Source: a virus. From it: a stretch of 56,892 nucleotides of DNA. Made by a program: the position numbers and the translations under genes. Below the pieces are notes generated by a model. That model was given only the letters and a program-made list of their open reading frames with translations. It did no database searches and was not told where the DNA came from. This document shows, in pieces, positions 1 to 56,892 of the stretch (the stretch's first letter is position 1; each line of letters starts with the position of its first letter). The DNA lies in the IMG/VR virus record IMGVR_UViG_3300028653_000018, positions 1 to 56,892 of that record. The stretch is one strand, 5' to 3'.

Positions 1-1
1 C

Positions 2-121
2 CACTCTGTAACAAGGGATTGGTTATTAGATTATACAACTTTTGGAGAATTAATTTCTCTCGGTTCAAATAAAACCGATTCAACTGCTGAAAATAAAGCA
101 GGTGAGCCGGTAAAAAACTGA
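2..121 (+). CDS. Tail assembly chaperone, zero-frame product (3' end)
   Basis: This is the 3' end of the gene that starts near 56586 at the other end of the window. It stops with TGA at 119-121. Joined across the repeat the product is about 106 residues. It lies between the tail tube gene and the tape measure gene, the usual place for the lambda gpG-type chaperone that coats the tape measure during tail assembly. The last sense codons are GTA AAA AAC, forming a slippery heptamer directly before the stop. Function is inferred from position and from the frameshift arrangement, not from a recognised sequence motif. Confidence 0.75.
   Translation, partial: HSVTRDWLLDYTTFGELISLGSNKTDSTAENKAGEPVKN
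4..106. repeat. Terminal direct repeat, left copy
   Basis: These 103 bases recur without a difference at 56789-56891, with mismatches just outside the repeat. The reading frame of the tail chaperone continues through the repeat from the right end to the left end. The simplest reading is a circular or circularly permuted molecule with a unit of about 56,785 bp, and the repeat as assembly overlap. A true short terminal repeat of a linear genome is the alternative. Confidence 0.93.
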
Positions 122-432
122 CTGTTGGACAGATATTAGCATCTGTAGAACATTATTATCCTCAATATTCAACAGACTATCTGCTTGATAAAAAGACGTG
201 GGATCAAATAGTTCATTATTATAATCAAATTTGGGAAATCGAGCAAACAAAATCCCGTATTCTCTGGGGAGTTCTCGGAGAGACTCTTGATAAAAGGGAA
301 GGTAAACAACCTGCAAAAAGCAATCTGCCATTCCGAGAAGAGTTGGAACCGCTCTACAGAGGATCAGAATATAGTTTTCATGATGGGTTTGTCTGGAACG
401 GTGAAAAGAAGTTAGTTCCATATCAAGAATGA
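106..432 (+). CDS. Tail assembly chaperone, frameshift extension (gpGT-like)
   Basis: This open frame lies in the -1 frame relative to the upstream chaperone and runs to TGA at 430-432, seven bases before the tape measure ATG. It has no ATG anywhere and no ribosome binding site of its own, so it is best read as the C-terminal part (about 104 residues from base 118) of a fusion made by slippage at 112-118. The full fusion would be about 210 residues. In lambda the equivalent extension (T domain) recruits major tail protein while the G domain binds the tape measure. The sequence is rich in aromatic and charged residues and no family was recognised from the residues alone. Confidence 0.75.
   Translation, partial: AGKKLTVGQILASVEHYYPQYSTDYLLDKKTWDQIVHYYNQIWEIEQTKSRILWGVLGETLDKREGKQPAKSNLPFREELEPLYRGSEYSFHDGFVWNGEKKLVPYQE
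112..118 (+). promoter_or_regulatory. -1 ribosomal frameshift site (A AAA AAC)
   Basis: The heptamer A-AAA-AAC is in register with the zero frame (codons 113-115 and 116-118) and is followed at once by TGA at 119-121. Slipping back one base joins the chaperone frame to the open frame that ends at 432. X-XXY-YYZ heptamers of this type are the classic -1 slip sites, and tail chaperone genes of tailed phages typically use one. Whether a downstream stimulatory structure exists was not computed. Confidence 0.8.
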
Positions 433-438
433 GGAATT

Positions 439-3400
439 ATGAGCGTTGGAGAACTGGTTGTAAGCATTATCGGAGACATGAGTAATCTGACTAGTTCATT
501 CTCCAAAGCTTCTTCAGAAGTTGGTAATTTTGGGTCTAATATTACTTCGAAAGTTGGTAGTGGATTAGAAGCCGTGGGAAAGGCCGCTCTTGTTGCTGGC
601 TCGGCTGTAGGTGTTGGTCTTATAGCTGCTGGGGCAAAAGCCACTTCAATGTTTGAGGATTTTGAAAAATCGGTTTCAAATGCAGCAAGCGTGACGGGGA
701 AAACCGGACAGGCATTCAAAGACGCAAAAGCAAATATAGCTGCTGTAGCCGAAGAACTCGGTCAAAAAACATCGTTTTCAAGTTCACAGGCGGCTGATGC
801 TCTATATAACCTGGCTTCCGCTGGAGTGGATGTTTCCACAATTACAGCTGACAAATTAGTTCCGATTCTTAATCTGGCCTCTGGTACTCAATACGATCTC
901 GCATCAACTACTAGTGCAGTAACTTCTACTCTTTCTCAATTTGGATTAGGCTTTGAATCAGCTGGCCGTGTAGCTGATGTATTCGCGGATTCCGCAGCGT
1001 TGTCCCAAGCCAACATGGAAAAATTAAACTCTTCTATGTCTCAAGTTGGAACGATGGCGAATACCGCGGGTCTTAGTTTAGAAGACACGACAGCCGCATT
1101 GTCAGAAATGTATAATGCGGGTATGGACGGAAGCACCGCAGGAACCGGCCTTAAAGAGGTCCTTGCTTCTCTTCTCGCTCCGACTTCCCAGGCAACAGAT
1201 GTACTTAAAAAAATGGGATTGACTGTAAATGATATTAATCCAACTACAAACAAATTTTCGGACATAATTCAGAAACTTAAAGATCATGGTCTTGATGCTA
1301 CTTCGGCTTTTCAGTTGTTTGGGCGCGAAGGTGCTCCTGCGATATCCGCATTAACGTCTCACTCAGAAGACCTTAAAACGTTGACTGACCAACTGAAAAA
1401 CGCAGGGGGGGTTGCACAAACGATGGCTACTGAGCAGCTTGACACACTTTCAGGCAGTCTTGATGCTCTCAGTGGTTCAATTGAAAATATGTTTATCAAT
1501 GTGGGTCAAGCTCTAGCCCCTACTATCCGTAGCGTAGCCGACACTTTGAACGGATTGATTCCTCAGACACAAACGTTCATCGTTTCAATTGTAACAATGT
1601 TTACAACGTTTCTGGGTCAGCTTGCGCCTGCAGGGAAAGCGATATTAGAAATTAGAAATACCATAATCGAAGCATTTTCAGCCATTATAAAGTCTGGAAG
1701 TGAGACAAATCAAACTTCCGGAATTGCTACATTTATTAATTCACTGTTTGCCGGAATTGCGGATCTTGTAAAAATTGCAGTTCCCATAGTACAGGCAGGA
1801 GTCGCAAATATAATTGATTTTATGTTCGGACTGATCAGTGGTTTAGGCCCGACTTGGAAAAGTTTGTCAGGTATAGCTGATCAGATAGCCACAATCTTTA
1901 AAAATTTATTTGCTACGTTATCGGGACCAGTTGCACAAGAAGCTGGCGCTATTTTATCCAAAGTAATTAATTCAATTGTTCAGACATTCGAATGGCTTAC
2001 AGGCAAAATATCCGATGTATTAGGTGCTCTAACTCCTGTAGTAACTGAAATATGGAAAAGTTTACAAGGTGTATTTTCAAATGCTTCTACTATTTTAACC
2101 CCTGCTTTCGATACCGTTAAACAGTTTTTAGATAACATAAGAACAGCAATGCTTGTTTTTGTATCTAGGTTAGGCCCAACATGGGATAGCTTAGGGCAGA
2201 TATGGACAGACCTTAAAAAGATATTCATGGATGTTTCATCCGCTTTGAGTCCGGTTCTCTCTACGATAGGTGGCAAACTCTCAGAATTTATAGGAGTTTT
2301 AGTAAGTAGTTCTACCGCAATCACAGTTGGTAGATCATTGGCTATTGTAGTAAATACTATAAGTGAAGCTCTATCTGGTCTAATAAAATATCTTGCAGAA
2401 AATAAAACAATATCTAATGCATTGAGTAGTATTTTTTCATACAAGATTCCCGATTCTGTATGGGATACTCTTTCAAAAGTGTTTGAAACTGGGAAAAAGA
2501 TTTTTACAGATTTTGTAAACAACTTAGGTCCGACTTGGGAAAGTTTAGGGAAAATTTGGACTGATCTTAAAAAGATATTCACGGATGTTTCAACCGCGTT
2601 AAGTCCTGTTATTTCTACCATAAGTGGTAAATTCTCGGAGTTTATAGGAGTTTTAACGGGTAGTCCAACTGCGGTTACTGTCGGAGAGTCGTTGGCTAAC
2701 GCAGTAAACACCATCAGCAAAGCTCTATCTGGTCTAATAAAATATCTTGCAGAAAATAAAACAATATCTAATGCATTGAGTAGTATTTTTTCATACAAGA
2801 TTCCCGATTCTGTATGGGATACTCTTTCAAAAGTGTTTGAAACCGGGAAAAAGATTTTTACAGATTTTGTAAACAACTTAGGTCCGACTTGGGACAGTAT
2901 AAAAACCAGTTTTGAGACTGTAAAAACAATAGTTCAAAATTTTGTAGATGATCTTTCACCTACATGGGATAATGTAAAAACTTCATGGGACAGTGCAAAA
3001 AAGATATTTGAAAATTTTACTCCTATATTTATAGCACTTTTAACAGCATTCACCGGAAAAGATGCAGACGATGCCACGACAAAAGGAAAAGCACTAGCAG
3101 ATGTAATAAATCTAATCACTGGAGCGATTGCTGGAGTTCTAAAGTTCGCCGCTGATCATCCGACGATTACTACCATGGTTATTGCCGTTGCCGGGTTAGC
3201 AGCAGCATTCGTTGTATTAGTACCAGCTATCGCCGGGGCAATAACTGCGATCTCCGGTGTTGCAACAACCATAAGCGTCTTAGTAGCTGCATTAAGCACT
3301 GGCGGACTCGGAGCTTTTCTTTTAGAATTATCAGGTGTTTTGTTTCCAGCATTCACTGATGCCCTGATAGTCATTTCAGGCGTAGCGTTGCCAGCCCTCG

Positions 3401-4896
3401 GCACTGCGTTTGGAATAGTGTCTACGGCGATGGGGATACTTGTATACACCGTAATTCCGATTTTAATTGAAGGGCTTGGACTATTAATTACACCAATTGG
3501 TTTGATTGCGGTAGCTCTTGGGTTATTTGTGATAGCTTGGACTCAGAATTGGTTTGACATCCAGGGAAAAGCTAAGACAGTGTGGGAATGGATCAAAACA
3601 GAAGTTGGGAATTTATACAATTCACTGTCTTCAGCATATGATAAAATTGCTAGTTCTGTTGGCACGTTCTGTACGAATTTTAAATATTACTGGGATAATG
3701 CAGGGAAAATAATAGATGATGCAAAAACAAAAATTGGAGACTCTGTACAACATCTAAAAGATAATTTACTCACCATTTACAATAATATAAAAACCGATCT
3801 TACAAACTTTTACAATAATAACTGGGTAACTCCTTGGAATAATTTTGTTGATTATCTAACAACCATCAAAACGAATATCGGTAAAAAAATTGACGATGTT
3901 AAGAATTTAATATCAACAAAGTTTAGTGATTTAAAAACTAACCTAACTGATTATTATAATAATATATGGGTTGCCAATTGGAATAATTTTGTTGATTATC
4001 TAACAACCATCAAAACGAATATCGGTAAAAAAATAGATGACATTAAGACATGGGTTAATCAGAAATGGAACGATATCAAAACAACTATTTCTACTGACAT
4101 CGAACAAATAAAAACCACAATTGAAAATAAAATTAACGATTTCAAGAACGCGGGAATAAAACTTGTTCAGGGCATCATTGACGGAATAACTTCAAAGGCA
4201 AGCGATTTATTAAACACTGCAAAAAGTTTCATGAGTGATCCAATCGGCACTGCTACAAATCTGGTTTCTGGAAACTCTCAGAATGCAGGCGCGAGTATAG
4301 GTAGTAATGTAATATCCGGCCTACAATCTAAAACTCCTGCTGCCCAATCAGCCGGAACTTCGGTTGCGTCGGCTGCTGTGAGTGGTACGTATTCAGTTTC
4401 GTCCTCTGCGCAGAGTTCGGGATCATCGCTCATGCAGAGTTTCGCAAATGGAATTTCGAGTGCTTCTGGGTTTGTTCAAGGGGCGGTTAGCAGGGTTTTG
4501 ACATCGATTAATAATATGCTTCCCCATTCCCCCGCAAAAGAGGGACCGTTCAGAGTGCTCCCTAATTGGGATGCTGTGTTCCTGGATCCTATAGCAAGCT
4601 CAATAAAAAGTATGAGCGGTCTTGTAAGTCCACTTCAGACAAACTTGCAGAAACTAAGAGGTCCCCTAGACTCTATGCTCAGTGATCCACTCTCTGGACT
4701 TTCAAGCGGTCTTGGAACTCTGGCAAATGTCGTTCAAAATGCTGATTTTTCAACTCATAACTATGGTGGAAACACGTCAACTGTCAATCTAAATAATGCT
4801 CCTGGAAATATAGACCTCAATCAATTAGTGCCCCTCATCATGGATGCCATTAACCGAGAGAATAACAGTCAAATGAGAGCGAGGGGTATACAATGA
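439..4896 (+). CDS. Tape measure protein
   Basis: This 1485-residue protein sets tail length and is threaded through the tail tube. Residues about 60-350 resemble the TP901-type tape measure core (an Ala/Ser-rich helical region with repeated AADALYNLASAG-type segments). A hydrophobic stretch lies at about 910-1030, expected to enter the membrane during DNA delivery, followed by Lys/Asn/Trp-rich helical repeats at about 1115-1215. Residues about 577-820 hold a 118-residue tandem repeat. By the usual rule of about 0.15 nm per residue the tail would be roughly 220 nm long, so siphovirus-like. The start ATG follows GAGGAATT. The next gene overlaps its stop (ATGA). Confidence 0.92.
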   Translation: MSVGELVVSIIGDMSNLTSSFSKASSEVGNFGSNITSKVGSGLEAVGKAALVAGSAVGVGLIAAGAKATSMFEDFEKSVSNAASVTGKTGQAFKDAKANIAAVAEELGQKTSFSSSQAADALYNLASAGVDVSTITADKLVPILNLASGTQYDLASTTSAVTSTLSQFGLGFESAGRVADVFADSAALSQANMEKLNSSMSQVGTMANTAGLSLEDTTAALSEMYNAGMDGSTAGTGLKEVLASLLAPTSQATDVLKKMGLTVNDINPTTNKFSDIIQKLKDHGLDATSAFQLFGREGAPAISALTSHSEDLKTLTDQLKNAGGVAQTMATEQLDTLSGSLDALSGSIENMFINVGQALAPTIRSVADTLNGLIPQTQTFIVSIVTMFTTFLGQLAPAGKAILEIRNTIIEAFSAIIKSGSETNQTSGIATFINSLFAGIADLVKIAVPIVQAGVANIIDFMFGLISGLGPTWKSLSGIADQIATIFKNLFATLSGPVAQEAGAILSKVINSIVQTFEWLTGKISDVLGALTPVVTEIWKSLQGVFSNASTILTPAFDTVKQFLDNIRTAMLVFVSRLGPTWDSLGQIWTDLKKIFMDVSSALSPVLSTIGGKLSEFIGVLVSSSTAITVGRSLAIVVNTISEALSGLIKYLAENKTISNALSSIFSYKIPDSVWDTLSKVFETGKKIFTDFVNNLGPTWESLGKIWTDLKKIFTDVSTALSPVISTISGKFSEFIGVLTGSPTAVTVGESLANAVNTISKALSGLIKYLAENKTISNALSSIFSYKIPDSVWDTLSKVFETGKKIFTDFVNNLGPTWDSIKTSFETVKTIVQNFVDDLSPTWDNVKTSWDSAKKIFENFTPIFIALLTAFTGKDADDATTKGKALADVINLITGAIAGVLKFAADHPTITTMVIAVAGLAAAFVVLVPAIAGAITAISGVATTISVLVAALSTGGLGAFLLELSGVLFPAFTDALIVISGVALPALGTAFGIVSTAMGILVYTVIPILIEGLGLLITPIGLIAVALGLFVIAWTQNWFDIQGKAKTVWEWIKTEVGNLYNSLSSAYDKIASSVGTFCTNFKYYWDNAGKIIDDAKTKIGDSVQHLKDNLLTIYNNIKTDLTNFYNNNWVTPWNNFVDYLTTIKTNIGKKIDDVKNLISTKFSDLKTNLTDYYNNIWVANWNNFVDYLTTIKTNIGKKIDDIKTWVNQKWNDIKTTISTDIEQIKTTIENKINDFKNAGIKLVQGIIDGITSKASDLLNTAKSFMSDPIGTATNLVSGNSQNAGASIGSNVISGLQSKTPAAQSAGTSVASAAVSGTYSVSSSAQSSGSSLMQSFANGISSASGFVQGAVSRVLTSINNMLPHSPAKEGPFRVLPNWDAVFLDPIASSIKSMSGLVSPLQTNLQKLRGPLDSMLSDPLSGLSSGLGTLANVVQNADFSTHNYGGNTSTVNLNNAPGNIDLNQLVPLIMDAINRENNSQMRARGIQ
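2169..2890 (+). repeat. 354-bp tandem repeat inside the tape measure gene
   Basis: Two successive units with a period of 354 bp (118 codons) each start at an LGPTW segment. The 3' half of the unit (2368-2538 against 2722-2892) is identical except for one base, while the 5' half has diverged widely. A third, partial LGPTW unit follows. The pattern suggests duplication with later gene conversion, a route to changing tail length in helical-turn steps. Confidence 0.9.
3834..4034 (+). repeat. 144-bp repeat inside the tape measure gene
   Basis: A segment encoding WNNFVDYLTTIKTNIGKKID occurs at about 3836 and again 144 bp (48 codons) downstream, with near-identical bases across about 55 bp. It is a second, shorter in-frame duplication in the C-terminal part of the tape measure. 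Confidence 0.85.
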
Positions 4897-5645
4897 TAAC
4901 ATATCCCATATCGACAGCCAGAAGTGATGCTTCTGTAAGTCATGTTTTCAGTAACGAAACTACAGAAATTGTATTAAAAACGTTAACAATTGCACCCCCT
5001 TTCGACAGCTCCGTAAAGCTTCTCAGTGTTAGTTGCGATTATACAATTACTGCGGGATCAGGCGGGAATCATGCATTACAATTTAAGATAGTTTCTGATA
5101 ATTTAGTTGATTTTTATTCGGGTGGAGTTGTTTATCTCTCTGAAAATCAGGCAGGCGCTTATCATGCTTCTGTTATAGCTTCTGATGTGATCTTAGATCC
5201 TGCTGTCCCCTTGATTATTTCTGTAAAATCTGTCGGAAATGGGTATAATCCTACAATTTCGGTTTCTAATTTTGCTGTAACGTACACCTTCCAAAGAGCA
5301 AGCGGGATAGATGTGACATTCTGTGGGCAAAACATCGGAGCATGGCAAAAGGGAGACCCCACGTATACAGAAGACTCTCAATCCACTGCCCTTTTAACAG
5401 GACTTGTATTCGATTCTGTTCCTCCCGTTAGTCAAGATCCAGATCCGACATTTGACTGTTATACCGAGGATTATTCGGAGATTTCGTCTCTTTTAAAATT
5501 ACGATCTACGTATGGAACTCTCGTAGTTGACGGAGTGACTGTTAATGATTGTAGGATTTCATCAATTTCAAAAATTCACGAAGTAAAAAGAGGCAGTGGA
5601 AAGTACACTTATTCAATTATTTTTAAAGTAGCGCAGGTGCATTAA
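4893..5645 (+). CDS. Putative distal tail protein
   Basis: 250 residues, mostly beta-forming, with no signal peptide or membrane segment. The gene overlaps the tape measure stop by four bases (ATGA) and precedes the tail fibre and hub genes, the position of distal tail (Dit-like) proteins in siphoviruses. Residues about 180-245 contain a compact segment (a YGTLVVDG stretch followed by a CRISSISK stretch) reminiscent of the small domains of tail-tip proteins. The assignment rests mainly on gene order; no family motif was certain. Confidence 0.5.
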   Translation: MITYPISTARSDASVSHVFSNETTEIVLKTLTIAPPFDSSVKLLSVSCDYTITAGSGGNHALQFKIVSDNLVDFYSGGVVYLSENQAGAYHASVIASDVILDPAVPLIISVKSVGNGYNPTISVSNFAVTYTFQRASGIDVTFCGQNIGAWQKGDPTYTEDSQSTALLTGLVFDSVPPVSQDPDPTFDCYTEDYSEISSLLKLRSTYGTLVVDGVTVNDCRISSISKIHEVKRGSGKYTYSIIFKVAQVH

Positions 5646-5646
5646 A

Positions 5647-5784
5647 ATGATTAGATATAAACCAGTACTCACGATTGAAACTCAACATATAGAGGCAGAT
5701 GGAACCATTAGCAAACATGAAAGACAGTACGCAGATGGTAGAAAAGAAGATTTAATGGAGGGAAAAAGTGGCAATAACAACTGA
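5647..5784 (+). CDS. Small tail-region protein
   Basis: 45 residues, hydrophilic, starting at ATG two bases after the upstream stop. It overlaps the next gene by 17 bases in another frame, typical of compact tail operons. The end of this gene contains the GGAGG-type ribosome binding site for the next one. No family recognised. It could be a small tail-tip component or a translational coupler. Confidence 0.55.
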   Translation: MIRYKPVLTIETQHIEADGTISKHERQYADGRKEDLMEGKSGNNN

Positions 5785-6145
5785 TCAGGGCATGGAAGAT
5801 GTTGCCAGACTGATAAATAATGTTTCTCCAAACGCGGCTTATACATACATTGCCACAGGGTCCGCATCAACTGCTGAATCTGCTACTCAAACATCTTTGG
5901 GTGCTGAAAACACACAGTATGGAGGACAGCGTCAAGCTGCAACTTGTGAATACGAAGTTCCTTTTAAATCAAAATGGGAAATCCTGTTATCGTTCAATGG
6001 TCCGGTGTCAATCAGAGAAATCGGACTGTTTAACAATAGTTCTGCTGGAAGAATGTTCATGAGGCACGTTTACGATGAAACCATGAGCAAGGTAAGCGGT
6101 CAGAATCTGAAAATCACCATATATTACACAATGGTAAGAGTATGA
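5768..6145 (+). CDS. Phage tail fibre/collar-like protein
   Basis: 125 residues starting at GTG after a GGAGG site inside the previous gene. Short beta-rich protein with a pattern (IREIGLFNNSSAGRMFMRHVY near residues 85-105) often seen in tail fibre and baseplate-wedge proteins of tailed viruses, where a receptor-binding arm attaches. It overlaps the giant hub gene by four bases (ATGA), supporting co-translation. The tail-tip role is inferred from pattern and position. Confidence 0.55.
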   Translation: MAITTDQGMEDVARLINNVSPNAAYTYIATGSASTAESATQTSLGAENTQYGGQRQAATCEYEVPFKSKWEILLSFNGPVSIREIGLFNNSSAGRMFMRHVYDETMSKVSGQNLKITIYYTMVRV

Positions 6146-9100
6146 CCGATTATTCCTCGTATCCATACACTTGGGAAATCAACATTGATAACCCTAGTTC
6201 ATCTGCTCTTGTGGGACAGATAACCATTCCTTGGATATTGGGGATAAAAAATGACTATTCCGATTTAAGGTTTTCAGATACTAATAATAATGCAATAACT
6301 TACCAACTTGTGAGTTATGTTGATTCAGTTTCTGCAATTTTGAAAATAAGTGTTCCTGCAGATGCAACAAAAATATTAATGCATTTTGGCAACTGGACCG
6401 TATCTACAGCTAGTCAAACATTAGGGACTGCTTCTGGATTAATTTTAAAAATGGGGATCTTGCACAAGTATATATACGGGAAAGATCCCTTAGCAGATGT
6501 TGCTCCAACTGGTTGGACAATCGGGTGTAATGGACTTTCGCGCTCAATAGATTCGGTAAATGGTTATTATTCGTTGTGCATCACCGGAGATGGATCAAGT
6601 GGAGTCCGAGGATCAATTTATCAGAATTTAACTCTGAGTCCAGGAACTTATAAAATCACCGCTGTTATAAAAATAGTTGGTAGAACATCAGGATTTTTTA
6701 ATATAGATTTTTATGGGGGGTCTCCGGCTGTAGATTCTTCAGGAGTGTGGATTGATTACAATACAGATTGGATTCAGGTAGAACATGAAGAGGCAATAAA
6801 TTCCACAAATCCGATGCTTAGAATTTTTGTTGATGGTACTCCAAATGCAGGAAGTTATTTCTGGGTTGACTCTGTAAAAATAACTACTGGTTCTACTGTA
6901 ATCACATTAAATAATAATTACTTTGATAATTGGACTGATCCTGCACAAATTTATCAGGTTTCTTATCCTGATCCTGTTCATGATATCGATAATGCAACGT
7001 ATGAACGTGTTTATGATAGTTCCGTGGAGACCACTCCTTCGGGGACATATAATGTAAACTATCCTGCTCCGGTAGATTGGAATCCTGGAAATTATTATAA
7101 TAACAATCGATCTACAAGTTATTCGAATTTTGCCACGTTTACTATCCAAGGAGATTCAAATGCTCATAATTTAACAGGGATTCATTATATTTATGGGGTT
7201 GCGAATGAAAATATTACAGGCGATATATATGTTACAGTTCAGGTGGGAAACGGGAATGCTACTACCGTTGCTACCCACAATAATATAAGGTGGGGAGATC
7301 CTCCTTATTATATAAGTGATATTTCTTTAAATGTAAATGCTAACGCAGGAGTTCCAATAACAATAAGATTTTACGGAAAAGTAAACCAGTTGATAGCTGG
7401 GGGATATGCGTTTATCGAAGATGTGCACATATTTTATAAATATCCCCAGTCGAGTTCATATTATCCTTTTAACACACTGGTAATCCAGGATGCAGGAAAA
7501 GGTCAACATGTTATACATTTAGATTATAATGCCTTCGTATCAAACCCTTCGAACCCAGGTGATTTTTATGTCTCTATCCAAAATTCTGGATACAATGGCG
7601 GTAACGCGCAGACAATAGATTCACTTGATTATGTTACCTCATTATATTATAGTCCAACAGTCCGATCCATCGAATTGGATATAAATTGCGCTGTCGGAAC
7701 CCCTACATATATTAGATTTTACGGGAGATTGACAGGGGACTTAGGCGGGTCGGCTTCTGTTTCAGGGTGTTCTGTTAGTTATAGGTATATAAATGATCAA
7801 TCATGGAATCTCCTCAAAACTATTACAGTTCTAGCGGAAGCCGGGAAAAGTCACCATTTTTTACAAGTCGGCTGCAATGCAAGGACTACACTTGCTACTA
7901 ATCAAGCTGATTTTTATATCGATATATTAAATAATGGAGTAGCGACCACTTTAGATTCGTGGTCTAAAAATGATGCAACTTTAACAGCCCGAAATAAAGT
8001 AATAGATATCACAGATTTAGTATCTTCACAGACACTTATAAGATTTTATGGCAGGCTCACAGAAGAATTAGGTGGATCTGCTCAAGTGCAGGGATGTTTT
8101 GCAGATTATAGATATCCGATTTCTGAAAATTATACAGTTCTTGATACAATCACAATAGACTGGGAATCTGAATTTGACCACACTCTGATTTTAGCTAATT
8201 ATTATGGGTATACTACAAACTCGAATAATCAAGCAGATTTCAAATTAACTTTGATAGTTAGTGGTATAGAAACTATATTGGATACATGGTCAACTACTGC
8301 CACTGCTCAGACATTGCATTCCGTAAATCTAAACAATAAAATTCCAGCTGGTTCAATTGGATATATTAGGTTATATGGAAGACTCACAAATGAGCTAGGA
8401 GGTTCTATAAGAGCTATATATCCACTTGTTCAATATGACAGGACAGGATATACTGAATCAGTTATCAATGCCAATTTTGGCCTTTTGGGGATGAACTCAA
8501 CTGCTACTTCATTGCAGCATGATTGTTCTCTTGGATTGATGGCCACTATCATAACAGGAGAGATTGAAGAATTACTTTTAGAGGTTAGTCTGGGGTTATC
8601 TGCTTCCATCCCCATAATGAAGGAATATAATACATTTTCAGATTTCAACTTATCCTCCTTGAAACTCCACAAGGGAATTAATGATCTATATTGGCAGTTA
8701 ACAGCGGATTGTGCAGACCTAACGATACCTCCAGTAGGATTTCCAATAAATTATGATATGACAATTCGTGGTGTTCATACTCCTTTTTTCAGAGGAAATA
8801 TTACTAGTACTCCTGTTAAACTGTCATACAAGGGCAGCACAAAGCAAATTTATGCTTCTGACATATCGATCCTCCTGAACCAAAAAATACCTTGGGATGC
8901 TCAGGTAATTGATTTAGAAAGCACTGAAAGGGTAACATGGGCACAATGGATTGATTATTTAGTCGGAACCGATGATACTGGAATCTCTTTCTATACTTTG
9001 GGTTCATCAGATGCTATAAATATTCAAATTGTCAATGATCCCAATACTACCAGATATGAAGCAATTCAAAAAATCTCAAATTATTGTCAGATGATATTTT

Positions 9101-10863
9101 TTGTGAAATTCGTCCAGCTTCAACCGGGCGTACTACAACCGCAGGGGTTTTGGCTGAGTCCATATGATATAGACAACAAAGAGGGAGGGCTTAACCTCCC
9201 TGAACCATTAATATTTACATGGCCTGATAATTCAATTGTGAATGAGCCTACTATATCTGATGAACAAAATACAAAATATAATTCCGCAACTGTTTGGGGC
9301 ACTAGATCGGACACCGAAGAAGTCGAAGCTTTTACAGCACGTTCTCAAAAAGTGGTAAATCAAGAAGAAAACCCTCTGGAATTCGTTCAAAAAGATATGG
9401 CTCTTGCAGAGAGGGAAACCACGGCAAAAATAGAGGCTATTAAGTGGTTATTGTATCAGCTTTCTCCTCAAGACGCAGTTACTATGAAATTTGTCAATCG
9501 TGGAGATCTTGAACTCTATCAGAGGATAAAATTCGGATCAGGGTTCCCTAAAGAATTACAGGAATTGACCAATTTATCCCCCATTTCTTCAGTTAATGTA
9601 TCAAATACGGTGTCAAATTCCGGCAGTGTATTTTACGATGGTTGGCAAAAAGTTCAATCTGTTAATATTACGAATTCACCTGGCAGCGGATTTCAAATTT
9701 TAATCCCGGTTACATTTAATGCTTTGATGAAATCTGATTTCTCCGATTTGAGGTTTTCTACAGAGACAGAGATCCTCCCATATTGGATAATTAGTAAAGT
9801 GGATAGCGTATCCGCAAACGTTTTAGTTAAGATAACATCTGAAACTATTATATATATGTATTTTGGGAATTCATCTGCCAATTCAGAAAGCTCAATGTCA
9901 AATGTATGTGAATTCTCAGAAGATTTTACACAGGCTTCCCTGGATAGTTCAAAATGGAACGGAACGGCTACTATTTCAAATGGAATTGCTACGGTTAGTT
10001 ATCCAAATTCCATCTATACAAACCTGACATTTGGAAGAGGGTACGAGATCATTTCAAGATCGAAGTTTAATTTGTTGAGCGGCAGCAATGCTTCTATTGG
10101 TCTTGGATCCACTTCTCCTACTGTAATTATCGATGGAACGTATTCTAGGGGAAAATATGCAGTATACGCAGCAATAACTGGGTCTAATTCAAGATTTGTA
10201 ACTAATGTCTCATTTGATAGTAATTTCCATATTTTCAGATTAGCATATAATTCATCTGCTGTCCTGAAAATAGATTCAGCAACTACAACGTTGACTCTAT
10301 CAATTCCAAGTACCGCAATGCCTATTTATGTGTCTGGAAGTACTAGTTCCTGTTCAGTAGATTTAGACTTTATAGCTGTTAGAAAATATAATGGCGCAGA
10401 TCCTACTCTGACATGGGGAAACATTGTTAATAATATAGGAATTGATGTAGATACTTCAGGAGTGCCTAGGCCATCCTGGCTTCGTATCATTGATTTGTCT
10501 TATGATTTCAATAGCTCTGGCAGTGTGATAACTACTGCAAAAATGGTAGTCGATTTCATATATTCAAATGCTGATCCTTATGTAGATACACCTTATGCTC
10601 AGTATATAAATTCTGGATACCGAAAACCTCCAGTTTTTGACAACACTTCCCAGATTCAATCTGTTGTAGAATACAATCTCGGTAAAATTACTTCTCCTGA
10701 GATGGGGACAGTTAATTCTATTTCGATTGACGGGTTAACTATGTCGGTTACGGTTGATTCTGGAAAAGTTTTAACTGTCACTCATACGGATGCAACGGTA
10801 AATCAAAGGGTTCTGGTGTCTCCAGATGGTAAGGGTGGATATATAGGTACAAAGGTAACATAA
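6142..10863 (+). CDS. Giant tail hub/adhesin with two DUF2341 domains
   Basis: 1573 residues, no signal peptide, so carried on the virion rather than secreted. An N-terminal DUF2341-like domain (about 5-95) is followed by about four repeats (about 290-780) each ending in an IRFYGRLTxELGGSA-type motif. A hub-like core (about 880-1150) resembles the tail-tip proteins that bridge tube and receptor apparatus. A second DUF2341-like domain (about 1165-1270) runs into a concanavalin/LamG-like lectin domain (about 1280-1420). DUF2341-LamG pairs are common in archaeal surface proteins. The likely role is tail hub plus glycan-binding adhesin. It is the last large gene of the tail operon. Confidence 0.7.
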   Translation: MTDYSSYPYTWEINIDNPSSSALVGQITIPWILGIKNDYSDLRFSDTNNNAITYQLVSYVDSVSAILKISVPADATKILMHFGNWTVSTASQTLGTASGLILKMGILHKYIYGKDPLADVAPTGWTIGCNGLSRSIDSVNGYYSLCITGDGSSGVRGSIYQNLTLSPGTYKITAVIKIVGRTSGFFNIDFYGGSPAVDSSGVWIDYNTDWIQVEHEEAINSTNPMLRIFVDGTPNAGSYFWVDSVKITTGSTVITLNNNYFDNWTDPAQIYQVSYPDPVHDIDNATYERVYDSSVETTPSGTYNVNYPAPVDWNPGNYYNNNRSTSYSNFATFTIQGDSNAHNLTGIHYIYGVANENITGDIYVTVQVGNGNATTVATHNNIRWGDPPYYISDISLNVNANAGVPITIRFYGKVNQLIAGGYAFIEDVHIFYKYPQSSSYYPFNTLVIQDAGKGQHVIHLDYNAFVSNPSNPGDFYVSIQNSGYNGGNAQTIDSLDYVTSLYYSPTVRSIELDINCAVGTPTYIRFYGRLTGDLGGSASVSGCSVSYRYINDQSWNLLKTITVLAEAGKSHHFLQVGCNARTTLATNQADFYIDILNNGVATTLDSWSKNDATLTARNKVIDITDLVSSQTLIRFYGRLTEELGGSAQVQGCFADYRYPISENYTVLDTITIDWESEFDHTLILANYYGYTTNSNNQADFKLTLIVSGIETILDTWSTTATAQTLHSVNLNNKIPAGSIGYIRLYGRLTNELGGSIRAIYPLVQYDRTGYTESVINANFGLLGMNSTATSLQHDCSLGLMATIITGEIEELLLEVSLGLSASIPIMKEYNTFSDFNLSSLKLHKGINDLYWQLTADCADLTIPPVGFPINYDMTIRGVHTPFFRGNITSTPVKLSYKGSTKQIYASDISILLNQKIPWDAQVIDLESTERVTWAQWIDYLVGTDDTGISFYTLGSSDAINIQIVNDPNTTRYEAIQKISNYCQMIFFVKFVQLQPGVLQPQGFWLSPYDIDNKEGGLNLPEPLIFTWPDNSIVNEPTISDEQNTKYNSATVWGTRSDTEEVEAFTARSQKVVNQEENPLEFVQKDMALAERETTAKIEAIKWLLYQLSPQDAVTMKFVNRGDLELYQRIKFGSGFPKELQELTNLSPISSVNVSNTVSNSGSVFYDGWQKVQSVNITNSPGSGFQILIPVTFNALMKSDFSDLRFSTETEILPYWIISKVDSVSANVLVKITSETIIYMYFGNSSANSESSMSNVCEFSEDFTQASLDSSKWNGTATISNGIATVSYPNSIYTNLTFGRGYEIISRSKFNLLSGSNASIGLGSTSPTVIIDGTYSRGKYAVYAAITGSNSRFVTNVSFDSNFHIFRLAYNSSAVLKIDSATTTLTLSIPSTAMPIYVSGSTSSCSVDLDFIAVRKYNGADPTLTWGNIVNNIGIDVDTSGVPRPSWLRIIDLSYDFNSSGSVITTAKMVVDFIYSNADPYVDTPYAQYINSGYRKPPVFDNTSQIQSVVEYNLGKITSPEMGTVNSISIDGLTMSVTVDSGKVLTVTHTDATVNQRVLVSPDGKGGYIGTKVT

Positions 10864-10865
10864 AA

Positions 10866-10875
10866 AGGAGGTGAG
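10866..10875 (+). promoter_or_regulatory. Very strong Shine-Dalgarno (AGGAGGTGAG)
   Basis: A near-perfect match to the anti-Shine-Dalgarno of 16S rRNA stands three codons after the hub stop and a short distance before TTG at 10879. It is among the strongest ribosome sites in the window, and the only gene it can serve is a 12-codon frame. Confidence 0.7.
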
Positions 10876-10878
10876 AAA

Positions 10879-10917
10879 TTGGCTTGTGGTGGAAAAGGTA
10901 AAAAACCAAAAAAGTAG
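10879..10917 (+). CDS. 12-residue basic peptide
   Basis: TTG-started frame encoding a 12-residue Gly/Lys peptide with one Cys (MACGGKGKKPKK) ending in TAG at 10915-10917. The strong ribosome site suggests it is translated, and the Lys-rich tail could bind nucleic acid or membrane. If UAG were read as pyrrolysine, the frame would gain only four codons before TAA. It might instead be a leader or the decayed start of a longer gene. Real expression is uncertain. Confidence 0.4.
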   Translation: MACGGKGKKPKK

Positions 10918-10927
10918 TCACGTTGGT

Positions 10928-10945
10928 AAATTTTATATATCATAA
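10928..10945 (+). promoter_or_regulatory. TATA-type promoter
   Basis: The AATTTTATATATCAT stretch fits an archaeal TATA box about 20-30 bases before the start of the gene at 10960, marking a new transcription unit after the tail operon. Confidence 0.55.
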
Positions 10946-10959
10946 GCATTAACAGTGGG

Positions 10960-11142
10960 ATGGAGAATGAAATAATGGAAATAGAAGAATTAATAAAATT
11001 TATTGAATCCGAAATATCTAAATGTGAAATAGAGATAAAATATTCAATGGATGATAAAAAAGAGGCTTGGTTTCTATCACAGTGTGGAAAATTCACGGGG
11101 TATCATAAAATTTTAGATTATATTAACTCAAAAGTTAATTAA
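10960..11142 (+). CDS. Small acidic helical protein
   Basis: 60 residues, Glu/Lys-rich and probably fully helical (EIEELIKFIESEISK pattern in the first 30 residues). It has its own TATA-type promoter and no strong ribosome site, so the transcript may have a short leader. It is monocistronic and converges on the leftward operon that ends at 11151. No family recognised. Confidence 0.6.
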   Translation: MENEIMEIEELIKFIESEISKCEIEIKYSMDDKKEAWFLSQCGKFTGYHKILDYINSKVN

Positions 11143-11156
11143 AATTTCACTTAATT
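11137..11156. terminator. Possible bidirectional terminator
   Basis: AATTAA and TTAATT are separated by eight bases and followed by a T run (11155-11160), between two convergent genes. The stem is weak and all A-T, so the T-rich tract is the main signal. Confidence 0.35.
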
Positions 11157-11606
11157 TTTTGAATTATTTATATATTTAAATGCGTTTATAATCCCGTTTG
11201 CAGCATCTTCCATCGAGATTCCTGAACTACAAAGAGCATTTTGTAAACATGACATGCTTTCTTTAGTTATTCCCAGTGGATCCACATGTAAGAAACCAGC
11301 TATCATAAAAGTGTTTTTAGTTACCTCTATATTACTATCCCAATGTTGATACACTTCATAAACAGTGTCATAATGATAGGGAAGACAGACCGAAAGTTCG
11401 GCAACTTCTTTTATGATTGGGTATTTTGAAGATGTTATAAACAGAGATTTATATTTTATTAGTATTTTATCTATTACAGATATTGGAAAATTAAGAATCG
11501 AATGAATTGATTGATTTACTTTTTCTATCCTGGTAATCCAAAAAATAAATACTAATAAGATATAAATTATTAATATTTTTGATTGTAAAGTGATAATCTC
11601 TGTCAT
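11151..11606 (-). CDS. Membrane-anchored protein of unknown function
   Basis: 151 residues. One hydrophobic segment near the N-terminus (about 11-27) suggests a membrane anchor, and the rest is soluble and helical. It is the last gene of a leftward operon of six small genes. No family recognised; the C-terminal part contains three Cys residues. Confidence 0.6.
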   Translation of the reverse strand: MTEIITLQSKILIIYILLVFIFWITRIEKVNQSIHSILNFPISVIDKILIKYKSLFITSSKYPIIKEVAELSVCLPYHYDTVYEVYQHWDSNIEVTKNTFMIAGFLHVDPLGITKESMSCLQNALCSSGISMEDAANGIINAFKYINNSKN

Positions 11607-11623
11607 CGTTTACATCTCTTATT

Positions 11624-11923
11624 TTAAAGCAAATCTTTCCTAAATCTGTGCAACTTTGGAAATTCTGGTAACTGTTGAGTAACATTCTGTCTTAATTCTT
11701 CTTCTCCTATTTCTGAAAATACTCCACCTATTGCATTTAATATAGGTTGTACCGCGTCAGCTATCATTTTCCCTAAATTTTGGAAAGCCTCGATAATGCA
11801 GTTTGCAGCACGTTTCATTTTTTTGAAAATATCTTCTTGTCGTGCTAATGCTTCAAGTTCTCTTTCAGTGTCTCCGGGTTGACGTTTTGTGCTTTTTGCT
11901 ACAAGTCTTTGATTTATTCTCAT
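11624..11923 (-). CDS. Helical protein with amphipathic segment
   Basis: 99 residues. ATG at 11921-11923 is preferred over an upstream TTG because it follows AGGAGGAAG. The N-terminal half is charged and coiled-coil-like; residues about 45-70 form an amphipathic or weakly hydrophobic helix (IADAVQPILNAIGGVF). It overlaps the upstream gene by about 59 bases in another frame. Unknown role; a membrane-active peptide is possible. Confidence 0.6.
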   Translation of the reverse strand: MRINQRLVAKSTKRQPGDTERELEALARQEDIFKKMKRAANCIIEAFQNLGKMIADAVQPILNAIGGVFSEIGEEELRQNVTQQLPEFPKLHRFRKDLL

Positions 11924-12023
11924 TGTCTTCCTCCTGAACAACTGTTAACCATGGATCCCCTTTAACTTGAAACATTATTTCGTCTGCTGTTCCTACGTTT
12001 TCCCCATTTATTTCAACGTTCAT
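11865..12023 (-). CDS. Small leftward-operon protein
   Basis: 52 residues, starting in an ATGA overlap with the upstream gene and running into the next gene, whose ribosome site lies within it. The N-terminal 35 residues look like a small beta domain (MNVEINGENVGTADEI); the tail is Lys/Ser/Thr-rich. Unknown function. Confidence 0.55.
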   Translation of the reverse strand: MNVEINGENVGTADEIMFQVKGDPWLTVVQEEDNENKSKTCSKKHKTSTRRH

Positions 12024-12307
12024 TTGTTCTCCATTTTCTTATTATGATCTTCCAACCACTTATTAACCTTATTAACCTGCTTAGTAACCCAATTAATCTT
12101 CAGAGCAAGCATTCTATCAGCTCTAGAAAGTTTCTTTTTCTTAGAAGCCACATGCGCTTCTACACTGAAATTATATCCTTTCACCATCAGATTGTACTTT
12201 TCAAGTTCTATTAAATACTCGGAGTAAGGCAATGCAGGATCACTAAGTTTTTGTAATTGGTCCGCAAGTGCTTTTGTTTGGAGCTCTATTTCGTCAGTCA
12301 TACCCAC
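12020..12307 (-). CDS. Coiled-coil protein of leftward operon
   Basis: 95 residues from GTG at 12307, or 93 from ATG at 12301. Predicted mostly helical and basic in the C-terminal half (KKKKLSRADRMLAL, then WVTKQVNKVNKWLEDHNKKM), suggesting nucleic-acid or protein binding. It overlaps the next gene by ATGA. No family recognised. Confidence 0.6.
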   Translation of the reverse strand: MGMTDEIELQTKALADQLQKLSDPALPYSEYLIELEKYNLMVKGYNFSVEAHVASKKKKLSRADRMLALKINWVTKQVNKVNKWLEDHNKKMENK

Positions 12308-12348
12308 TTCCCGCTTTTTTGACAGGTTGATTTGTGTATGCAGGACAT

Positions 12349-12510
12349 TTAAAGTACCCTCAGATTAGCCTTTATTATCTTGTCTCTGGCCTCAGTGAAC
12401 TCCGAATAGATCAGTTCTCTTTCTTTCCTGAGCTCTATCTGTTTTCTCTCATTCTCGCTAAGTTTTTCATCTCGGGAATCACGAAGGGCTCTGAGTTCAT
12501 CGTGCATCAT
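12349..12510 (-). CDS. Small coiled-coil protein
   Basis: 53 residues, almost entirely charged heptads (RDSRDEKLSENERKQIELRK), so a likely coiled coil. Starts in an ATGA overlap with the 100-residue gene upstream. Unknown role; a scaffold or adaptor is conceivable. Confidence 0.6.
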   Translation of the reverse strand: MMHDELRALRDSRDEKLSENERKQIELRKERELIYSEFTEARDKIIKANLRVL

Positions 12511-12809
12511 GCTAAAACACCAGCCTCGAAGGGGGTATCCTGAGGCTTCTGCCCCAGATAAAACGTCTTATAATCAGCTAGAAACTCACTTTCGAGTTTT
12601 GCCTTCTTCTTTCCATCCTTCTCTAAGTAGTACATTACATCTTGAGAGAGCTCTATTTTTGTTATTGTTACTCCCTGTTCTTCTTGGTGCTGGAATCCAA
12701 CTTCGAGCCATTCTTCGAAGGAAATTATTGTTCTTTGTGTGGTTCCGTGAGTGTTCCAGTATCTGTGTTGAATTGCTATGTTTTGTTTCTGTGCTGTTCC
12801 CATCTTCAT
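12507..12809 (-). CDS. First gene of leftward operon, unknown
   Basis: 100 residues, soluble. Leading gene of the six-gene leftward operon and next to a TATA-like sequence near 12860-12870. The central segment alternates aromatic and acidic residues (SFEEWLEVGF). No family recognised. Its divergence from the 12947 gene suggests a shared control region. Confidence 0.6.
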   Translation of the reverse strand: MKMGTAQKQNIAIQHRYWNTHGTTQRTIISFEEWLEVGFQHQEEQGVTITKIELSQDVMYYLEKDGKKKAKLESEFLADYKTFYLGQKPQDTPFEAGVLA

Positions 12810-12946
12810 TTTATGTTACCTCAGTTTTCATCTTTGTATACTAATACTAGGCATCCAATACATATAAAGCTTACGTTAAAGTAGCGTTGAAAGTAAGATA
12901 TGAAGTAGAGCAGTAAGTAAACTTTAAATATTATTATCTGAGTAAT
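12810..12946. promoter_or_regulatory. Divergent promoter region
   Basis: A leftward TATA-like element (GCTTTATATGT on the minus strand, about 12860-12870) faces the six-gene operon. A rightward element (ACTTTAAATATTA, about 12921-12933) precedes the zinc-ribbon gene. No coding frame is convincing here. Repeated ACGTT/GCGTT words lie between them. Confidence 0.5.
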
Positions 12947-13090
12947 ATGACTATGGCAAAAACTACAGTAAAGGTCAGTCAATGCGTATGCGAAAAGTGC
13001 GGTTTTGAGTGGACCGCCAAGACATTAAATCCGAAGTTGTGCCCGAAATGTAAAAGTGTTAATTGGAATGTTAAAAAAGAGGGAAAGTAA
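12947..13090 (+). CDS. Zinc-ribbon protein
   Basis: 47 residues (45 from ATG 12953) with two CxxC knuckles (CEKCGF and CPKCKS) spaced as in a rubredoxin/zinc-ribbon fold, binding one zinc. Such micro-proteins are common in archaeal viruses and may bind DNA or transcription factors. Ends two bases before the YopX-like gene. Confidence 0.75.
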   Translation: MTMAKTTVKVSQCVCEKCGFEWTAKTLNPKLCPKCKSVNWNVKKEGK

Positions 13091-13498
13091 ATGAGGGAAA
13101 TAAAATTCAGAGTATGGGCTAAAAAACTTAAACAAGTGATCTACATGTCTGATGCCAGAAAAACACCATATTGTCTGAGGCTAGACTTAGAAGGACATTT
13201 ATATGACACCGCTTATGATAGAGACGATGAAGATGAAAATGTAAATGACTGTTTTGAATTGATGCAGTTTACAGGACTTAAAGATAAAAAAGGAAATGAA
13301 ATTTATGAGGGAGACCTAATAGAAGCCTGGTTCCCAGGAATGCCACATAACATGAGAGCAAAACAAGTAATTACTTTTATGAATGGTTTTTTTGGATGCG
13401 GGAGTTATCCGCTTTATATGATAGACCGTTATTCTATTTTAGTAATTGGGAACCAATTTGAAAATAAAGAATTGTATAATGAAATTATGCATTATTAA
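13091..13498 (+). CDS. YopX-like protein
   Basis: 135 residues with the hallmarks of the phage YopX family: N-terminal MREIKFRVW, central [18 protein letters not shown], and a C-terminal VIGNQFENKEL-type end. The family is widespread in phages and its biochemical role is unknown. A paralogue with the same N-terminus lies at 47033, in the secretion-like module. Confidence 0.85.
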   Translation: MREIKFRVWAKKLKQVIYMSDARKTPYCLRLDLEGHLYDTAYDRDDEDENVNDCFELMQFTGLKDKKGNEIYEGDLIEAWFPGMPHNMRAKQVITFMNGFFGCGSYPLYMIDRYSILVIGNQFENKELYNEIMHY

Positions 13499-13674
13499 TT
13501 TCTCTTTTCTCCTTCTTTTTTACAACTTCCTAACGTCCTTAACATCCTTTAAAATGTTAACACCGTTAACAATCAAATAATATTAGCGCATTGATACAGT
13601 ATTCAATTATGAATATACAATCTTTAATTTTCGTATTTATCATCTGATACTCAATTCAATGCAGAAATTCCCCG
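13499..13674 (+). promoter_or_regulatory. Terminator tract and operator-controlled promoter
   Basis: A pyrimidine-rich tract (13500-13525) probably terminates the upstream unit. A TATA-like CTTTAAAATG (13547-13556) is followed at once by the palindrome GTTAACACCGTTAAC at 13556-13570, one of five exact copies in the window. Extra half-sites (TAACGTCC, TTAACATCC) lie just upstream. It controls the beta-helix spike gene. Confidence 0.65.
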
Positions 13675-15099
13675 ATGTACACGCGCGTGAATAATATGTC
13701 TACCCTCGCTCTAACTCCCCCGCTATCCGGATATAGCTCTGCTGGCATTCAGTCGGCATTCGATAAAACGGGAACAAATGCCGGACAAAAACTAAAGTAT
13801 GATGAAGTTCACTTCTCCCCTGGACAATATATCTTAAACTCCAGAATGTATCTCAACTCTGATACAAAAATAACATGTGATCCTGGAGTTATATGGAAGC
13901 TCGAAAAAACTAATTTTGGGCAACTGCCTTTGGTGGGGCAAAAAGAATCTACTATTTCGGGTTTGGATATTTCAGGCATTCAGTATGACGGTCAATATCC
14001 TATTCAGACAGATACTCCTAATGATCACGGTCTTGGTTATGGCAATTTCATCAATCTCTTGAATGTGAAAAACTCAAAGTTCCATGACCTGAAAGGAGGC
14101 CATAACGAAGGGGATATCCTGCGCCTGCAGGGTGGAGACAACATTGAAATTTATAACTGTAACATTACAGAGCCGGGCCATACGTTCACATTTTTGCAGG
14201 CTATGAGCAATGTATCAGCCCATGACAATTACATCGAAATGAGGGCTGACAATGCATTCAGAGTCAAGGAAAGCAATAGAGTTAAGGTTTTCAGAAATCG
14301 AATAAAGGGAACTCCGCAGGCTTATTCAGATGGAATCCAGATTGAACGCATCAGTGAAAATCCTCTTTTCAGCATTGAGATTTTCGAGAATATTATAACA
14401 GATACCTACGGTCCTGCTATCAATGCATTCTCTACTCTTCCTAATAATAACTCTGTAAATATCCACAACAATCTAATTTCGAGATGCGGGCAGATGCCCC
14501 ATGATAACAAGCTTCCTGGTGTCGGAGGAATTATTTTCGATGGAATAGAGGACATTAAAATCTGGAATAATACGATAGTTGACTGTTTTGGGTATGGTGT
14601 TGCAGCCACACAATATATCGCTCAGGCATCTACAGCAAAGAATCTTAAGGCTCTTGTTCAGCGCAATATCATTACAGGTACTAAAGTTTCTAATTATGCA
14701 GGGTCAATGTCAGGTTCTGGAATAGCTGATCTTTCTGCAGGTAGATATTCGATAACCTCACAGGAAAATTGTCTTTTCAAGAATCTTACTCCTTACTGTA
14801 AGATAACTTCTGCTTCTGATATTTACGTTGATCCGCTTTTTACTGATCCTACAAACGGAGATTATCACCTGCAGAGTAAGCCCAGTATGCCCTGCGTTTT
14901 TCATGATTATGAGCTCGGGGCTTTTAATGGAGTTACGGGAGCTGCAGAATTCATTCCTCCAGATCTACCATGTGTGTGTATCCCACAGGGAGACGAAGAA
15001 AAATTGAAAGTTCTTTGTCAAGAATTGTTAGCTTCCGGCTTTATTAAGTCATTCGATTGTTTAAAATTTTCACATGTTTCAAAAGATTTTGAAGTTTGA
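13675..15099 (+). CDS. Right-handed beta-helix (tailspike-like) protein
   Basis: 474 residues without signal peptide. Residues about 60-400 show the ladder of short beta strands and Asn-rich turns typical of parallel beta-helix proteins (pectate-lyase/tailspike fold), with repeated NxIxG and DGIQI-type rungs. The C-terminus (about 420-474) is Cys-rich (CVCIPQGDEEKL) and may trimerise or attach to the tail. A depolymerising or adhesive tailspike is likely, and a free enzyme is possible. ATG 13675 is used; ATG 13696 is an alternative. Confidence 0.7.
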   Translation: MYTRVNNMSTLALTPPLSGYSSAGIQSAFDKTGTNAGQKLKYDEVHFSPGQYILNSRMYLNSDTKITCDPGVIWKLEKTNFGQLPLVGQKESTISGLDISGIQYDGQYPIQTDTPNDHGLGYGNFINLLNVKNSKFHDLKGGHNEGDILRLQGGDNIEIYNCNITEPGHTFTFLQAMSNVSAHDNYIEMRADNAFRVKESNRVKVFRNRIKGTPQAYSDGIQIERISENPLFSIEIFENIITDTYGPAINAFSTLPNNNSVNIHNNLISRCGQMPHDNKLPGVGGIIFDGIEDIKIWNNTIVDCFGYGVAATQYIAQASTAKNLKALVQRNIITGTKVSNYAGSMSGSGIADLSAGRYSITSQENCLFKNLTPYCKITSASDIYVDPLFTDPTNGDYHLQSKPSMPCVFHDYELGAFNGVTGAAEFIPPDLPCVCIPQGDEEKLKVLCQELLASGFIKSFDCLKFSHVSKDFEV

Positions 15100-15124
15100 C
15101 CTAATCCTTGTAATACTCTGACAA

Positions 15125-15397
15125 ATATCACAGCCCCCTATCCCTACTTTCGGAAACATCCTGGGAAATGTAACCGATCAGGACAATAACGTCCTGGCAG
15201 GTGTAATTCTCCCAATTAACGACACAAATGGAAACCCCATTGTCTCAGACGGCAATGGTAATTTTCCAGGTGACATACCAAATTCAACGTATAATGTAGA
15301 TTCAGTATCGTATAACGGAGTTGTATATCCAGTGGGCCCATTTACAGTAATTATCAGCGGTGGAACATTTGAAATCGGGACTGTGATAGTCAGTTGA
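15125..15397 (+). pseudogene. Beta-sandwich (carboxypeptidase-regulatory-like) frame without a start
   Basis: An open frame of about 90 codons reads as a compact extracellular-type beta domain (VTDQDNNVLAGVILPINDTNGNPI, and so on), a pattern of CarboxypepD_reg-type folds. TGA at 15119-15121 closes the frame upstream. No ATG, GTG or TTG lies in frame near the beginning and no ribosome site is visible. It is either a decayed gene or uses an unusual initiator (ATA 15125 or CTG). It sits between the spike gene and small Cys-rich genes. Motif split for reading: VTDQDNNVLAG then VILPINDTNGNP. Confidence 0.45.
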
Positions 15398-15415
15398 GTA
15401 TTACAGGGTGAAAAA

Positions 15416-15544
15416 ATGTGCTGTAATGATTGCCCGAATTGCATACCAGACGATGATTACACACCAGAATTAACAGGCTATTGTTGCTTATTAGACATCG
15501 AAGTTGCATTAAAAAACGAATGTAGTTTCAAAGGAGATATGTAA
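15416..15544 (+). CDS. Small Cys-rich protein
   Basis: 42 residues with Cys clusters CCNDCPNC near the N-terminus and CC near residue 29, likely metal-binding. Preceded by AGGGTG; the stop overlaps the next ATG (TAATG). Unknown function. Confidence 0.6.
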   Translation: MCCNDCPNCIPDDDYTPELTGYCCLLDIEVALKNECSFKGDM

Positions 15545-15696
15545 TGAATTTGGTACTCAAAAAAACACTTGAAAAGCACTATTGCGTGATTATTCCATGT
15601 GATACTGAGAGGACACATGCTGTTGTAAAGAGCAATGTAGAAAAAATGGTCCCTCACTTTTTCACGATCATTACAACTAAACCAGGAGATGATTAG
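15544..15696 (+). CDS. Small protein of lysis-proximal operon
   Basis: 50 residues, beginning in the TAATG overlap after an AAAGGAGAT ribosome site and ending in TAG. Alternating basic and hydrophobic residues suggest a small beta protein. Unknown role. One of only about four genes in the window that stop with TAG. Confidence 0.55.
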   Translation: MNLVLKKTLEKHYCVIIPCDTERTHAVVKSNVEKMVPHFFTIITTKPGDD

Positions 15697-15733
15697 AACT
15701 GTACATCAAAATTAAAGAGTTTAAGAGGCAGAC

Positions 15734-16027
15734 ATGGCACTAGATCCAGCAACACAAAAAATATGCGAAGGATTGGGTAGTCTACGAGCCGAAATCAAGT
15801 CTCTGTCTCAAAGATTTGATTCAAAATGCGAGTCTCAGGATAAATGCATAGAAAATCTACAAGAAAGAATGAGAGAAAGAGAGATAAACGGTATCGATAA
15901 AGCGGACCATAAAGTGTTAGTTGATAAAATTGATAAATTAACTGAGAAAGTTGCTTATTATATTGGTGGGTTTGGAGTAGTTTTGACGTTGGTATTTTTG
16001 ATAATCAGTTATGTTTTTAAAAATTAA
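15734..16027 (+). CDS. Coiled coil plus C-terminal membrane anchor (XhlA-like)
   Basis: 97 residues: a charged coiled coil (about 10-65) followed by one membrane segment (about 74-94) and a short KN tail. The plan matches haemolysin XhlA-type proteins that accompany holins in phage lysis cassettes. The neighbours (holin-like gene at 16186, lysin at 16559) support a lysis role. It has AGAGGCAGAC before ATG 15734. Confidence 0.65.
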   Translation: MALDPATQKICEGLGSLRAEIKSLSQRFDSKCESQDKCIENLQERMREREINGIDKADHKVLVDKIDKLTEKVAYYIGGFGVVLTLVFLIISYVFKN

Positions 16028-16056
16028 CCGGAGGTAAAAACTGCACAAAATCATAA

Positions 16057-16182
16057 ATCAAGACACCGAAAACAACAATTCCCTGGATTAGTTGGCATTA
16101 TGATGATTGGGAAGTTGCTGCATCGGCAATGATTTCTTTGAAGTTCATTATATATAAATATAGACATTTAGGAGGTGAATGA
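16057..16182 (+). pseudogene. Short open frame without a normal start
   Basis: After TAA at 16054-16056 a frame of 41 codons reads like a real small protein (TTIPWISWHYDDWEVAAS, then ISLKFIIYKY), but its first codon is ATC and the only early start is an internal ATG. A good ribosome site (GGAGGT, 16031-16035) points to CTG 16041 in another frame; a +1 shift after codon 6 would join them. It may be a frameshifted gene, a sequencing indel or chance. Confidence 0.3.
16147..16160 (+). promoter_or_regulatory. TATA-type promoter for the holin-like gene
   Basis: ATTATATATAAATA fits a strong archaeal TATA box about 26-39 bases before ATG 16186, with an AGGAGGTGA ribosome site in between. Confidence 0.6.
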
Positions 16183-16185
16183 GTA

Positions 16186-16437
16186 ATGGTTGACGAAATC
16201 CCCAAAGAAGAAGAAGCACTTTTTAAATTTGAAATTGGTAAAACTGCAGGAACTAAGGCAATGTCCAGTATTTCCAAATTGAAACCTTATTTTTTAATGG
16301 TAGTTGGAATAGTGCTGTGTCTGTATCTCCTGACAATTGGATATAAACCAAGTGATCTTACGACAATAGGCCCACAGATTGCAACTGCTGTAGTTGTTAT
16401 TATGCTCGCGTTTAGCGAGAAAGCAGGAAAAACATAA
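16186..16437 (+). CDS. Holin-like membrane protein
   Basis: 83 residues with two membrane segments (about 35-54 and 62-77), an acidic N-terminus and a short basic C-terminus, the usual plan of a class II-like holin. It lies directly before the secreted lysin. It would permeabilise or gate the cytoplasmic membrane at lysis. The start follows AGGAGGTGAATGAGTA, one of the best ribosome sites in the window. The call is by topology and context, not by a named family. Confidence 0.65.
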   Translation: MVDEIPKEEEALFKFEIGKTAGTKAMSSISKLKPYFLMVVGIVLCLYLLTIGYKPSDLTTIGPQIATAVVVIMLAFSEKAGKT

Positions 16438-16445
16438 AAAAATAA

Positions 16446-16474
16446 AACCGGCTCCGCCCTATAATCAGCCGGTT
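16446..16474 (+). terminator. Stem-loop terminator candidate
   Basis: An 8-bp perfect inverted repeat (AACCGGCT / AGCCGGTT) with a 13-base loop follows the holin-like stop by eight bases and leads into an A/T-rich tract. It could end the holin transcript or tune read-through into the lysin gene. Confidence 0.6.
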
Positions 16475-16558
16475 ATAATAATATTAATTTATTATTTTAA
16501 ATATGTATCTGTCTTCGTGATAGTATCAAACTCACTTTTCTAAAAAAGGAGAATCCCC

Positions 16559-17407
16559 ATGAAACCCTACTTAATTATATTATTATTCTTAATTTTTACA
16601 GTTTCCCCTGTGCTTGCATCTACAAAAGATGCATGTATCCAAATGACTGACACCCTTGAAAACTCTCAGACTGATCCAGCTTGGAATTATGCTGAAAATA
16701 TCAATGATGGAAGAGGAATAACTTTTGGATGTATAGGTTTCTGTACAGGCACGTATGACGGCAATGTCCTGATTAAGTACTATACATCTCTGAATCCGAA
16801 TAACCCACTTGCAAAGTATATCCCTGCTCTTGATAAGATAGATGCAGGCTCACACAATGCAGCGGGAGGAGACGGAAACCCTTCAATAGTCGGTTTGTCT
16901 GGATTTGTTCAGGACGTGCAGAATAATAAGGACCCGGTGTTTAAGCAGGCTCAACTCTATGAATTGGATCAGCTTTACTGGAATCCTGCTTATGCTGAAT
17001 GGCAAAAAATCGGTGCAAAATATCCTCTGACTCTGGCTCTCCTTTATGATGCTTCAGTTCGTGAAGGTCCAGATGGGATGTTAAAACTGGTTAGACGGGC
17101 CGGAAGTACCTCAAGTGAAGCTCAGTTTGATTCTAATTTTATACTGGCTTATAAGAAGGTTCTGCAGGCCGAAGGACTCGGAGATACAACTAGGATGATA
17201 GGATTTACTAACTTATTGCTTGCTGGAAACTATAACTTGACAACTCCATTAACTTTTGTGGCGTATGGTGACTCTTTCACAATTACAGGAAACCTCGGAA
17301 TATCCCAGGTTGTAACTCCAGTTAATACTTCAGCAAATAACACTACTGTTAATACCCCAAAACAAAAACATCATTTCATTATCAGAAGACATTGCAAAAA
17401 AAGGTGA
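16559..17407 (+). CDS. Secreted GH46 chitosanase-like lysin
   Basis: 282 residues. A signal peptide (about 1-20, hydrophobic, ending VLAS) is followed by a glycoside hydrolase family 46-like domain (about 22-235). The signature LENSQTD...NDGRGITFG...GFCTGTYDG is visible. E34 and D50 align with the catalytic Glu and Asp of GH46 chitosanases, whose spacing is similar. The tail is Asn/Thr-rich and ends in a basic stretch (HHFIIRRHCKKR). GH46 enzymes cut between amino sugars; methanochondroitin of Methanosarcina contains N-acetylgalactosamine, so it is a plausible wall lysin. Export by the host Sec system, with the holin-like neighbour, completes a lysis cassette. Confidence 0.8.
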   Translation: MKPYLIILLFLIFTVSPVLASTKDACIQMTDTLENSQTDPAWNYAENINDGRGITFGCIGFCTGTYDGNVLIKYYTSLNPNNPLAKYIPALDKIDAGSHNAAGGDGNPSIVGLSGFVQDVQNNKDPVFKQAQLYELDQLYWNPAYAEWQKIGAKYPLTLALLYDASVREGPDGMLKLVRRAGSTSSEAQFDSNFILAYKKVLQAEGLGDTTRMIGFTNLLLAGNYNLTTPLTFVAYGDSFTITGNLGISQVVTPVNTSANNTTVNTPKQKHHFIIRRHCKKR

Positions 17408-17411
17408 TTTG

Positions 17412-17534
17412 ATGGATAGTTTATATTTATCCATTATAGTTTTTTTATTTTTATTTTCTGCCTTCGGTTACGGAATCTGGATATTTTTGTCAGAGTATGG
17501 AGGAAACTTTCTAAAACTGTTAAAACAAAAATGA
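17412..17534 (+). CDS. Small single-pass membrane protein of lysis cassette
   Basis: 40 residues with one long hydrophobic segment (about 6-27) and a basic C-terminus (LKLLKQK). It starts four bases after the lysin stop, preceded by AAGGTGATTTG. A second holin, pinholin or spanin-like accessory is plausible; no family recognised. Confidence 0.6.
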   Translation: MDSLYLSIIVFLFLFSAFGYGIWIFLSEYGGNFLKLLKQK

Positions 17535-17623
17535 TTTCAAAACTTTTTTATAACAATCTTCCTCATTTTCCGTCTTCTTATAAGAGTCTGTATCCCTACA
17601 GTTTGTATTCGATTTCTTTATAA

Positions 17624-17702
17624 AACTTAACCACGTAGTGGTTTAAGTATTACTACAGATAAGTATAAATACTATTACGCAGTATAGTATATTGTAGTAA
17701 CA
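17624..17702 (+). promoter_or_regulatory. Promoter with two operator-like palindromes
   Basis: A near-perfect palindrome CTTAACCAC-GTA-GTGGTTTAAG (17626-17647) is followed by TTACTAC (17650-17656) paired with GTAGTAA (17694-17700). The inner pair flanks a TATA-like AGTATAAATACT (17661-17672). Two nested dyads around a TATA box point to a repressor-controlled promoter for the micro-gene operon starting at 17718. Confidence 0.6.
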
Positions 17703-17717
17703 TGGGAGGAAAATAAG

Positions 17718-17861
17718 ATGCATATACTTAACAAAGCTCAGAGAAAAGAAGAGGTCAACAGAATAAGAGAAGAACTCGAAACAAGAGAATCAAGCAAGTC
17801 TGAATCTGAAGCACTTGATAGATTCTATAGAAATGAACAATCATATGACACTGAATGGTGA
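17718..17861 (+). CDS. Small charged helical protein
   Basis: 47 residues, highly charged (KEEVNRIREELETRESSK) and probably helical. The start follows GGGAGGAAAATAAG. First gene of a rightward micro-gene operon. Unknown function; the size and charge would suit an anti-host or regulatory peptide. Confidence 0.6.
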   Translation: MHILNKAQRKEEVNRIREELETRESSKSESEALDRFYRNEQSYDTEW

Positions 17862-17865
17862 TCCA

Positions 17866-17991
17866 ATGATACCAGATTGTCCAAACTGCAAGGAATATTT
17901 ACACTGTGGAAAAATAGAAGCTTTCGAGGAAGATACCTTCCCAGAAGAATGTCTAGATTTTGATTTCTTAGAGGACGAAGGAGATGTATAA
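17866..17991 (+). CDS. Small CxxC acidic protein
   Basis: 41 residues with CPNCKEYLHCG near the N-terminus (possible metal site with an additional Cys) and a very acidic C-terminal half. Stop and next start overlap (TAATG). Unknown function; DNA mimicry is a speculation from the acidity. Confidence 0.55.
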   Translation: MIPDCPNCKEYLHCGKIEAFEEDTFPEECLDFDFLEDEGDV

Positions 17992-18155
17992 TGTCAGTAC
18001 CTAAGACACAATCTCACTTTTTACCTAGTGGAATGCTCTGTCACAAAGCCCCTTTAACGTATTACATAGGAGAAGCCGATTCAAGAGGACTTATGAATAT
18101 GAAGTTAGAGAACGCAGGAAAGAAGTTTCTTTGTATTGAAGTGAAAGAGGGATAA
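17991..18155 (+). CDS. Small operon protein, unknown
   Basis: 54 residues beginning in the TAATG overlap. Contains two Cys and a short beta-like C-terminal end (KKFLCIEVKEG). No family recognised. Confidence 0.5.
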   Translation: MSVPKTQSHFLPSGMLCHKAPLTYYIGEADSRGLMNMKLENAGKKFLCIEVKEG

Positions 18156-18209
18156 AAGTTAGTCAGATGACTATTTCCAGGAGAATTAAGGAAATTGAGG
18201 GGGAATAAA

Positions 18210-18428
18210 ATGGTTTTCAGATGTCCAACATGTGGAAGATTTGTAAAAGCATCATTAATAGAAGGAAAAAGTGAATTTGGGACATGTTATAAATGCCGCA
18301 TTCATTATTTTGCTAGATTTACCGGGTGTATAACTGAATCTGGTAATTATGATACATGGTTGACAGTTTGGCCAAGTCCTGATCAAACACGAGGAAAAAA
18401 AGCAATGTGGAATTTAAAAGTAAGTTAA
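18210..18428 (+). CDS. Zinc-ribbon protein
   Basis: 72 residues from ATG 18210, chosen because GAGGGGGAA precedes it. CPTCGRF (residues 5-11) and CYKCRIH (about 28-34) form a treble-clef or zinc-ribbon site. The remainder is basic and Trp-containing. Likely a nucleic-acid or protein adaptor. Confidence 0.65.
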   Translation: MVFRCPTCGRFVKASLIEGKSEFGTCYKCRIHYFARFTGCITESGNYDTWLTVWPSPDQTRGKKAMWNLKVS

Positions 18429-18492
18429 TAAAACTCATCCTTCCATCAGGCACTAAGTCTGTTGGAAGTGGGTTGAGAAGGTAGGAAATGAA

Positions 18493-18642
18493 ATGATATA
18501 CATTCCAGAAAACATAGAAGACTGCAATGAAATAAGTGAAATGATAGGGGATTGCATAAACTGTCATTTTTATAACGATGAGTTATTAAAAACTAGGTTG
18601 TTTCCTTGTTGGGAGCATGAAAAGTTTGTTAAAGTGTCTTAA
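18493..18642 (+). CDS. Small Cys/His protein
   Basis: 49 residues with a CINCHFYND motif and a CWEH motif near the end, suggesting a CxxC...CxxH metal site. Preceded by GGTAGGAAATGA. Unknown role in the micro-gene operon. Confidence 0.6.
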   Translation: MIYIPENIEDCNEISEMIGDCINCHFYNDELLKTRLFPCWEHEKFVKVS

Positions 18643-18667
18643 TTATTGTTCCAGGGAGGAATAAAAT

Positions 18668-18829
18668 ATAGTAGATGTAATATGCGGCTGTTGTGGAAAA
18701 ACACTAAAATCTGGAACTCTTCTTTGTCGAATGGAAATAGGCAGAGTAACAGATGCTTTTAAGATGGAGAGAAGGACAATTGAGTTTTTTTATTGTATGG
18801 AATGCACTGAAAAACTAGCTAGGCAGTGA
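18668..18829 (+). CDS. Zinc-finger protein with possible AUA start
   Basis: An open frame of 53 codons encodes VICGCCGKTLKSGTL and later FYCMECTEKLARQ, two CxxC knuckles typical of an archaeal viral zinc finger. TAA closes the frame at 18662-18664 and no ATG, GTG or TTG occurs before the first Cys pair. GGGAGG (18654-18659) lies eight bases before ATA 18668, so AUA initiation would have ideal spacing. An error in a start codon is the alternative. Confidence 0.55.
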   Translation: MVDVICGCCGKTLKSGTLLCRMEIGRVTDAFKMERRTIEFFYCMECTEKLARQ

Positions 18830-18841
18830 TGGGGGAATTAA

Positions 18842-19075
18842 ATGTTCAAAGTCGGGGATCGAGTAAGAACTAACTCAAGATGGAATAAAGGTGAAATTTC
18901 ATATGAAGGAAATGTAACAGAGGTTATGGAACTACATCTTCCTTCTGTTTATCCAGTATGGCATGACGGAGTTCAAACTTCTGAATTAGTAGTTGATAAT
19001 TCTGGAGATATAGACTACTTTATCGTGCTTGACGATAAACGGCATTTTCATTATAGTTGGTTAGAATTGTGTTAA
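18842..19075 (+). CDS. Small beta protein (SH3/KOW-like pattern)
   Basis: 77 residues beginning MFKVGDRVRTNSRWNKGEI, the opening of a small SH3-like barrel as seen in KOW and nucleic-acid-binding domains; the rest alternates beta strands. Starts after GGGGGAATTA. Last gene of the micro-gene operon. Function unknown; assignment by pattern only. Confidence 0.5.
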   Translation: MFKVGDRVRTNSRWNKGEISYEGNVTEVMELHLPSVYPVWHDGVQTSELVVDNSGDIDYFIVLDDKRHFHYSWLELC

Positions 19076-19593
19076 CTTTCCTTTAAACTCTTCTCTACGA
19101 GCCTCTAATAAAATGCGTAATCAGTAGACGTTTCCCAATTGTGAAAAATACAAAATTGAAAAACGATTACTAATAAACAAAGTCGTTAGATTACGTTTTT
19201 AAAAGTGCCTATGCGTTTCTCATACTTTTTTTGCAGATAATCACCTACTCATCGAAGAGAAACCCTCTATTCATATATACTCTGTAATGATCGAGTTTCC
19301 AAACACATATGCAGAATTCATCCCTAAAAATCACATGTTTTTGAAACTTTCCAAATTAAAAGTGATTGTTTTAACAAAACATTATCAATAAGCATCACTG
19401 CTTAATTTCTGGCTGTCCTCATTGTGTTAGCGTTATTTTGCTAAGTCTGTTCGTAGATTTACGAACTTGAGTAATTGGATGGAAAAATTCGATTTTATAT
19501 AGTTTTATTATGCACGAACTAATACATTAGCAACGTCATTATAAAAAGACAATAATCATAGTTTATATATAATAGATTGGTAATTTATTTCTT
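19076..19593. other. Gene-free stretch with promoter
   Basis: About 500 bases without a convincing gene. A short hairpin GTTCGTA-GATT-TACGAAC is at 19449-19466. A strong TATA-like GTTTATATATAATAG (19561-19575) lies about 20 bases before ATG 19594. Several T-rich tracts (for example 19228-19235) may terminate the upstream operon. Confidence 0.5.
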
Positions 19594-19737
19594 ATGTCTG
19601 GAGTGTTTACCTCATTGGATCAGGATGAATGGATAGAACTTGAAAATCGGCATGTAGCGGATTCAGGGACTATTTATGCAGGGAAGGATCATAGAAAGGG
19701 GTTTGAAGTTAAGGTTTTTGTGAGGGAAATAAAATAG
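19594..19737 (+). CDS. Small AbrB/DUF2080-like protein
   Basis: 47 residues. The C-terminal half (SGTIYAGKDHRKGFEVKVFV) resembles the small swapped-hairpin pattern of archaeal DUF2080/AbrB-type proteins, usually DNA-binding and often found next to mobile elements. It has its own strong TATA box and no ribosome site, so its transcript is probably near-leaderless. Ends in TAG. Confidence 0.5.
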   Translation: MSGVFTSLDQDEWIELENRHVADSGTIYAGKDHRKGFEVKVFVREIK

Positions 19738-19751
19738 ATAATTTTAACATT

Positions 19752-19979
19752 TTAATCGCCTTTTTGGATAACATTCCCCAGATAATCTATTTTCTCTCTT
19801 CCAACATACCATCCAAAACAATCTCTGTCAATTGTTATCCTTTCGTCAAACTCTATTTTACCAAGTTTTGAGAAAATGAATGAAATAATTTCTTCTTGAG
19901 ATTTTCTACATAAACATTCATTTTCATCGGCTAAACTAGAATATATTATTCCATCTGGCATTAATATATCATCACACAT
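19752..19979 (-). CDS. Leftward small protein, unknown
   Basis: 75 residues. Starts after AAAAAGGTGTTAAA on the minus strand. The C-terminal end (WYVGREKIDYLGNVIQKGD) is faintly YopX-like but too short to assign. Paired with the broken leftward frame upstream (19992-20090). Confidence 0.5.
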   Translation of the reverse strand: MCDDILMPDGIIYSSLADENECLCRKSQEEIISFIFSKLGKIEFDERITIDRDCFGWYVGREKIDYLGNVIQKGD

Positions 19980-19991
19980 TTTAACACCTTT

Positions 19992-20090
19992 TTATTTCTT
20001 TTTCCTCAGCAACTCCGCGAACTCCAACGGATTCTCAATAATCCATTCCTCAACTGCGTCTTTCAGTTTTTGAACTTATTTGTCTCTCAT
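19992..20090 (-). pseudogene. Small helical gene interrupted by TAA at codon 5
   Basis: From ATG 20090 the frame reads MRDK, TAA, then VQKLKDAVEEWIIENPLEFA and a basic end before TAA at 19992. The second part looks like a genuine small viral protein, but no start codon follows the stop. Either a nonsense mutation has killed the gene or a non-standard start is used. A TATATAAATT box precedes it on the minus strand. Confidence 0.45.
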
Positions 20091-20140
20091 AATTTATATA
20101 CATAACATATAAATACTGTATGTTATATTCCTAACATAAT
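20091..20140. promoter_or_regulatory. Divergent promoter with operator half-sites
   Basis: ATAACATA (20102-20109) and TATGTTAT (20119-20126) form an 8-bp inverted repeat enclosing a TATA-like element, and a third half-site TAACATA lies at 20132-20138. AATTTATATA (20091-20100) serves the minus strand. The layout suits a repressor that blocks both directions. Confidence 0.6.
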
Positions 20141-20162
20141 AAATAAATTGTTTTATAAACAG

Positions 20163-20570
20163 GTGATTCAAACGAAAATAAGAGTCATAAGTTCCAGAGA
20201 AGAAATCCCCACTATAAGCCCCACTGAAAGAATAGCGCACATTACATTCCGTCCCTCAAATACTGACTTCTTTCAATTAGTCAACGCTTGCCCCAAGATT
20301 GAAGTGATTCAATTACCAAAAACTAACAGGAAAACAGTGTCAAAATCAATTGAATTATTCCTGAAAATGAACAGAATTGAACTCGTCGAGGGAGATGTCT
20401 GGGGTCACAGGAAAGACCTGAATGAATATTATAACATCCCGTCTGGAATCATGGAGAAAATCTCATCCATGAAAGAACTAGGCAAAAATAATGATGAAAT
20501 CATAGTTACTGTTTCAGCCGATAAGAAAATAAATGCCGATTTGGTAGCTTATATACTTAATCGAAACTAA
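20163..20570 (+). CDS. DUF1699-like protein, full length
   Basis: 135 residues from GTG 20163 (TTG 20148 is an alternative). The body reads KIRVISSREEI...FRPSN...CPKIEVIQLPK...KSIELFL...ELVEGDVWGHRKDLNEYY, the pattern I know from DUF1699, a family associated with Methanosarcina genomes. Function unknown, possibly regulatory. A truncated paralogue follows at 21015. The promoter carries a dyad around the TATA box. It is good evidence for the host group. Confidence 0.75.
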   Translation: MIQTKIRVISSREEIPTISPTERIAHITFRPSNTDFFQLVNACPKIEVIQLPKTNRKTVSKSIELFLKMNRIELVEGDVWGHRKDLNEYYNIPSGIMEKISSMKELGKNNDEIIVTVSADKKINADLVAYILNRN

Positions 20571-21014
20571 TTTTTTATAAAGTGGGTTACTCCTGATCCT
20601 ATTAAATGTAAATTATTAAGATAGTTTTAGATTGTAATCCACTAATAGCTTTCGTGCGCGACTGAAAACGGTATTTATTGACACTACTTTACTTCTGTGA
20701 TGTTAAAAGTTGACTATTAACTAGTTTCTCTTTTTTAATTATAGTAATTCTTTAACATTATTGAGATAAACTTTCTAACTCTATCAGTATAACATTATAT
20801 CATTGAACTAATGTTAGACAATGTTTAAGTATGAAAGTGGATAATTAGACAGAAAACTTTACATTTTTGAATTCTTTTTTCTTATTAATATATATCTTCT
20901 AGTATCTTATTAAAATTTTACAACAAGATTTATATACTTAAAACTTATTTTATGTAATAAACTAAATAAAGAAATATTGATACGAAACAATATTTTTCCA
21001 AATGTGAAAATGAT
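20571..21014. other. Gene-free stretch between DUF1699 paralogues
   Basis: About 440 AT-rich bases with no convincing gene. An imperfect inverted repeat AGTGGGTTAC / GTAATCCACT spans 20582-20643. A TATA-like GATTTATATACTT lies near 20929-20941. AATATTG and CAATATT flank eight bases at about 20973-20994 in the leader of the next gene, a possible operator. Confidence 0.45.
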
Positions 21015-21296
21015 ATGAAAATACGAATAATAAGCTCCCGTGAGGAAATCTCAACAGTATCTCCAAAAGAGAGGCATGTACATTTGGCTTTCTTTCCTGC
21101 TACCCAGGATCTATATGAACTGTTGGACACCTGCCCGCGAGTCGAGAGCATTGGGGTTCAAAGAAGTCAGATCAGCAGGCTTGCAAAAGCTTCGGTGAAT
21201 CTACTCGAGAGGGAGAGGATTAAACTTATAGAGGGAGACGGGTTGATGCAGGGAAAGCATACAGAGAAAGACCCATATTATTATATTAAACCGTGA
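21015..21296 (+). CDS. DUF1699-like protein, C-terminally truncated
   Basis: 93 residues, starting MKIRIISSREEISTVSPKER, clearly paralogous to the 20163 product (SSREEI, CPRVESI, KLIEGD in the same order). It stops after YYYIKP, lacking the last about 45 residues of the first copy. The pair may have arisen by duplication or by two captures from hosts. The DUF1699 fold might act in gene control, but this is inference. Confidence 0.7.
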   Translation: MKIRIISSREEISTVSPKERHVHLAFFPATQDLYELLDTCPRVESIGVQRSQISRLAKASVNLLERERIKLIEGDGLMQGKHTEKDPYYYIKP

Positions 21297-21308
21297 ATTT
21301 GTTATAAG

Positions 21309-21340
21309 AAACTTATAAATACTATTAACTGCGTATAAGT
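21309..21340 (+). promoter_or_regulatory. Promoter/operator of the RHH gene
   Basis: ACTTATA (21310-21316) and TATAAGT (21334-21340) form an inverted repeat around the TATA-like ACTTATAAATACT, five bases before ATG 21345. Ribbon-helix-helix proteins usually repress their own promoters through such dyads. Confidence 0.55.
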
Positions 21341-21344
21341 TAGC

Positions 21345-21482
21345 ATGGTAAGTGAAGATACAACAATTCCACTAAAGAAAGAAACCCGAGACGAACTAAG
21401 AACGTTTGGTAAAAAGGGGGAGTCTTGGGATAAATTACTTAGAGACATGATGGCTGAAATAAAAAAACACCGAAATGAGTAA
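21345..21482 (+). CDS. Ribbon-helix-helix regulator (antitoxin-like)
   Basis: 45 residues: TTIPLKKETRDELRTFGKKG then ESWDKLLRDMM, the signature of small archaeal RHH proteins (strand, then two helices, with basic strand residues contacting DNA). Such proteins act as antitoxins or autorepressors. No toxin is evident alongside. Likely autoregulated through the palindrome at 21310-21340. Confidence 0.75.
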   Translation: MVSEDTTIPLKKETRDELRTFGKKGESWDKLLRDMMAEIKKHRNE

Positions 21483-21699
21483 TAAAAAAGAGTTAAATGT
21501 TTAAAGGAACTATAGATAATAAGTAACACCCCAGAGGATTAAAACAGAAAGTTCCCACGATTTGTTTTCCCCTGAGGCTTGGCGTATTTACAAACTGATA
21601 TACGAATCAAATCTATATAAAGTTATTGTAAAATTACAATAAGATTAACAAAGTTATCAGGTATCACTTCCCACGTTGCCTGATAGGAGTTGGCGTATA
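21483..21699 (+). promoter_or_regulatory. Promoter region upstream of 21700
   Basis: About 217 bases without a gene. TTGGCGTAT occurs twice (21580s and 21690s). A TATA-like CTATATAAAGTT is near 21612-21623, and a GATAGGAGT ribosome-site-like element lies before ATG 21700. Confidence 0.45.
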
Positions 21700-21837
21700 A
21701 TGATCAGACATGCTTCTAATTATCAAGAGTTGCTGGATCAACTTGATTTCGAAGGAGTAACAGGTGTTCAGATTAATAGACTTCCTAACTGTGACAATCT
21801 TTTCGAGATCAAGCCACGTTCTATTAGAAACAATTGA
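21700..21837 (+). CDS. Small soluble protein, unknown
   Basis: 45 residues (MIRHASNYQELLDQLDFEGV...), with TAGGAG 13 bases before the start. Residues look globular, one Cys. It lies immediately before the structured non-coding stretch. No family recognised. Confidence 0.5.
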   Translation: MIRHASNYQELLDQLDFEGVTGVQINRLPNCDNLFEIKPRSIRNN

Positions 21838-21848
21838 ATTTTCATAGT

Positions 21849-21946
21849 GCCGTCTGTGAATAGATCACTTCTCGACCACATTGTACCCAGTTGTTGATTC
21901 AACTCAAAGACCTCACCGATAGACCTGTTAAATTCAGGCAGACGGC
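21849..21946. ncRNA. Candidate structured RNA 1
   Basis: A long-range stem closes about 98 bases: GCCGTCTG (21849-21856) pairs with CAGACGGC (21939-21946) and continues as TGAAT (21857-21861) with ATTCA (21932-21936) across a two-base bulge. Inside, AGTTG-TTGATT-CAACT forms a hairpin (21889-21904). No convincing protein frame occupies the stretch. It could be an RNA or a DNA cruciform/origin element; the transcribed strand is unknown. Confidence 0.5.
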
Positions 21947-22004
21947 AACTCACGATGAATATTGCAGCCAAGTTTTCAGACCGCTTGACTGCTTTCCTCA
22001 CATT

Positions 22005-22068
22005 GACCATCTTTCAGATAATCTATAGGGCGGTTCTTCTGACGTGCCGGTTAGAAACGGGGATGGTC
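22005..22068. ncRNA. Candidate structured element 2
   Basis: GACCATC (22005-22011) pairs with GATGGTC (22062-22068), closing 50 bases. The stem is only seven pairs, so by itself it is weak; it is listed because it is one of several in tandem in the same gene-free stretch. Confidence 0.3.
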
Positions 22069-22245
22069 TGCATAACCTACTCCATTCAAAAATCCAGTAA
22101 ACCACATCAAGTGCCTCCTAAAAGAGAGTTGCCTCCCGGTTGCTCTCTACTAATTGTCGTATCTGGTGAATCACTCTATGATTGATAAACGGTGGCTACT
22201 CTCTATTAATTTTGAGTGATGTCTGTTCGATTCAGAAATACGGCA

Positions 22246-22330
22246 TTCAGAGCATGAATCTGACACGTTTCGAACCTCATATGACAGCAGCTGCTCTTGA
22301 GTAGTAGATAAGGAACTGGTATGCTCTGAA
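22246..22330. ncRNA. Candidate structured RNA 3
   Basis: TTCAGAGCAT (22246-22255) pairs perfectly with ATGCTCTGAA (22321-22330), closing 65 bases that include the self-complementary AGCAGCTGCT. Between elements 2 and 3 are AGAGAG/CTCTCT (22123-22148) and a repeated CTCTCTAYTAATT word. Confidence 0.45.
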
Positions 22331-22431
22331 ATGAAGATCTCAAATTTTAGCATAGACACCCAAAGAGGTGGCCGAAAATCTATATTTTAAGATGGTTTTA
22401 GAGCAAATGTCAAAAAATTAGTGGTAAGCAG

Positions 22432-22617
22432 CCCAGAACACTAACGAAACCTGGAATGTGTGTTCTGGGTCAAAATGCCGTCAAATCTGGAAACTCCCTG
22501 GTTTCCTCTGAAGCACCTACTCCAAATTGGTTTTATACCCTTCACCAACCAAAAGCTTCAGAGTTCAGGAAGGAACGGAGGTTCGAGTCCTCTGGATGGC
22601 TTTCCCACGAAGGGAAA
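22432..22617 (+). promoter_or_regulatory. Hairpin-rich leader before the early operon
   Basis: Successive perfect stems: CCCAGAACAC/GTGTTCTGGG (22432-22469), GGAAAC/GTTTCC (22489-22506), CTCTGAAGC/GCTTCAGAG (22506-22563), GAGG-TTCGAGT-CCTC (22578-22592, resembling a tRNA T-arm) and TTTCCC/GGGAAA (22601-22617). ATG 22634 follows 17 bases later. It may be a structured leader, a non-coding RNA or a recombination/origin site. A tRNA was considered and rejected. Confidence 0.55.
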
Positions 22618-22633
22618 ATTATGGAGAATAAAT

Positions 22634-23116
22634 ATGAAAGATCCTGAAAATACTACAAATTTCGATACGAGTCAGATAGACGCTCTGGCAGCGTTTGAAG
22701 AGAATGCTGGACTTCCTGCAATTAAGGGACATGCTGAATTGATGAATGTAGAACAGCCTGTGGACCTCGAGAAACTTTTCGAAGACCTGTACTGGACTCA
22801 AGTAGATCTCTATTCAGAGATCAGCGTGTTAACTGATGTAATCATGTCTATCGAGAAAATGAAAGAGGATATTGCTGCCCCTTATGAGGAAAAGATAGAA
22901 AAAATAAAGGAGCAAATAAAATCTGAAGTTCTCAAGAGGAAAGATTCTTTTTCCTGTCTTGTTGGGTCAGCTTATTACAAAAGAGGATATGAAAGAATAT
23001 CTTTTGACTCTAAAAAGTTGCAGGGATATTCTGCTGCTCATCCTGAGATCAATGATTTTAAGAAAGTCTCCTTTGTTGAGCCAGTTGTTTCTATCTCGGT
23101 TGGTGAGCAGAAATGA
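22634..23116 (+). CDS. Gam/Gp157-like protein
   Basis: 160 residues from ATG 22634, which follows GGAG; longer upstream frames run through hairpins and are not credible. An acidic N-terminus leads to a long coiled coil (about 45-110, EISVLTDVIMSIEKMKEDIA) and a small C-terminal domain with KRGYERISFDSKKLQGYSAA and HPEI, a pattern shared with phage Gam-type nuclease inhibitors and Gp157-like proteins. It may shield DNA ends from host nucleases and work with the annealing protein next door. First gene of the early operon. Confidence 0.55.
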   Translation: MKDPENTTNFDTSQIDALAAFEENAGLPAIKGHAELMNVEQPVDLEKLFEDLYWTQVDLYSEISVLTDVIMSIEKMKEDIAAPYEEKIEKIKEQIKSEVLKRKDSFSCLVGSAYYKRGYERISFDSKKLQGYSAAHPEINDFKKVSFVEPVVSISVGEQK

Positions 23117-23223
23117 ACTGTCCAGAAATCCAATATTGTTCAGTATGTGGCAGGCTTGCCACTGTTTATGGTGATGATCCGAGATGTGAGGCGCATGTAA
23201 TTTTAGAGGGGGATAATTCATGA
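23113..23223 (+). CDS. CxxC micro-protein
   Basis: 36 residues overlapping both neighbours by ATGA. CSVCGRL and a later CEAH give a likely zinc site. Unknown function; translationally coupled to its neighbours. Confidence 0.65.
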   Translation: MNCPEIQYCSVCGRLATVYGDDPRCEAHVILEGDNS

Positions 23224-24239
23224 GCAGCCTTAATGAAAAACTTCTCCTGGACATGGCAGCTCTAAACCAGAACTTCCACGTTTCAAAAAGTAAACTGTCC
23301 GGAGACTTTGACACTAAAACCGGAATACTCCTGCATGTTGATACCTCGTATGAACCTGAAACATGGAAAGCAATGGATGAAGTTTCAGGAAATCAAATAT
23401 CGGTAACTGATATTACCGGAACTGCAAAAAGTGTCATTGGTGCTTTTATTTTGCAGTATAAAGAGGAAAGGGCATACCTCGAAAATGAAGCAAAAAAGAA
23501 AGAAGAGGAAAATAAGGAGCCACCTAAATCTAATCCTCTTGATAACCTTGCTGGATTTGAAGGTCTTCCCGGACCGGAAGAAAACCCAATTATTGATTCA
23601 ATGCCCGAAGAAAAACCCGCGACGAATGATGAAAAGGCCAGAGAATACATAGAGCAGAAGAGAAAGCATGAAGTGAGCCAGCCTAAAAAAGAGCAGTGGT
23701 CAAAGCCGGCTCCCAAAAAACAACCTGAACAGATACCTTACGACGAGGGACTTGAAAATACAATGCTTCCGGCTATAACAGGAATTGATATTGTCAGACC
23801 CGTTGTAAATGCAGTCCAGGCACTGGCTATCTGGAATGAGTTTCAGGACCTCAAACAGAAAATCATATTAGATTCTGACAAACAGATAATCGAAGTATAC
23901 GATAAAAGGACAAACTCTAAAAAGAAATCTGCTTTTATTAAAAAATCGGGGTGGAGAAAACTAGCCACTTGTTTCAATCTCACTGATAGAATTGTAGAAG
24001 AAATAAAAGAAAATGATGGAGCAAATGGTTTTCTTTGGAAAATTAAAGTTGTGTGCCGTGCTCCAAATGGAAGAGAATCTGAAGGGGTTGGGATGTGCGC
24101 ATCATCTGAAAAGACGGGTCCTCGGATACTTCATGATGTTTATTCAACTGCTCATACTAGGGCAAAGAACAGAGCTATTTCTGACATGATTGCAGCCGGA
24201 GAAGTCAGTGCTGAAGAGATGGAAGGAGGAGTCGCTTAA
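23220..24239 (+). CDS. Putative DNA annealing/recombination protein
   Basis: 339 residues. N-terminal domain (about 1-90), a charged Glu/Lys/Pro linker (about 90-180), and a conserved-looking C-terminal domain (about 190-335) with SGWRKLATCFNLT...VVCRAPNGRESEGVG...HDVYSTAHTRAKNRAISDM. The last motif is familiar from a family in archaeal viruses and phages placed with recombination genes and thought to bind single-stranded DNA. Neighbouring Gam-like and ERCC4-type genes support a recombination role. Exact family uncertain. Confidence 0.55.
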   Translation: MSSLNEKLLLDMAALNQNFHVSKSKLSGDFDTKTGILLHVDTSYEPETWKAMDEVSGNQISVTDITGTAKSVIGAFILQYKEERAYLENEAKKKEEENKEPPKSNPLDNLAGFEGLPGPEENPIIDSMPEEKPATNDEKAREYIEQKRKHEVSQPKKEQWSKPAPKKQPEQIPYDEGLENTMLPAITGIDIVRPVVNAVQALAIWNEFQDLKQKIILDSDKQIIEVYDKRTNSKKKSAFIKKSGWRKLATCFNLTDRIVEEIKENDGANGFLWKIKVVCRAPNGRESEGVGMCASSEKTGPRILHDVYSTAHTRAKNRAISDMIAAGEVSAEEMEGGVA

Positions 24240-24421
24240 TGGATGAAACTAAAGTAACTCCATTTTCATTTTCTTATCCATCTGAGAAATGTGAAATAGA
24301 GTTTTCAAAAACTACTACTCACGGACTTGACCATGATCATTTTTATTTGAAAATCAAGGGTAAAAACCTGGAAGAATGCAGGAAGCACTTTGACGAGCTC
24401 AAACAGGAGCTGGTTAAATGA
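24239..24421 (+). CDS. Small early-operon protein
   Basis: 60 residues beginning in a TAATG overlap. Alternating strands then a helix (KNLEECRKHFDELKQELVK) give a compact alpha/beta protein. It overlaps the next gene by ATGA. Unknown. Confidence 0.6.
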   Translation: MDETKVTPFSFSYPSEKCEIEFSKTTTHGLDHDHFYLKIKGKNLEECRKHFDELKQELVK

Positions 24422-24603
24422 AGGTACTCGAAAAAAGAGGTCAAGGCTGTTGGAATGGAAAAAACACCAGAACGTATGTTCCATGTGTTAATTGCACCAC
24501 ATTATTAATAAATCCAGACTGCGGACTGGTAAGAGAAAGACTTGGGTATGTACTAACTTTTGAGGATGATCTCGTTATAGAAGGAGATGATTACCATGAG
24601 TGA
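24418..24603 (+). CDS. Small Cys-containing early protein
   Basis: 61 residues with CWNGKN, CVNC and a later C, possibly metal-binding. ATGA overlap upstream, and overlaps the next gene by eight bases. Unknown function. Confidence 0.55.
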   Translation: MKVLEKRGQGCWNGKNTRTYVPCVNCTTLLINPDCGLVRERLGYVLTFEDDLVIEGDDYHE

Positions 24604-24760
24604 TATTGAGCTCTTGGTATGCCGAAAATGTGATCAGGGATCTTGTTTTTGGATTCCTTTTACTGATGGAACTTTTAATTATGTTCCAGATCAGCGAAAA
24701 TGCCCAGGAGATTTTGATTTCTGTTTTGAGAAATTTAAAGAAGGTGAGTTTATTGAATAA
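24596..24760 (+). CDS. Zinc-finger micro-protein
   Basis: 54 residues with CRKCDQGSCF and later CPGDFDFCF, giving four to five Cys for a zinc site. Starts after AAGGAGATGATTACC. The overlapping longer frame at 24600 is a shadow in its first part. Confidence 0.6.
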   Translation: MSDIELLVCRKCDQGSCFWIPFTDGTFNYVPDQRKCPGDFDFCFEKFKEGEFIE

Positions 24761-24962
24761 TCCTCTACCCGGCCTGCGAACCCTTCAGAGAATTATTCAG
24801 GTGATAAAAACCCTTTCTCCTACTTCAATTTTTCTCTCATCTGAAATAGCCTGTCCTTATAACATGAAATGCCTGGGATATTCTGAGAATTCAGCTACTT
24901 GTAATTGTGAGCCTTGCCGTTATTGCGGAAAGTTAAGGGACTTTGAGGATGGGTTACTATGA
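24744..24962 (+). CDS. Cys-rich early protein
   Basis: 72 residues from GTG 24744, placed after AAAGAAGG in the preceding gene; upstream ATG 24600 would overlap that gene fully. The C-terminal part (CPYNMKCLGYSENSATCNC, then CRYCGKL) has six to seven Cys in CxxC-like pairs, suggesting one or two zinc sites. Confidence 0.5.
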   Translation: MSLLNNPLPGLRTLQRIIQVIKTLSPTSIFLSSEIACPYNMKCLGYSENSATCNCEPCRYCGKLRDFEDGLL

Positions 24963-25042
24963 AACTCCCTCCCGTTTGGTTCATGCTCCTTTCAGGAGTT
25001 CCTATTCTCTGGGCTCTTACATCCTGGAGGTTAAGGGCATGA
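24959..25042 (+). CDS. Tiny membrane peptide
   Basis: 27 residues, mostly hydrophobic (PPVWFMLLSGVPILWALTSW) ending in RLRA, overlapping both neighbours by ATGA. Size and topology suit a one-pass membrane peptide. The ATGA-ATGA chain is the main support. Confidence 0.45.
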   Translation: MKLPPVWFMLLSGVPILWALTSWRLRA

Positions 25043-25155
25043 ACATAGAAGACTTTGAAGCTTGCTTCAAGAGGGTTGAGCCTCCAAAGCCTAAGTATCT
25101 GGCTGATCTGAAGAAGAAGAGCGACGAGAAAGAGTGTTTATTGGAGGCTCTTTAA
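25039..25155 (+). CDS. Small charged early protein
   Basis: 38 residues after a GGAGG site at ideal spacing, beginning in an ATGA overlap. A longer frame from 24943 exists but shadows two genes. Lys/Glu-rich helix; unknown. Confidence 0.5.
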   Translation: MNIEDFEACFKRVEPPKPKYLADLKKKSDEKECLLEAL

Positions 25156-25156
25156 G

Positions 25157-25816
25157 ATGCCCCCTAAACTCACTCAAGAATCCCTATATACAGACATCTC
25201 AACCGAATACAAAACTGTACAGTTTGGTTTTTCTAAAGATAAATATAAATCATGGAATAAAATTCACAGCCGTGCTGAGCGTCTCTATGATAACCACGTT
25301 GATATATTAATTGAAGTCGCAAACAATGAAAAGAAAGAGTATACAGATACAGATCTAGGTTTCAAAACAAGACCAATGAGGACAAAACAGGAAACTGGGG
25401 AAAGACAGACAGCTGACTATGTAGTATATTGGAAGTTCAAACACGAACCTGAATATCATAAACTTGGATTAATTTTTGAGAGAAAGGCAATAGAAGACTT
25501 CCACCAGACGATGATACATGGTTATAGGAGATTCGATAAAGAGGTTTTCAGGTTCCTTGAAGATCCGACGACTAAATACATGTTTATGTTGGTGGAAAGT
25601 ACACGCGCTCAGGCTCTGTCTTTCCTTCCCCCTAAACGATACACTGAGAAGCAGGTAAGGAACCTTATAGCTGCAAAGATAGGAGCTATTGCTAGTATCG
25701 AGTCAAAGGGAGTTCATATATGCTGGCAGGGGACCCGGAAGTCTTCATATAACTCTGTAAAAAGTTATGTTAAACACTTTTTTTGTAAAAATATAGTGTG
25801 GGTGTTGGACTTATGA
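25157..25816 (+). CDS. ERCC4-type (XPF-like) nuclease
   Basis: 219 residues. The nuclease core is visible: TADYVVYW (D87) and GLIFERKAIEDF (E108, R109, K110, D114), the ERKxxxD motif of the XPF/Hef/Mus81 family, which needs Mg2+ to cut branched DNA. The C-terminal half is basic, and no helicase or HhH pair is evident, so it is a nuclease-only form. In this operon with annealing and Gam-like proteins it likely resolves replication or recombination intermediates before packaging. Confidence 0.8.
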   Translation: MPPKLTQESLYTDISTEYKTVQFGFSKDKYKSWNKIHSRAERLYDNHVDILIEVANNEKKEYTDTDLGFKTRPMRTKQETGERQTADYVVYWKFKHEPEYHKLGLIFERKAIEDFHQTMIHGYRRFDKEVFRFLEDPTTKYMFMLVESTRAQALSFLPPKRYTEKQVRNLIAAKIGAIASIESKGVHICWQGTRKSSYNSVKSYVKHFFCKNIVWVLDL

Positions 25817-25941
25817 TAATCCATTCTCTCCTTACACTTACTGAATATTTACTCGTAGTAATTGCCATAGTAATCTCGATCTGTCTGGGAGGAAACATGT
25901 TTTTTCAAGTTATAAATGAGTTATTTGGGGGGTCTAAATGA
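25813..25941 (+). CDS. Small single-pass membrane protein
   Basis: 42 residues, hydrophobic across about 5-30 (YLLVVIAIVISICLGG). ATGA overlaps on both sides. Unknown; a possible membrane tether or anti-host peptide. Confidence 0.55.
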   Translation: MIIHSLLTLTEYLLVVIAIVISICLGGNMFFQVINELFGGSK

Positions 25942-26159
25942 ATCCCTGTACTCCTTTCACCTGTCCTGCAGGCCAAATCCAATTAGTTGAGACTTCTCAA
26001 GATGAAAACCTTGAATCATTTAGAGTACTGGTAGAGAAGCCTCTTTTTAAGAAATGTTTGAAATGTCAGAAAGCTATTATAAAATTTGTAAAAGATGAGA
26101 AGTCTATATGTGGCCTTCGGAAGCATTGGAATTGTGAATTCAAGGCGGATAATCTATGA
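25938..26159 (+). CDS. Zinc-binding small protein
   Basis: 73 residues with CTPFTCPAG near the start, CLKCQK in the middle and CGLRKHWNC near the end. The pairs suit a zinc ribbon. ATGA overlap upstream and downstream. Confidence 0.6.
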   Translation: MNPCTPFTCPAGQIQLVETSQDENLESFRVLVEKPLFKKCLKCQKAIIKFVKDEKSICGLRKHWNCEFKADNL

Positions 26160-26410
26160 TTTCTACATATAGACGACGGACAGCCGCAAAAGATGAAAGT
26201 GGATCAGAGTTTACACCATTAAAGAATTACTCTGGTATAGATATCTACGGGGAGCCCCTAAAGATATTTGTTTACTGTATGACTGCGGGTGTATACGCTG
26301 TTATTTTATCATTTTTATATTTATTCGGTTATTTAATTAAAGGAATGTTAACTGGGTTATTTTTTGATTTGTGTTTTATTGTTTATTTTTTTAGGCGGTG
26401 GAAAGAATGA
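26156..26410 (+). CDS. Two-pass membrane protein
   Basis: 84 residues: a polar N-terminal half, then two hydrophobic stretches (about 40-58 and 62-80) ending RRWKE. Overlaps the next gene by ATGA. Unknown; a membrane protein in an early operon could act in superinfection exclusion, but there is no direct evidence. Confidence 0.55.
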   Translation: MISTYRRRTAAKDESGSEFTPLKNYSGIDIYGEPLKIFVYCMTAGVYAVILSFLYLFGYLIKGMLTGLFFDLCFIVYFFRRWKE

Positions 26411-26805
26411 CCGTTACATCTACTCTGGAACCTCAAACTATCCTGAAATACTGCCGAAAATGTCACGCAAAACTTATGATAACTCAAAATCAAAAATTTG
26501 TAAAATGTGAATGTGGTCAGGAATTCGGGATAACTACCCCTCTATCAGACGATAGCAAAGGATGCGCTGGTGGAATTAAGTTATATTTCCTTCGAAATTA
26601 TAGAGGGATAAGAAGCGATTCTGAAATACTTGACTGCATCCGGAATCTCAGTGTATCTAGTCAAAATAAAATAGCTGATGAACTGGATATGAACGCTACT
26701 ACGCTTATCCGCGTGTTGAGGAGATTAGTGGACGAGAAGAAGATAGAGATTGTTTCTCAGAGGCCTGGGAAGAAGACTGTTTACAGGGTGATAGATTGTC
26801 CCTAA
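26407..26805 (+). CDS. Zinc-ribbon winged-helix regulator
   Basis: 132 residues from ATG 26407. An N-terminal zinc ribbon (CRKCHA...CECGQE) precedes a MarR/TrmB-like winged helix (about 70-130: NKIADELDMNATTLIRVLRR). The recognition helix is the RVLRRL region and the wing follows at KKTVYRVI. It probably binds DNA and controls viral or host promoters. TAATG overlap with the next gene. Confidence 0.65.
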   Translation: MTVTSTLEPQTILKYCRKCHAKLMITQNQKFVKCECGQEFGITTPLSDDSKGCAGGIKLYFLRNYRGIRSDSEILDCIRNLSVSSQNKIADELDMNATTLIRVLRRLVDEKKIEIVSQRPGKKTVYRVIDCP

Positions 26806-26987
26806 TGATCCTTAATACCTGTCTCGAATGTGGCCGTGTATTCGAGGATAATTCAGAAAGAGACTTTTGTAATAGATATTGCTCCAAAAAACACGCTGCT
26901 AAAATCAGGCAGGAGAGTAAGGGGACGGCTGTAGAAGAGATTGGTAGGAATACGGTGCTTAGTTTTTTTGAGGATGTTGTATTATGA
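26805..26987 (+). CDS. Small zinc-finger protein
   Basis: 60 residues from ATG 26805 in a TAATG overlap. CLECGRVFED and CNRYCSKKH form a CxxC...CxxxC finger like those of phage Cys-finger micro-proteins. Overlaps the next gene by ATGA. Confidence 0.6.
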   Translation: MILNTCLECGRVFEDNSERDFCNRYCSKKHAAKIRQESKGTAVEEIGRNTVLSFFEDVVL

Positions 26988-27070
26988 AAACACCACGTAC
27001 CTCATTAATCAAATTCATCGGTTGTAAAGTAGGACAAGAGATAGTTAGAGAGCTGGAAGTGGTAATGTGA
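26984..27070 (+). CDS. Tiny protein, end of early operon
   Basis: 28 residues, basic N-terminus (KTPRTSLIKF) then a short acidic helix. It starts in an ATGA overlap and ends one base before the convergent regulator gene. Marginal but consistent with the chain of overlaps. Confidence 0.4.
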   Translation: MKTPRTSLIKFIGCKVGQEIVRELEVVM

Positions 27071-27071
27071 C

Positions 27072-27272
27072 TTATTTTGGACGGAAAAATAGAGTGTTCC
27101 CTAACTTTTTACTTTCAAGTTTACCATCTGCTTCGAGTTTTAAGAGTCTATCCCTGGTATATCGTTCATCTTCTTTTAATTCTTCAGATATTTCCCCCAC
27201 CGGAAGCCAAGGATTTACAGACCTCACACGAATTGCTAATAAAAATTCATTGTCTGTGTGTCTTTGTGCCAT
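27072..27272 (-). CDS. Winged-helix regulator, leftward
   Basis: 66 residues: an alpha-rich N-terminus, then VGEISEELKEDERYTRDRLLK (helix-turn-helix) and a C-terminal beta hairpin (ESKKLGNTLFF), a minimal winged helix. It is transcribed against the early operon, from a region shared with the 27379 operon, so it may be the switch regulator. Motif split: VGEISEELKED, then ERYTRDRLLKLEADGK. Confidence 0.65.
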   Translation of the reverse strand: MAQRHTDNEFLLAIRVRSVNPWLPVGEISEELKEDERYTRDRLLKLEADGKLESKKLGNTLFFRPK

Positions 27273-27378
27273 GATTCATATAGTCTTTTCATTGTATATA
27301 TGTTTTATGCTACTAGTTGCATCCAACGTTAAGTTTATATATTGTCCGTTGTATAGAACGTATATAGAGGTGATTTAG
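27273..27378. promoter_or_regulatory. Divergent promoter region
   Basis: Minus-strand TATA-like ACATATATACAATG (about 27289-27302) faces the winged-helix gene. Plus-strand AGTTTATATATTG (about 27330-27342) faces the 27379 gene, followed by AGAGGTGATT (ribosome site). A natural site for the winged-helix protein to act. Confidence 0.6.
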
Positions 27379-27531
27379 TTGGGATATGTACCAATTTCTC
27401 CAGATGAGTATAAAAAAAGAAACTCTGAATATGACGGGAGGATTGATCCTAAATTAATGAACTTTATAGAACGGTATAATCGACGAGCTGAAATGAAGAT
27501 GACTGAAATTGAGGAGGAAGTTCAGCAATGA
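27379..27531 (+). CDS. Small protein of origin-proximal operon
   Basis: 50 residues from TTG 27379 after AGAGGTGATT. Hydrophilic with a C-terminal charged helix. Overlaps the next gene by ATGA. Unknown. Confidence 0.5.
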   Translation: MGYVPISPDEYKKRNSEYDGRIDPKLMNFIERYNRRAEMKMTEIEEEVQQ

Positions 27532-28133
27532 ACAACCTCCTGAGTAGCGATACTGCAGGATTCCCAATGTCTACCAAAGTACAAGAGTTTCTAGATCTGT
27601 TGCAATATCCAGAAGTTCAGGAAGCCCTGCAGAGTATCGTCCACATGACAATACATGAGACTCCGATATATAAAAGACTCGATCTAATTGAGGAACATTT
27701 GGGAGCTAATGACCTATACTGCGTAGGAAGAGATATTGATTACGAAAGAGGGGTTACAGACGATGAGAGAGAACCTCTCCGTAAAATCCCTGATCAGATA
27801 GCAGTAATCCACAATTTAATTCAAACTCCTGTTAAAGAAGTTGTTATGGTTTCTGGAAATGTTACCGAGATTAGAGCTCGACTCTTACGTGAAAAAATAG
27901 ATACTGTTTCCCCTAGGCAAGGTAAAAAGTTCATCTTGTCAACAGAAGTTCAACAGTTCTTGTTATTTGAAGTTCCAGAAGAACAACGGACTACAGAGAA
28001 GGGTGCGAGAGTAGCTGCCGGAGACGTTATTAAGAAAGCAATTGAGATGTTTCCAGAGTCCCTACAAATTGGAAAGACTAAAGGAAAAGGGCTGAGGTTT
28101 ATTGAATTGATCGAAGGTTTGCGCGATATGTAG
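27528..28133 (+). CDS. Origin-adjacent protein, possible DNA binding
   Basis: 201 residues. Two halves: an N-terminal helical part (about 1-105), and a C-terminal part (about 110-200) with VSPRQGKKFILSTEVQQFLLF and a basic end (QIGKTKGKGLRFIELI). It stops with TAG exactly where the CGTAAG repeats begin, so it may bind them, as plasmid initiators often sit next to their iterons. No initiator family was recognised, so this is a positional hypothesis. Confidence 0.45.
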   Translation: MNNLLSSDTAGFPMSTKVQEFLDLLQYPEVQEALQSIVHMTIHETPIYKRLDLIEEHLGANDLYCVGRDIDYERGVTDDEREPLRKIPDQIAVIHNLIQTPVKEVVMVSGNVTEIRARLLREKIDTVSPRQGKKFILSTEVQQFLLFEVPEEQRTTEKGARVAAGDVIKKAIEMFPESLQIGKTKGKGLRFIELIEGLRDM

Positions 28134-28449
28134 CGTAAGCGTTCACTTACACCAGCGTAAGCAACCGTAAGCACTTACTTACGCACCCCCAAGGATTTAA
28201 CCTAGAAACAATATGGATTTGATACGATTGTGAGCGTGTAAACAAAAAGATACTAAAAAAAGAGATGAACCTGTTAAAAAACATCGTTTGTCATCTAGTA
28301 ATAATAGATAGAGTGTAACACGAATAGAGTATATTGTAACACAATTTCATGTTTTAGATTGCTAAGATATCATTTAAGTGATTACGAAATTTTAATCTAG
28401 CGTAAGTAAGTGCTTACGGCAATTACACAAACTCAAAGAGGCTTTAAAA
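28134..28449. other. Candidate replication origin (iterons and 20-bp inverted repeats)
   Basis: GYGTAAG/CTTACG words cluster at 28134-28184. A perfect 20-bp inverted repeat has arms at 28165-28184 (CCGTAAGCACTTACTTACGC) and 28400-28419 (its reverse complement). The 215-bp interior is AT-rich and carries TGTAACAC twice (28315-28350). No gene fits inside. Iterons flanking an AT-rich core resemble an origin; a large regulatory loop or a small mobile element with inverted ends are alternatives. Confidence 0.55.
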
Positions 28450-28617
28450 ATGCAGAAAGTTGAGGTAACTCGGGAACAATGGGATTTGGCAGTATCTGAA
28501 ATAAAAGATCTGAAAAAGAGGATATCCATTCTTGAAGAACAGCAGGAAATGATATTGGCACTTTTAAGTGAAATGTTCGGGGATGAACTTCCAGATGAAT
28601 TAAGAGATTTATTATAA
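28450..28617 (+). CDS. Small coiled-coil protein
   Basis: 55 residues, mostly heptads (DLAVSEIKDLKKRISILEEQ). Starts immediately after the origin-like region. Similar in plan to the 28789 product. Unknown; may oligomerise. Confidence 0.55.
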   Translation: MQKVEVTREQWDLAVSEIKDLKKRISILEEQQEMILALLSEMFGDELPDELRDLL

Positions 28618-28626
28618 GGTGATTTA

Positions 28627-28785
28627 ATGTTATCCAAAAAGCAACTAAATAAAATACCATTTCAGCAGGGTAAAACTATAGCAGTTACTAACCCACATTA
28701 TAAAATGGTTTATCCTGGTCCAGAAGGGTATCATTTCCCAGTAACTCATAATCAGAATCCATTTCCGTGGTTAAAGGAGGAATAA
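28627..28785 (+). CDS. Small aromatic/Pro-rich protein
   Basis: 52 residues (NPHYKMVYPGPEGYHFPVTH), probably beta. Preceded by AAGGTGATTTA. Unknown. Confidence 0.5.
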   Translation: MLSKKQLNKIPFQQGKTIAVTNPHYKMVYPGPEGYHFPVTHNQNPFPWLKEE

Positions 28786-28788
28786 TCA

Positions 28789-28947
28789 ATGTCAGAAGAA
28801 TCAATATTATCATTGTTTAATAAGATCGCAGAACAACAAAAACAAATTGTATCTATGATTAAAGAAGATCGAGAAAGGCTATATACATTAGAGCAATTGG
28901 TATTTAAATTTCTAGATGTTGTAGGAATAGATACGGGTAAATTGTGA
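28789..28947 (+). CDS. Small coiled-coil protein
   Basis: 52 residues, helical (NKIAEQQKQIVSMIKEDRER), after an AAAGGAGGAATAATCA ribosome site. Resembles the 28450 product in layout. Unknown. Confidence 0.55.
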   Translation: MSEESILSLFNKIAEQQKQIVSMIKEDRERLYTLEQLVFKFLDVVGIDTGKL

Positions 28948-28963
28948 AAAGGAGGAATAATCA

Positions 28964-29227
28964 ATGTGTGGAAAATGTACATACTGTGATAAAAGGGATG
29001 AAATGCACTGTGAAATCTGTAATAAATTAATATGCGATGATCACATGCACAGAATAATTTGCACTGAAGCATATCATTTACTCATATGTCCAGATTGTTT
29101 CAAAAAACACAGTGGGAGAATCTACGAGTTTGTCAACATGAGAAAAGAGCTCACTGAATTATATAACAATATCGATGAAAAAGAAGATATTTGCGATAAG
29201 TGGTTACGAGATTTAAATGAGGAATAA
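28964..29227 (+). CDS. Zinc-finger (B-box-like) protein
   Basis: 87 residues. Multiple Cys/His ligands in order: CGKC, CDKR, HCEICNK, CDDHMH, C, CPDC, H, enough for two zinc ions in a cross-brace, like B-box or FYVE-type small fingers. A charged C-terminal helix follows. It follows a strong AAAGGAGGAATAATCA site. Possibly a protein-interaction module. Confidence 0.65.
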   Translation: MCGKCTYCDKRDEMHCEICNKLICDDHMHRIICTEAYHLLICPDCFKKHSGRIYEFVNMRKELTELYNNIDEKEDICDKWLRDLNEE

Positions 29228-29228
29228 A

Positions 29229-29351
29229 ATGCCTAAACCAAAAACAACCCCAGAACAAACAGCTCGAAACATAGAAGCTTTTGAACGTGGTAGAGCTGCA
29301 GGATTGTCAGAAGAGGAGTTTATTGATCCACATTTTGGAAAGAGGGAATAA
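29229..29351 (+). CDS. Small paralogous protein A (AFERGRAA)
   Basis: 40 residues: TTPEQTARNIEAFERGRAAG then LSEEEFID. It is clearly related to the 43-residue product at 41479 (TPEQ...AFERGRAA...). Helical and charged. Function unknown. The presence of two copies in distant operons suggests a useful role. Confidence 0.6.
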   Translation: MPKPKTTPEQTARNIEAFERGRAAGLSEEEFIDPHFGKRE

Positions 29352-29353
29352 CT

Positions 29354-29623
29354 ATGTCAGACGATGAAGAAGACGAAGAATTAGAGTTCTGTATGGGGGA
29401 AGATGGAATACTCCACCTAAAAGAAAATAAACCAACTATGAGCCTGACATTCAACGAAGAATCTGAACTAATAGAGTTTATGGCAACATGCTCAGTACTG
29501 GGTCTAAAATCAACTCTTATTATACCGGAAGGAACTATGTGGCAAGTTGAAAACGTTCAGGATCGAGATACTTTCTTTGACATGCTAAATAAAAGAGTTG
29601 AGGAATTGAAAGGAGCTGATTAA
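29354..29623 (+). CDS. Acidic small protein
   Basis: 89 residues with a strongly acidic N-terminus (DDEEDEELEF) and a mixed alpha/beta body. End of the early rightward operon. Acidity suggests DNA mimicry or binding of a basic partner, but no family is known. Confidence 0.55.
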   Translation: MSDDEEDEELEFCMGEDGILHLKENKPTMSLTFNEESELIEFMATCSVLGLKSTLIIPEGTMWQVENVQDRDTFFDMLNKRVEELKGAD

Positions 29624-29825
29624 ATACTCCTCTATCTCTGCTCTCTCTGCTCTCCCCCTTGGTCATGTCCGCTCCCCCACTTTGATCCTACAGAACCTGT
29701 ATTTTGTCCTTACAATATTCGACAGCCTGATTTTAGAGAGGTTGATAGGAGTTGTAGTGATGTGTTAACTATGTTTCACAGCGTTAACATTATAAAATTA
29801 GAGGAACATTATATAAGTGATAATT
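29624..29825 (+). promoter_or_regulatory. Terminator tract and late promoter with spaced operator
   Basis: A long pyrimidine tract (29634-29665) probably ends the early operon. GTTAAC occurs at 29764-29769 and 29783-29788, separated by 13 bases, ten more than the three in the five other copies, one helical turn. TATA-like ATTATAAAA and ATTATATAAG follow. It drives the terminase operon. Confidence 0.6.
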
Positions 29826-30338
29826 ATGGCAGTCCAGAAAAAGAAGAAAGTAAACAGGAATAAAGAATTCCGAAATAATTCGAAAGTTTTTAAGTGGACT
29901 CCATCAAGAATAAAAGCAGCAAAAATGTTATCAACCGGAATATACACGTTTGAAGAAATACAAGACGAAATTCGTATTAAGACGACTACTTTCTGGGAAT
30001 GGAGACAAAGCCCAGTATTTCTTGAAGAAGTGGATAAACTCACGTTAGAATTAAAAGAAGTTACTAAAGCCGGATTGATTCGGGAATGTCTCTACGGACT
30101 TGATAAAAAGCGTAAGTATATCTCAGAAGATAATAAAGCTCATCTTGATTATATAAAAGTGATTGCTGATCTCCAGGGGCTTACTAAACAGAAGATTGAG
30201 CTTGATGCTAACATGAATCATTCTGGTAGTATAGACATTAATAAAATGACAGATGAAGAATTACAGCAGGCTATAGATGACGATCTCAAAAAGCTTATCG
30301 ACGCGGGAATCATACCAAATACTAAAAAGGATGAATGA
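29826..30338 (+). CDS. terS: Terminase small subunit (TerS-like)
   Basis: 170 residues from ATG 29826 (GTG 29817 possible). N-terminal basic helix-turn-helix segment (about 25-65: KAAKMLSTGIYTFEEIQDEI, TTTFWEWRQSP) followed by a helical oligomerisation part and an acidic C-terminus, the plan of TerS. It would recognise the packaging site and load TerL. The 8-base overlap with TerL confirms pairing. Confidence 0.75.
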   Translation: MAVQKKKKVNRNKEFRNNSKVFKWTPSRIKAAKMLSTGIYTFEEIQDEIRIKTTTFWEWRQSPVFLEEVDKLTLELKEVTKAGLIRECLYGLDKKRKYISEDNKAHLDYIKVIADLQGLTKQKIELDANMNHSGSIDINKMTDEELQQAIDDDLKKLIDAGIIPNTKKDE

Positions 30339-31821
30339 GTGGCAACATGAATTAGATATTAGACACGCTCGAACTAACCTTTTAGACTTTACTACCTTCA
30401 CTAAGAAAAATTATAATGTTAATTGGCATCACGAGCTTATATGTAGGGAACTTGGTAAATTTGTTACAGGTATAACCAGACGATTAATTATAAGTGTTCC
30501 TCCACGAAACGGTAAAACTGAATTGGTAAGCCGTAGGTTACCTGCGTTCTTATTTGGTAAAAACCCCGATGCTCAAATAATAGCATGTTCTTATGGAGCT
30601 GACCTGGCACAACATAATAACAGGGATGTCCAAAGAATAATTACTTCTCATGAATACTCTGAACTTTTCCCAGATACATATCTTAATGATTCAAATGTAA
30701 GGACTGATTCACATGGTTCTTATATACGAAATGCTGACACTTTTGAAATTGTAGGATACGCGGGAGCTTATAATTGTGCCGGTATAGGTGGAGCAATTAC
30801 TGGAAAAGGCATGGATTATGGAATAGTTGACGATTATTTCAAAAACCGAGAAGAGGCCGAAAGCCCAACGATGAGGGATAAACTATGGGACTGGTATCAA
30901 GATGTTTTTTCCACTAGGGAAGAAGGAGACGGCTCTATTCTCATTACCGCTACTCGGTGGCACAAAGATGATCTTATAGGCAGGTTGCTAAAGAAGGCCA
31001 AAGAAGATGAAGAAGCGGATCAATGGGAAGTCATCACGCTTCCTGCTTTATCTGAAGAAAATTTAGAACCTTATGATCTAAGGACCGGGCCAGATCAGCC
31101 TCTTTGGCCTTGGAAGTTCTCTTATGAATGGCTAAAAAAGAAAAAAGCAAATCTAACCGTGTATTCCTGGTTATCACTTTATCAGCAACGACCTGTTGCG
31201 GTTTCCGGGAATTTAATAAACGAGAGCCAGTTTAAATATTGCAGTATATCAGGAGATTTATTAACACTTGGTCCCGGAGTAGAAAATAAAAAATATATTC
31301 TTCCCCAATGCAGGATCTTTCAAACATGTGACCCGGCTGCATCAGAAAGAAGTTCAGCCGATTACTTCGCTTTAGGAACATGGGTACAAACCCCACTAAA
31401 CGAACTTGCTCTTATTGACCTTATTCATACACGTATGGAACAACCAAAACAGGTTCCTCTATTCAAACAGCAATACGAATTATATCATCCTATTACACAG
31501 TATGTAGGAACAAAGGGACTTGGTATAGGTTTATATCAATCTCTTAAGAATGAAGGGTTACCAGTTGCAAAAATAGAAGAAGACACTGATAAAGTTTCCA
31601 GGTTTATAACAGCGTGCGATAGAATAGCCGCAGGAACTATTTATTTTAGTGAGACTCTTCCAAAGTTACCTGATTATAAACTCGAACTTCTTGATTTCCC
31701 GAAGGGGGAGCATGATGACAGAGTAGATATTACAAGCATGGCAGCTTTGGTAGTTATTGAACATCCATTCCCTCTGACTAATTTCAGCCTTTCAAGCATA
31801 GCAACAACAAAAAGCCGATAA
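30331..31821 (+). CDS. terL: Terminase large subunit (TerL)
   Basis: 496 residues from ATG 30331. Walker A SVPPRNGKTE at about 55-64; Walker B-like YGIVDDYF at about 163-170; the coupling motif TATRWHKDDLIGRL near 207-220. The C-terminal nuclease begins QTCDPAASERSSADYFALG. It powers DNA entry and cuts concatemers. The start inside TerS is supported by overlap; a longer frame from 30277 is less likely. Family: HK97/Mu-type tailed-virus motor. Confidence 0.92.
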   Translation: MNEWQHELDIRHARTNLLDFTTFTKKNYNVNWHHELICRELGKFVTGITRRLIISVPPRNGKTELVSRRLPAFLFGKNPDAQIIACSYGADLAQHNNRDVQRIITSHEYSELFPDTYLNDSNVRTDSHGSYIRNADTFEIVGYAGAYNCAGIGGAITGKGMDYGIVDDYFKNREEAESPTMRDKLWDWYQDVFSTREEGDGSILITATRWHKDDLIGRLLKKAKEDEEADQWEVITLPALSEENLEPYDLRTGPDQPLWPWKFSYEWLKKKKANLTVYSWLSLYQQRPVAVSGNLINESQFKYCSISGDLLTLGPGVENKKYILPQCRIFQTCDPAASERSSADYFALGTWVQTPLNELALIDLIHTRMEQPKQVPLFKQQYELYHPITQYVGTKGLGIGLYQSLKNEGLPVAKIEEDTDKVSRFITACDRIAAGTIYFSETLPKLPDYKLELLDFPKGEHDDRVDITSMAALVVIEHPFPLTNFSLSSIATTKSR

Positions 31822-31935
31822 TTTCCTTTTTTTATCACTTTTTCTTTAATTTTCCTCAAAAATACATACATTTTTATCCAAAAACCGCTTATTTTATATT
31901 GTTAACGCTGTTAACATTGAAAATCAGAGGTATTA
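31822..31935 (+). promoter_or_regulatory. T-rich terminator and operator-promoter
   Basis: Poly-T tract after TerL (31825-31850) is a likely archaeal terminator. A TATA-like ATTTTATATT (31891-31900) abuts GTTAACGCTGTTAAC (31901-31915), an exact copy of the recurring palindrome. AGAGGTATTA precedes ATG 31936. Confidence 0.65.
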
Positions 31936-32076
31936 ATGAAACATCCTGAACTTCCAGAGCATCCCCCTATCAGAATGATAGAAATTAGTGATCCCAGTAG
32001 AAGTATATTCGAAGGTGTCGGAATCGTTGTTCTAATTTTATGCATATTTATAGGGCTCTATTTACTATCGAGGTAA
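31936..32076 (+). CDS. Small membrane protein before portal
   Basis: 46 residues: soluble Pro-rich N-terminus and one membrane segment (about 29-45) ending SR. First gene after the operator, five bases before the portal gene. Unknown role. Confidence 0.55.
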   Translation: MKHPELPEHPPIRMIEISDPSRSIFEGVGIVVLILCIFIGLYLLSR

Positions 32077-32081
32077 TCTAA

Positions 32082-33326
32082 TTGGATACACTGAATGCAG
32101 CTGTCACAGTTCCACAAAGCAACAATATTAAATTAGCTGCTGCTGCCGGAGTTCTTTATAAAAAAGAAAATCCTACTTCTTTTGGAGATTATGTTAATTT
32201 TGATACAGTAAACAGGTTCAACAGATATCAACAGCTTATCAAGAGCACTCCTTATGCTTCCATCGGAATGAAGAAGCTAAAAACTTCTCTCACTAAAGGT
32301 ATGGACTTCGACGGCTCAAAAAAGTCACTTGTCAAAGAGTTTCAAACATGGGCTAAAAGGACTAATTTTATCGGGCAAACTCAAACAGTTGCAGGTAATC
32401 TTTTCAGGGATGGTATTTTTGCAGGGCTGACCACCGGAACAGTTGACAAACTAAAGCTTAGACCTCTTTTAATGGGCTATACTACTATTTTGCCCGAAGG
32501 TGTAGCCAGTGGTTCCAATCCAGGTACTATAATGCAGCCAGAGGCAGCACAGTTCGTAGTTAATGAAGGTGGGGTTGGAACATTAAAAGAGATTGCATAC
32601 TCGGCTGAGAAAGTTGTGTACGGTGTCGTTGACGAATGGGATTCTTTGCAGGAGGATCTTAGACAACGGCTTACATGTGGGCTTTATGGGGAAAGTCTGG
32701 TAGATCCCATAGAACTGAGTATTCGGTATCTTCACATTATCAATCAAGGCTACGTAGAGTATGTCAGAAAATACGGCATGGGTCGTTATGTCTACTCTTT
32801 CCCGTTTGCTGAAGCAATGTTCGAGAAAGGATTGCTTACATGGGAAAAGTTCCAGGCAGAGATAACAGACTGGATGGAGAAGAACAAATACCTCAGCCAA
32901 AACGAGGATCTTGTAGGTATTGTCAAAGCAACTCCAGTAGATGCAATGGGCTCTCTTGATGTCATGCAGTTTAAGACATCACTAGAAACAGACATTCAAT
33001 TAGGTTTTTTACAGTCTGATTTAAGCATGGGAGATTCAAAAGGCTCAACTTATGCAGCTGGATATGTTTCTGAAAATTCTCGCATGGTAGTTCTTGAGAA
33101 TCTTCAAATTAATCTTTCTAATGTTATTAACGATTTTATTAACAGAAGATTAGTCATGCAGGGCAAGAGCCCTGATTCAGTAGAAGTCATTTTTGATGAA
33201 CTCAGCCTGCCTCAGATGACCGCTTCTGAGGTTCAGGAATGGGCTTTGAATGGAATAATAGACAATGATGAAGCCAGAGAATGGGGTGGATTTCCTACGA
33301 AGGTTCAACAGGACGTGACAGTATGA
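32082..33326 (+). CDS. Portal protein
   Basis: 414 residues from TTG 32082 (GAGGTAAT before it). N-terminal RYQQLIKSTPYASIGMKKLK and the mid alpha/beta core, plus a C-terminal half with SDLSMGDSKGSTYAAGYVSE and FDELSLPQMTASEVQEWALN, the pattern of phage portal proteins. It forms the dodecameric DNA gate. Position after terminase and before the head morphogenesis gene fits. Shorter than many portals. Confidence 0.75.
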   Translation: MDTLNAAVTVPQSNNIKLAAAAGVLYKKENPTSFGDYVNFDTVNRFNRYQQLIKSTPYASIGMKKLKTSLTKGMDFDGSKKSLVKEFQTWAKRTNFIGQTQTVAGNLFRDGIFAGLTTGTVDKLKLRPLLMGYTTILPEGVASGSNPGTIMQPEAAQFVVNEGGVGTLKEIAYSAEKVVYGVVDEWDSLQEDLRQRLTCGLYGESLVDPIELSIRYLHIINQGYVEYVRKYGMGRYVYSFPFAEAMFEKGLLTWEKFQAEITDWMEKNKYLSQNEDLVGIVKATPVDAMGSLDVMQFKTSLETDIQLGFLQSDLSMGDSKGSTYAAGYVSENSRMVVLENLQINLSNVINDFINRRLVMQGKSPDSVEVIFDELSLPQMTASEVQEWALNGIIDNDEAREWGGFPTKVQQDVTV

Positions 33327-33345
33327 TATTTTTTTTAGATTTTGT

Positions 33346-33360
33346 GTTAACACTGTTAAC
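33346..33360 (+). promoter_or_regulatory. Operator GTTAACACTGTTAAC
   Basis: Exact copy of the 15-bp palindrome, just downstream of an AT-rich TATA-like stretch (33328-33345) and 37 bases before ATG 33397. Confidence 0.65.
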
Positions 33361-33396
33361 AGTTGATAATTTCCCTAAATGGGATGGCGGGACAAT

Positions 33397-36300
33397 ATGA
33401 AGAAATTCTATTTTTTCTTTATTGTTGCAATTTTTGTGATGAGTTGTGGAGTTGCATCTGCTTCGGTTACGTATGTTTCATGTTTGACTGACACAGGTAA
33501 TCACCTTGATTCAATCAATAATAAAATAGTGATCACGAATGAACACGGAAGAAATTTAACTTGGCTAGAAGGACAGCTAAACAATCAAACACTATTGCGA
33601 AATTCAGGTAAAACATTTTATCTAAATTCATCTATGACGTTGGATAACTCTGATTTTTATATCAATGATTCAGATTGCAACGTTATTTACATGTCTAATC
33701 AAGTAAACGGTATCCGATATGGTCAAGGCGGGTTCTTGGGTGGCGGATCATTGTATGTCAATAATATAACAGCTTATTCATGGGATTATAACACTTCAAC
33801 GGTTCCAGACTGTTTTTCTCCTTCTTATAGTCCATATAATCAAGCTGGGTTTGTCTGTGATGGAGGGAATGTTTGGAATTGTACATTCGAAGGAATATAT
33901 GGCATCACAATGAACTCATTACATAACACCGATTTCAATAATATAAAAATGAATAACAGCTACAGTGGATATCATCTAAATAGTTGTTCCAACATGAATA
34001 TCAGTAATGTCAGTATTAGCAACGTGTCTGGTAGTACTGCGTTTATTGCATCACAGAGTCACGACATTCATCTGGAAAACGTTTCTGCATACAATACCAA
34101 AGAAGGTATTATTTTTATTACTTCCACATATAACAGTTCTATGGATAATGTTTCATCGGTTCTGTCGGGATGGGGGGGAGTTGAAGGCAGTAGATCGAAT
34201 AATCTAACTTATACGAATATACGGGTAGATCAAGCAGGTCACGACGGGCTCGATCTGCATCTATGTACGAATGTCTACGTCCATAATGTTACCGTTACGA
34301 ATGGTCAAAATGGCGAAGCAAATGGCATCATCCTATCAAATGGTGGTGAAGACGGAACACTGCATGATATTACCCTTGATGGTGTCTATACCGCAAATAA
34401 GACCGCTATTTCTGATGGTATTACAATAGCAAATGGTGGCACACTTACACCTATAACTAATATTACAATCTCTAATTTCACCGATGACGGACATGCACAG
34501 GGACTAGAAACTGCTGGAGTAGATAACCTTACCGTAATAAACATGACAAGTAAGAATACTACAAATGGATATTTCGGGAATCAGAGAACCAATAACACAA
34601 CATTCATAGATTCTAATTTATCCGGCAGTGCTCATGGAATAGCGTTATTCAATTTGATAAACATCAATTTAATAAATACATATTTTAACAATCAGAGTAT
34701 ATCTTTCCCGAGTACGTGCTCGTATAATACATATTATTATTCAAACGTACGAACACTTGATGGAGACTCAAACCCCATCAACAATGTTGTAATTAGTAGT
34801 AATACAACAACAAAAAACGGTAATGGACTAACACAAACTACATTTTTTACAGACAGTGAGGGGAAATTATACAACTATGGAAACCGTAGTAACTGGCTTG
34901 CAATACCTGAAAAAACTGTCAATAGTTCAGGGACTACTACATATACCAGCAACATAACTGCATCATATCAAGGATCTGCAGTCTCTAAAATCGCAACCCC
35001 TACCACAACATGGTATTCTCCGCTTCCATCCATTTTACAAAGTGCGTATTTAGATTTCAAATTTGCTAGTTTTGCCGCTAGTGTCGATGGTCAAACATAT
35101 GCTACTATACAAGCAGCAATAAACGCAGCAAGCCAAGGGCAGACTGTTTATGTTTATCCAGGTAGTTATATAGAAAATATCATAGTAAACAAATCAATAA
35201 CAGTAGAAGGTATATCAGGGAATTCAGAAGATGTAATATTAAAATCTCCTAGCGCATCCTCAACTATAGAAATGACAGCAACCGGAGCCACAATAAAACA
35301 CATTTCCGCAAATGATAACTCATTTACTTCAGGAACAGGAGTAAAAATAACATCAGATAATTGTATAATCGAAGATTGTGCTTTTAAGATGAATTCTGTA
35401 TATTCAATATGGGACAGGGACGCACATAATACACAAGTAAAGGGATGTTATGTCTACAGTGGATCAAACGCAAAAGGTATTTTTATAGACGATTCTGATT
35501 TTTCACATGACACGTTTAATATTACAGTCACAAACTGTACCATATGGGGCGGAACTGAAAACATAAGAGACAGTTTTGGAAATAGCAACACATTCACAGA
35601 TAATTATATAGAACTCGGAATAAATCTATTTGGCGGCAGTTCAAACACTTTCAAAAATAATATATTTGCTTTGAGCAAAGTTCACTCCGATCAGATATTG
35701 CATCTTGAGGCATCCACAGACAATAATATAATTAACAATGTTTTCATGTTCGGTGCATCTAAAATAGATTATGGTGGTTCATGCACAGGTAACATGTTTT
35801 CTCAAACTCCTGCAACTGGGGCAGGAATAGGGGGATCTGCAAAAATCGGTGGTAACATATGGACTACTCAAAGTTTTACAGATTCTAACAATGACGGATT
35901 TGCGGATTCTGCGTATACTGTTTCTGCCGGAATGTCTGCAACAGATAATTACCCTGTGGTCTATAATATTTCAACTGTTTCCAGTGGTTCTGTTTTGAGT
36001 CCGACATTCATAGCTCCAACATATACGGCGTTATCATGGACTCAAAACAATGATCCAAACTTCGTAAAATATATTCTATATCGTGGATGGGCTGCAACCG
36101 GAAGATCAAATTATAAAGTTTTTGAAAGTTCCGATCGTTCAGTATTGACATATACTGATTCTAGCCCTGGTTTTTCAGCAGGTAGAAGACCATATTATAC
36201 CCTCGAAACCCAATACAGTAATGGAACCTCTTATTATTCAAGTGTAGAATCTTGGTCAATACACCACACTCAGAAAAAAATATGGGTAGAGGGAGACTCT

Positions 36301-37950
36301 ATCAGCACACATCCATATTTTGACAATCCAACGAGTTTAGGATGGGTAGATCAATTTGAATCTAACTATGTGATTCCGGCAGGTTGGAGTTTAGATTGTA
36401 CCGCAGTATCTGGTAAAACTGTGAATACATCTAATTCTCAGCTTCAGGAATATTCACAAACTTATGATAATGAAGTATTTATTACTGAAATCGGAGTCAA
36501 TGACCATCTTGTAGATAACAGGGATGCGAATGCCTCATATTCAGATGTCTACAACCAGACTAATTATATGGCTGTTAGGGGTTCAGTAACTTACTGGATG
36601 CTGATCATGCCGGACAACGAAAACAACATATTCCAAAAAACATTTAACTGGAATGTAATTAGACACCATCCAGTGAATACAACTATAGTAAATACATATG
36701 ATAGTTTGGATTCCGTCATTGAAAATGGCAATTTCGATGATTATAACCTTACAAACGAGTTAGGCGGTTCAGTGCACCCAAATACTATAGGTGGTGGACT
36801 GATAGCAGATAAGGTTTTTAGATTGTTATGTATGGGTGGCACAATTCAAAACGAAACATACTGTCCGAGAAGCGGACCGTTTACAACTCCAACAATCGTT
36901 TCTAAGAATCCAAAATATTCACAAATAAAATATGATGGAAGCACAACAACATTCAATGCAAATACTTCAACTTCCACTGATTCAGCTTGGTATATTAACG
37001 ATATGTTTACAAGATTGGATAAGAGTACGTCAACTCCACAGTTGCCTCTAGCAGTAAAAAGTTCAGATTATACTATCTCAATGAGGGCAATGAATCCATC
37101 TAATTATGATGCATATTCAGAAGTCGATTGGGTTCCTGTACCACCGATTTCAGATTTCATTGCAAGTCCTACAAGCGGGGAACACCCTGTTACTGTTGCG
37201 TTTACGGATCAGTCAATTGGACCAACCTCTTGGTTATGGAACTTCGGAGATGGAACGACTGGCACAACTCGAAATGTGACTCATACTTACTCTGTAGCTG
37301 GAAATTATAATGTTAGCCTGACAACTACAAACGAAGATGGGTCAGATAGTGAGGTAAAAACCAACTATGTTATTGTTACCGCTGTCCCAGATGCAAATTT
37401 TTCAGCAAACCGAACTACAATTACACAGGGTCAGCCAATACAGTTTAATGATACAAGTTTAGATAATCCCACTTCATGGGCGTGGACATTCGGAGACGGG
37501 AACACCAGCACGGATAAAAACGCTACACATACTTACTCTGTAGCTGGAAATTATAATGTTACATTAACTGTAACAAACTCGTATGGTTCAAATTCCACGG
37601 TAAAAACAAATTACATAAACGTGAAAAATTCACCTCCAGTTGCCGCGTTTTCAGCCGATCCATTAATAGGAAATGCAACAACTGTTATAAGATTTATTGA
37701 CAGCTCAACTGGGAAAATTGATTCTTGGGCTTGGGACTTTGAAAATGATGGTGTTATAGATTCAACTGTTCAAAATCCGGTTAAAGCGTATACAGCAGAA
37801 GGAGTTTATACAGTTAATCTAACTGTAACTAATGACGGTGGTAGTGATTCAGAAACAAAAATTGGATATATACTTGTGAGCAAGTCAAACGGAGCAAACC
37901 AAGTCAATTATTTCTATTGGCAATTTTGGTCATTTTTCAGGAGATGGTAA
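33397..37950 (+). CDS. Secreted GDSL/beta-helix/PKD surface protein
   Basis: 1517 residues from ATG 33397 (longer start at 33379 possible). A signal peptide (about 1-20, ending ASAS) leads to a long right-handed beta-helix (about 45-850). A GDSL/SGNH hydrolase domain follows with EGDSIS at about 966, GVNDH near 1033 and SVHPN near 1127 (Ser, Asn/Asp and His of the triad). Three PKD domains (about 1255-1485) carry WNFGDG/WTFGDG motifs. The C-terminus ends WSFFRRW. A signal peptide in a virion structural cluster suggests export to the infected-cell surface; a role in altering host surface glycans, adhesion or exclusion fits. It may instead be a tailspike. GDSL enzymes are esterases. Confidence 0.8.
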   Translation: MKKFYFFFIVAIFVMSCGVASASVTYVSCLTDTGNHLDSINNKIVITNEHGRNLTWLEGQLNNQTLLRNSGKTFYLNSSMTLDNSDFYINDSDCNVIYMSNQVNGIRYGQGGFLGGGSLYVNNITAYSWDYNTSTVPDCFSPSYSPYNQAGFVCDGGNVWNCTFEGIYGITMNSLHNTDFNNIKMNNSYSGYHLNSCSNMNISNVSISNVSGSTAFIASQSHDIHLENVSAYNTKEGIIFITSTYNSSMDNVSSVLSGWGGVEGSRSNNLTYTNIRVDQAGHDGLDLHLCTNVYVHNVTVTNGQNGEANGIILSNGGEDGTLHDITLDGVYTANKTAISDGITIANGGTLTPITNITISNFTDDGHAQGLETAGVDNLTVINMTSKNTTNGYFGNQRTNNTTFIDSNLSGSAHGIALFNLININLINTYFNNQSISFPSTCSYNTYYYSNVRTLDGDSNPINNVVISSNTTTKNGNGLTQTTFFTDSEGKLYNYGNRSNWLAIPEKTVNSSGTTTYTSNITASYQGSAVSKIATPTTTWYSPLPSILQSAYLDFKFASFAASVDGQTYATIQAAINAASQGQTVYVYPGSYIENIIVNKSITVEGISGNSEDVILKSPSASSTIEMTATGATIKHISANDNSFTSGTGVKITSDNCIIEDCAFKMNSVYSIWDRDAHNTQVKGCYVYSGSNAKGIFIDDSDFSHDTFNITVTNCTIWGGTENIRDSFGNSNTFTDNYIELGINLFGGSSNTFKNNIFALSKVHSDQILHLEASTDNNIINNVFMFGASKIDYGGSCTGNMFSQTPATGAGIGGSAKIGGNIWTTQSFTDSNNDGFADSAYTVSAGMSATDNYPVVYNISTVSSGSVLSPTFIAPTYTALSWTQNNDPNFVKYILYRGWAATGRSNYKVFESSDRSVLTYTDSSPGFSAGRRPYYTLETQYSNGTSYYSSVESWSIHHTQKKIWVEGDSISTHPYFDNPTSLGWVDQFESNYVIPAGWSLDCTAVSGKTVNTSNSQLQEYSQTYDNEVFITEIGVNDHLVDNRDANASYSDVYNQTNYMAVRGSVTYWMLIMPDNENNIFQKTFNWNVIRHHPVNTTIVNTYDSLDSVIENGNFDDYNLTNELGGSVHPNTIGGGLIADKVFRLLCMGGTIQNETYCPRSGPFTTPTIVSKNPKYSQIKYDGSTTTFNANTSTSTDSAWYINDMFTRLDKSTSTPQLPLAVKSSDYTISMRAMNPSNYDAYSEVDWVPVPPISDFIASPTSGEHPVTVAFTDQSIGPTSWLWNFGDGTTGTTRNVTHTYSVAGNYNVSLTTTNEDGSDSEVKTNYVIVTAVPDANFSANRTTITQGQPIQFNDTSLDNPTSWAWTFGDGNTSTDKNATHTYSVAGNYNVTLTVTNSYGSNSTVKTNYINVKNSPPVAAFSADPLIGNATTVIRFIDSSTGKIDSWAWDFENDGVIDSTVQNPVKAYTAEGVYTVNLTVTNDGGSDSETKIGYILVSKSNGANQVNYFYWQFWSFFRRW

Positions 37951-37953
37951 TAA

Positions 37954-38505
37954 ATGATCGTAGGAGAAATAAAAACAGGCCAAAATATAAAATCATTTTT
38001 TAGAGCAATTAAAGAAGATTTTTCAAACGATGAAAAAGTAAGTTTGGGAGATCCAGTAATTATAAAATGTTCTGCTAACGGAGCAACCCCTGTAAATATG
38101 ACGGGGGCAACATACGCTTTTGATTCCGATATGAATCAATGGCTACTAGATGGACCGAGTTCATTCGTTCCTTCTTATGGTTTTTTGGATATCACGATAA
38201 AAGGTACAAATATTGATTATGTAATGATAAGATTAGCAGTTTCAGGGGGAGGAGGCGGAGGCATGGGAGTATTAACAAAAGATTACACAGTATCCGGAAA
38301 TGATATTCAGTTCACTGATACAAGTATAGACAAAAGAGACATTGTAAAAATAAGAGGAATTTCTAGTAACCTAGATATTTACGACTGCAATCGTATCACA
38401 GCAGGCAAAAATGATATAACCCTATCGGGTACAACCCCAGGATTGTTTACATGTGATTATCATATTCCAGCAGGTGAAACCCTTAAAATTTGGTTAGAGT
38501 CATAA
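37954..38505 (+). CDS. Beta-rich protein of unknown function
   Basis: 183 residues, mainly beta strands with a Gly-run linker (SGGGGGGMG at about 90-98), so two small domains. No signal peptide. It sits between the surface protein and the head morphogenesis gene, whose ATG overlaps its stop (TAATG). It could be a head fibre, a decoration or a chaperone for the large neighbour. Confidence 0.5.
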   Translation: MIVGEIKTGQNIKSFFRAIKEDFSNDEKVSLGDPVIIKCSANGATPVNMTGATYAFDSDMNQWLLDGPSSFVPSYGFLDITIKGTNIDYVMIRLAVSGGGGGGMGVLTKDYTVSGNDIQFTDTSIDKRDIVKIRGISSNLDIYDCNRITAGKNDITLSGTTPGLFTCDYHIPAGETLKIWLES

Positions 38506-39407
38506 TGCTCCTCAATTCAAAAGAGATTCTTAACATAGAATCTCGCTTTTCCCTACTTTTCGAACGAACTTTTTTCAAAGGTATCTCAGGACAGCCAGCC
38601 TCATCCTATAAAAAACAGGTTTCTTACTGGTTTAAGTCAAAAACCTTTCAAAAACAGATAGATAAAATTATTGATGATATTTATCTTTTTTCAGTATCTT
38701 TTTCAGATAAGAAAATCAATAAATCACTTAAAGCCTCAGTAAACCCAACTAGGCACATCCTCAGTGCAGCAGATGATAACCCTTTAATCCTCACAGAAGA
38801 GGCTATTACACAGGCTGAAGGTCTGGCAGGTGAAGTAGTAGACTCTATTGTTACCATGCTCAAGGATGATAACCTGTATAAGGAAGCCCCAGCAACTTTA
38901 GAGAGTAGGGTCCGTGAACTATGGGGGGGAGAGAAGTACAGGGCTACACGATTTGTAAGGACATTTACAGCTGATGTGGCTACCTCTTCGAGCTTACATC
39001 GATATTCTCAGCAAGGAATTGAAGAGTATCAGTACTATGCTCTTATAGATGGTAAGACATCACCTATATGCAGGGCCTTACATGGCACTATTTTTAAGGT
39101 AGGTTCTCCAGAAGCGAGTAAGTTTTCTCCCCCAAAACATTTTCACTGTCGCAGTTCTATCATTCCAGTGACTATGTTTTCTGATGTATCTGATTCAATG
39201 CGCTATGAAAACAGAGACTTCTCAAAGCCGATGAATCAGGACTTTTCAATTTCAGGAAAAGAAGTTGATTCTAAAGTTATTAAAAAAGTATTCAAAGATA
39301 TTAACACTTTCAATGAGAATTACCGGATTGATAAGTTTATTTTGGATGAAGATCTGGAAAAGAGATATACACGGATTGGTATTGGTATTGAATCACAGCC
39401 TACATGA
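38505..39407 (+). CDS. Mu gpF-like head morphogenesis protein
   Basis: 300 residues from ATG 38505 in a TAATG overlap; the TTG at 38490 is less likely. The C-terminal half bears the gpF signature YYALIDGKTSPICRALHGTI and PPKHFHCRSSIIPVT, with conserved Asp, Cys, His and Cys. The N-terminal half is helical. Such proteins aid early head assembly and sit next to the portal gene in many tailed viruses. After the TGA stop the same frame stays open for 19 Lys-rich codons. Confidence 0.85.
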   Translation: MLLNSKEILNIESRFSLLFERTFFKGISGQPASSYKKQVSYWFKSKTFQKQIDKIIDDIYLFSVSFSDKKINKSLKASVNPTRHILSAADDNPLILTEEAITQAEGLAGEVVDSIVTMLKDDNLYKEAPATLESRVRELWGGEKYRATRFVRTFTADVATSSSLHRYSQQGIEEYQYYALIDGKTSPICRALHGTIFKVGSPEASKFSPPKHFHCRSSIIPVTMFSDVSDSMRYENRDFSKPMNQDFSISGKEVDSKVIKKVFKDINTFNENYRIDKFILDEDLEKRYTRIGIGIESQPT

Positions 39408-39468
39408 AAGGGTATAAGACCGGAACCAAAAAAGAAAGTTAAAAAAGCACGTAAAAAAGTTAATTGAT

Positions 39469-39594
39469 TTATATTTCTTTTTTCTTATCCTGCTCGGGAA
39501 GTGGTATCAACCCACAAGGACAGCGCATATTTTCAGGGACTATCTGTTTCTTACAGAGTTCTTCTATTTTTGATTTATCGATTTTATCAGTCAT
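39469..39594 (-). CDS. Small CxC protein
   Basis: 41 residues ending KKKEI, with MRCPCGLIPLP (CxC). Last gene of a leftward accessory operon. ATGACTGA overlap with the preceding gene. Unknown. Confidence 0.5.
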   Translation of the reverse strand: MTDKIDKSKIEELCKKQIVPENMRCPCGLIPLPEQDKKKEI

Positions 39595-39766
39595 AATATC
39601 TTTTCTCCAAACACTCATCAGCGCATTTGATAGCTACCAATTCGGCAATATTCCAGGATAAAGTCATGCTTGTTAACTTTTTTCTTAAATTCATAGAGCT
39701 TTCATAATTCATTGCGGTTACAAGGTTTATGTCAAATTCATAAAACCAGCACCATCTTTCAGTCAT
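39587..39766 (-). CDS. Small leftward protein
   Basis: 59 residues (TERWCWFYEFDINLVTAMNY...), helical, two Cys near the C-terminus. Overlaps both neighbours by 8 bases. Unknown. Confidence 0.5.
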   Translation of the reverse strand: MTERWCWFYEFDINLVTAMNYESSMNLRKKLTSMTLSWNIAELVAIKCADECLEKRYYD

Positions 39767-40127
39767 CTTTCCCCTCTAAAAACCTTATCGCCCTTACAAA
39801 CTCTTCCATTTCTCCATGAAGTTTTTTCATTAATTCGGCATCTAAAATATCACTAGATTTAGCAAGTTCGTCTATTTTGAATTTATAATATAAGTATCCG
39901 TTTTTTAGGTATGCAATTGTACTATCGAAGTTTGTTTCAGATTTTACAATCGCGTCAAGAGGAATTGCAACCCATCCAGCAGGAATTTTAGCTGCAACTT
40001 CAGATTTGTTCTCGGTTATGTATTTAATAAATAAAATTGGCTTGCTAGGCACTCCATCTTCTATATAATCAGCTTCGATTATACAGACTTTTACACCATT
40101 TGGACTGATTATTTGATATTTAGTCAT
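39759..40127 (-). CDS. Accessory protein, unknown
   Basis: 122 residues, alpha/beta (YQIISPNGVKVCIIEADYIE at the start, a helical Glu-rich end). Overlaps the gene on either side by 8 bases. Leftward operon of six to seven genes. No family recognised. Confidence 0.6.
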   Translation of the reverse strand: MTKYQIISPNGVKVCIIEADYIEDGVPSKPILFIKYITENKSEVAAKIPAGWVAIPLDAIVKSETNFDSTIAYLKNGYLYYKFKIDELAKSSDILDAELMKKLHGEMEEFVRAIRFLEGKDD

Positions 40128-40365
40128 TTAGCTTCCTCTTTTCTTTTGAAACTTCCACCCATTTCAACAATTCATTAATTTTATCAACGTCTTCGGCATC
40201 CCATTTTATCATAGTCTCAAGACATTTTATAAGAAGATCAACTTCATCAAGAGCTCCTTTAAAATACTCAGCATTGTTAGGGTTCAGCTTTTCCCACATT
40301 TCAATACTTGTTATTAGGTCTTCTCTGTGCTTTCGCATGAGTCCTATTAATTCTCGGTAGTTCAT
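40120..40365 (-). CDS. Helical accessory protein
   Basis: 81 residues, almost entirely helical and charged (YRELIGLMRKHREDLITSIE...). Possible four-helix or coiled-coil fold; unknown function. Confidence 0.6.
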   Translation of the reverse strand: MNYRELIGLMRKHREDLITSIEMWEKLNPNNAEYFKGALDEVDLLIKCLETMIKWDAEDVDKINELLKWVEVSKEKRKLND

Positions 40366-40369
40366 TGGT

Positions 40370-40588
40370 TCAACTCCTTAAACATAATTTAGCACATTTA
40401 CATGCCACGTCATTCCAACCAGCCAAATAAAATTCATGTCTGGTAGCTTTTGCCATCATCTTAAAATAAATAAATTTCTTATCAGCTTCGTTTATTTCTC
40501 TTATTGGGACATTATATATTTCGTCTTTTTCTTTTTCTAAGGAACTCTCAGCGGCTAGGATAATAGATATAATCACCGAACGTGTCAT
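40370..40588 (-). CDS. Helical accessory protein
   Basis: 72 residues with a hydrophobic first helix (TRSVIISIILAAESSLEKE) and a Cys-rich C-terminal end (CKCAKLC). Unknown. Confidence 0.55.
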   Translation of the reverse strand: MTRSVIISIILAAESSLEKEKDEIYNVPIREINEADKKFIYFKMMAKATRHEFYLAGWNDVACKCAKLCLRS

Positions 40589-40606
40589 TTTAATTTTATC
40601 AACTCC

Positions 40607-40954
40607 CTAAAATATATAATCCAATCCAACGTGAACAATAGCCGATCCAAATAACCCAAGACCAATAAACGGATGTCCCGCGATCCCAAATAAAAAGAAT
40701 ATCAAGCACCACAGATAAGGAGAGTGCATAATTCCATGATGTCTACAAAATGTAAAAGCATACTTTAAATAGCCTATCCTATTCAAGGGCATTGAATAAT
40801 TAGCATCTAGGTCAGGAGAAAGATAGAGAGTTCCAAAAATCCACGAACCTACAAGCTGAATTACTTCGAATTGAACTCTGTAAAATTGCAATATTGCAAT
40901 TATGGCTAAAAGTGCTGTAAAACTTATGGGTTCATGGATTTTGTATGTAGACAT
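40607..40954 (-). CDS. Integral membrane metal-binding protein (DUF457/DUF2227-like)
   Basis: 115 residues, three to four membrane segments. SPDLDAN (about 46-52) and RHHGIMHSP (about 71-79) and HVGLD near the end carry the Asp/His pattern of DUF457 and DUF2227 membrane hydrolase-like proteins. In cells these are linked to membrane or lipid remodelling; a viral copy is unusual. Leftward operon. Confidence 0.6.
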   Translation of the reverse strand: MSTYKIHEPISFTALLAIIAILQFYRVQFEVIQLVGSWIFGTLYLSPDLDANYSMPLNRIGYLKYAFTFCRHHGIMHSPYLWCLIFFLFGIAGHPFIGLGLFGSAIVHVGLDYIF

Positions 40955-40986
40955 GTTACCTCATTTATTCACTTTTTATGCCGCCG

Positions 40987-41163
40987 TCATTCCTCGTCCT
41001 CTTTCTCCTTAAACTTTATAACCAAATCCTTGCCTTTTCTACGAATATCCACCATAGATTTGTTATTCAAATCACATCCAAGAGCCTCTAATACTATTCT
41101 ATGTTCATGTGGTATTGTAATTCGTACTCGATTTCCTATTCTATCTAAATGGCGTTCTACCAT
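40987..41163 (-). CDS. AbrB-like transcription regulator
   Basis: 58 residues from ATG 41163 (TTG 41184 also possible). RHLDRIGNRVRITIPHEHRI then a beta-rich end gives the swapped-hairpin SpoVT/AbrB fold. It leads the leftward operon and diverges from the 41229 operon. TGACGGCAA repeats overlap its start, a probable autoregulatory site. Confidence 0.7.
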   Translation of the reverse strand: MVERHLDRIGNRVRITIPHEHRIVLEALGCDLNNKSMVDIRRKGKDLVIKFKEKEDEE

Positions 41164-41228
41164 GACGGCAATTAATGACGGCAAAGTTTATATAACTTTC
41201 GTGCGTTTAGAGTGTAAGAGATGATCAA
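41163..41228. promoter_or_regulatory. Divergent promoter with TGACGGCAA direct repeats
   Basis: TGACGGCAA occurs at 41163-41171 and 41176-41184, a 13-bp period, overlapping the AbrB-like start. GTTTATATAAC (41186-41196) can act as a TATA box in either direction. A related AATGACGGC (minus strand) lies near 40980-40990, after the AbrB-like stop. Confidence 0.55.
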
Positions 41229-41474
41229 ATGTCAAAAATAAACGAACAAACAAAACTACAATTTGATAAAAATTCAATGACAGTCGGAGAACTAAAAGAC
41301 GCTCTCGAAGAACAAGGAATAATAGCATATCTTACTGATCTAACTGACAATGTTTTCTGTATGAGTTCCGAAGAGGATAATGTAGATGAAATTGGCAATG
41401 AATTAGTGAAAGATCTAACTGAAAAAGGAATAGGTATTGATTATTTGGTTCATTGTGGAATGTTGCTGAGGTGA
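41229..41474 (+). CDS. Small acidic alpha/beta protein
   Basis: 81 residues, acidic, from ATG 41229. First gene of a rightward accessory operon divergent from the AbrB-like gene. Unknown. Confidence 0.55.
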   Translation: MSKINEQTKLQFDKNSMTVGELKDALEEQGIIAYLTDLTDNVFCMSSEEDNVDEIGNELVKDLTEKGIGIDYLVHCGMLLR

Positions 41475-41478
41475 TTTC

Positions 41479-41610
41479 ATGGACTCACGAACACCAGAAC
41501 AAAAGAAAAAGCAAACAGACGAAGCTATAGCAGCTTTTGAAAGAGGAAGGGCAGCTAGTTTGAATGAGGATGAGGAACCGAGTTTTCATATTGTTAATAG
41601 GGATGATTAA
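41479..41610 (+). CDS. Small paralogous protein B (AFERGRAA)
   Basis: 43 residues, RTPEQKKKQTDEAIAAFERG then RAASLNEDE. Shares TPEQ...AFERGRAA...L.E.E with the 29229 product. Preceded by GAGGTGATTTC. Unknown. Confidence 0.6.
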   Translation: MDSRTPEQKKKQTDEAIAAFERGRAASLNEDEEPSFHIVNRDD

Positions 41611-41612
41611 GA

Positions 41613-41906
41613 ATGAAAGATGATTTTGTAAACCAAGTTCTTGAAATATTAGGCTGCGTAGGCGACGGTGGGGAAGAAGCACTAAAGGCAAACGCTGATA
41701 AAATACATGCTCTTGCTGATTATTCTAGGAAAACAGCAATATTTATTCAAAGTAAAGATCTAGGAACCGAAGCTTTAAAAGACCTATCACCAATTGAAAT
41801 TTATACCCACATGATTATAAAAATAATTGAAAGTCCGACTTCGATTCATCGAGATGCTTCGGTACTTTGTATTATTCCTCACTTATCGGATGCATTGAAA
41901 GAGTAA
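41613..41906 (+). CDS. Helical accessory protein
   Basis: 97 residues, helical. Overall amphipathic, no membrane segment. Starts two bases after the previous stop. Unknown. Confidence 0.55.
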   Translation: MKDDFVNQVLEILGCVGDGGEEALKANADKIHALADYSRKTAIFIQSKDLGTEALKDLSPIEIYTHMIIKIIESPTSIHRDASVLCIIPHLSDALKE

Positions 41907-41966
41907 TTCTCCCTCTCTCAATCATCTTTTTGGTTGTGTGGAGAGGGGAAGGAAGGAGAGAAGAAC

Positions 41967-42131
41967 ATGAAAGCAATAAAAACAAAAAGAATTGTAATTC
42001 GGATGACAGATGATGAATCATGGCATCTTTTCAGAGCAATTGATTCTCTTAAGCACCCTGATATGTACGATAACCCGGTGGATATGGAACCACTTTGGAA
42101 ATTTCGAAAAGTTCTTGGTAATTTAGGTTGA
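41967..42131 (+). CDS. Small basic protein
   Basis: 54 residues from ATG 41967, chosen for the AAGGAGAGAAGAAC site. Basic N-terminus (MKAIKTKRIVIRM) and a helical body. Unknown; could bind nucleic acid. Confidence 0.55.
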   Translation: MKAIKTKRIVIRMTDDESWHLFRAIDSLKHPDMYDNPVDMEPLWKFRKVLGNLG

Positions 42132-42135
42132 TCCT

Positions 42136-43971
42136 ATGTACCCTCTCTTTGCTCTCTCCCTCATTCTAATTTTAATATGTTCAGGGATAGCGAGTGCAGG
42201 GGATGAAACACAGATCAACAACGCACTTCAAGCAGGTGGAGAAGTTCATCTTTCATCAGGCATCTATGAAATAACAGGACCCTTAATCATTCATTCGGAT
42301 ACAGTTCTGATAGGAGAGCCCGACACAGTTATTAAAGTATCCTCTTCGTCTTCTCAGTGGTTTACAGGCTCAACCGGGATAATAAGCTGTAAAGAATCAG
42401 TAAAAAATGTAGAAATATCCGGCTTTCAAATAGATGGTAATTTAGGCTCACTCCCCGCAAGTTACGCGAACACTCCCGGCCATGATAAAGACTGTGAAAG
42501 GTGTATAATTTTAGGGGGATACACTAACGATTACGCTGACAATATCTCAATTCACGATATGAAGCTCTATAACTCCTTCTCTGATGGAATGCAGATAAGA
42601 TTTGCTAAGAATTCAAAGGTTTATAACAATTTTATAAGCAATTGCCAACACGAAGGTTTTTTTGGAACATGTCTTGAAAATAGTGAAATATATAATAATA
42701 AAATAGCTGGAATCACTAGCGACTGTTTAAGATTAGATAACTGTGTAAACTGTAAAGTTAGTGACAATGTTCTATTTTCATATGATGGAACGAATTTAAA
42801 TGGTGCTTACGCTCATGGGGAGAATGGTCTTCAAGTAGGGGACGCAGGAAGCTCACATGGTTACGATGCAAGTAATAAACCTACTACTACTGCTAACATC
42901 GAAGTTTATGGTAATACATTCGCTAACAATGGTTTAAAGGCAATCACGGGGAGCATGGGAGACAATGTTTATATTCACGATAATAAATTTGTTGGAAAAG
43001 AGCAGCTTGAAACAATGGGAATTCCTGTTGATATTTCAGACAGTAATCCGGCAAGTGTTGAGAGGAGTGAGAAAGTATTCTCCTCTATCTTCGACATTTT
43101 AAATTGTAATTTTTCAACTACTGCTCTGATTCCTCAGTATAACCAGATATCAAGCACTGAAAACTGGCAGAAGAAAGGACAGAACACAGAAGCAACCTTT
43201 TCAATTGATGGATTCAGAAATATTTCTGAAATCGAAGGGGTTGAATATATGCCTGGAAAAGCTCAAGATAATGTTATTGTAAATTATCAGACTCGAAATG
43301 ATGCAGCGTTTGGAGCAGGGCAGACCTCAACTATTTCTTATGAAGAAAATAACACAACTTTAAATGTTTCACTAACAGTTCAGACTTCCTGGATAACAAA
43401 AAGCTCAAGTTCGATAACAGTTTTAGGCAAAAGAATAACAATTCCTTCAATTAAAACACAAAGCGAAAGTGAAGTGTACTCTGCAAGTGTACAAGTGCCC
43501 CAGAGTTTTCCAAAAACAGAAGACGTCAAAGCAGAAGTAACCTATTATAATAACTCGTATAATCCTCACTCAATTGTAAGCTTGACAAATGCCTGGGGTA
43601 TAGTTCAGGAAGATTATTCTTACAATGGCTCAGAAGCAAATCATTTTAAGCTCATTGGAGAGGTTTCTAAAAAAGACACTGGCTTATCTTATGTCAATTA
43701 CTCAAGAATTTCAATGTGGAAGAGCACAGACAGCCAGATAAGCGGACATGGGAATGAGTTGTATATTACAGGAAAGTTTAACAGGTCATTACTGAATGTT
43801 TCTGTTGAAACACCTTATGAGAAGGTTCAGATAAAAGAAGTTAATGTTACAGAATTTCCAGATGAAAGCGGATTGATCTTAAATCCTTCATTGTGGGCTT
43901 TTGTAGGAACGTTAAGTATTTTCGTAGTATTTATTTATAAGAACTTAAAAAGAGTAATAAGAAAATGGTAA
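42136..43971 (+). CDS. Membrane-anchored beta-helix surface protein
   Basis: 611 residues. Signal peptide (about 1-21, ending ASAG), a right-handed beta-helix (about 30-300), a beta-sandwich-rich middle, and a C-terminal membrane segment (about 588-605) followed by KNLKRVIRKW. So it is expected on the outside of the host cell, anchored by its tail. Related in design to archaeal S-layer-associated beta-helix proteins, probably host-derived. May remodel the surface of infected cells or block further adsorption. Confidence 0.7.
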   Translation: MYPLFALSLILILICSGIASAGDETQINNALQAGGEVHLSSGIYEITGPLIIHSDTVLIGEPDTVIKVSSSSSQWFTGSTGIISCKESVKNVEISGFQIDGNLGSLPASYANTPGHDKDCERCIILGGYTNDYADNISIHDMKLYNSFSDGMQIRFAKNSKVYNNFISNCQHEGFFGTCLENSEIYNNKIAGITSDCLRLDNCVNCKVSDNVLFSYDGTNLNGAYAHGENGLQVGDAGSSHGYDASNKPTTTANIEVYGNTFANNGLKAITGSMGDNVYIHDNKFVGKEQLETMGIPVDISDSNPASVERSEKVFSSIFDILNCNFSTTALIPQYNQISSTENWQKKGQNTEATFSIDGFRNISEIEGVEYMPGKAQDNVIVNYQTRNDAAFGAGQTSTISYEENNTTLNVSLTVQTSWITKSSSSITVLGKRITIPSIKTQSESEVYSASVQVPQSFPKTEDVKAEVTYYNNSYNPHSIVSLTNAWGIVQEDYSYNGSEANHFKLIGEVSKKDTGLSYVNYSRISMWKSTDSQISGHGNELYITGKFNRSLLNVSVETPYEKVQIKEVNVTEFPDESGLILNPSLWAFVGTLSIFVVFIYKNLKRVIRKW

Positions 43972-43974
43972 AAA

Positions 43975-44139
43975 TTATTCAATTTCATGTGATTTTGAAA
44001 AAGCCATTTCGAAAGCTTCTTTTTTCCATTCATAAAACATTTTTGCAGCGGGATTGTCCCTATGATCCCATCGATCTTCTTCGGTTCTACAATAGTCAAT
44101 CATTCCACATAACCAGTTTTGATAATCTTCTAATTTCAT
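43975..44139 (-). CDS. Small leftward protein
   Basis: 54 residues (LEDYQNWLCGMIDYCRTEED...), helical. ATGA overlap with the upstream 119-residue gene. Ends three bases from the convergent beta-helix gene. Unknown. Confidence 0.5.
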   Translation of the reverse strand: MKLEDYQNWLCGMIDYCRTEEDRWDHRDNPAAKMFYEWKKEAFEMAFSKSHEIE

Positions 44140-44495
44140 TTTCTCACCCACTGTTCACCATTTGGACCCATAACACCTTTATCAGTCTTCATAACATTCT
44201 GAGCTAATCCACCATCAAACATTATCACGTAAAACGTAGAATGCTCTTCATAGTGCCCTGTTGAAATTACTCCACTTGGATTATGAATTTCAAAAGTATG
44301 CGCAACTGTATTAAGTTTCATTCCAGCATGTGGATTGTTCTGATCCTGGAAGTTAGTGAATGATGCTGCATAAGCTGTCATTGCGGAAATCAGCAGTATT
44401 ACAGCAGATATGATCATTAAGTTTCTTTTGTTTTTGAGTATTTCCATTAACGGAAGCATATCTTTATTTTTTAGTACTCCAGTGGTTTCATACAT
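44136..44495 (-). CDS. Membrane-anchored protein
   Basis: 119 residues with a single membrane segment (about 28-44, MIISAVILLISAMTAYAASF) and an outer beta domain. N-terminal soluble tail about 27 residues. Could be a viral surface or envelope-associated protein; no family recognised. Confidence 0.55.
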   Translation of the reverse strand: MYETTGVLKNKDMLPLMEILKNKRNLMIISAVILLISAMTAYAASFTNFQDQNNPHAGMKLNTVAHTFEIHNPSGVISTGHYEEHSTFYVIMFDGGLAQNVMKTDKGVMGPNGEQWVRK

Positions 44496-44668
44496 ATTTC
44501 TTTTGTCTCCTTATTTATCCTTAACAGTACTGGTATTTCTTCGTCCGGAATCCCGGCAGCCTGGCAAACAGGAGCCGAAATGTATACAAACACAGCTCCC
44601 GGCTTTGACTTGTTTTTTCCGAGTTTACCTGTCCAGATAATCTCTTTTTCGGTTTCTATATAATCCAT
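44471..44668 (-). CDS. Small protein, leads leftward unit
   Basis: 65 residues, beta-rich (GKLGKNKSKPGAVFVYISA). It overlaps the next gene by 25 bases. Divergent from the secretion-like module, sharing its control region. AbrB-like is possible from the strand pattern but unproved. Confidence 0.5.
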   Translation of the reverse strand: MDYIETEKEIIWTGKLGKNKSKPGAVFVYISAPVCQAAGIPDEEIPVLLRINKETKEICMKPLEY

Positions 44669-44801
44669 TTAACCACAAAATAATTTTTTCTAACGGTTAA
44701 ATTAACAATACGGCTATTTATAAGTTTGTATCCATACGACTTTATCCGTATAAACTCGGACAAGTCCGAACATTTAAATAGTTTGAAAGTAATTACTTAG
44801 T
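44669..44801. promoter_or_regulatory. Promoter/operators of the secretion-like module
   Basis: Palindrome TCGGAC-AA-GTCCGA (44756-44769) and ATACG/CGTAT pair (44734-44751) precede a TATA-like ACATTTAAATAG (44770-44781) about 21 bases before ATG 44802. A second TATA-like CTATTTATAAG lies near 44714-44724. The palindrome directly upstream of the TATA box suits an activator or repressor. Confidence 0.55.
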
Positions 44802-45146
44802 ATGAGTAAATTAAAAAAGTTAACATGGAGTTTTGCAGGAATTCTTCTTACTGCTGGCTCGGCATTGGCAGAAGGAGACAACAACGTAACAAGCAATCTT
44901 GGGCCGGCTTCGGGAGTCGCAGGTGATCTTATGTTTTATCTTAAATGGGGATCTATTTTCGTCGCTATTGCTACGGTCCTCATCCTTTGGATAAGACATA
45001 ACCTAGCCGCACATAGTAAAAAAGTAGGTGATGTTTTACAGATCAGAGATGATATGAAACAATGGTTTATAATGGGTCTGGCTGTCATAGTTAGTTTTAT
45101 CTTTTTATTTCAGTATATAATACCACAATTAGATAAATTCATCTGA
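44802..45146 (+). CDS. VirB2-like pilin/membrane protein
   Basis: 114 residues: signal peptide (about 1-23, ending SALAE), a short outer loop, two membrane segments (about 45-64 and 88-110) with a basic loop between. This matches the plan of VirB2/TrbC-type pilins of type IV secretion. Followed at ten bases by the VirB6-like gene. Call by topology and context. Confidence 0.5.
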   Translation: MSKLKKLTWSFAGILLTAGSALAEGDNNVTSNLGPASGVAGDLMFYLKWGSIFVAIATVLILWIRHNLAAHSKKVGDVLQIRDDMKQWFIMGLAVIVSFIFLFQYIIPQLDKFI

Positions 45147-45155
45147 GGCTCTATT

Positions 45156-46061
45156 ATGAAAAGAGTCTATGCTATTCTTTTTTTTCTTTTGTTCTTTTCT
45201 TACCCTGTTTTAGCTGCTGATTATTCAGCAACTGATGTAGGAGCAGGGATGGTTTCAGCTGGAATAGGGCAGTTTTTTAAAGACCAGATAAATGGTATGT
45301 ATTCAAGTTTTCAAAATAATACAGCCATTAATAGCCAATTTGGAACTGCTAGAGGGGCACTATACACAGTCATTACATACGTTCCTGACCCATACGCTGA
45401 CCCAACAATAAAATCTATATTCTTGAACTACAGAGCGCTTTCAATATTCTTTGTTGTTCTCTTTATAATTGGGGAGTTTATGAATCGGAACTTAGCACGG
45501 ATGAAAGTATCTGAAAACGTATTTGGAAATAGGGATTTATCTACCTCTAAATTCGTTGGAGGGGTAGCAATGTGTTTTCTAGGACTCTTTGCTAACTTCA
45601 TCTTTATGTTTGCATTGCAAGTGATAAGAGTATTAAGTCAATTCGCAATGTCTAATGTCCTTGATTCTATTGCTCCAAGCCCTGATAACCTTATACTGTA
45701 TGTTATGATGGCTATCTGTGATTTCACAGTATTCATATTCTTCATAATCAGGTTTTTTATAATATATGCAGTGGCAGTTCTGTGTACGGTTCTTGCTGTC
45801 CTGTTAGTTCCAGAATCGTCAAGGGACTTTGCTAAAAAGTCAATAGATCACATAGTCAGGATTTTACTCTTGCAGCCAGTGGCTATTTTCTTTACTTGCC
45901 TGGGGATTTTAGTAATGAAAAACCTGCCTGTAGCATTACAACCATTTGGATATATTGGACTTACAGTGTTTGTTTTTCTGGTTTGTCTTTATATGCTAAT
46001 TGGAGATTTTGAATTCATTAAGAAGGGTGGAAAAGTATTAGCAAAGGTGATTGCAGCATGA
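45156..46061 (+). CDS. VirB6/TrbL-like polytopic membrane protein
   Basis: 301 residues: signal peptide (about 1-20, ending VLAAD) and five to six membrane segments from about residue 90 on, in two groups (90-175, 185-295). Typical of VirB6/TrbL channel proteins. Gene order and the VirB4-like ATPase downstream support a conjugation-type channel. ATGA overlap with the next small gene. Confidence 0.5.
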   Translation: MKRVYAILFFLLFFSYPVLAADYSATDVGAGMVSAGIGQFFKDQINGMYSSFQNNTAINSQFGTARGALYTVITYVPDPYADPTIKSIFLNYRALSIFFVVLFIIGEFMNRNLARMKVSENVFGNRDLSTSKFVGGVAMCFLGLFANFIFMFALQVIRVLSQFAMSNVLDSIAPSPDNLILYVMMAICDFTVFIFFIIRFFIIYAVAVLCTVLAVLLVPESSRDFAKKSIDHIVRILLLQPVAIFFTCLGILVMKNLPVALQPFGYIGLTVFVFLVCLYMLIGDFEFIKKGGKVLAKVIAA

Positions 46062-46195
46062 AATATCAATTTACTCTTACAATAGTAGGTGAATGTAGTG
46101 ATACAATCACCATAACACTAGAAGAATACAGAGCGCTTACATTGATAATGAATAGTTGGTTAAAAGACGAGGGGAGGGTTATACAAGATGTCTAA
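46058..46195 (+). CDS. Small module protein
   Basis: 45 residues, beta then helix (YQFTLTIVGECSDTITITLE...). Overlaps both neighbours by four to eight bases. Unknown; its placement suggests a link with the channel proteins. Confidence 0.5.
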   Translation: MKYQFTLTIVGECSDTITITLEEYRALTLIMNSWLKDEGRVIQDV

Positions 46196-47036
46196 CACTC
46201 CTTACGAACCTCCGAGGCCACCAAAGACGATAACTAAAATTCAAGATGATCAATTCTTAGACTTTTCAAGTCCGTTTACATGGGTTATGATGGTCTTTAT
46301 CTCCGTTGCACTCGTGATCATCTTTGAACTTGGAAATGTACACACATTAGTATTCCAGATAGTTACTGTCCTTGCCTTAGTTTTATGGCTTGTAATATGG
46401 ATTAAATACTTTTCATCTTCTGAAAAAGTAACTAAGCAATTTGCAGTATTTCATTTCAAAGTTAATGATGTGAAAGGCCAGCATGTAATTAATAAATTTG
46501 AAGTTCCAGTTTCGTTCTTACAGAAATTAGTGCCTATTGTAGCCATTCACGAAGGAGGAATAATCGAGTTTACTGAGAAAAAATACGGAATTTTAATGGA
46601 AACTTTTCCAGTTAGAATTTCAGATGAAGAAAGAAAAGAACATGAAAAGAGGATCGAGAAGGTAGTGAATGGTATTCCTGCAAATACCCACTTCAAAACG
46701 ATAGCATGTAGTAGATTAGAGCCTAGAAAACCTTTGATGCAGTACCTTTTAGACATTACAAGTAAGTCTACTGGAAATAAAGCAACTGATCTACATCTTG
46801 CGAGCCTTTACAATAAAGTAGCAGGTGATGACACGCCTGTCATTTCATGGAAATATTACGCTTTTCAGAGTCTTGGAGAACAACGTAGTTTAGAGGCTGC
46901 CAGAATTCAGTATGGTGCGACGGTACCTGGTCTACTTAAAAACATGCGAGGCGCGAAATTAGATCCCATCGTCGTAGAAGATCCTCAAGAAATTGCTTAT
47001 GCGTATCGTACTTTATTTTCGGAGATGGTAATATGA
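46188..47036 (+). CDS. Two-pass membrane protein of secretion-like module
   Basis: 282 residues: a Pro-rich start ([17 protein letters not shown]), two closely spaced membrane segments (about 28-70), then a soluble cytoplasmic domain of about 210 residues. This arrangement recalls VirB3/PrgI-type partners of VirB4 ATPases, though with a much larger C-terminal part. Overlaps the YopX-like gene by four bases. The C-terminal domain is not recognised. Confidence 0.5.
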
Positions 47037-47440
47037 GAGAAATAAAATTTAGAGTATTTGATAAAAATATACCTGCTAACTGTACTGACAAGGAACTCGA
47101 TAATCCATCTGGAGCAATGGTTGTTGAATGGGATTACATTGTTAATTCTTCTTATCTAATTGGTGGTCTGGCTGGAAGATATCCAATTATGCAGTTTACC
47201 GGACTGAAAGATAAAAATGGAAAAGAAATTTATGAAGGTGATATTCTAAAATACGACGATCCATATAAACAGAAAGCTCACACGTTCCCATATGTTATCA
47301 AATGGGATTCTGAAGAAGCGTGTTTCGACTGCACTAATGAAATGAATTTCATGCTCGGTTCCGTGTGGAAGAATATGGAAGTTATAGGCAATGTATGGGA
47401 GAATCCGGAACTTTTGGGGGCAATAAATGAAACTGTTTGA
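47033..47440 (+). CDS. YopX-like protein, second copy
   Basis: 135 residues starting [12 protein letters not shown], with [18 protein letters not shown] in the centre and a [11 protein letters not shown] end. Paralogue of 13091. Its insertion inside the secretion-like operon suggests that it is an accessory. Overlaps the neighbours by four and 14 bases. Confidence 0.85.
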
Positions 47441-49931
47441 AAAACTAAAAGCTCTAAATAGAGAACGTAAACACAAAAACAGAAAAGCAATCGAAGAAGC
47501 CGAACATAAGATCTGGTGGGACAGCTACTGTAAAGTAATCTCTCCAAATAGAATTGAAGTCTTTGACACTAATCTAATAATTGATCAAAGAACCTGGGCT
47601 AGATGTCTTATTATTGGCCTCCCTACAAAGAATGGTGAAGGTTATCCTAGAGATATGACCTCTAAAGCAATTGAGAGAATACAAGACCTCTCATTCGATG
47701 GCTGCAAAGTTATGATGTCACATAGTCTCATTCAGATACCAAATGAACAGGCCAGAGACGACATGCAAAAGACTCTATTTACAGTAAATGTAAATCAAGA
47801 ACACGAAAAGCAAGTCAATCCGGGCTCAACTCCTAATCTTGCTTTAATGTGCAAAGGTGAAGATGTTGTCGCTAATTACCGGGAAATGTACTTTAACGGA
47901 CATAGAAGCTTTCATTCTTCACTTATCCTAGTAATAACAGGCGGTGAAAAAGAAGTATTTAACGCGGAAAGTAAAATCATCTCTATTTTAAAGAGTGAAA
48001 TAATAGACTTTTCAATTCCATCAGGAAAGCAGTTAGAAATGTTTTTGGCTGCAATGCCTTTCCCTATAAGCGACTCAAAATCGTGGGTAGAGGTCAGGAG
48101 CGATACCGCCGCAATCCTTTGTACAAGTACTAACCTAAACTCAAGAACCGATGTAAAAGGGTTGTACTTCGGTAAGGACCTTAAAACAAATGCAGAAATC
48201 TTAATCGACTTAGACACACTTCCAGCAAAGCACCTGACCTTTCTTGGAAGTACAGGAGCCGGTAAAACCTTCTCTTTCCTACTTCTCCTAATGAGAACAC
48301 ATGACATGCTAGGATCGAGAATAGTTTATACGACTCCTAAAGCGGATACTGGTACTGACTATAGAGCTGTAGCAAACTACTATGGTCAAGATGCCTGTAT
48401 CGTTGACATCGGCCCATCGGGAAGTAATATCAACCCACTGCAAATACTTTTCGATTCTCAAACGATGGGTATAAGTCCTTATGCCTATGCAAGAGCTTAT
48501 GATCGACATAAGGGGCTTTTTATTAAGTTTATGAATGTCTGGCTTAATAAAGTAACTGACAACATGGAATCTTATCTTGATGAAACTCTTAATATGGTCT
48601 ATGAGCAAGCTGGAATTTACCGAGATCAACCTGAAACCTGGACTAATGCATGGCCTGTCTTTAGAAACCTGAGGGAGATTTGGGAAAAGGATATGGCTAA
48701 ATCACAAAAGGAGATCGGAAAGAAGCGGTTAACTGCCGAAGCTCTTTTTAATAAAACTTATCACATGGGAGATAAAGGAACTTTAAATTATATGAATAAA
48801 CCTACTACTGATCTTGATTTGTCAAAAGATTTTATCATTATTGATTTATCCGGTGTCCCTGACCTCATTCAAGATGCTATGAATGTCATGGTTACAGGTA
48901 TGGTAGCGTCGAGGTTTTCAACAGATTCAGAGAAGGAAACTATAATCGCAGTGGATGAAGCTGCCGTATACCTCAGAAACCAAGAGTTAGCCGCGTCTAT
49001 GTTAAAAACGCTAACACAGGGTAGATCTCATAGAGTTTTCTTATGGCTTGCCACTCATCAGCCTTCTGACTTTAAAAAGAATAATGCAAAGGAAGAGTAC
49101 AAAACAAATATGTTCATTAACATCGTTTTAGGGGCAAATTTAGAGAACAATATAGGGGATGTAACAGACTACTTTAACTTGACCGAGGAAGAGGCTGAGA
49201 TTCTTACAAGTGCTGAAGTAGGGGAAGGTCTGCTTATCGTTAAAGGTCAGAGAATCCCTATTAGATTTGAACCAACTGACCTTGAGAAGTCTGTAATAAA
49301 AGGTACTTACAGAAAGCAAAATCTACCTGCCGTTAATGGATTCTCAATATTCCATGATATTCAATGGCTTGTAAATGAACAGCATCTTATCTTCGCGGAT
49401 TGGGTGCAGGGTGATCCAGAACTACTGAGAAAGCAGGGATATGATAAGCATAGAGTGCAGAGGATTGCACAGCCAGGGCCTACAATGTGCTATGCTCCGA
49501 CTGGAATGATTGACTCAAGAGGACTCATAGACCTCCCACACTTCGGAGATCAAACACTGGACCATTATGCTTCAGTTATTCAGTTGGCAGCTCTCCTTCA
49601 AAGCATGGGTTTTACTGACATCATCATAAATCACGGTAATGAATCTAGTAATCAAGCAGGGACGGTAGATATTGAAGCAAAGTATGATGGAAAAACATAC
49701 GCTTTTGAGTATGAAAACTATAATAATAAAAGTCCTGATATATTCACACGAAAACTTGAATCCGCACTTGAAAAGTACGATGTAGTGAGGTTCGTTTGCA
49801 GTGCCACGGATGCAAAGTTTATAAGTAAGGCGATAAATGAAAAATACATTCTAAAAAGAGGCGATGAAGTAATGCAATTCGTTGTCGAGTCAACTGGTGG
49901 AATCATTCCAGAGGATGAAACCAACCTTTAA
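47427..49931 (+). CDS. VirB4-like ATPase with nuclease-like C-terminal domain
   Basis: 834 residues. N-terminal region (about 1-220) resembles VirB4/TraC. The ATPase domain (about 240-620) carries Walker A GSTGAGKT at 274-281, Walker B IAVDEA with D510 and E511, and an RxxR-type [14 protein letters not shown] segment. The C-terminal 170 residues include [20 protein letters not shown] (D748, E761, E763), reminiscent of PD-(D/E)XK-type nucleases but with E in place of the usual K. It could drive DNA or protein export or pilus assembly. No coupling protein or relaxase is present; the fused domain might act on DNA. Confidence 0.75.
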
Positions 49932-50275
49932 TACTCAATAATAAGTTTTCTGGTGGATTCAGGGGTACATCTGCCTAAAAGAAAGCTTAACGTTCCTTCC
50001 TTTTTTCCGAGACAGTGTTACACACACTCAACTATTACTACGGCAAGCACTCGCTACAGTCCGAGGACATGCGCTCGTTATAGCCTTGTAATAGTTTCGT
50101 TTAGTTCCACACTGGCAGACTTCGTCTGCATGATGCTGAAGCATTTTTGCGTGAAAAATGAAAATAATTAAGTTTTTTTCAAAAAGAGCAGCCAAACTTT
50201 GAAATAAGTCGAGTTGTAGAATTTTATATCCGATTTGTGTTAATTGAGCCTCCAGGAAGCATCACAAAAAGGAAA
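49932..50275. other. Gene-free, GC-richer hairpin stretch
   Basis: 344 bases between convergent genes. GCACTCGCTACAG (50047-50059) and GCGCTCGTTATAG (50071-50083) are imperfect direct repeats 24 bases apart. Hairpins follow: GCAGAC-TTC-GTCTGC (50115-50129), ATGCT-GA-AGCAT (50133-50144) and CATTTTT-GCGTG-AAAAATG (50142-50160). They could be terminators for both directions or host-type intergenic repeats. The frame at 49953-50171 is not convincing. Confidence 0.5.
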
Positions 50276-50839
50276 TTAATTTGAAAATATAACAGTAAAA
50301 CTCTTCCCAGCATATTCAGGCCCTAAACATATTCTTCCTTCAGAATCAGCTTTTACAACACAGTAATATACAGGATGATCAGGTGTTGCAGCCCGATTAA
50401 AAGAGTTCGATGTGATTCTGGTAAAAACGATTCCTGTACTTTTTACTTCAGTTGGAGCTGGTGATTCAGTAACATCCTCTTTTGGAACTTCGGTAACAGT
50501 TGCAGCAGGTGCTTCTGTAACAGTTTGTTCTGGTTCTGATCCAGTATCCAAATTAAGAGTCTCTTCCGATGTCGAGGTATCTCCCTTTGCAGCGTTCTCT
50601 TCGTTTAAAATTCCTTGTAAATCAGGCGTAGGGGTTGGAGTTGGTTCAGATAGTGTTAAAGTTTCTTCGGTTGGTTTAGGTGTTGGAGTAGGCTTAGGAT
50701 CTGGTTTATGATCGGGGGTAATTGTATTTTCTTTTGTAGAGTTACTGGATTTATAATCAAGCACGTTAGCTCCAACTATAACCCCACCTATTAGAAGAAG
50801 GGCTCCAACTGAGATTAGTATCCAAGCTATATTATTCAT
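50276..50839 (-). CDS. Membrane-anchored Pro/Thr-rich stalk protein
   Basis: 187 residues: an N-terminal membrane segment (about 5-25, no cleavage site), a long Pro/Thr/Glu stalk (about 40-135, PKPTPTPKPTEE repeats), and a compact C-terminal domain (about 138-187, YYCVVKADSEGRICLGPEYA). It would project outward from the membrane. The low-complexity stalk is typical of archaeal cell-surface proteins. Likely host-surface display or adhesion. Confidence 0.6.
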   Translation of the reverse strand: MNNIAWILISVGALLLIGGVIVGANVLDYKSSNSTKENTITPDHKPDPKPTPTPKPTEETLTLSEPTPTPTPDLQGILNEENAAKGDTSTSEETLNLDTGSEPEQTVTEAPAATVTEVPKEDVTESPAPTEVKSTGIVFTRITSNSFNRAATPDHPVYYCVVKADSEGRICLGPEYAGKSFTVIFSN

Positions 50840-50893
50840 GGAAGTAGAAAAGGGAGTAAAATATTATAAATGTTTTTAAAAAAGAGTGAAGAA

Positions 50894-51415
50894 TTACTTC
50901 ACATTAATATTTTTACAAGTTGGAGAGCACCAACAAGAACCAACCTGAACCTTTAGACAAACAGTGAAATAACCTTTCGAAGCTGGAATACTCACGGTAA
51001 CCCCAGGCTTACTGTTTTTTAGGATATATCCGGTAAGATGTGTTCTGCCAGCATCCGAATACTTTTTAATACTCCATTGGTCAGCTACATGTTTACAGAC
51101 AGTTGTATCTTTGAACTGGAGTTTTCCGCTTACAATGGAAGCAGCGAAAGCTGGAGTACAACAGTTAGCGCATGTAGTACTTTTTGTAGTATTACAGGTT
51201 GAACAGGTTCCAGTACTACACGTTCCTGAAGAAGCGGTTGTCTGATTAACACATTTCGTTAAGGGGCAGTTATCAGTACATCCTGCACAATTACAAGATC
51301 CAGACTGACAAGCTGTACACGTACAGGTACATTTCCCTGCAGTACATGCGGCAGATGCTGAAGAAACACAAAGCATCATCACTAATAGAGGGATTATGAA
51401 ATATTTGGGTTTCAT
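50894..51415 (-). CDS. Secreted very Cys-rich protein
   Basis: 173 residues: signal peptide (about 1-22, ending ASAA), a Cys-rich block (about 23-85, with CTAGKCTCTCTACQSGSCNC and many CxxC/CxC pairs), and a beta domain (about 88-173) with more Cys at the end. Roughly 20 of the first 90 residues are Cys, so disulfides or metal are likely. Its start follows the operator at 51421-51435 by six bases. No family recognised. Confidence 0.65.
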   Translation of the reverse strand: MKPKYFIIPLLVMMLCVSSASAACTAGKCTCTCTACQSGSCNCAGCTDNCPLTKCVNQTTASSGTCSTGTCSTCNTTKSTTCANCCTPAFAASIVSGKLQFKDTTVCKHVADQWSIKKYSDAGRTHLTGYILKNSKPGVTVSIPASKGYFTVCLKVQVGSCWCSPTCKNINVK

Positions 51416-51565
51416 ATACAGTTAACAGCGTTAACAAATTATAAAATTATATTCATTTATGATAAGATTGTTCGAATGTTATATTAATCTCATAACGTTT
51501 TTAGATCATTGTAAAGTTATATTAATAGATATATTTAATATTGTTAACAACGTTAACATTAGAAA
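51416..51565. promoter_or_regulatory. Divergent promoters with two operators
   Basis: GTTAACAGCGTTAAC (51421-51435) lies six bases from the leftward Cys-rich gene, between it and a minus-strand TATA-like ATTTTATAAT. GTTAACAACGTTAAC (51543-51557) lies nine bases before ATG 51566, after GATATATTTAATA. Two copies of the palindrome on each side of one intergenic region are strong evidence for common control. GTTATATTAAT is also repeated (about 51478 and 51508). Confidence 0.7.
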
Positions 51566-52594
51566 ATGTCTATTTTTATCGAGGGAACCGCGTTTCCCAT
51601 CGGAGAAAAGAACGTTAATGGCTGGGGAATCCCCGAATCGGAAGTAGATAACGCCATCTCTTCTTTAAAATCCTCTGTTGTTCGTATTTGTTCCAGGGAC
51701 TCTCCACATGGATGCGACGAATCCGAAGACCCAAAGGCTGAAATCGGAAATATCGTTGCTGCATGGAGAGATGGGAACCTCGTAAAAACCAGAGCTTTGA
51801 TTACCGATTCAACTGCCTCTCAAAAAATTTCAGATAAAACCTGGAAAAACACTTGGAGTATTTATGGGAAAGCTCCTAAAGTCGTTGATGGTTGGCCAAT
51901 TGATTATAAAAATCGTTCTATAACTCTTGTTCAAAACCCGGCTTGGGGAGATGCTACATGGGAAGTGGCGGCTTCTGAAAGCGGGGAATTCGGGTTTAGA
52001 ACCTTTTCAGAATTCACATTAATCGCATCACAAAATAAAGAAGGTGATTTCATCACAGAAGAACTTGAAAAGAAAATTACTGAACTTTCAGCAGCTAAAA
52101 AAACATGTGAAGAGCAACTGAAGGAAATGACTGTCAAAATGGACGAGATGGATAAAAGTTCGTCCATGCAGGCATCTACCATTGAGGAACTTAAGGCCTC
52201 CAATGAGAAACTCACCAAAGAGCTAGGAGAAAAAACAACTCTCGTTGCCTCTCTGGAAAAAGAGAAAGCAGGATCACTACCAATGAATGTAATCGAAGAA
52301 AAAATAGCCGCTGCGATTGCAGAACACGACGAAAAGAAGACCCTCTCAGCTGCTAGAGCTAAGTTTGTAGCAGCGAGGAAAGCCGCTCATAACATCGATA
52401 CTAAAGACACTGAATTCACAGCCCTTTCAGCATCCGAGTTTGAAGCACTTGCTGCTGAACAGGGTGTTAAACTCGAAGCCGGAGGTCCAGGAAGTGGGCC
52501 GAATCCACAGTATCCTGCGGAACCCTCGACAAAAACAGGTTTTACGGTAGGCAGGCCAGATACAAAAAAACCCGGTGAATGGAGGAATGATTAA
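51566..52594 (+). CDS. Putative prohead protease-scaffold fusion
   Basis: 342 residues from ATG 51566, no ribosome site, so translation may be leaderless. Residues about 1-150 (INVAWRD-like NIVAAWRDGNLV, SIYGKAPKV) suit the N-terminal protease part of head maturation genes. A charged coiled coil (about 160-240), a helical segment and a Gly/Pro-rich tail (GGPGSGPNPQYP) suit scaffolding. It directly precedes decoration and capsid genes, the usual place. The catalytic residues were not identified with certainty. Confidence 0.6.
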   Translation: MSIFIEGTAFPIGEKNVNGWGIPESEVDNAISSLKSSVVRICSRDSPHGCDESEDPKAEIGNIVAAWRDGNLVKTRALITDSTASQKISDKTWKNTWSIYGKAPKVVDGWPIDYKNRSITLVQNPAWGDATWEVAASESGEFGFRTFSEFTLIASQNKEGDFITEELEKKITELSAAKKTCEEQLKEMTVKMDEMDKSSSMQASTIEELKASNEKLTKELGEKTTLVASLEKEKAGSLPMNVIEEKIAAAIAEHDEKKTLSAARAKFVAARKAAHNIDTKDTEFTALSASEFEALAAEQGVKLEAGGPGSGPNPQYPAEPSTKTGFTVGRPDTKKPGEWRND

Positions 52595-52596
52595 AA

Positions 52597-53127
52597 ATGG
52601 TTAATACTGGTTTAAGAAAACCCACTAACGGGGTACTTGTAGCAGGTCATCCACTCAAAATGGAACAGAACATCGAAACGGCTACTAATATGTACCCAGG
52701 TCGCCTGGTGAAAAAAGGAACTAACGATGATGACATTGTCGTCAATACGGCGGCGGGGAATGCGTCCGGTTGGCTCAGTTACGAAGATACCAAGATAGGG
52801 AAACCTGACGATGTTGACTCAATATACAAAATCACGGCTAAACCCGTAGTACTGTACGGTGGTGGCTTTGTGGTAGTCGGACATCTTGCATCAGGGGAAA
52901 ACGTTGCAAAGGATGATTATCTCGTAGGGGCTGCAAATGGAGAACTTAAAAAAGCTTCTGCGGTAGTAATCGCATCAGGCGCAACCCCTGTTACGTCGGG
53001 AGCTGCAAACGGTGCAGCCATCGTTACAGGGTCTATTCCTGGAGAAGGAAGAATACTTGCACAGGCAAAGGAAAGCGTAAATGCCACCAGTGCAGCTGCG
53101 GACATTATGGTACTAAGTTTCATCTGA
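52597..53127 (+). CDS. Head decoration protein (DUF2190-like)
   Basis: 176 residues, beta-rich (NMYPGRLVKKGTNDDDIVVN, and ASGWLSYEDTKIGKPDD). Small beta barrels of this type stabilise capsid trimer axes. Two bases after the protease/scaffold stop and 11 before the capsid gene. Family call by pattern and location. Confidence 0.65.
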   Translation: MVNTGLRKPTNGVLVAGHPLKMEQNIETATNMYPGRLVKKGTNDDDIVVNTAAGNASGWLSYEDTKIGKPDDVDSIYKITAKPVVLYGGGFVVVGHLASGENVAKDDYLVGAANGELKKASAVVIASGATPVTSGAANGAAIVTGSIPGEGRILAQAKESVNATSAAADIMVLSFI

Positions 53128-53138
53128 GGTGATTCACG

Positions 53139-54023
53139 GTGACAAATGCATATGATGAATTTTCTAAGAAACTTGACGAAAAGATTGTAGAACCCCTCAG
53201 ACAGGTAAACAAAGGACGTAGACTCGTTTACGTTACTCCTCCGCAGGGATTCGGAGTTACCTCTGTAGATTGGGGTAAAATGACTGAGATGAGTGACGGT
53301 TATGTTTCAATGGGGTTCACAGATGGAAATAAGGACTCAATCGACGTAAAACTCACCAATGCTCAGATCCCGGTGTATTGGAAAGATTACACCATTGACC
53401 GTAGAATCTACGAAGGCTGGAGAACGAGAGGCTTCGATATCGATGCAGCAAACGCCATTGCAGCTGCATACAAAGCCTCGAGGGCCGAAGACGGGGCCAT
53501 TATCAACGGTGTAACCAATGACGGTACGAACTACGACTTTGTAGGCATCTATCAGGGAGCTGTAGCGTCTGGTAACAACTATGCTACTTCATGCTCGATA
53601 GGAACCTTTGGTAACCTTACGTCTGCCATCAATGCCGCATACGAACTCATGGACGAGGACGGAGTACCCGTTGACAGTCTGCCTTTCAATCTTGCCTTGA
53701 ATTCAACATCTTTTAAGAAAGCAAGATCTGTAAGAAACACCGGGGGGAATGGAAATCGCGAACTCCCTGACATCCTTGAACTCCTAAACGGTGGGAGTGT
53801 GATTTCTGTAGGTACTCAGGTTATGACAGGACAGGGATTCCTTTGCCCCACTCCTGCAGTAGGAGAACCTTATCTGGATTACTACCTAACATCTGACTTC
53901 CAGACTGACCCAATGACTCCGATGTATCAGAAAACTGGAAACCTCGGAGGAAGAGTATTTTCTGCTGGAGTTCTCCGGATCAAACAGTTTGATGCGTTAT
54001 GCGCTTTTTCAAACCTGTCATGA
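53139..54023 (+). CDS. Major capsid protein (HK97-fold)
   Basis: 294 residues from GTG 53139 (GAGGTGATTCAC before it). A short helical N-terminus, then KDYTIDRRIYEGWRTRGFDI, DAANAIAAAYKASRAEDGAI and a beta-rich C-terminus resemble encapsulin-like/DUF6260-type HK97-fold capsids. There is no long cleaved delta domain, so a separate scaffold is needed; the preceding gene supplies it. Forms the icosahedral head. Confidence 0.8.
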   Translation: MTNAYDEFSKKLDEKIVEPLRQVNKGRRLVYVTPPQGFGVTSVDWGKMTEMSDGYVSMGFTDGNKDSIDVKLTNAQIPVYWKDYTIDRRIYEGWRTRGFDIDAANAIAAAYKASRAEDGAIINGVTNDGTNYDFVGIYQGAVASGNNYATSCSIGTFGNLTSAINAAYELMDEDGVPVDSLPFNLALNSTSFKKARSVRNTGGNGNRELPDILELLNGGSVISVGTQVMTGQGFLCPTPAVGEPYLDYYLTSDFQTDPMTPMYQKTGNLGGRVFSAGVLRIKQFDALCAFSNLS

Positions 54024-54032
54024 GGTGAAAAA

Positions 54033-54221
54033 GTGATAACAGTAAAAGTAAAATCTAGTCACCTTTCGGCTGGACCGAATGCTGAAAACTCTAAGATCTA
54101 CAGAAGAGGAGACGTTTTCAACTGTTCTGAAGAGGAATGTAAACGCTTTGGGAATTCGGTTGAAAAAATCAGAGTTGTTGAAGCTCCTCAGCCTGTCGTT
54201 CAGGGTACTGCTAAAAAGTAA
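54033..54221 (+). CDS. Small head-region protein
   Basis: 62 residues from GTG 54033 (GAGGTGAAAAA). Beta segment then a short acidic helix (CSEEECKRFGNSVEKIRVVE). Unknown; commonly a small gene sits between capsid and connector genes. Confidence 0.6.
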   Translation: MITVKVKSSHLSAGPNAENSKIYRRGDVFNCSEEECKRFGNSVEKIRVVEAPQPVVQGTAKK

Positions 54222-54229
54222 GGTGGATC

Positions 54230-54616
54230 ATGGCTCGTTGCTCTCCTACTGACGTTCGGTCAAAAGTATTTACGAAGGCTACAGACCTTCAAATATCTGC
54301 AATTATCGCAGATGTAGATGACGAGGTATCAACGTTAGCAGGGAGCACTAACCAAATCGATCCAAATTTAATAGAGGCTTGTAAATGGGCGTCGAGGGCT
54401 TCCACGCTCCGTTATATGATAACTACCGGGGAGATGGCAGTTAACATAAAACGTGGTAATAGCCAGCAACAGAACGCTCCTGACCCATTAATTAAAGCAT
54501 ATGAAGAGAAGGCTGAATCATATATTCAGAAATATAAAATTTCCTCCGTTTCGTTCTCAATTCCATCTGGTCGTATGGGTTACGGAACTGTAAATAATAC
54601 AGAGGGTTTTTCTTGA
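54230..54616 (+). CDS. Head-tail connector protein
   Basis: 128 residues, helical (SPTDVRSKVFTKATDLQISA..., IDPNLIEACKWASRASTLRY), typical of gp6/gp15-type adaptor proteins binding below the portal. Located where the adaptor is expected. Confidence 0.65.
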   Translation: MARCSPTDVRSKVFTKATDLQISAIIADVDDEVSTLAGSTNQIDPNLIEACKWASRASTLRYMITTGEMAVNIKRGNSQQQNAPDPLIKAYEEKAESYIQKYKISSVSFSIPSGRMGYGTVNNTEGFS

Positions 54617-54978
54617 ACTTCCTCGACTTAGGCATGGTCCACACATGCCAGGTACTCCACGATACCGGAACCACGCAAAATATAGCCGGTTCCCCTATTC
54701 CGAATATGGTTTCTACTGAATATAAATGTTCATTCGAAAATATTACAACCTCTGGTTTTTCAGTTTCAAACACGGATGCTGGAAAAGTAATAATCTCTTC
54801 TCCTGTTGTTTTCCTTCCAGATAACGCAATAGTTCAGAAAGGAGATTTCATTTCAACCACTGAACTAAACTGGGCCGGAACATACGAAGTTCAAAAAGTT
54901 GATGCTCCAGAAGACCTTTTTTCTGGAGAAATCGACCACATAGAAGCTTTTCTTATGGAGGTAGCTAAACGTGGTTGA
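54613..54978 (+). CDS. Head closure (stopper-like) protein
   Basis: 121 residues from TTG 54613, ATG-less four-base-type overlap. Beta-rich with a flexible loop (CQVLHDTGTTQNIAG), typical of head closure (gp16-like) proteins that retain DNA. Overlaps the next gene by eight bases. Function by order and shape. Confidence 0.6.
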   Translation: MNFLDLGMVHTCQVLHDTGTTQNIAGSPIPNMVSTEYKCSFENITTSGFSVSNTDAGKVIISSPVVFLPDNAIVQKGDFISTTELNWAGTYEVQKVDAPEDLFSGEIDHIEAFLMEVAKRG

Positions 54979-55351
54979 TGGAATCACTATAAAAATAGAC
55001 GGAGTGAAAGAACTTCAAAACACTTTCAAATTATTAAATAGTGACATGCAGGACATCCTTTCAAAAGCGGTTAGCCAGGGCGCGATAATCGTTGAGAGAG
55101 ATGCAAAACTTAGGGTCCATAGAGTTACAGGTAACTTAATGCGGTCAATAGAAGAACATCAAACTGTTAAATCTTCTACTAGGATAGAGTCACAAGTTAG
55201 TACAACAGTTCCTTACGCAGCAGCAGAAGAATTTAGAGTAGATTCCAGAGGGTCTCACGCTTATCTAAGACCTGCACTCGACGAGAACGAAGCACAAATA
55301 AAAGCCGCGATTGAACAGGTTATAGCTACGAGACTAGAGAGGTTTCGATAA
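54971..55351 (+). CDS. HK97 gp10-like protein
   Basis: 126 residues from GTG 54971. Pattern GVKELQNTFKLLN...GAIIVERDAKLRVHRVTGNLMRSI...AEEF...HAYLRPAL marks the HK97 gp10/tail-component family located between head closure and tail terminator. Confidence 0.85.
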   Translation: MVDGITIKIDGVKELQNTFKLLNSDMQDILSKAVSQGAIIVERDAKLRVHRVTGNLMRSIEEHQTVKSSTRIESQVSTTVPYAAAEEFRVDSRGSHAYLRPALDENEAQIKAAIEQVIATRLERFR

Positions 55352-55740
55352 TGTTAGGGGAAGCGATTAGATCTATTCTTCTAGCTGATTCCATAGTGTC
55401 GGATCTTGTAGGCACTCGTATCTACCCTTTAGAACTTCCTTTGAAAACTTCATTCCCAGCTTTAACTTATTCATTTCCTTCTGACCCATTTCAACTTGTT
55501 ATGCGTTCTGCCAGATGCCAAATTAACTGTTGGTCAGACGGGAAAGACATATTAGAAAAATACACGGAACGCGAAACGCTGAAACAAGCGGTAGAAAACT
55601 CATTGAAATTTTTTACCGGACAGGTTAACGGTGTCAATATTGAAATAACGTGGCCTATAGGCCCATATAATCACATGAAGGATAGTACTTCTGGATTTTT
55701 CTTTATTCCATACGACTTTCAAATTAATTATTATACATGA
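55351..55740 (+). CDS. Tail terminator (DUF3168-like)
   Basis: 129 residues with VSDLVGTRIYPLELPLKTSF at about 15-35 and INCWSDGKDILEKYTERETLKQAVENSL in the middle, the DUF3168 tail completion pattern. Ends the growth of the tail tube. Overlaps the previous gene by one base. Motif split: QINCWSDGKD, then ILEKYTERETLKQAV. Confidence 0.8.
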   Translation: MLGEAIRSILLADSIVSDLVGTRIYPLELPLKTSFPALTYSFPSDPFQLVMRSARCQINCWSDGKDILEKYTERETLKQAVENSLKFFTGQVNGVNIEITWPIGPYNHMKDSTSGFFFIPYDFQINYYT

Positions 55741-55748
55741 GGTAAAAC

Positions 55749-56570
55749 ATGTCAAGAGCACAAACAACAGCACAACTCGAAAACGCAATCACATTCGGTT
55801 CAGCAAAAGTAGAAATCCGAGCATACGGGAGCACTGGAGCTTTTACTGATCTTGGAATAGGTACTGGCATTGAGGTTGACGAAACAGTTACTCCGGCAAC
55901 GTTGGATCCAGATAATGCCAGCAAGATGGTTATCGATCTAGCTGAACACTCAATTGGGTTTAAGATGAATTTATGGGAACTGGATTTTGCAAAAATCTAT
56001 GCTCTACGTGGTGGATCATCTGGATTGGATACATATGGTACACAGGCAGCAGCCCCGGTATCAATTACTACTGAGCAACATGTACTGACAGGAACGGGGT
56101 TTGTCCCGCTAAACTTCAAAAATGGTGACAATTCAGAAGTTGGAAGTATTGTAGTCGTTGACAGCACCGATCAGGCGTGTGCTCGAAACACTGATTACAT
56201 TATTGGAATAGATGGGAATGGATGGACATCCATTGCCAGGGTAGCAGGTGGGAAAATCACTGATGGAGAAATAGCTAAAGTGAGTTATTCTTACACTCCA
56301 CTCGCTTCAAAAACCTGGTCAACCGGTGGAAAATCTAGCATTGGATACCTCGAACTAAAGTTGACAAATGTTCGTTTTATCGGATCAAGTGATAAAACGA
56401 AGATAGTTACTATTTATAAGGCTCAGGTATCCAGTGGGTTGAAACTGAAATTCCCCGCGGCTAAAGATTCTACTCCACTTGAATATCCTCTTGAAATGAT
56501 AGCATATGATGATGCTACCAGGACAGCAGGAGATCAACTCTGTTCAGTTGTAGATCAGCAGGGGGTATAA
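55749..56570 (+). CDS. Major tail tube protein
   Basis: 273 residues: beta-rich tube domain (about 1-110 and 195-273) with an inserted Ig-like strand region (about 115-190, NTDYIIGIDGNGWTSIARV and GEIAKVSYSYTP), a feature of many siphovirus tail proteins. Preceded by GAGGTAAAAC; directly upstream of the chaperone gene. Hexamers stack into the tail. Confidence 0.8.
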   Translation: MSRAQTTAQLENAITFGSAKVEIRAYGSTGAFTDLGIGTGIEVDETVTPATLDPDNASKMVIDLAEHSIGFKMNLWELDFAKIYALRGGSSGLDTYGTQAAAPVSITTEQHVLTGTGFVPLNFKNGDNSEVGSIVVVDSTDQACARNTDYIIGIDGNGWTSIARVAGGKITDGEIAKVSYSYTPLASKTWSTGGKSSIGYLELKLTNVRFIGSSDKTKIVTIYKAQVSSGLKLKFPAAKDSTPLEYPLEMIAYDDATRTAGDQLCSVVDQQGV

Positions 56571-56585
56571 TCCCTGGCTGAATTT

Positions 56586-56892: not shown

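Follow-up and report, generated by a model that had tools for sequence, protein, structure and literature searches.

The open frame discussed here encodes a giant protein amid the head genes of a virus, although the protein itself looks like one destined for the cell surface, which raises the question of what it does there. The window, i.e., the whole stretch of 56,892 nucleotides that was analyzed (IMG/VR record IMGVR_UViG_3300028653_000018), comes from a tailed virus, the hosts of which are Methanosarcina-type methane-making archaea. The answer put forward here, to which we give about an even chance of being correct, is that the giant is a host-derived, virus-exported protein for remodeling surface glycans, which is made together with the head genes and acts on the coat of the infected cell. 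Its location is well supported; the function proposed is a matter of interpretation.

Table 1. Features of the locus and of the genes that carry the same operator.
Feature	Positions	Strand	Remarks
Giant exported mosaic protein	33397..37950	+	1517 aa, single open frame; domain matches; sequon enrichment
Signal peptide, ~residues 1-23 of giant	33397..33465	+	n-region with KK, then hydrophobic core and c-region of small residues
N-terminal beta-helix domain, residues 24-560	33466..35076	+	Invariant H282, G284, D286, H288; 48% identity to Methanosarcina sp. Ant1 protein
NosD-type beta-helix, residues 566-824	35092..35868	+	Pfam NosD E 4.6e-8, match 619-824
SGNH-like (putative hydrolase) domain, ~residues 950-1145	36244..36831	+	Gly1124 in place of Asp; Ser968, Gly1006, Asn1035, His1127 retained
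Three PKD domains, ~residues 1250-1496	37144..37884	+	Pfam PKD_4 E 3.1e-48
Aromatic C-terminal tail NQVNYFYWQFWSFFRRW	37891..37947	+	Like tail in cassette proteins of two related viruses
Partner gene, 183 aa	37954..38505	+	No signal peptide; Gly-rich linker mid-protein; starts 3 nt past giant's stop
Portal-like gene, 5' of giant	32082..33326	+	44-46% identity to proteins after TerL in proviruses L194, L197
Mu-F-like head morphogenesis gene	38490..39407	+	PHROG 115 E 5e-23; 63% to G174
Operator GTTAACACTGTTAAC, 5' of giant	33346..33360	.	Exact copy
Operator, 5' of portal gene	31901..31915	.	Exact copy
Operator, 5' of disaggregatase-related gene 13675-15099	13556..13570	.	Exact copy
Operator, 5' of exported 173-aa gene 50894-51415	51421..51435	.	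Read from minus strand
Operator, 5' of head gene 51566-52594	51543..51557	.	Exact copy
Disaggregatase-related beta-helix protein	13675..15099	+	PF08480 E 5e-25; no signal peptide

The size of ~1.5 kilo-residues, the signal peptide, the beta-helix and the three PKD domains given in a preliminary description were borne out by the open frame, the reading of the N-terminus and Pfam. An in-frame ATG at position 33379, upstream of the start, would add six residues if used. The gene had also been placed between those for the portal and a Mu-F protein; it does lie amid capsid and head genes, but the partner gene separates it from the Mu-F gene (Table 1). The portal gene is poorly recognized by Pfam (Portal_Mu, E 0.043), but this call is supported by the similar proteins encoded after TerL in related proviruses. 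Viral homologues of the whole giant were not found by a peptide-pattern search of IMG/VR, nor did a scan of genomes with the whole protein give a match, and phage records yielded short matches in the PKD range only.

The N-terminus, MKKFYFFFIVAIFVMSCGVASAS, resembles a signal peptide when read by eye, and equivalents are present in a 767-aa protein of a related virus (G174), a 611-aa protein of another (L237), the cellular protein L230 and others. The giant contains 53 N-glycosylation sequons, as compared with 37.1 ± 5.0 in shuffled sequences. Of the three viral proteins, the giant and that of G174 were included in this test; both were enriched, and the enrichment was absent from the virion and cytoplasmic proteins of the window that were tested (with a mirror motif as control). 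Since signal peptides are found in the cassettes of all three viruses, the nearest relatives of its parts are secreted surface proteins of methanogens and the sequon enrichment resembles that of cell-surface proteins, the earlier claim that the giant is exported rather than virion-borne appears well supported. These features would predict export via Sec and an extracellular location. The giant was rejected as a tail spike or depolymerase of the virion, given its signal-peptide-like N-terminus and its relatives on the host surface.

A role of the giant in the virion is unlikely in general, and it is quite improbable that the protein is a capsid decoration or fiber, docked with its C-terminal tail on the partner, much as a deacetylase-like domain is put on the head by the turret of virus HFTV1. 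HK97-type heads are assembled in the cytoplasm, whereas every version of the giant has a signal peptide; further arguments against such a role are the sequon enrichment and the situation at locus L238, where the helix protein is followed by a gene for a protein with a signal peptide and a C-terminal membrane anchor. On the other hand, the gene is located among head genes, directly 5' of the partner gene, in all three viruses, and the partner lacks a signal peptide, has a virion-type look and is tightly linked to the giant, all of which fits a virion role and pleads against the preferred reading. Moreover, the turret head of HFTV1 bears a polysaccharide-deacetylase-like domain on the turret base protein (PMC12494034). 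It is similar to the giant in being a carbohydrate-deacetylase-type domain from a tailed archaeal virus, but it belongs to a virion protein and has the fold of a zinc polysaccharide deacetylase, whereas the giant combines a signal peptide with an SGNH-like domain (PMC12494034).

The first 560 residues of the giant, for which Pfam gives a weak Beta_helix match, are related to a secreted, dockerin-bearing cell protein of Methanosarcina sp. Ant1, with which they form one clade in a tree (support 99/99). Relatives of the Ant1 protein contain dockerin and Ig domains and have genes for a glycosyltransferase, a flippase and cohesin as neighbors. The motif HxGxDxH is invariant in all eight members of the helix family that were compared, five cellular and three viral; L237 and L238 are counted among the family. 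Homology over the full length of the domain, a signal peptide and this motif characterize the Methanosarcina secreted HxGxDxH beta-helix family as defined here; all three are found in the giant, and its N-terminal helix is, judged from sequence, a member. The dockerin/cohesin part, a C-terminal trait of cellular members (L230, L233, L234, and L235), is absent from it. Thus, the giant shares with the secreted beta-helix/dockerin proteins of Methanosarcina polysaccharide loci (L230, L233-L236) the signal peptide, the motif-bearing helix and the richness in sequons, but it ends in NosD, SGNH, PKD and an aromatic tail instead of Ig, cohesin and dockerin domains, and its gene is part of a head gene cluster. 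A profile of the helix gave only chance-level matches to solved structures (pectate lyase, E 0.25), and a single-sequence AlphaFold2 prediction with a run of strands at approximately residues 160-415 (mean pLDDT 41) is not a confident model. The enzymatic role and the substrate of the giant are predictions, and the motif matches no solved enzyme family; both points weigh against the preferred reading.

In view of the 48% identity to a host protein, the giant might also be a moron, i.e., a passenger gene that the virus acquired from its host not long ago and that has no viral role beyond insertion at a tolerant site. Other cargo is indeed located near portal or TerL genes in other proviruses, i.e., a NosD protein gene (L196), an Mtd-like gene (L197), for which a template repeat was sought and not found, and transporter genes (L192). 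This explanation is nevertheless very unlikely, since the operator is common to portal and head genes, the cassette architecture is kept in three viruses and the motif is conserved.

The N-terminal part of the second, NosD-type helix resembles the product of a separate exported gene in G174 (29662-31809). The SGNH-like domain that follows was not matched by the Pfam GDSL models, but an HMM from three cellular GDSL proteins matched residues 950-1145 (E 1.7e-13). These three secreted helix-plus-GDSL proteins (L198, L199, and L200) are its relatives across 238 Methanosarcinia genomes; a scan of IMG/VR with the domain gave no match. They share with the giant the signal peptide and the order of helix and SGNH domain, and can be aligned with it in blocks I, II, III and V. 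Block I is GDSIS at 966-970, with Ser968 as the nucleophile, and the oxyanion-hole blocks II and III are VSGKT at 1004 (Gly1006) and GVND at 1033 (Asn1035). In block V, His1127 is present, but Gly1124 is found three positions upstream, where the cellular proteins have the Asp of Asp-x-x-His; the two of these that were scanned match Pfam GDSL_2 (PF13472; E 3e-21 and 1e-16), and PKD domains are an addition of the giant. Thus, of the SGNH hydrolase triad described previously, the homology, Ser968 and His1127 stand, whilst the catalytic Asp does not. Some SGNH/GDSL members work with a Ser-His dyad. By homology, the domain is a putative rather than a proven hydrolase. The proposal that the giant could de-esterify surface glycans became less secure, because the domain has no catalytic Asp and neither of the related viruses has an SGNH part in its cassette. 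Blocking of superinfection and spreading of cells, which were put forward as well, are conceivable roles. If there is a single conserved catalytic center, the HxGxDxH motif is a likelier candidate than the SGNH domain. The PKD domains score above the Pfam cut-off, are 40-45% identical to Methanosarcina plasmid proteins and match surface layer protein chain 1l0q; beyond this match, S-layer domains were unmatched, and the giant was rejected as an S-layer lattice protein.

The sequence GTTAACNNNGTTAAC is the commonest spaced 6-bp dyad in the window, where it occurs in exactly five perfect copies (Table 1). With up to two mismatches, 16 copies were found against 2.9 expected, and none of 100 shuffles gave as many; a repeated operator-like dyad was sought in the G174 virus and not found. 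The presence of an operator proper to the giant, as proposed before, was confirmed; it sits just downstream of a TATA-like sequence, a position of the repressor type. Because this operator is common to the portal and head genes, it is reasonable to assume that the giant is co-expressed with structural genes. It is also shared with the disaggregatase-related gene, a combination that favors the preferred reading. Both related viruses carry homologues of the latter gene in their tail regions, and the product of this gene is probably a tail spike. It is this gene, and not that of the giant, which lacks a Disaggr_assoc match, that contains a domain related to Methanosarcina disaggregatase.

Two syntenic relatives, a MAG contig (G174) and an IMG/VR genome (G241), have a two-gene cassette flanked by MCP and connector genes. 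It consists of an exported protein with a YW-rich tail and a small partner gene, and the ectodomain is swapped between the viruses. Among 2483 distinct ORFs, the tail pattern was found only in the cassette proteins of the three viruses from which it was derived. In both G174 and L237, the gene of the cassette protein is directly followed by a homologue of the partner (E 7e-6 and 8e-8, respectively), whilst a scan of IMG/VR with the partner gene gave no match; an AlphaFold2 prediction of the partner (mean pLDDT 34) was too poor for a fold search. As the G174 protein lacks both the family helix and the SGNH domain, the shared function of the cassette may be display or binding rather than one reaction. 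The constant tail and partner with an exchangeable ectodomain suggest a plug-in tool that alters the surface of the infected cell. Possibly, though this idea is tentative, they form a viral surface-display system that re-tools the archaeal surface during virus assembly, with the virus-specific aromatic tail and the dedicated partner as a new sorting or anchoring pair.

The exchange of the ectodomain would also fit occupation of the surface without catalysis. The giant would then cover infected or lysogenic cells with a layer that binds or shields, by which receptors are masked, superinfection is blocked or adhesion is altered, and its catalytic-looking parts would only bind glycan. The Gly in place of the SGNH Asp is consistent with this option, and surface proteins of Methanosarcina commonly use PKD and NosD modules for display. 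However, full conservation of HxGxDxH in cellular and viral proteins is more typical of an active center than of a shield, and expression that seems tied to the head genes would be late for superinfection exclusion. Hence, we consider this option rather unlikely.

In the preferred reading, that of glycan remodeling, the giant would be assembled from surface-polysaccharide modules of Methanosarcina, exported via Sec and expressed alongside the head genes. Its N-terminal helix, with HxGxDxH as the most probable active center, would act on the exopolysaccharide coat of the host, and the second helix and SGNH-like domain might add binding or deacylation, the latter perhaps weak or lost with the missing Asp. 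The protein may be retained at the envelope by its stalk of PKD domains together with the short aromatic tail. Loosening or alteration of the coat could allow the progeny to exit an aggregate and to escape recapture by their own receptor, with dispersal, egress and receptor loss as outcomes for the infected cell. The giant would be one version of the cassette, which related viruses retain with another ectodomain. According to published work, the disaggregatase of M. mazei breaks down methanochondroitin and disperses cell aggregates, and cells are protected against a virus by aggregation (PMC12369344). A precedent for virus-encoded exported envelope proteins is provided by the SH-like sheath proteins in tailed viruses of sheathed methanogens, which likewise have a signal peptide, an origin in host envelope genes and a proposed role in egress (PMC11576556). 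These are, however, amyloid-type proteins of 159-288 aa, whereas the cassette proteins are beta-helix/PKD mosaics of 611-1517 aa with a partner gene and a tail motif (PMC11576556). Of the traits of that class (150-350 aa, amyloid-like fold, signal peptide), the giant, with its 1517 aa and its helix and PKD domains, has only the signal peptide.

To our knowledge, there is very little information on the ways in which tailed viruses cope with Methanosarcina aggregates and the thick sugar coat of these cells. The window offers two testable proteins in this respect, the genes of which seem to share one operator: a probable disaggregatase-related spike on the side of the virion and a secreted protein that is proposed to modify the coat. 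The exchange of the ectodomain, with tail and partner unchanged, points to a general means by which viruses alter the archaeal cell surface, and the proteins of the HxGxDxH helix family may be new glycan-active enzymes.

The direct repeat of 106 bases at the ends of the virus record (1-106 vs. 56786-56891; 99%, near-perfect) indicates that the window, 56,892 bases, is close to a complete genome. Most modules have Methanosarcina relatives, the PKD domains of the giant protein match Methanosarcina plasmids, and a disaggregatase-related gene is present; together, these features point to a Methanosarcina-type host. Methanochondroitin, which is cut by disaggregatase, can embed Methanosarcina cells, and the aggregates resist a virus (PMC12369344). 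The disaggregatase-related (PF08480) helix protein (13675-15099), which lacks a signal peptide and is under the shared operator, is probably a virion depolymerase for methanochondroitin. The gene at 16559-17407 combines a GH46 chitosanase-family domain (E 9e-37) with a signal peptide, and its product is probably a secreted lytic enzyme of this archaeal virus.

The giant, a mosaic protein of 1517 residues, is encoded at 33397-37950. The preliminary description located it between the portal and Mu-F genes. A portal-like gene indeed lies upstream, but a 183-residue gene intervenes before the Mu-F gene. The three PKD domains described earlier were recovered.

Domains of the giant protein and other features of the window
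Feature	Position	Details
Signal-peptide-like segment	N-terminus of giant	
Beta-helix-type domain	giant, up to about residue 560	
NosD-type helix	giant residues 619-824	Pfam, E 4.6e-8; followed by a linker
SGNH-like domain	giant residues 950-1145	
Three PKD domains	giant, about residues 1250-1496	PKD_4, E 3.1e-48
Short aromatic tail	C-terminal end of giant	
Operator copies GTTAACNNNGTTAAC	upstream of portal, giant, head gene 51566, divergent exported 173-residue gene, disaggregatase-related gene	
Conjugation/type-IV-secretion-like block	44802-49931	small pilin-like membrane protein, VirB6-like membrane protein, accessory protein, VirB4/TraC-like ATPase

The operator is the commonest spaced dyad in the window and is present in five exact copies, each upstream of a gene start. 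Most copies directly follow an AT-rich, TATA-like stretch; in archaea, a repressor in such a position would block initiation. Since the operator is common to portal and head genes, its presence supports expression of the giant together with the structural genes. A winged-helix protein from the early region (26398-26805) is a candidate regulator binding this GTTAAC operator. The divergent operator-bearing gene (50894-51415, minus strand) encodes a Cys-rich exported protein about as long as viral SH-like proteins are, and a similar exported gene occupies the same place in the related contig of G174.

Methanosarcinia proviruses and viruses were located through TerL searches. A 60-kb contig of the MAG G174 is syntenic with the window in TerS, TerL, Mu-F, head-tail genes, tape measure, disaggregatase-like gene, exported helix protein and conjugation-like genes. 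Between its MCP-position gene and the connector, it encodes an exported protein of 767 residues with three PKD domains, and the C-termini of this protein and the giant are 41% identical through the aromatic tail (LNQLYWWIHGYFGPF vs. NQVNYFYWQFWSFFRRW). L237, a locus in the likewise syntenic IMG/VR record G241 (73.5 kb; TerL 59%), encodes at the same place an exported helix protein of 611 residues ending in AQIYWWLRSFLWW. Homologues of the 183-residue gene start 15 bases after the 767-residue gene (E 7e-6) and 1 base after the 611-residue gene (E 8e-8); as few, position-chosen sequences were searched, these values support the link rather than database-wide significance. Of 2483 distinct ORFs compared, no others than these three end in the tail pattern; as it was derived from them, it shows rarity and is not an independent prediction. 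Signal peptide, aromatic tail and partner are common to all three cassettes, whereas the helix, SGNH and PKD domains each are not. In a fourth, unrelated tailed virus (L238), a helix-family gene after MCP overlaps by four bases the gene of an exported protein that has a membrane anchor at its C-terminus.

Other genes were noted in these genomes. Besides the giant, the window encodes another exported beta-helix protein, which carries a membrane anchor at its C-terminus (42136-43971). It heads the conjugation-like block, and G174, G241, G173 and Methanosarcina sp. Ant1 have homologues in the corresponding position. The block itself is found in G174 (ATPase about 22% identical), partly in G241, and in the first 20 kb of an Ant1 contig (59-70% identity; pilin-like protein 42%), where no head genes were seen. 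In the chromosomal provirus L197, the slot of the giant between portal and Mu-F holds a gene for a protein of 452 aa (11728-13086) that carries a Major tropism determinant N-terminal domain; no template repeat was found near this gene. The TerL of this provirus (7018-9546) is a single 842-aa frame with about 360 extra, intein-like residues between family positions 179 and 183; G207 gives a similar split match. In provirus L196, TerL and a portal-like gene directly flank the gene of another exported NosD protein (5561-8449), which is 962 aa long and has a membrane anchor at its C-terminus.

A search of 238 Methanosarcinia genomes with the SGNH part of the giant matched only three proteins, all of them secreted, in which a signal peptide is combined with a helix and a GDSL domain; both of those scanned matched Pfam GDSL_2. 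An HMM built from the three detected the viral domain at E 1.7e-13 in a search of one protein, the giant. Ser968, Gly1006, Asn1035 and His1127 line up with the SGNH catalytic blocks, but Gly1124 occupies the Asp position three before His1127. Hence, the catalytic triad reported earlier retains Ser and His but is incomplete. The activity may be reduced or lost, which is only a possibility because a Ser-His dyad suffices for some SGNH enzymes.

The nearest relative of the N-terminal helix is an Ant1 protein (48% identity over 545 residues) that bears a dockerin as well as a signal peptide; its gene adjoins a cohesin-domain gene. Remoter cellular relatives are dockerin/Ig proteins of about 1100 residues, and several of their genes adjoin glycosyltransferase and flippase genes. 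A tree built from eight members, five cellular and three viral, groups the giant with the Ant1 protein (support 99/99) and not with either of the remaining viral members, which requires more than one cell-virus transfer. The HxGxDxH motif (H282, G284, D286, H288) is invariant in all eight and is the strongest candidate active centre; solved structures searched with the helix showed no significant resemblance to the motif.

When N-x-S/T sequons were counted against shuffled sequences, with the mirror motif as control, the giant had 53 vs. 37.1 ± 5.0 (mirror motif 35) and the G174 protein 35 vs. 18.6; cellular relatives were likewise enriched. No enrichment was found in the tape measure, MCP, portal, terminase, Mu-F, VirB4-like and tail proteins of the window, nor in its other exported proteins (42136, 173 aa, GH46), and the test is therefore no general export marker. 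The enrichment fits an exported, N-glycosylated surface protein. It could be inherited in part from a host gene, but the enriched G174 protein has a different ectodomain. Together with the signal peptides in all three cassettes, it favors export, as in the surface rather than virion location suggested previously. Judged from sequence, export of the giant and host origin of its parts are strongly indicated. One main alternative is attachment to the virion, docked on the 183-residue partner; in HFTV1, a deacetylase-type domain does sit on the head of a tailed archaeal virus (PMC12494034), but the signal peptides argue against such an arrangement here. The other is that the giant purely masks the cell surface.

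Exported envelope proteins that viruses encode and have acquired from methanogen hosts are already known, namely the SH-like sheath proteins (PMC11576556). The giant differs from these in size, composition, tail motif, partner and ectodomain swapping, none of which was described in the papers found in the openly accessible literature. Most likely, the giant would be exported while virions are produced, be kept at the envelope by its PKD domains and tail, and remodel exopolysaccharide; its substrate, catalysis and benefit are what we infer. Progeny would thereby leave the aggregate and, the coat being remodelled, would not re-adsorb to the spent cell.

Follow-up and report, generated by a model that had tools for sequence, protein, structure and literature searches.

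Bacteria use membrane channels of the type IV secretion system (T4SS) type to pass DNA from cell to cell, and such conjugation machines are usually seen as a route of DNA transfer separate from tailed viruses. In archaea, the Ced system of Sulfolobales and the Ted system of Thermoproteales move DNA with counterparts of only VirB2, VirB4 and VirB6 and no recognised relaxase (PMC9905601). Archaeal conjugative elements are likewise without recognised relaxases (PMC6563490). The minimal conjugation T4SSs of Gram-positive bacteria have a VirB2/3/4/6 core, with TcpE/PrgI and a CD1110-type VirB4.

The stretch of DNA analysed here (the window, 56,892 nucleotides) is IMG/VR record IMGVR_UViG_3300028653_000018, a complete tailed archaeal virus of 56.9 kb with a 106-bp terminal overlap. 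An initial annotation had recognised six genes at 44802–49931 as a T4SS-like module, and all six ORFs are present at the given place and strand (Table 1). VirB4 profiles, the fold of the VirB6-like protein and VirB3–VirB4 fusions bear this out, and the region holds as the core of a T4SS-family module inside a tailed archaeal virus. The proposed boundaries were, however, too narrow: the real module is larger and extends upstream to 42136, adding the gene for a surface protein and a divergent gene pair. The core genes form an overlapping operon under a palindromic promoter, as had been described, with a 9-nt gap after the first gene and overlaps of 4–14 nt between later neighbours. The block had also been placed between portal/head genes and capsid genes; a MuF-type head gene and the major capsid protein (MCP) gene do lie on either side of it, but a portal gene was not identified.

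Table 1. Positions of the module genes and of neighbouring features in the window.
Feature	Position	Strand	Remarks
TerL	30277		before module
MuF-type head gene	38490		before module
Surface protein, secreted, C-terminally membrane-anchored	42136..43971	+	N-terminal right-handed beta-helix and C-terminal domain
Small exported protein, lipoprotein-like family	44136..44495	-	divergent from module
AbrB/SpoVT-like small protein	44471..44668	-	65 aa; candidate regulator of divergent promoter
Promoter region	44755..44801	+	archaeal-type TATA-like TTTAAATAG, inverted repeat TCGGAC-AA-GTCCGA and perfect 12-bp palindrome AAGTAATTACTT (44787-44798); from sequence
VirB2-like pilin candidate	44802..45146	+	114 aa; signal peptide ending ..SALA, two transmembrane helices
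VirB6-like channel protein (polytopic, signal peptide)	45156..46061	+	301 aa; AlphaFold model fold match
Small ORF	46058..46195	+	45 aa; read from sequence
VirB3-like protein	46188..47036	+	282 aa; two N-terminal transmembrane helices and soluble domain
YopX protein	47033..47440	+	Pfam PF09643, 1.1e-24
VirB4-like ATPase with C-terminal PD-(D/E)XK nuclease-fold domain	47427..49931	+	834 aa
Two secreted proteins flanking module	50276..51415	-	tblastn homologues in G022:C111; membership uncertain
Major capsid protein (MCP)	53139		after module

Profile comparisons identify the ATPase as a VirB4 and not a member of the HerA/FtsK group. TIGR00929 (1e-10) matches all 12 ATPase homologues compared, as NCBIfam VirB4 models do, the best of these being NF045975 (2.3e-38), and the VirB4 structure 4ag5 matches as a profile at 1.2e-28, whereas HerA models reach 1e-8 at best. 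The closest VirB4 families are Mbov_0397 and CD1110. The CedB model NF041017 matches nine of the 12 homologues, with 35.8 bits against an equivalog cut-off of 700, which is therefore missed.

The C-terminal region of the VirB4 (approximately residues 636–834) is modelled (pLDDT 89) as a domain with the alpha-beta-beta-beta-alpha-beta core of the PD-(D/E)XK superfamily, whose nucleases dominate the fold matches (Foldseek probability 1.00 to 2p14 and 0.98 to 1y88; VIA Z of 7–9 to Can2, Hjc, VRR_NUC and FokI). Residues H713, D748, E761, R811 and G812 are invariant. The position next to E761, where a lysine is usual in this superfamily, is instead occupied by glutamate or alanine, and the predicted nuclease catalysis is uncertain because this lysine is missing. 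Replic_Relax was also considered for the C terminus, but lacks Pfam support, and the fold search pointed to the broader PD-(D/E)XK superfamily. The nuclease-fold domain and the upstream module genes are additions to what the initial annotation contained.

The membrane proteins are assigned with differing strength. For the polytopic protein proposed to be VirB6-like, an unguided fold search with the predicted structure ranked VirB6/TrwI of R388 at the top (Foldseek probability 0.95), and the three best VIA entries are all R388 VirB6/TrwI (Z of 11.9, 10.8 and 10.4, with the next entry at 7.8), values that fall below the Z of ~13 advised for helical bundles. The model suggests that this protein folds like R388 VirB6, with the caveats that its confidence is low (pLDDT 65) and that helical-bundle matches may be generic; the family has no sequence match in Pfam or among PDB profiles. 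The proposed VirB3-like identity is supported by the gene's position before VirB4 and by its fusion to VirB4 in a single ORF of 1071–1116 aa in seven host-group genomes, but homology to known VirB3 families is weak (Pfam TcpE, three of 11 members, 0.011), with no match to PDB profiles. A relation of its soluble domain to the VirB4 N terminus, as a copy, was not supported by hhalign. The first gene of the operon encodes a VirB2-like pilin candidate whose position and topology, a signal peptide and two helices, are kept in 10 homologues and fit the proposed role, but the sequence evidence is weak (Pfam T4SS_pilin, two of 11 members, 0.0018; DUF2976, 0.095; no match to PDB profiles). A relation between the pilin and the VirB6 N terminus, as reported for CedA1/CedA, was not significant.

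Further genes belong to the module or accompany it. The N-terminal beta-helix of the surface protein (Pfam Beta_helix, 4e-5) shows distant similarity to another protein of this virus, one related to disaggregatase. In Methanosarcina contigs and in viruses, homologues are found inside the module, and the C-terminal domain is kept in every module examined, persisting alone in chromosomal modules. The small exported protein matches lipoproteins encoded divergently from the modules of L057 (blastp E 2.6e-4) and L065 (9e-4), with which it shares a C-terminal motif G-x-x-W-V-[KR], while the window copy has no lipobox cysteine; it is a candidate entry-exclusion or immunity protein. The AbrB/SpoVT-like protein, for which Pfam returned no match, has a 40% identical homologue in virus L027, likewise placed divergently, and may regulate the divergent promoter. 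Two secreted proteins downstream have homologues flanking the module of a provirus-like contig (tblastn 32% identity, E 6e-16 and 7e-4). The YopX gene was identified correctly, but occurs near only two of 28 other modules and is better regarded as a passenger gene than as a conserved component, and the 45-aa ORF was not traced in other modules.

A relaxase and a coupling protein had been noted as absent, and our searches agree. No VirD4/TraG coupling protein (PF02534) was found in the window or in other module viruses, where the only signal was one sub-cut-off match in the L027 record, at its own VirB4, while the same search gave matches in control genomes; for 48 other window proteins, 25 of 26 Pfam families were listed, and none of the 25 is a relaxase family. 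Because neither was found, the composition resembles that of Ced and Ted, where a VirB2-like pilin with a signal peptide (as in TedC; a candidate in the window), a VirB6-like channel and a VirB4-like ATPase likewise occur without relaxase or coupling protein (PMC9905601). Unlike Ced and Ted, the virus module has a VirB3-like protein, a VirB4 nuclease-fold domain, a surface protein and, encoded divergently, a small exported protein, and its carriers are tailed viruses and mobile elements from Methanosarcinia; its VirB4 also lacks a full match to the CedB model. The VirB6-VirB3-VirB4 gene order, the closest VirB4 families and the weak TcpE-like matches recall the Gram-positive T4SSs, from which the module differs in being archaeal and virus-borne and in that VirD4 and a relaxase were not found. 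Archaeal conjugative elements, thaumarchaeal ICEs among them, resemble the module in having homologues of VirB3, VirB4 and VirB6 and no detected relaxase (PMC6563490), but most such elements carry VirD4/TraG and are not viruses.

The module occurs in approximately the same gene order in 13 further IMG/VR virus records. It had been suggested that the block be sought in integrated or plasmid elements, and it is indeed present in a provirus-like contig of Methanosarcina, at single loci in chromosomes and in elements linked to integrases, all within the class Methanosarcinia; the window virus itself is one of methane-producing archaea. Some of these elements carry integrase, Prim-Pol and ERCC4 genes, which suggests a role in DNA mobility. 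Where measurable, dN/dS of the module genes is ~0.05–0.2, pointing to strong purifying selection, and because of this and the recurrence in 13 other records the module is more than a chance assembly. Related viruses also exchange divergent module versions at a single site, as sequence comparisons show: between G022 and L028, identity is 70% in MCP and 55% in TerL but only 23% in VirB4, whereas L027 and L028 share 79% in VirB4 and 22% in MCP. Finding the viral homologues needed an ATPase alignment as query, as scans of viral contigs with MCP or a single ATPase sequence gave no matches. The VirB3-like gene was in none of 19 more distant virus records listed by a TerL scan, a result that shows little as it had no positive control. 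The block was not seen in the stretch read of the annotated Methanomicrobiales virus vir524, the text of the paper on MetMV (a 67.8-kb Methanosarcina virus) does not mention VirB, and we found no paper that describes a module of this kind in an archaeal virus.

Gene content, VirB4 identity, VirB6 fold match, VirB3–VirB4 fusion, nuclease fold, conservation and cassette exchange are computed results; how the module assembles, what it carries and in which direction, what the surface and small exported proteins do and how the virus gains are inferred from the genes. Among DNA transfer, filament formation and effector delivery, DNA transfer would be the likeliest function. We propose, with a probability of roughly 0.6, that the module is a minimal virus-carried member of the T4SS superfamily, built like Ced and Ted, in which a VirB4 with a nuclease-fold domain drives DNA between the cells of an aggregate. 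During infection or lysogeny, the VirB2-, VirB6- and VirB3-like proteins would assemble around VirB4 in the host membrane, and the surface protein would bind or open the polysaccharide coat of the cell. VirB4, with its own nuclease-fold domain, would process DNA and drive it by way of the channel into or out of an adjacent cell, with no separate relaxase or coupling protein.

The same composition could serve Ced-like import, in which DNA of neighbours is taken up for recombination or repair rather than viral DNA being sent, and the viruses gain through diversification or host repair. We consider this unlikely. In its favour, Ced/Ted, the closest systems in composition, import DNA without relaxase and VirD4 (PMC9905601), one genome (G013) has a single chromosomal copy that is surrounded by host genes, phage genes not being seen in the vicinity, and the CedB model matches most homologues. 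Against it, that match is far under the equivalog cut-off, and many copies belong to viruses or to elements linked to integrases, both of which as a rule export themselves. Somewhat less probable again is a surface filament or exclusion device, a pilus or complex for adhesion, aggregation or the blocking of competing viruses through which no DNA passes. The VirB4-fused nuclease-fold domain is hard to account for without a nucleic-acid substrate, and the module is also in elements with replication and integration genes, even though a secreted pilin-like protein, a surface protein that diverges fast (54% identity between L027 and L028, against 79% for VirB4), the divergent small exported protein and the exchange of dissimilar versions at a single site would all suit such a device, as would be expected for loci involved in recognition or immunity.

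Stand-alone and plasmid-like copies in Methanosarcinia genomes and the mosaic distribution could also reflect a host-plasmid conjugation module repeatedly acquired as viral cargo, to the benefit of the host or another element and not the virus. This reading is very improbable: many viruses have the module in one gene order and at nearly one place in the genome, it is under purifying selection, and it is replaced in place rather than lost. Next to no weight falls on the reading that the ATPase is an unrelated one of HerA/FtsK type, for packaging or defence, and that the membrane proteins next to it have no connection with it. The ATPase core is matched by the HerA and Mad8 models of PADLOC, and HerA models match weakly, but VirB4 scores are far higher; the VirB6 fold match, the VirB3–VirB4 fusions and the virus's own TerL also speak against this reading.

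If DNA transfer is the function, a conserved and selected module would join two routes of transfer in one virus. As a tailed virus already has virions, a second route needs an added benefit. M. mazei cells in aggregates reportedly resist infection by virions (PMC12369344), so that passage from one cell to the next would be plainly advantageous. These viruses may transfer DNA straight between cells, and the module would give methanogens a plausible apparatus for gene exchange. It would also offer a naturally minimal T4SS in which the motor itself includes a nuclease-fold domain, which bears on how archaea conjugate without relaxases. More speculatively, and in our view with the odds against it, a large group of archaeal tailed viruses may pass their genomes between aggregated host cells by a conjugation-type machine with a motor-nuclease VirB4, giving two transmission routes, virions and cell-to-cell, with exchangeable cassettes setting compatibility or exclusion.

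A comparable cluster is found in Bacillus phage G, where gp150–gp155 include, in order, a pilin-like protein (gp150), a protein with a VirB6-like fold (gp153; Foldseek E 8e-5), a small VirB3/PrgI-like protein (gp154) and a VirB4 (gp155; 3e-51 to the CD1110 model) that is shorter than the virus protein (549 against 834 aa). No sequence relation between the membrane proteins of the two clusters was detected with hhalign, and the phage G cluster and the archaeal virus module were probably acquired independently.

The module encoded by the archaeal virus belongs, with a probability of about 0.9, to the type IV secretion system (T4SS) superfamily, an assignment that rests on its VirB4-like and VirB6-like proteins. 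All six ORFs described in the initial annotation are present in a tightly packed operon, and the proposed palindromic promoter corresponds to a TATA-like element with palindromic sequences that precedes it. In a single-sequence search of the PDB, the top match of the ATPase is VirB4 (4ag5, 2e-19, versus 5e-6 for HerA 8wiv), and searching with the ATPase as a profile matches 4ag5 at 1.2e-28. The NCBIfam model TIGR00929 (VirB4_CagE) matches 12/12 ATPase homologues, while NF045975 matches the window ATPase at 2.3e-38 compared with 1e-8 for HerA models. Profile searches thus place VirB4 models far ahead and did not yield the unrelated HerA/FtsK placement that would have counted against the initial annotation, and therefore the VirB4 reading stands.

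Sequence searches with the 301-aa VirB6-like protein gave no match, and an AlphaFold model was built from 11 window and virus homologues. With this weak model (pLDDT 65, pTM 0.56), the top Foldseek match in the whole PDB is R388 VirB6/TrwI (probability 0.95), and on realignment three R388 VirB6 entries come first (Z 11.9, 10.8, and 10.4; next entry 7.8). Its top match in a viral structure library is gp153 of Bacillus phage G (E 8e-5). The phage G protein provides an independent check, because gp153 lies two genes ahead of gp155, which is annotated as VirB-like and matches a VirB4 family at 3e-51. The fold searches support the proposal that the polytopic protein is VirB6-like. The 282-aa VirB3-like gene is directly 5' of VirB4, with only YopX between them in the window, and in 7/238 class-wide genomes the two homologues are fused in one ORF of 1071-1116 aa; 3/11 members have a weak TcpE match (0.011). 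The 114-aa pilin candidate has a conserved signal peptide and two helices, with a weak T4SS_pilin match (0.0018) in 2/11 members.

Although the core ORFs were correctly recognized, the module extends beyond its proposed bounds, and YopX, which lies near only 2/28 other modules, is not part of it. A homologue of the 42136-43971 protein lies between or beside pilin and VirB6 in Methanosarcina-contig modules, and its C-terminal membrane-anchored domain is kept alone in chromosomal copies. The small exported protein encoded divergently upstream of the operon is also shared by other modules, and the AbrB-like 65-aa protein is matched in at least one other virus.

Features of the viral genome
Feature	Position	Remark
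Tape measure	439-4896	375-bp tandem duplication, 2170-2544 and 2524-2898, 87% identical
Second YopX	13091-13498	52-bp stretch 90% identical to operon YopX
Probable disaggregatase-related beta-helix protein	13675-15099	Pfam (PF08480)
GH46-type hydrolase	16559-17407	Pfam
TerL	30277-31821	PHROG 7e-101
MuF-like	38490-39407	5e-23
Membrane-anchored protein	42136-43971	module
Small exported protein	44136-44495	module, divergent
Pilin candidate	44802-45146	module
VirB6-like	45156-46061	module
VirB3-like	46188-47036	module
YopX	47033-47440	
VirB4-like	47427-49931	module
Two small secreted proteins	50276-51415 (-)	one Cys-rich, one with Pro/Thr-rich stretch
Major head protein candidate	53139-54023	

A nuclease-fold domain is predicted at the C-terminal end of VirB4 (residues 636-834; model pLDDT 89, pTM 0.87), with Foldseek and VIA matches mostly to PD-(D/E)XK nucleases (R.BspD6I, AF1548, Hjc, VRR_NUC, FokI, and Can2). 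Five residues (H713, D748, E761, R811, and G812) do not vary among the 12 homologues; activity is not assured, because the customary lysine next to E761 is missing. DNA is the favoured substrate, given this domain and the setting of the module in mobile elements. As the initial annotation noted, no relaxase is seen in the window (none among the 25 Pfam families listed for 48 other window proteins), and VirD4 was found neither there nor in the other module viruses. The archaeal Ced and Ted systems move DNA using counterparts of VirB2, VirB4, and VirB6 alone (PMC9905601), and archaeal relaxases remain unrecognised (PMC6563490). Conveyance of DNA, in either direction, is likely, its probability being divided between the preferred reading, in which DNA passes to or from a neighbouring cell, and the alternative that the module instead takes up DNA.

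The module occurs in 13 further IMG/VR records (L026-L032, L077, L078, and L080-L083); in eight of them, similarity to the window or to G022 reveals virion genes on the same record. G022, a Methanosarcina-genus genome, includes a 60-kb contig (G022:C111) that is collinear with the window and bears a divergent version of the module in the corresponding position; the two small secreted proteins flank the module in both (L024 for the contig). Stand-alone copies occur among host genes in genome G013, where the beta-helix region of the 42136-43971 homologue resembles window 13675, and in further Methanosarcinia genomes, one copy neighbouring Prim-Pol, ERCC4, and a tyrosine integrase. A phylum sample gave 3/393 matching genomes, all already among the class-wide matches. 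About 20 phage-collection records, such as MT835474.1 and other 'Bacteriophage sp.' from human stool, encode VirB4-like proteins; these records may represent either conjugative elements filed in error or phages that carry a similar module.

G022 and L028 share 70% identity in MCP and 55% in TerL but only 23% in VirB4, whereas L027 and L028 share 79% in VirB4 and 64% in TerL but 22% in MCP. In the near-identical viruses L080 (7051-9612) and L082 (9908-12469), the VirB6, VirB3, and MCP proteins are identical, and dS is 0.005 for MCP versus 0.81 for VirB4, pointing to an apparent single-gene recombination. Together with dN/dS of about 0.05-0.22 where dS is unsaturated, these contrasts indicate a module maintained and exchanged as a cassette at a single site.

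Bacillus phage G, a giant bacterial phage, has an uncharacterised T4SS-like cluster (JN638751.1 86971-90843; L179:4972-8844) comprising pilin-like gp150, gp153 with its VirB6-like fold, gp154 of VirB3/PrgI-like appearance, and the VirB4 gp155. Its annotated VirB-like gene and the Ced and Ted systems are already known. Searches of the open-access full-text literature, where absence is not proof, turned up no account of an archaeal virus with a module of this kind; the words 'phage' and 'virus' are absent from a 2025 T4SS nomenclature review, and 'VirB' from a jumbo-phage survey.

The record ends overlap by 106 bp, near-perfectly, and the 56,892-bp record is therefore probably a complete genome, circular or circularly permuted. 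Methanosarcina is the likely host, because a genome sharing its genus with a Methanosarcina sp. MAG encodes a homologue 71% identical to the ATPase and the window encodes PF08480, GH46, and two DUF1699 proteins. The first two may be enzymes that attack the polysaccharide coat of Methanosarcina during entry or release; that the beta-helix surface protein opens this coat is a guess. One window protein, probably the head protein candidate, matches Linocin_M18 (encapsulin family, 6.5e-16) and phage head families.
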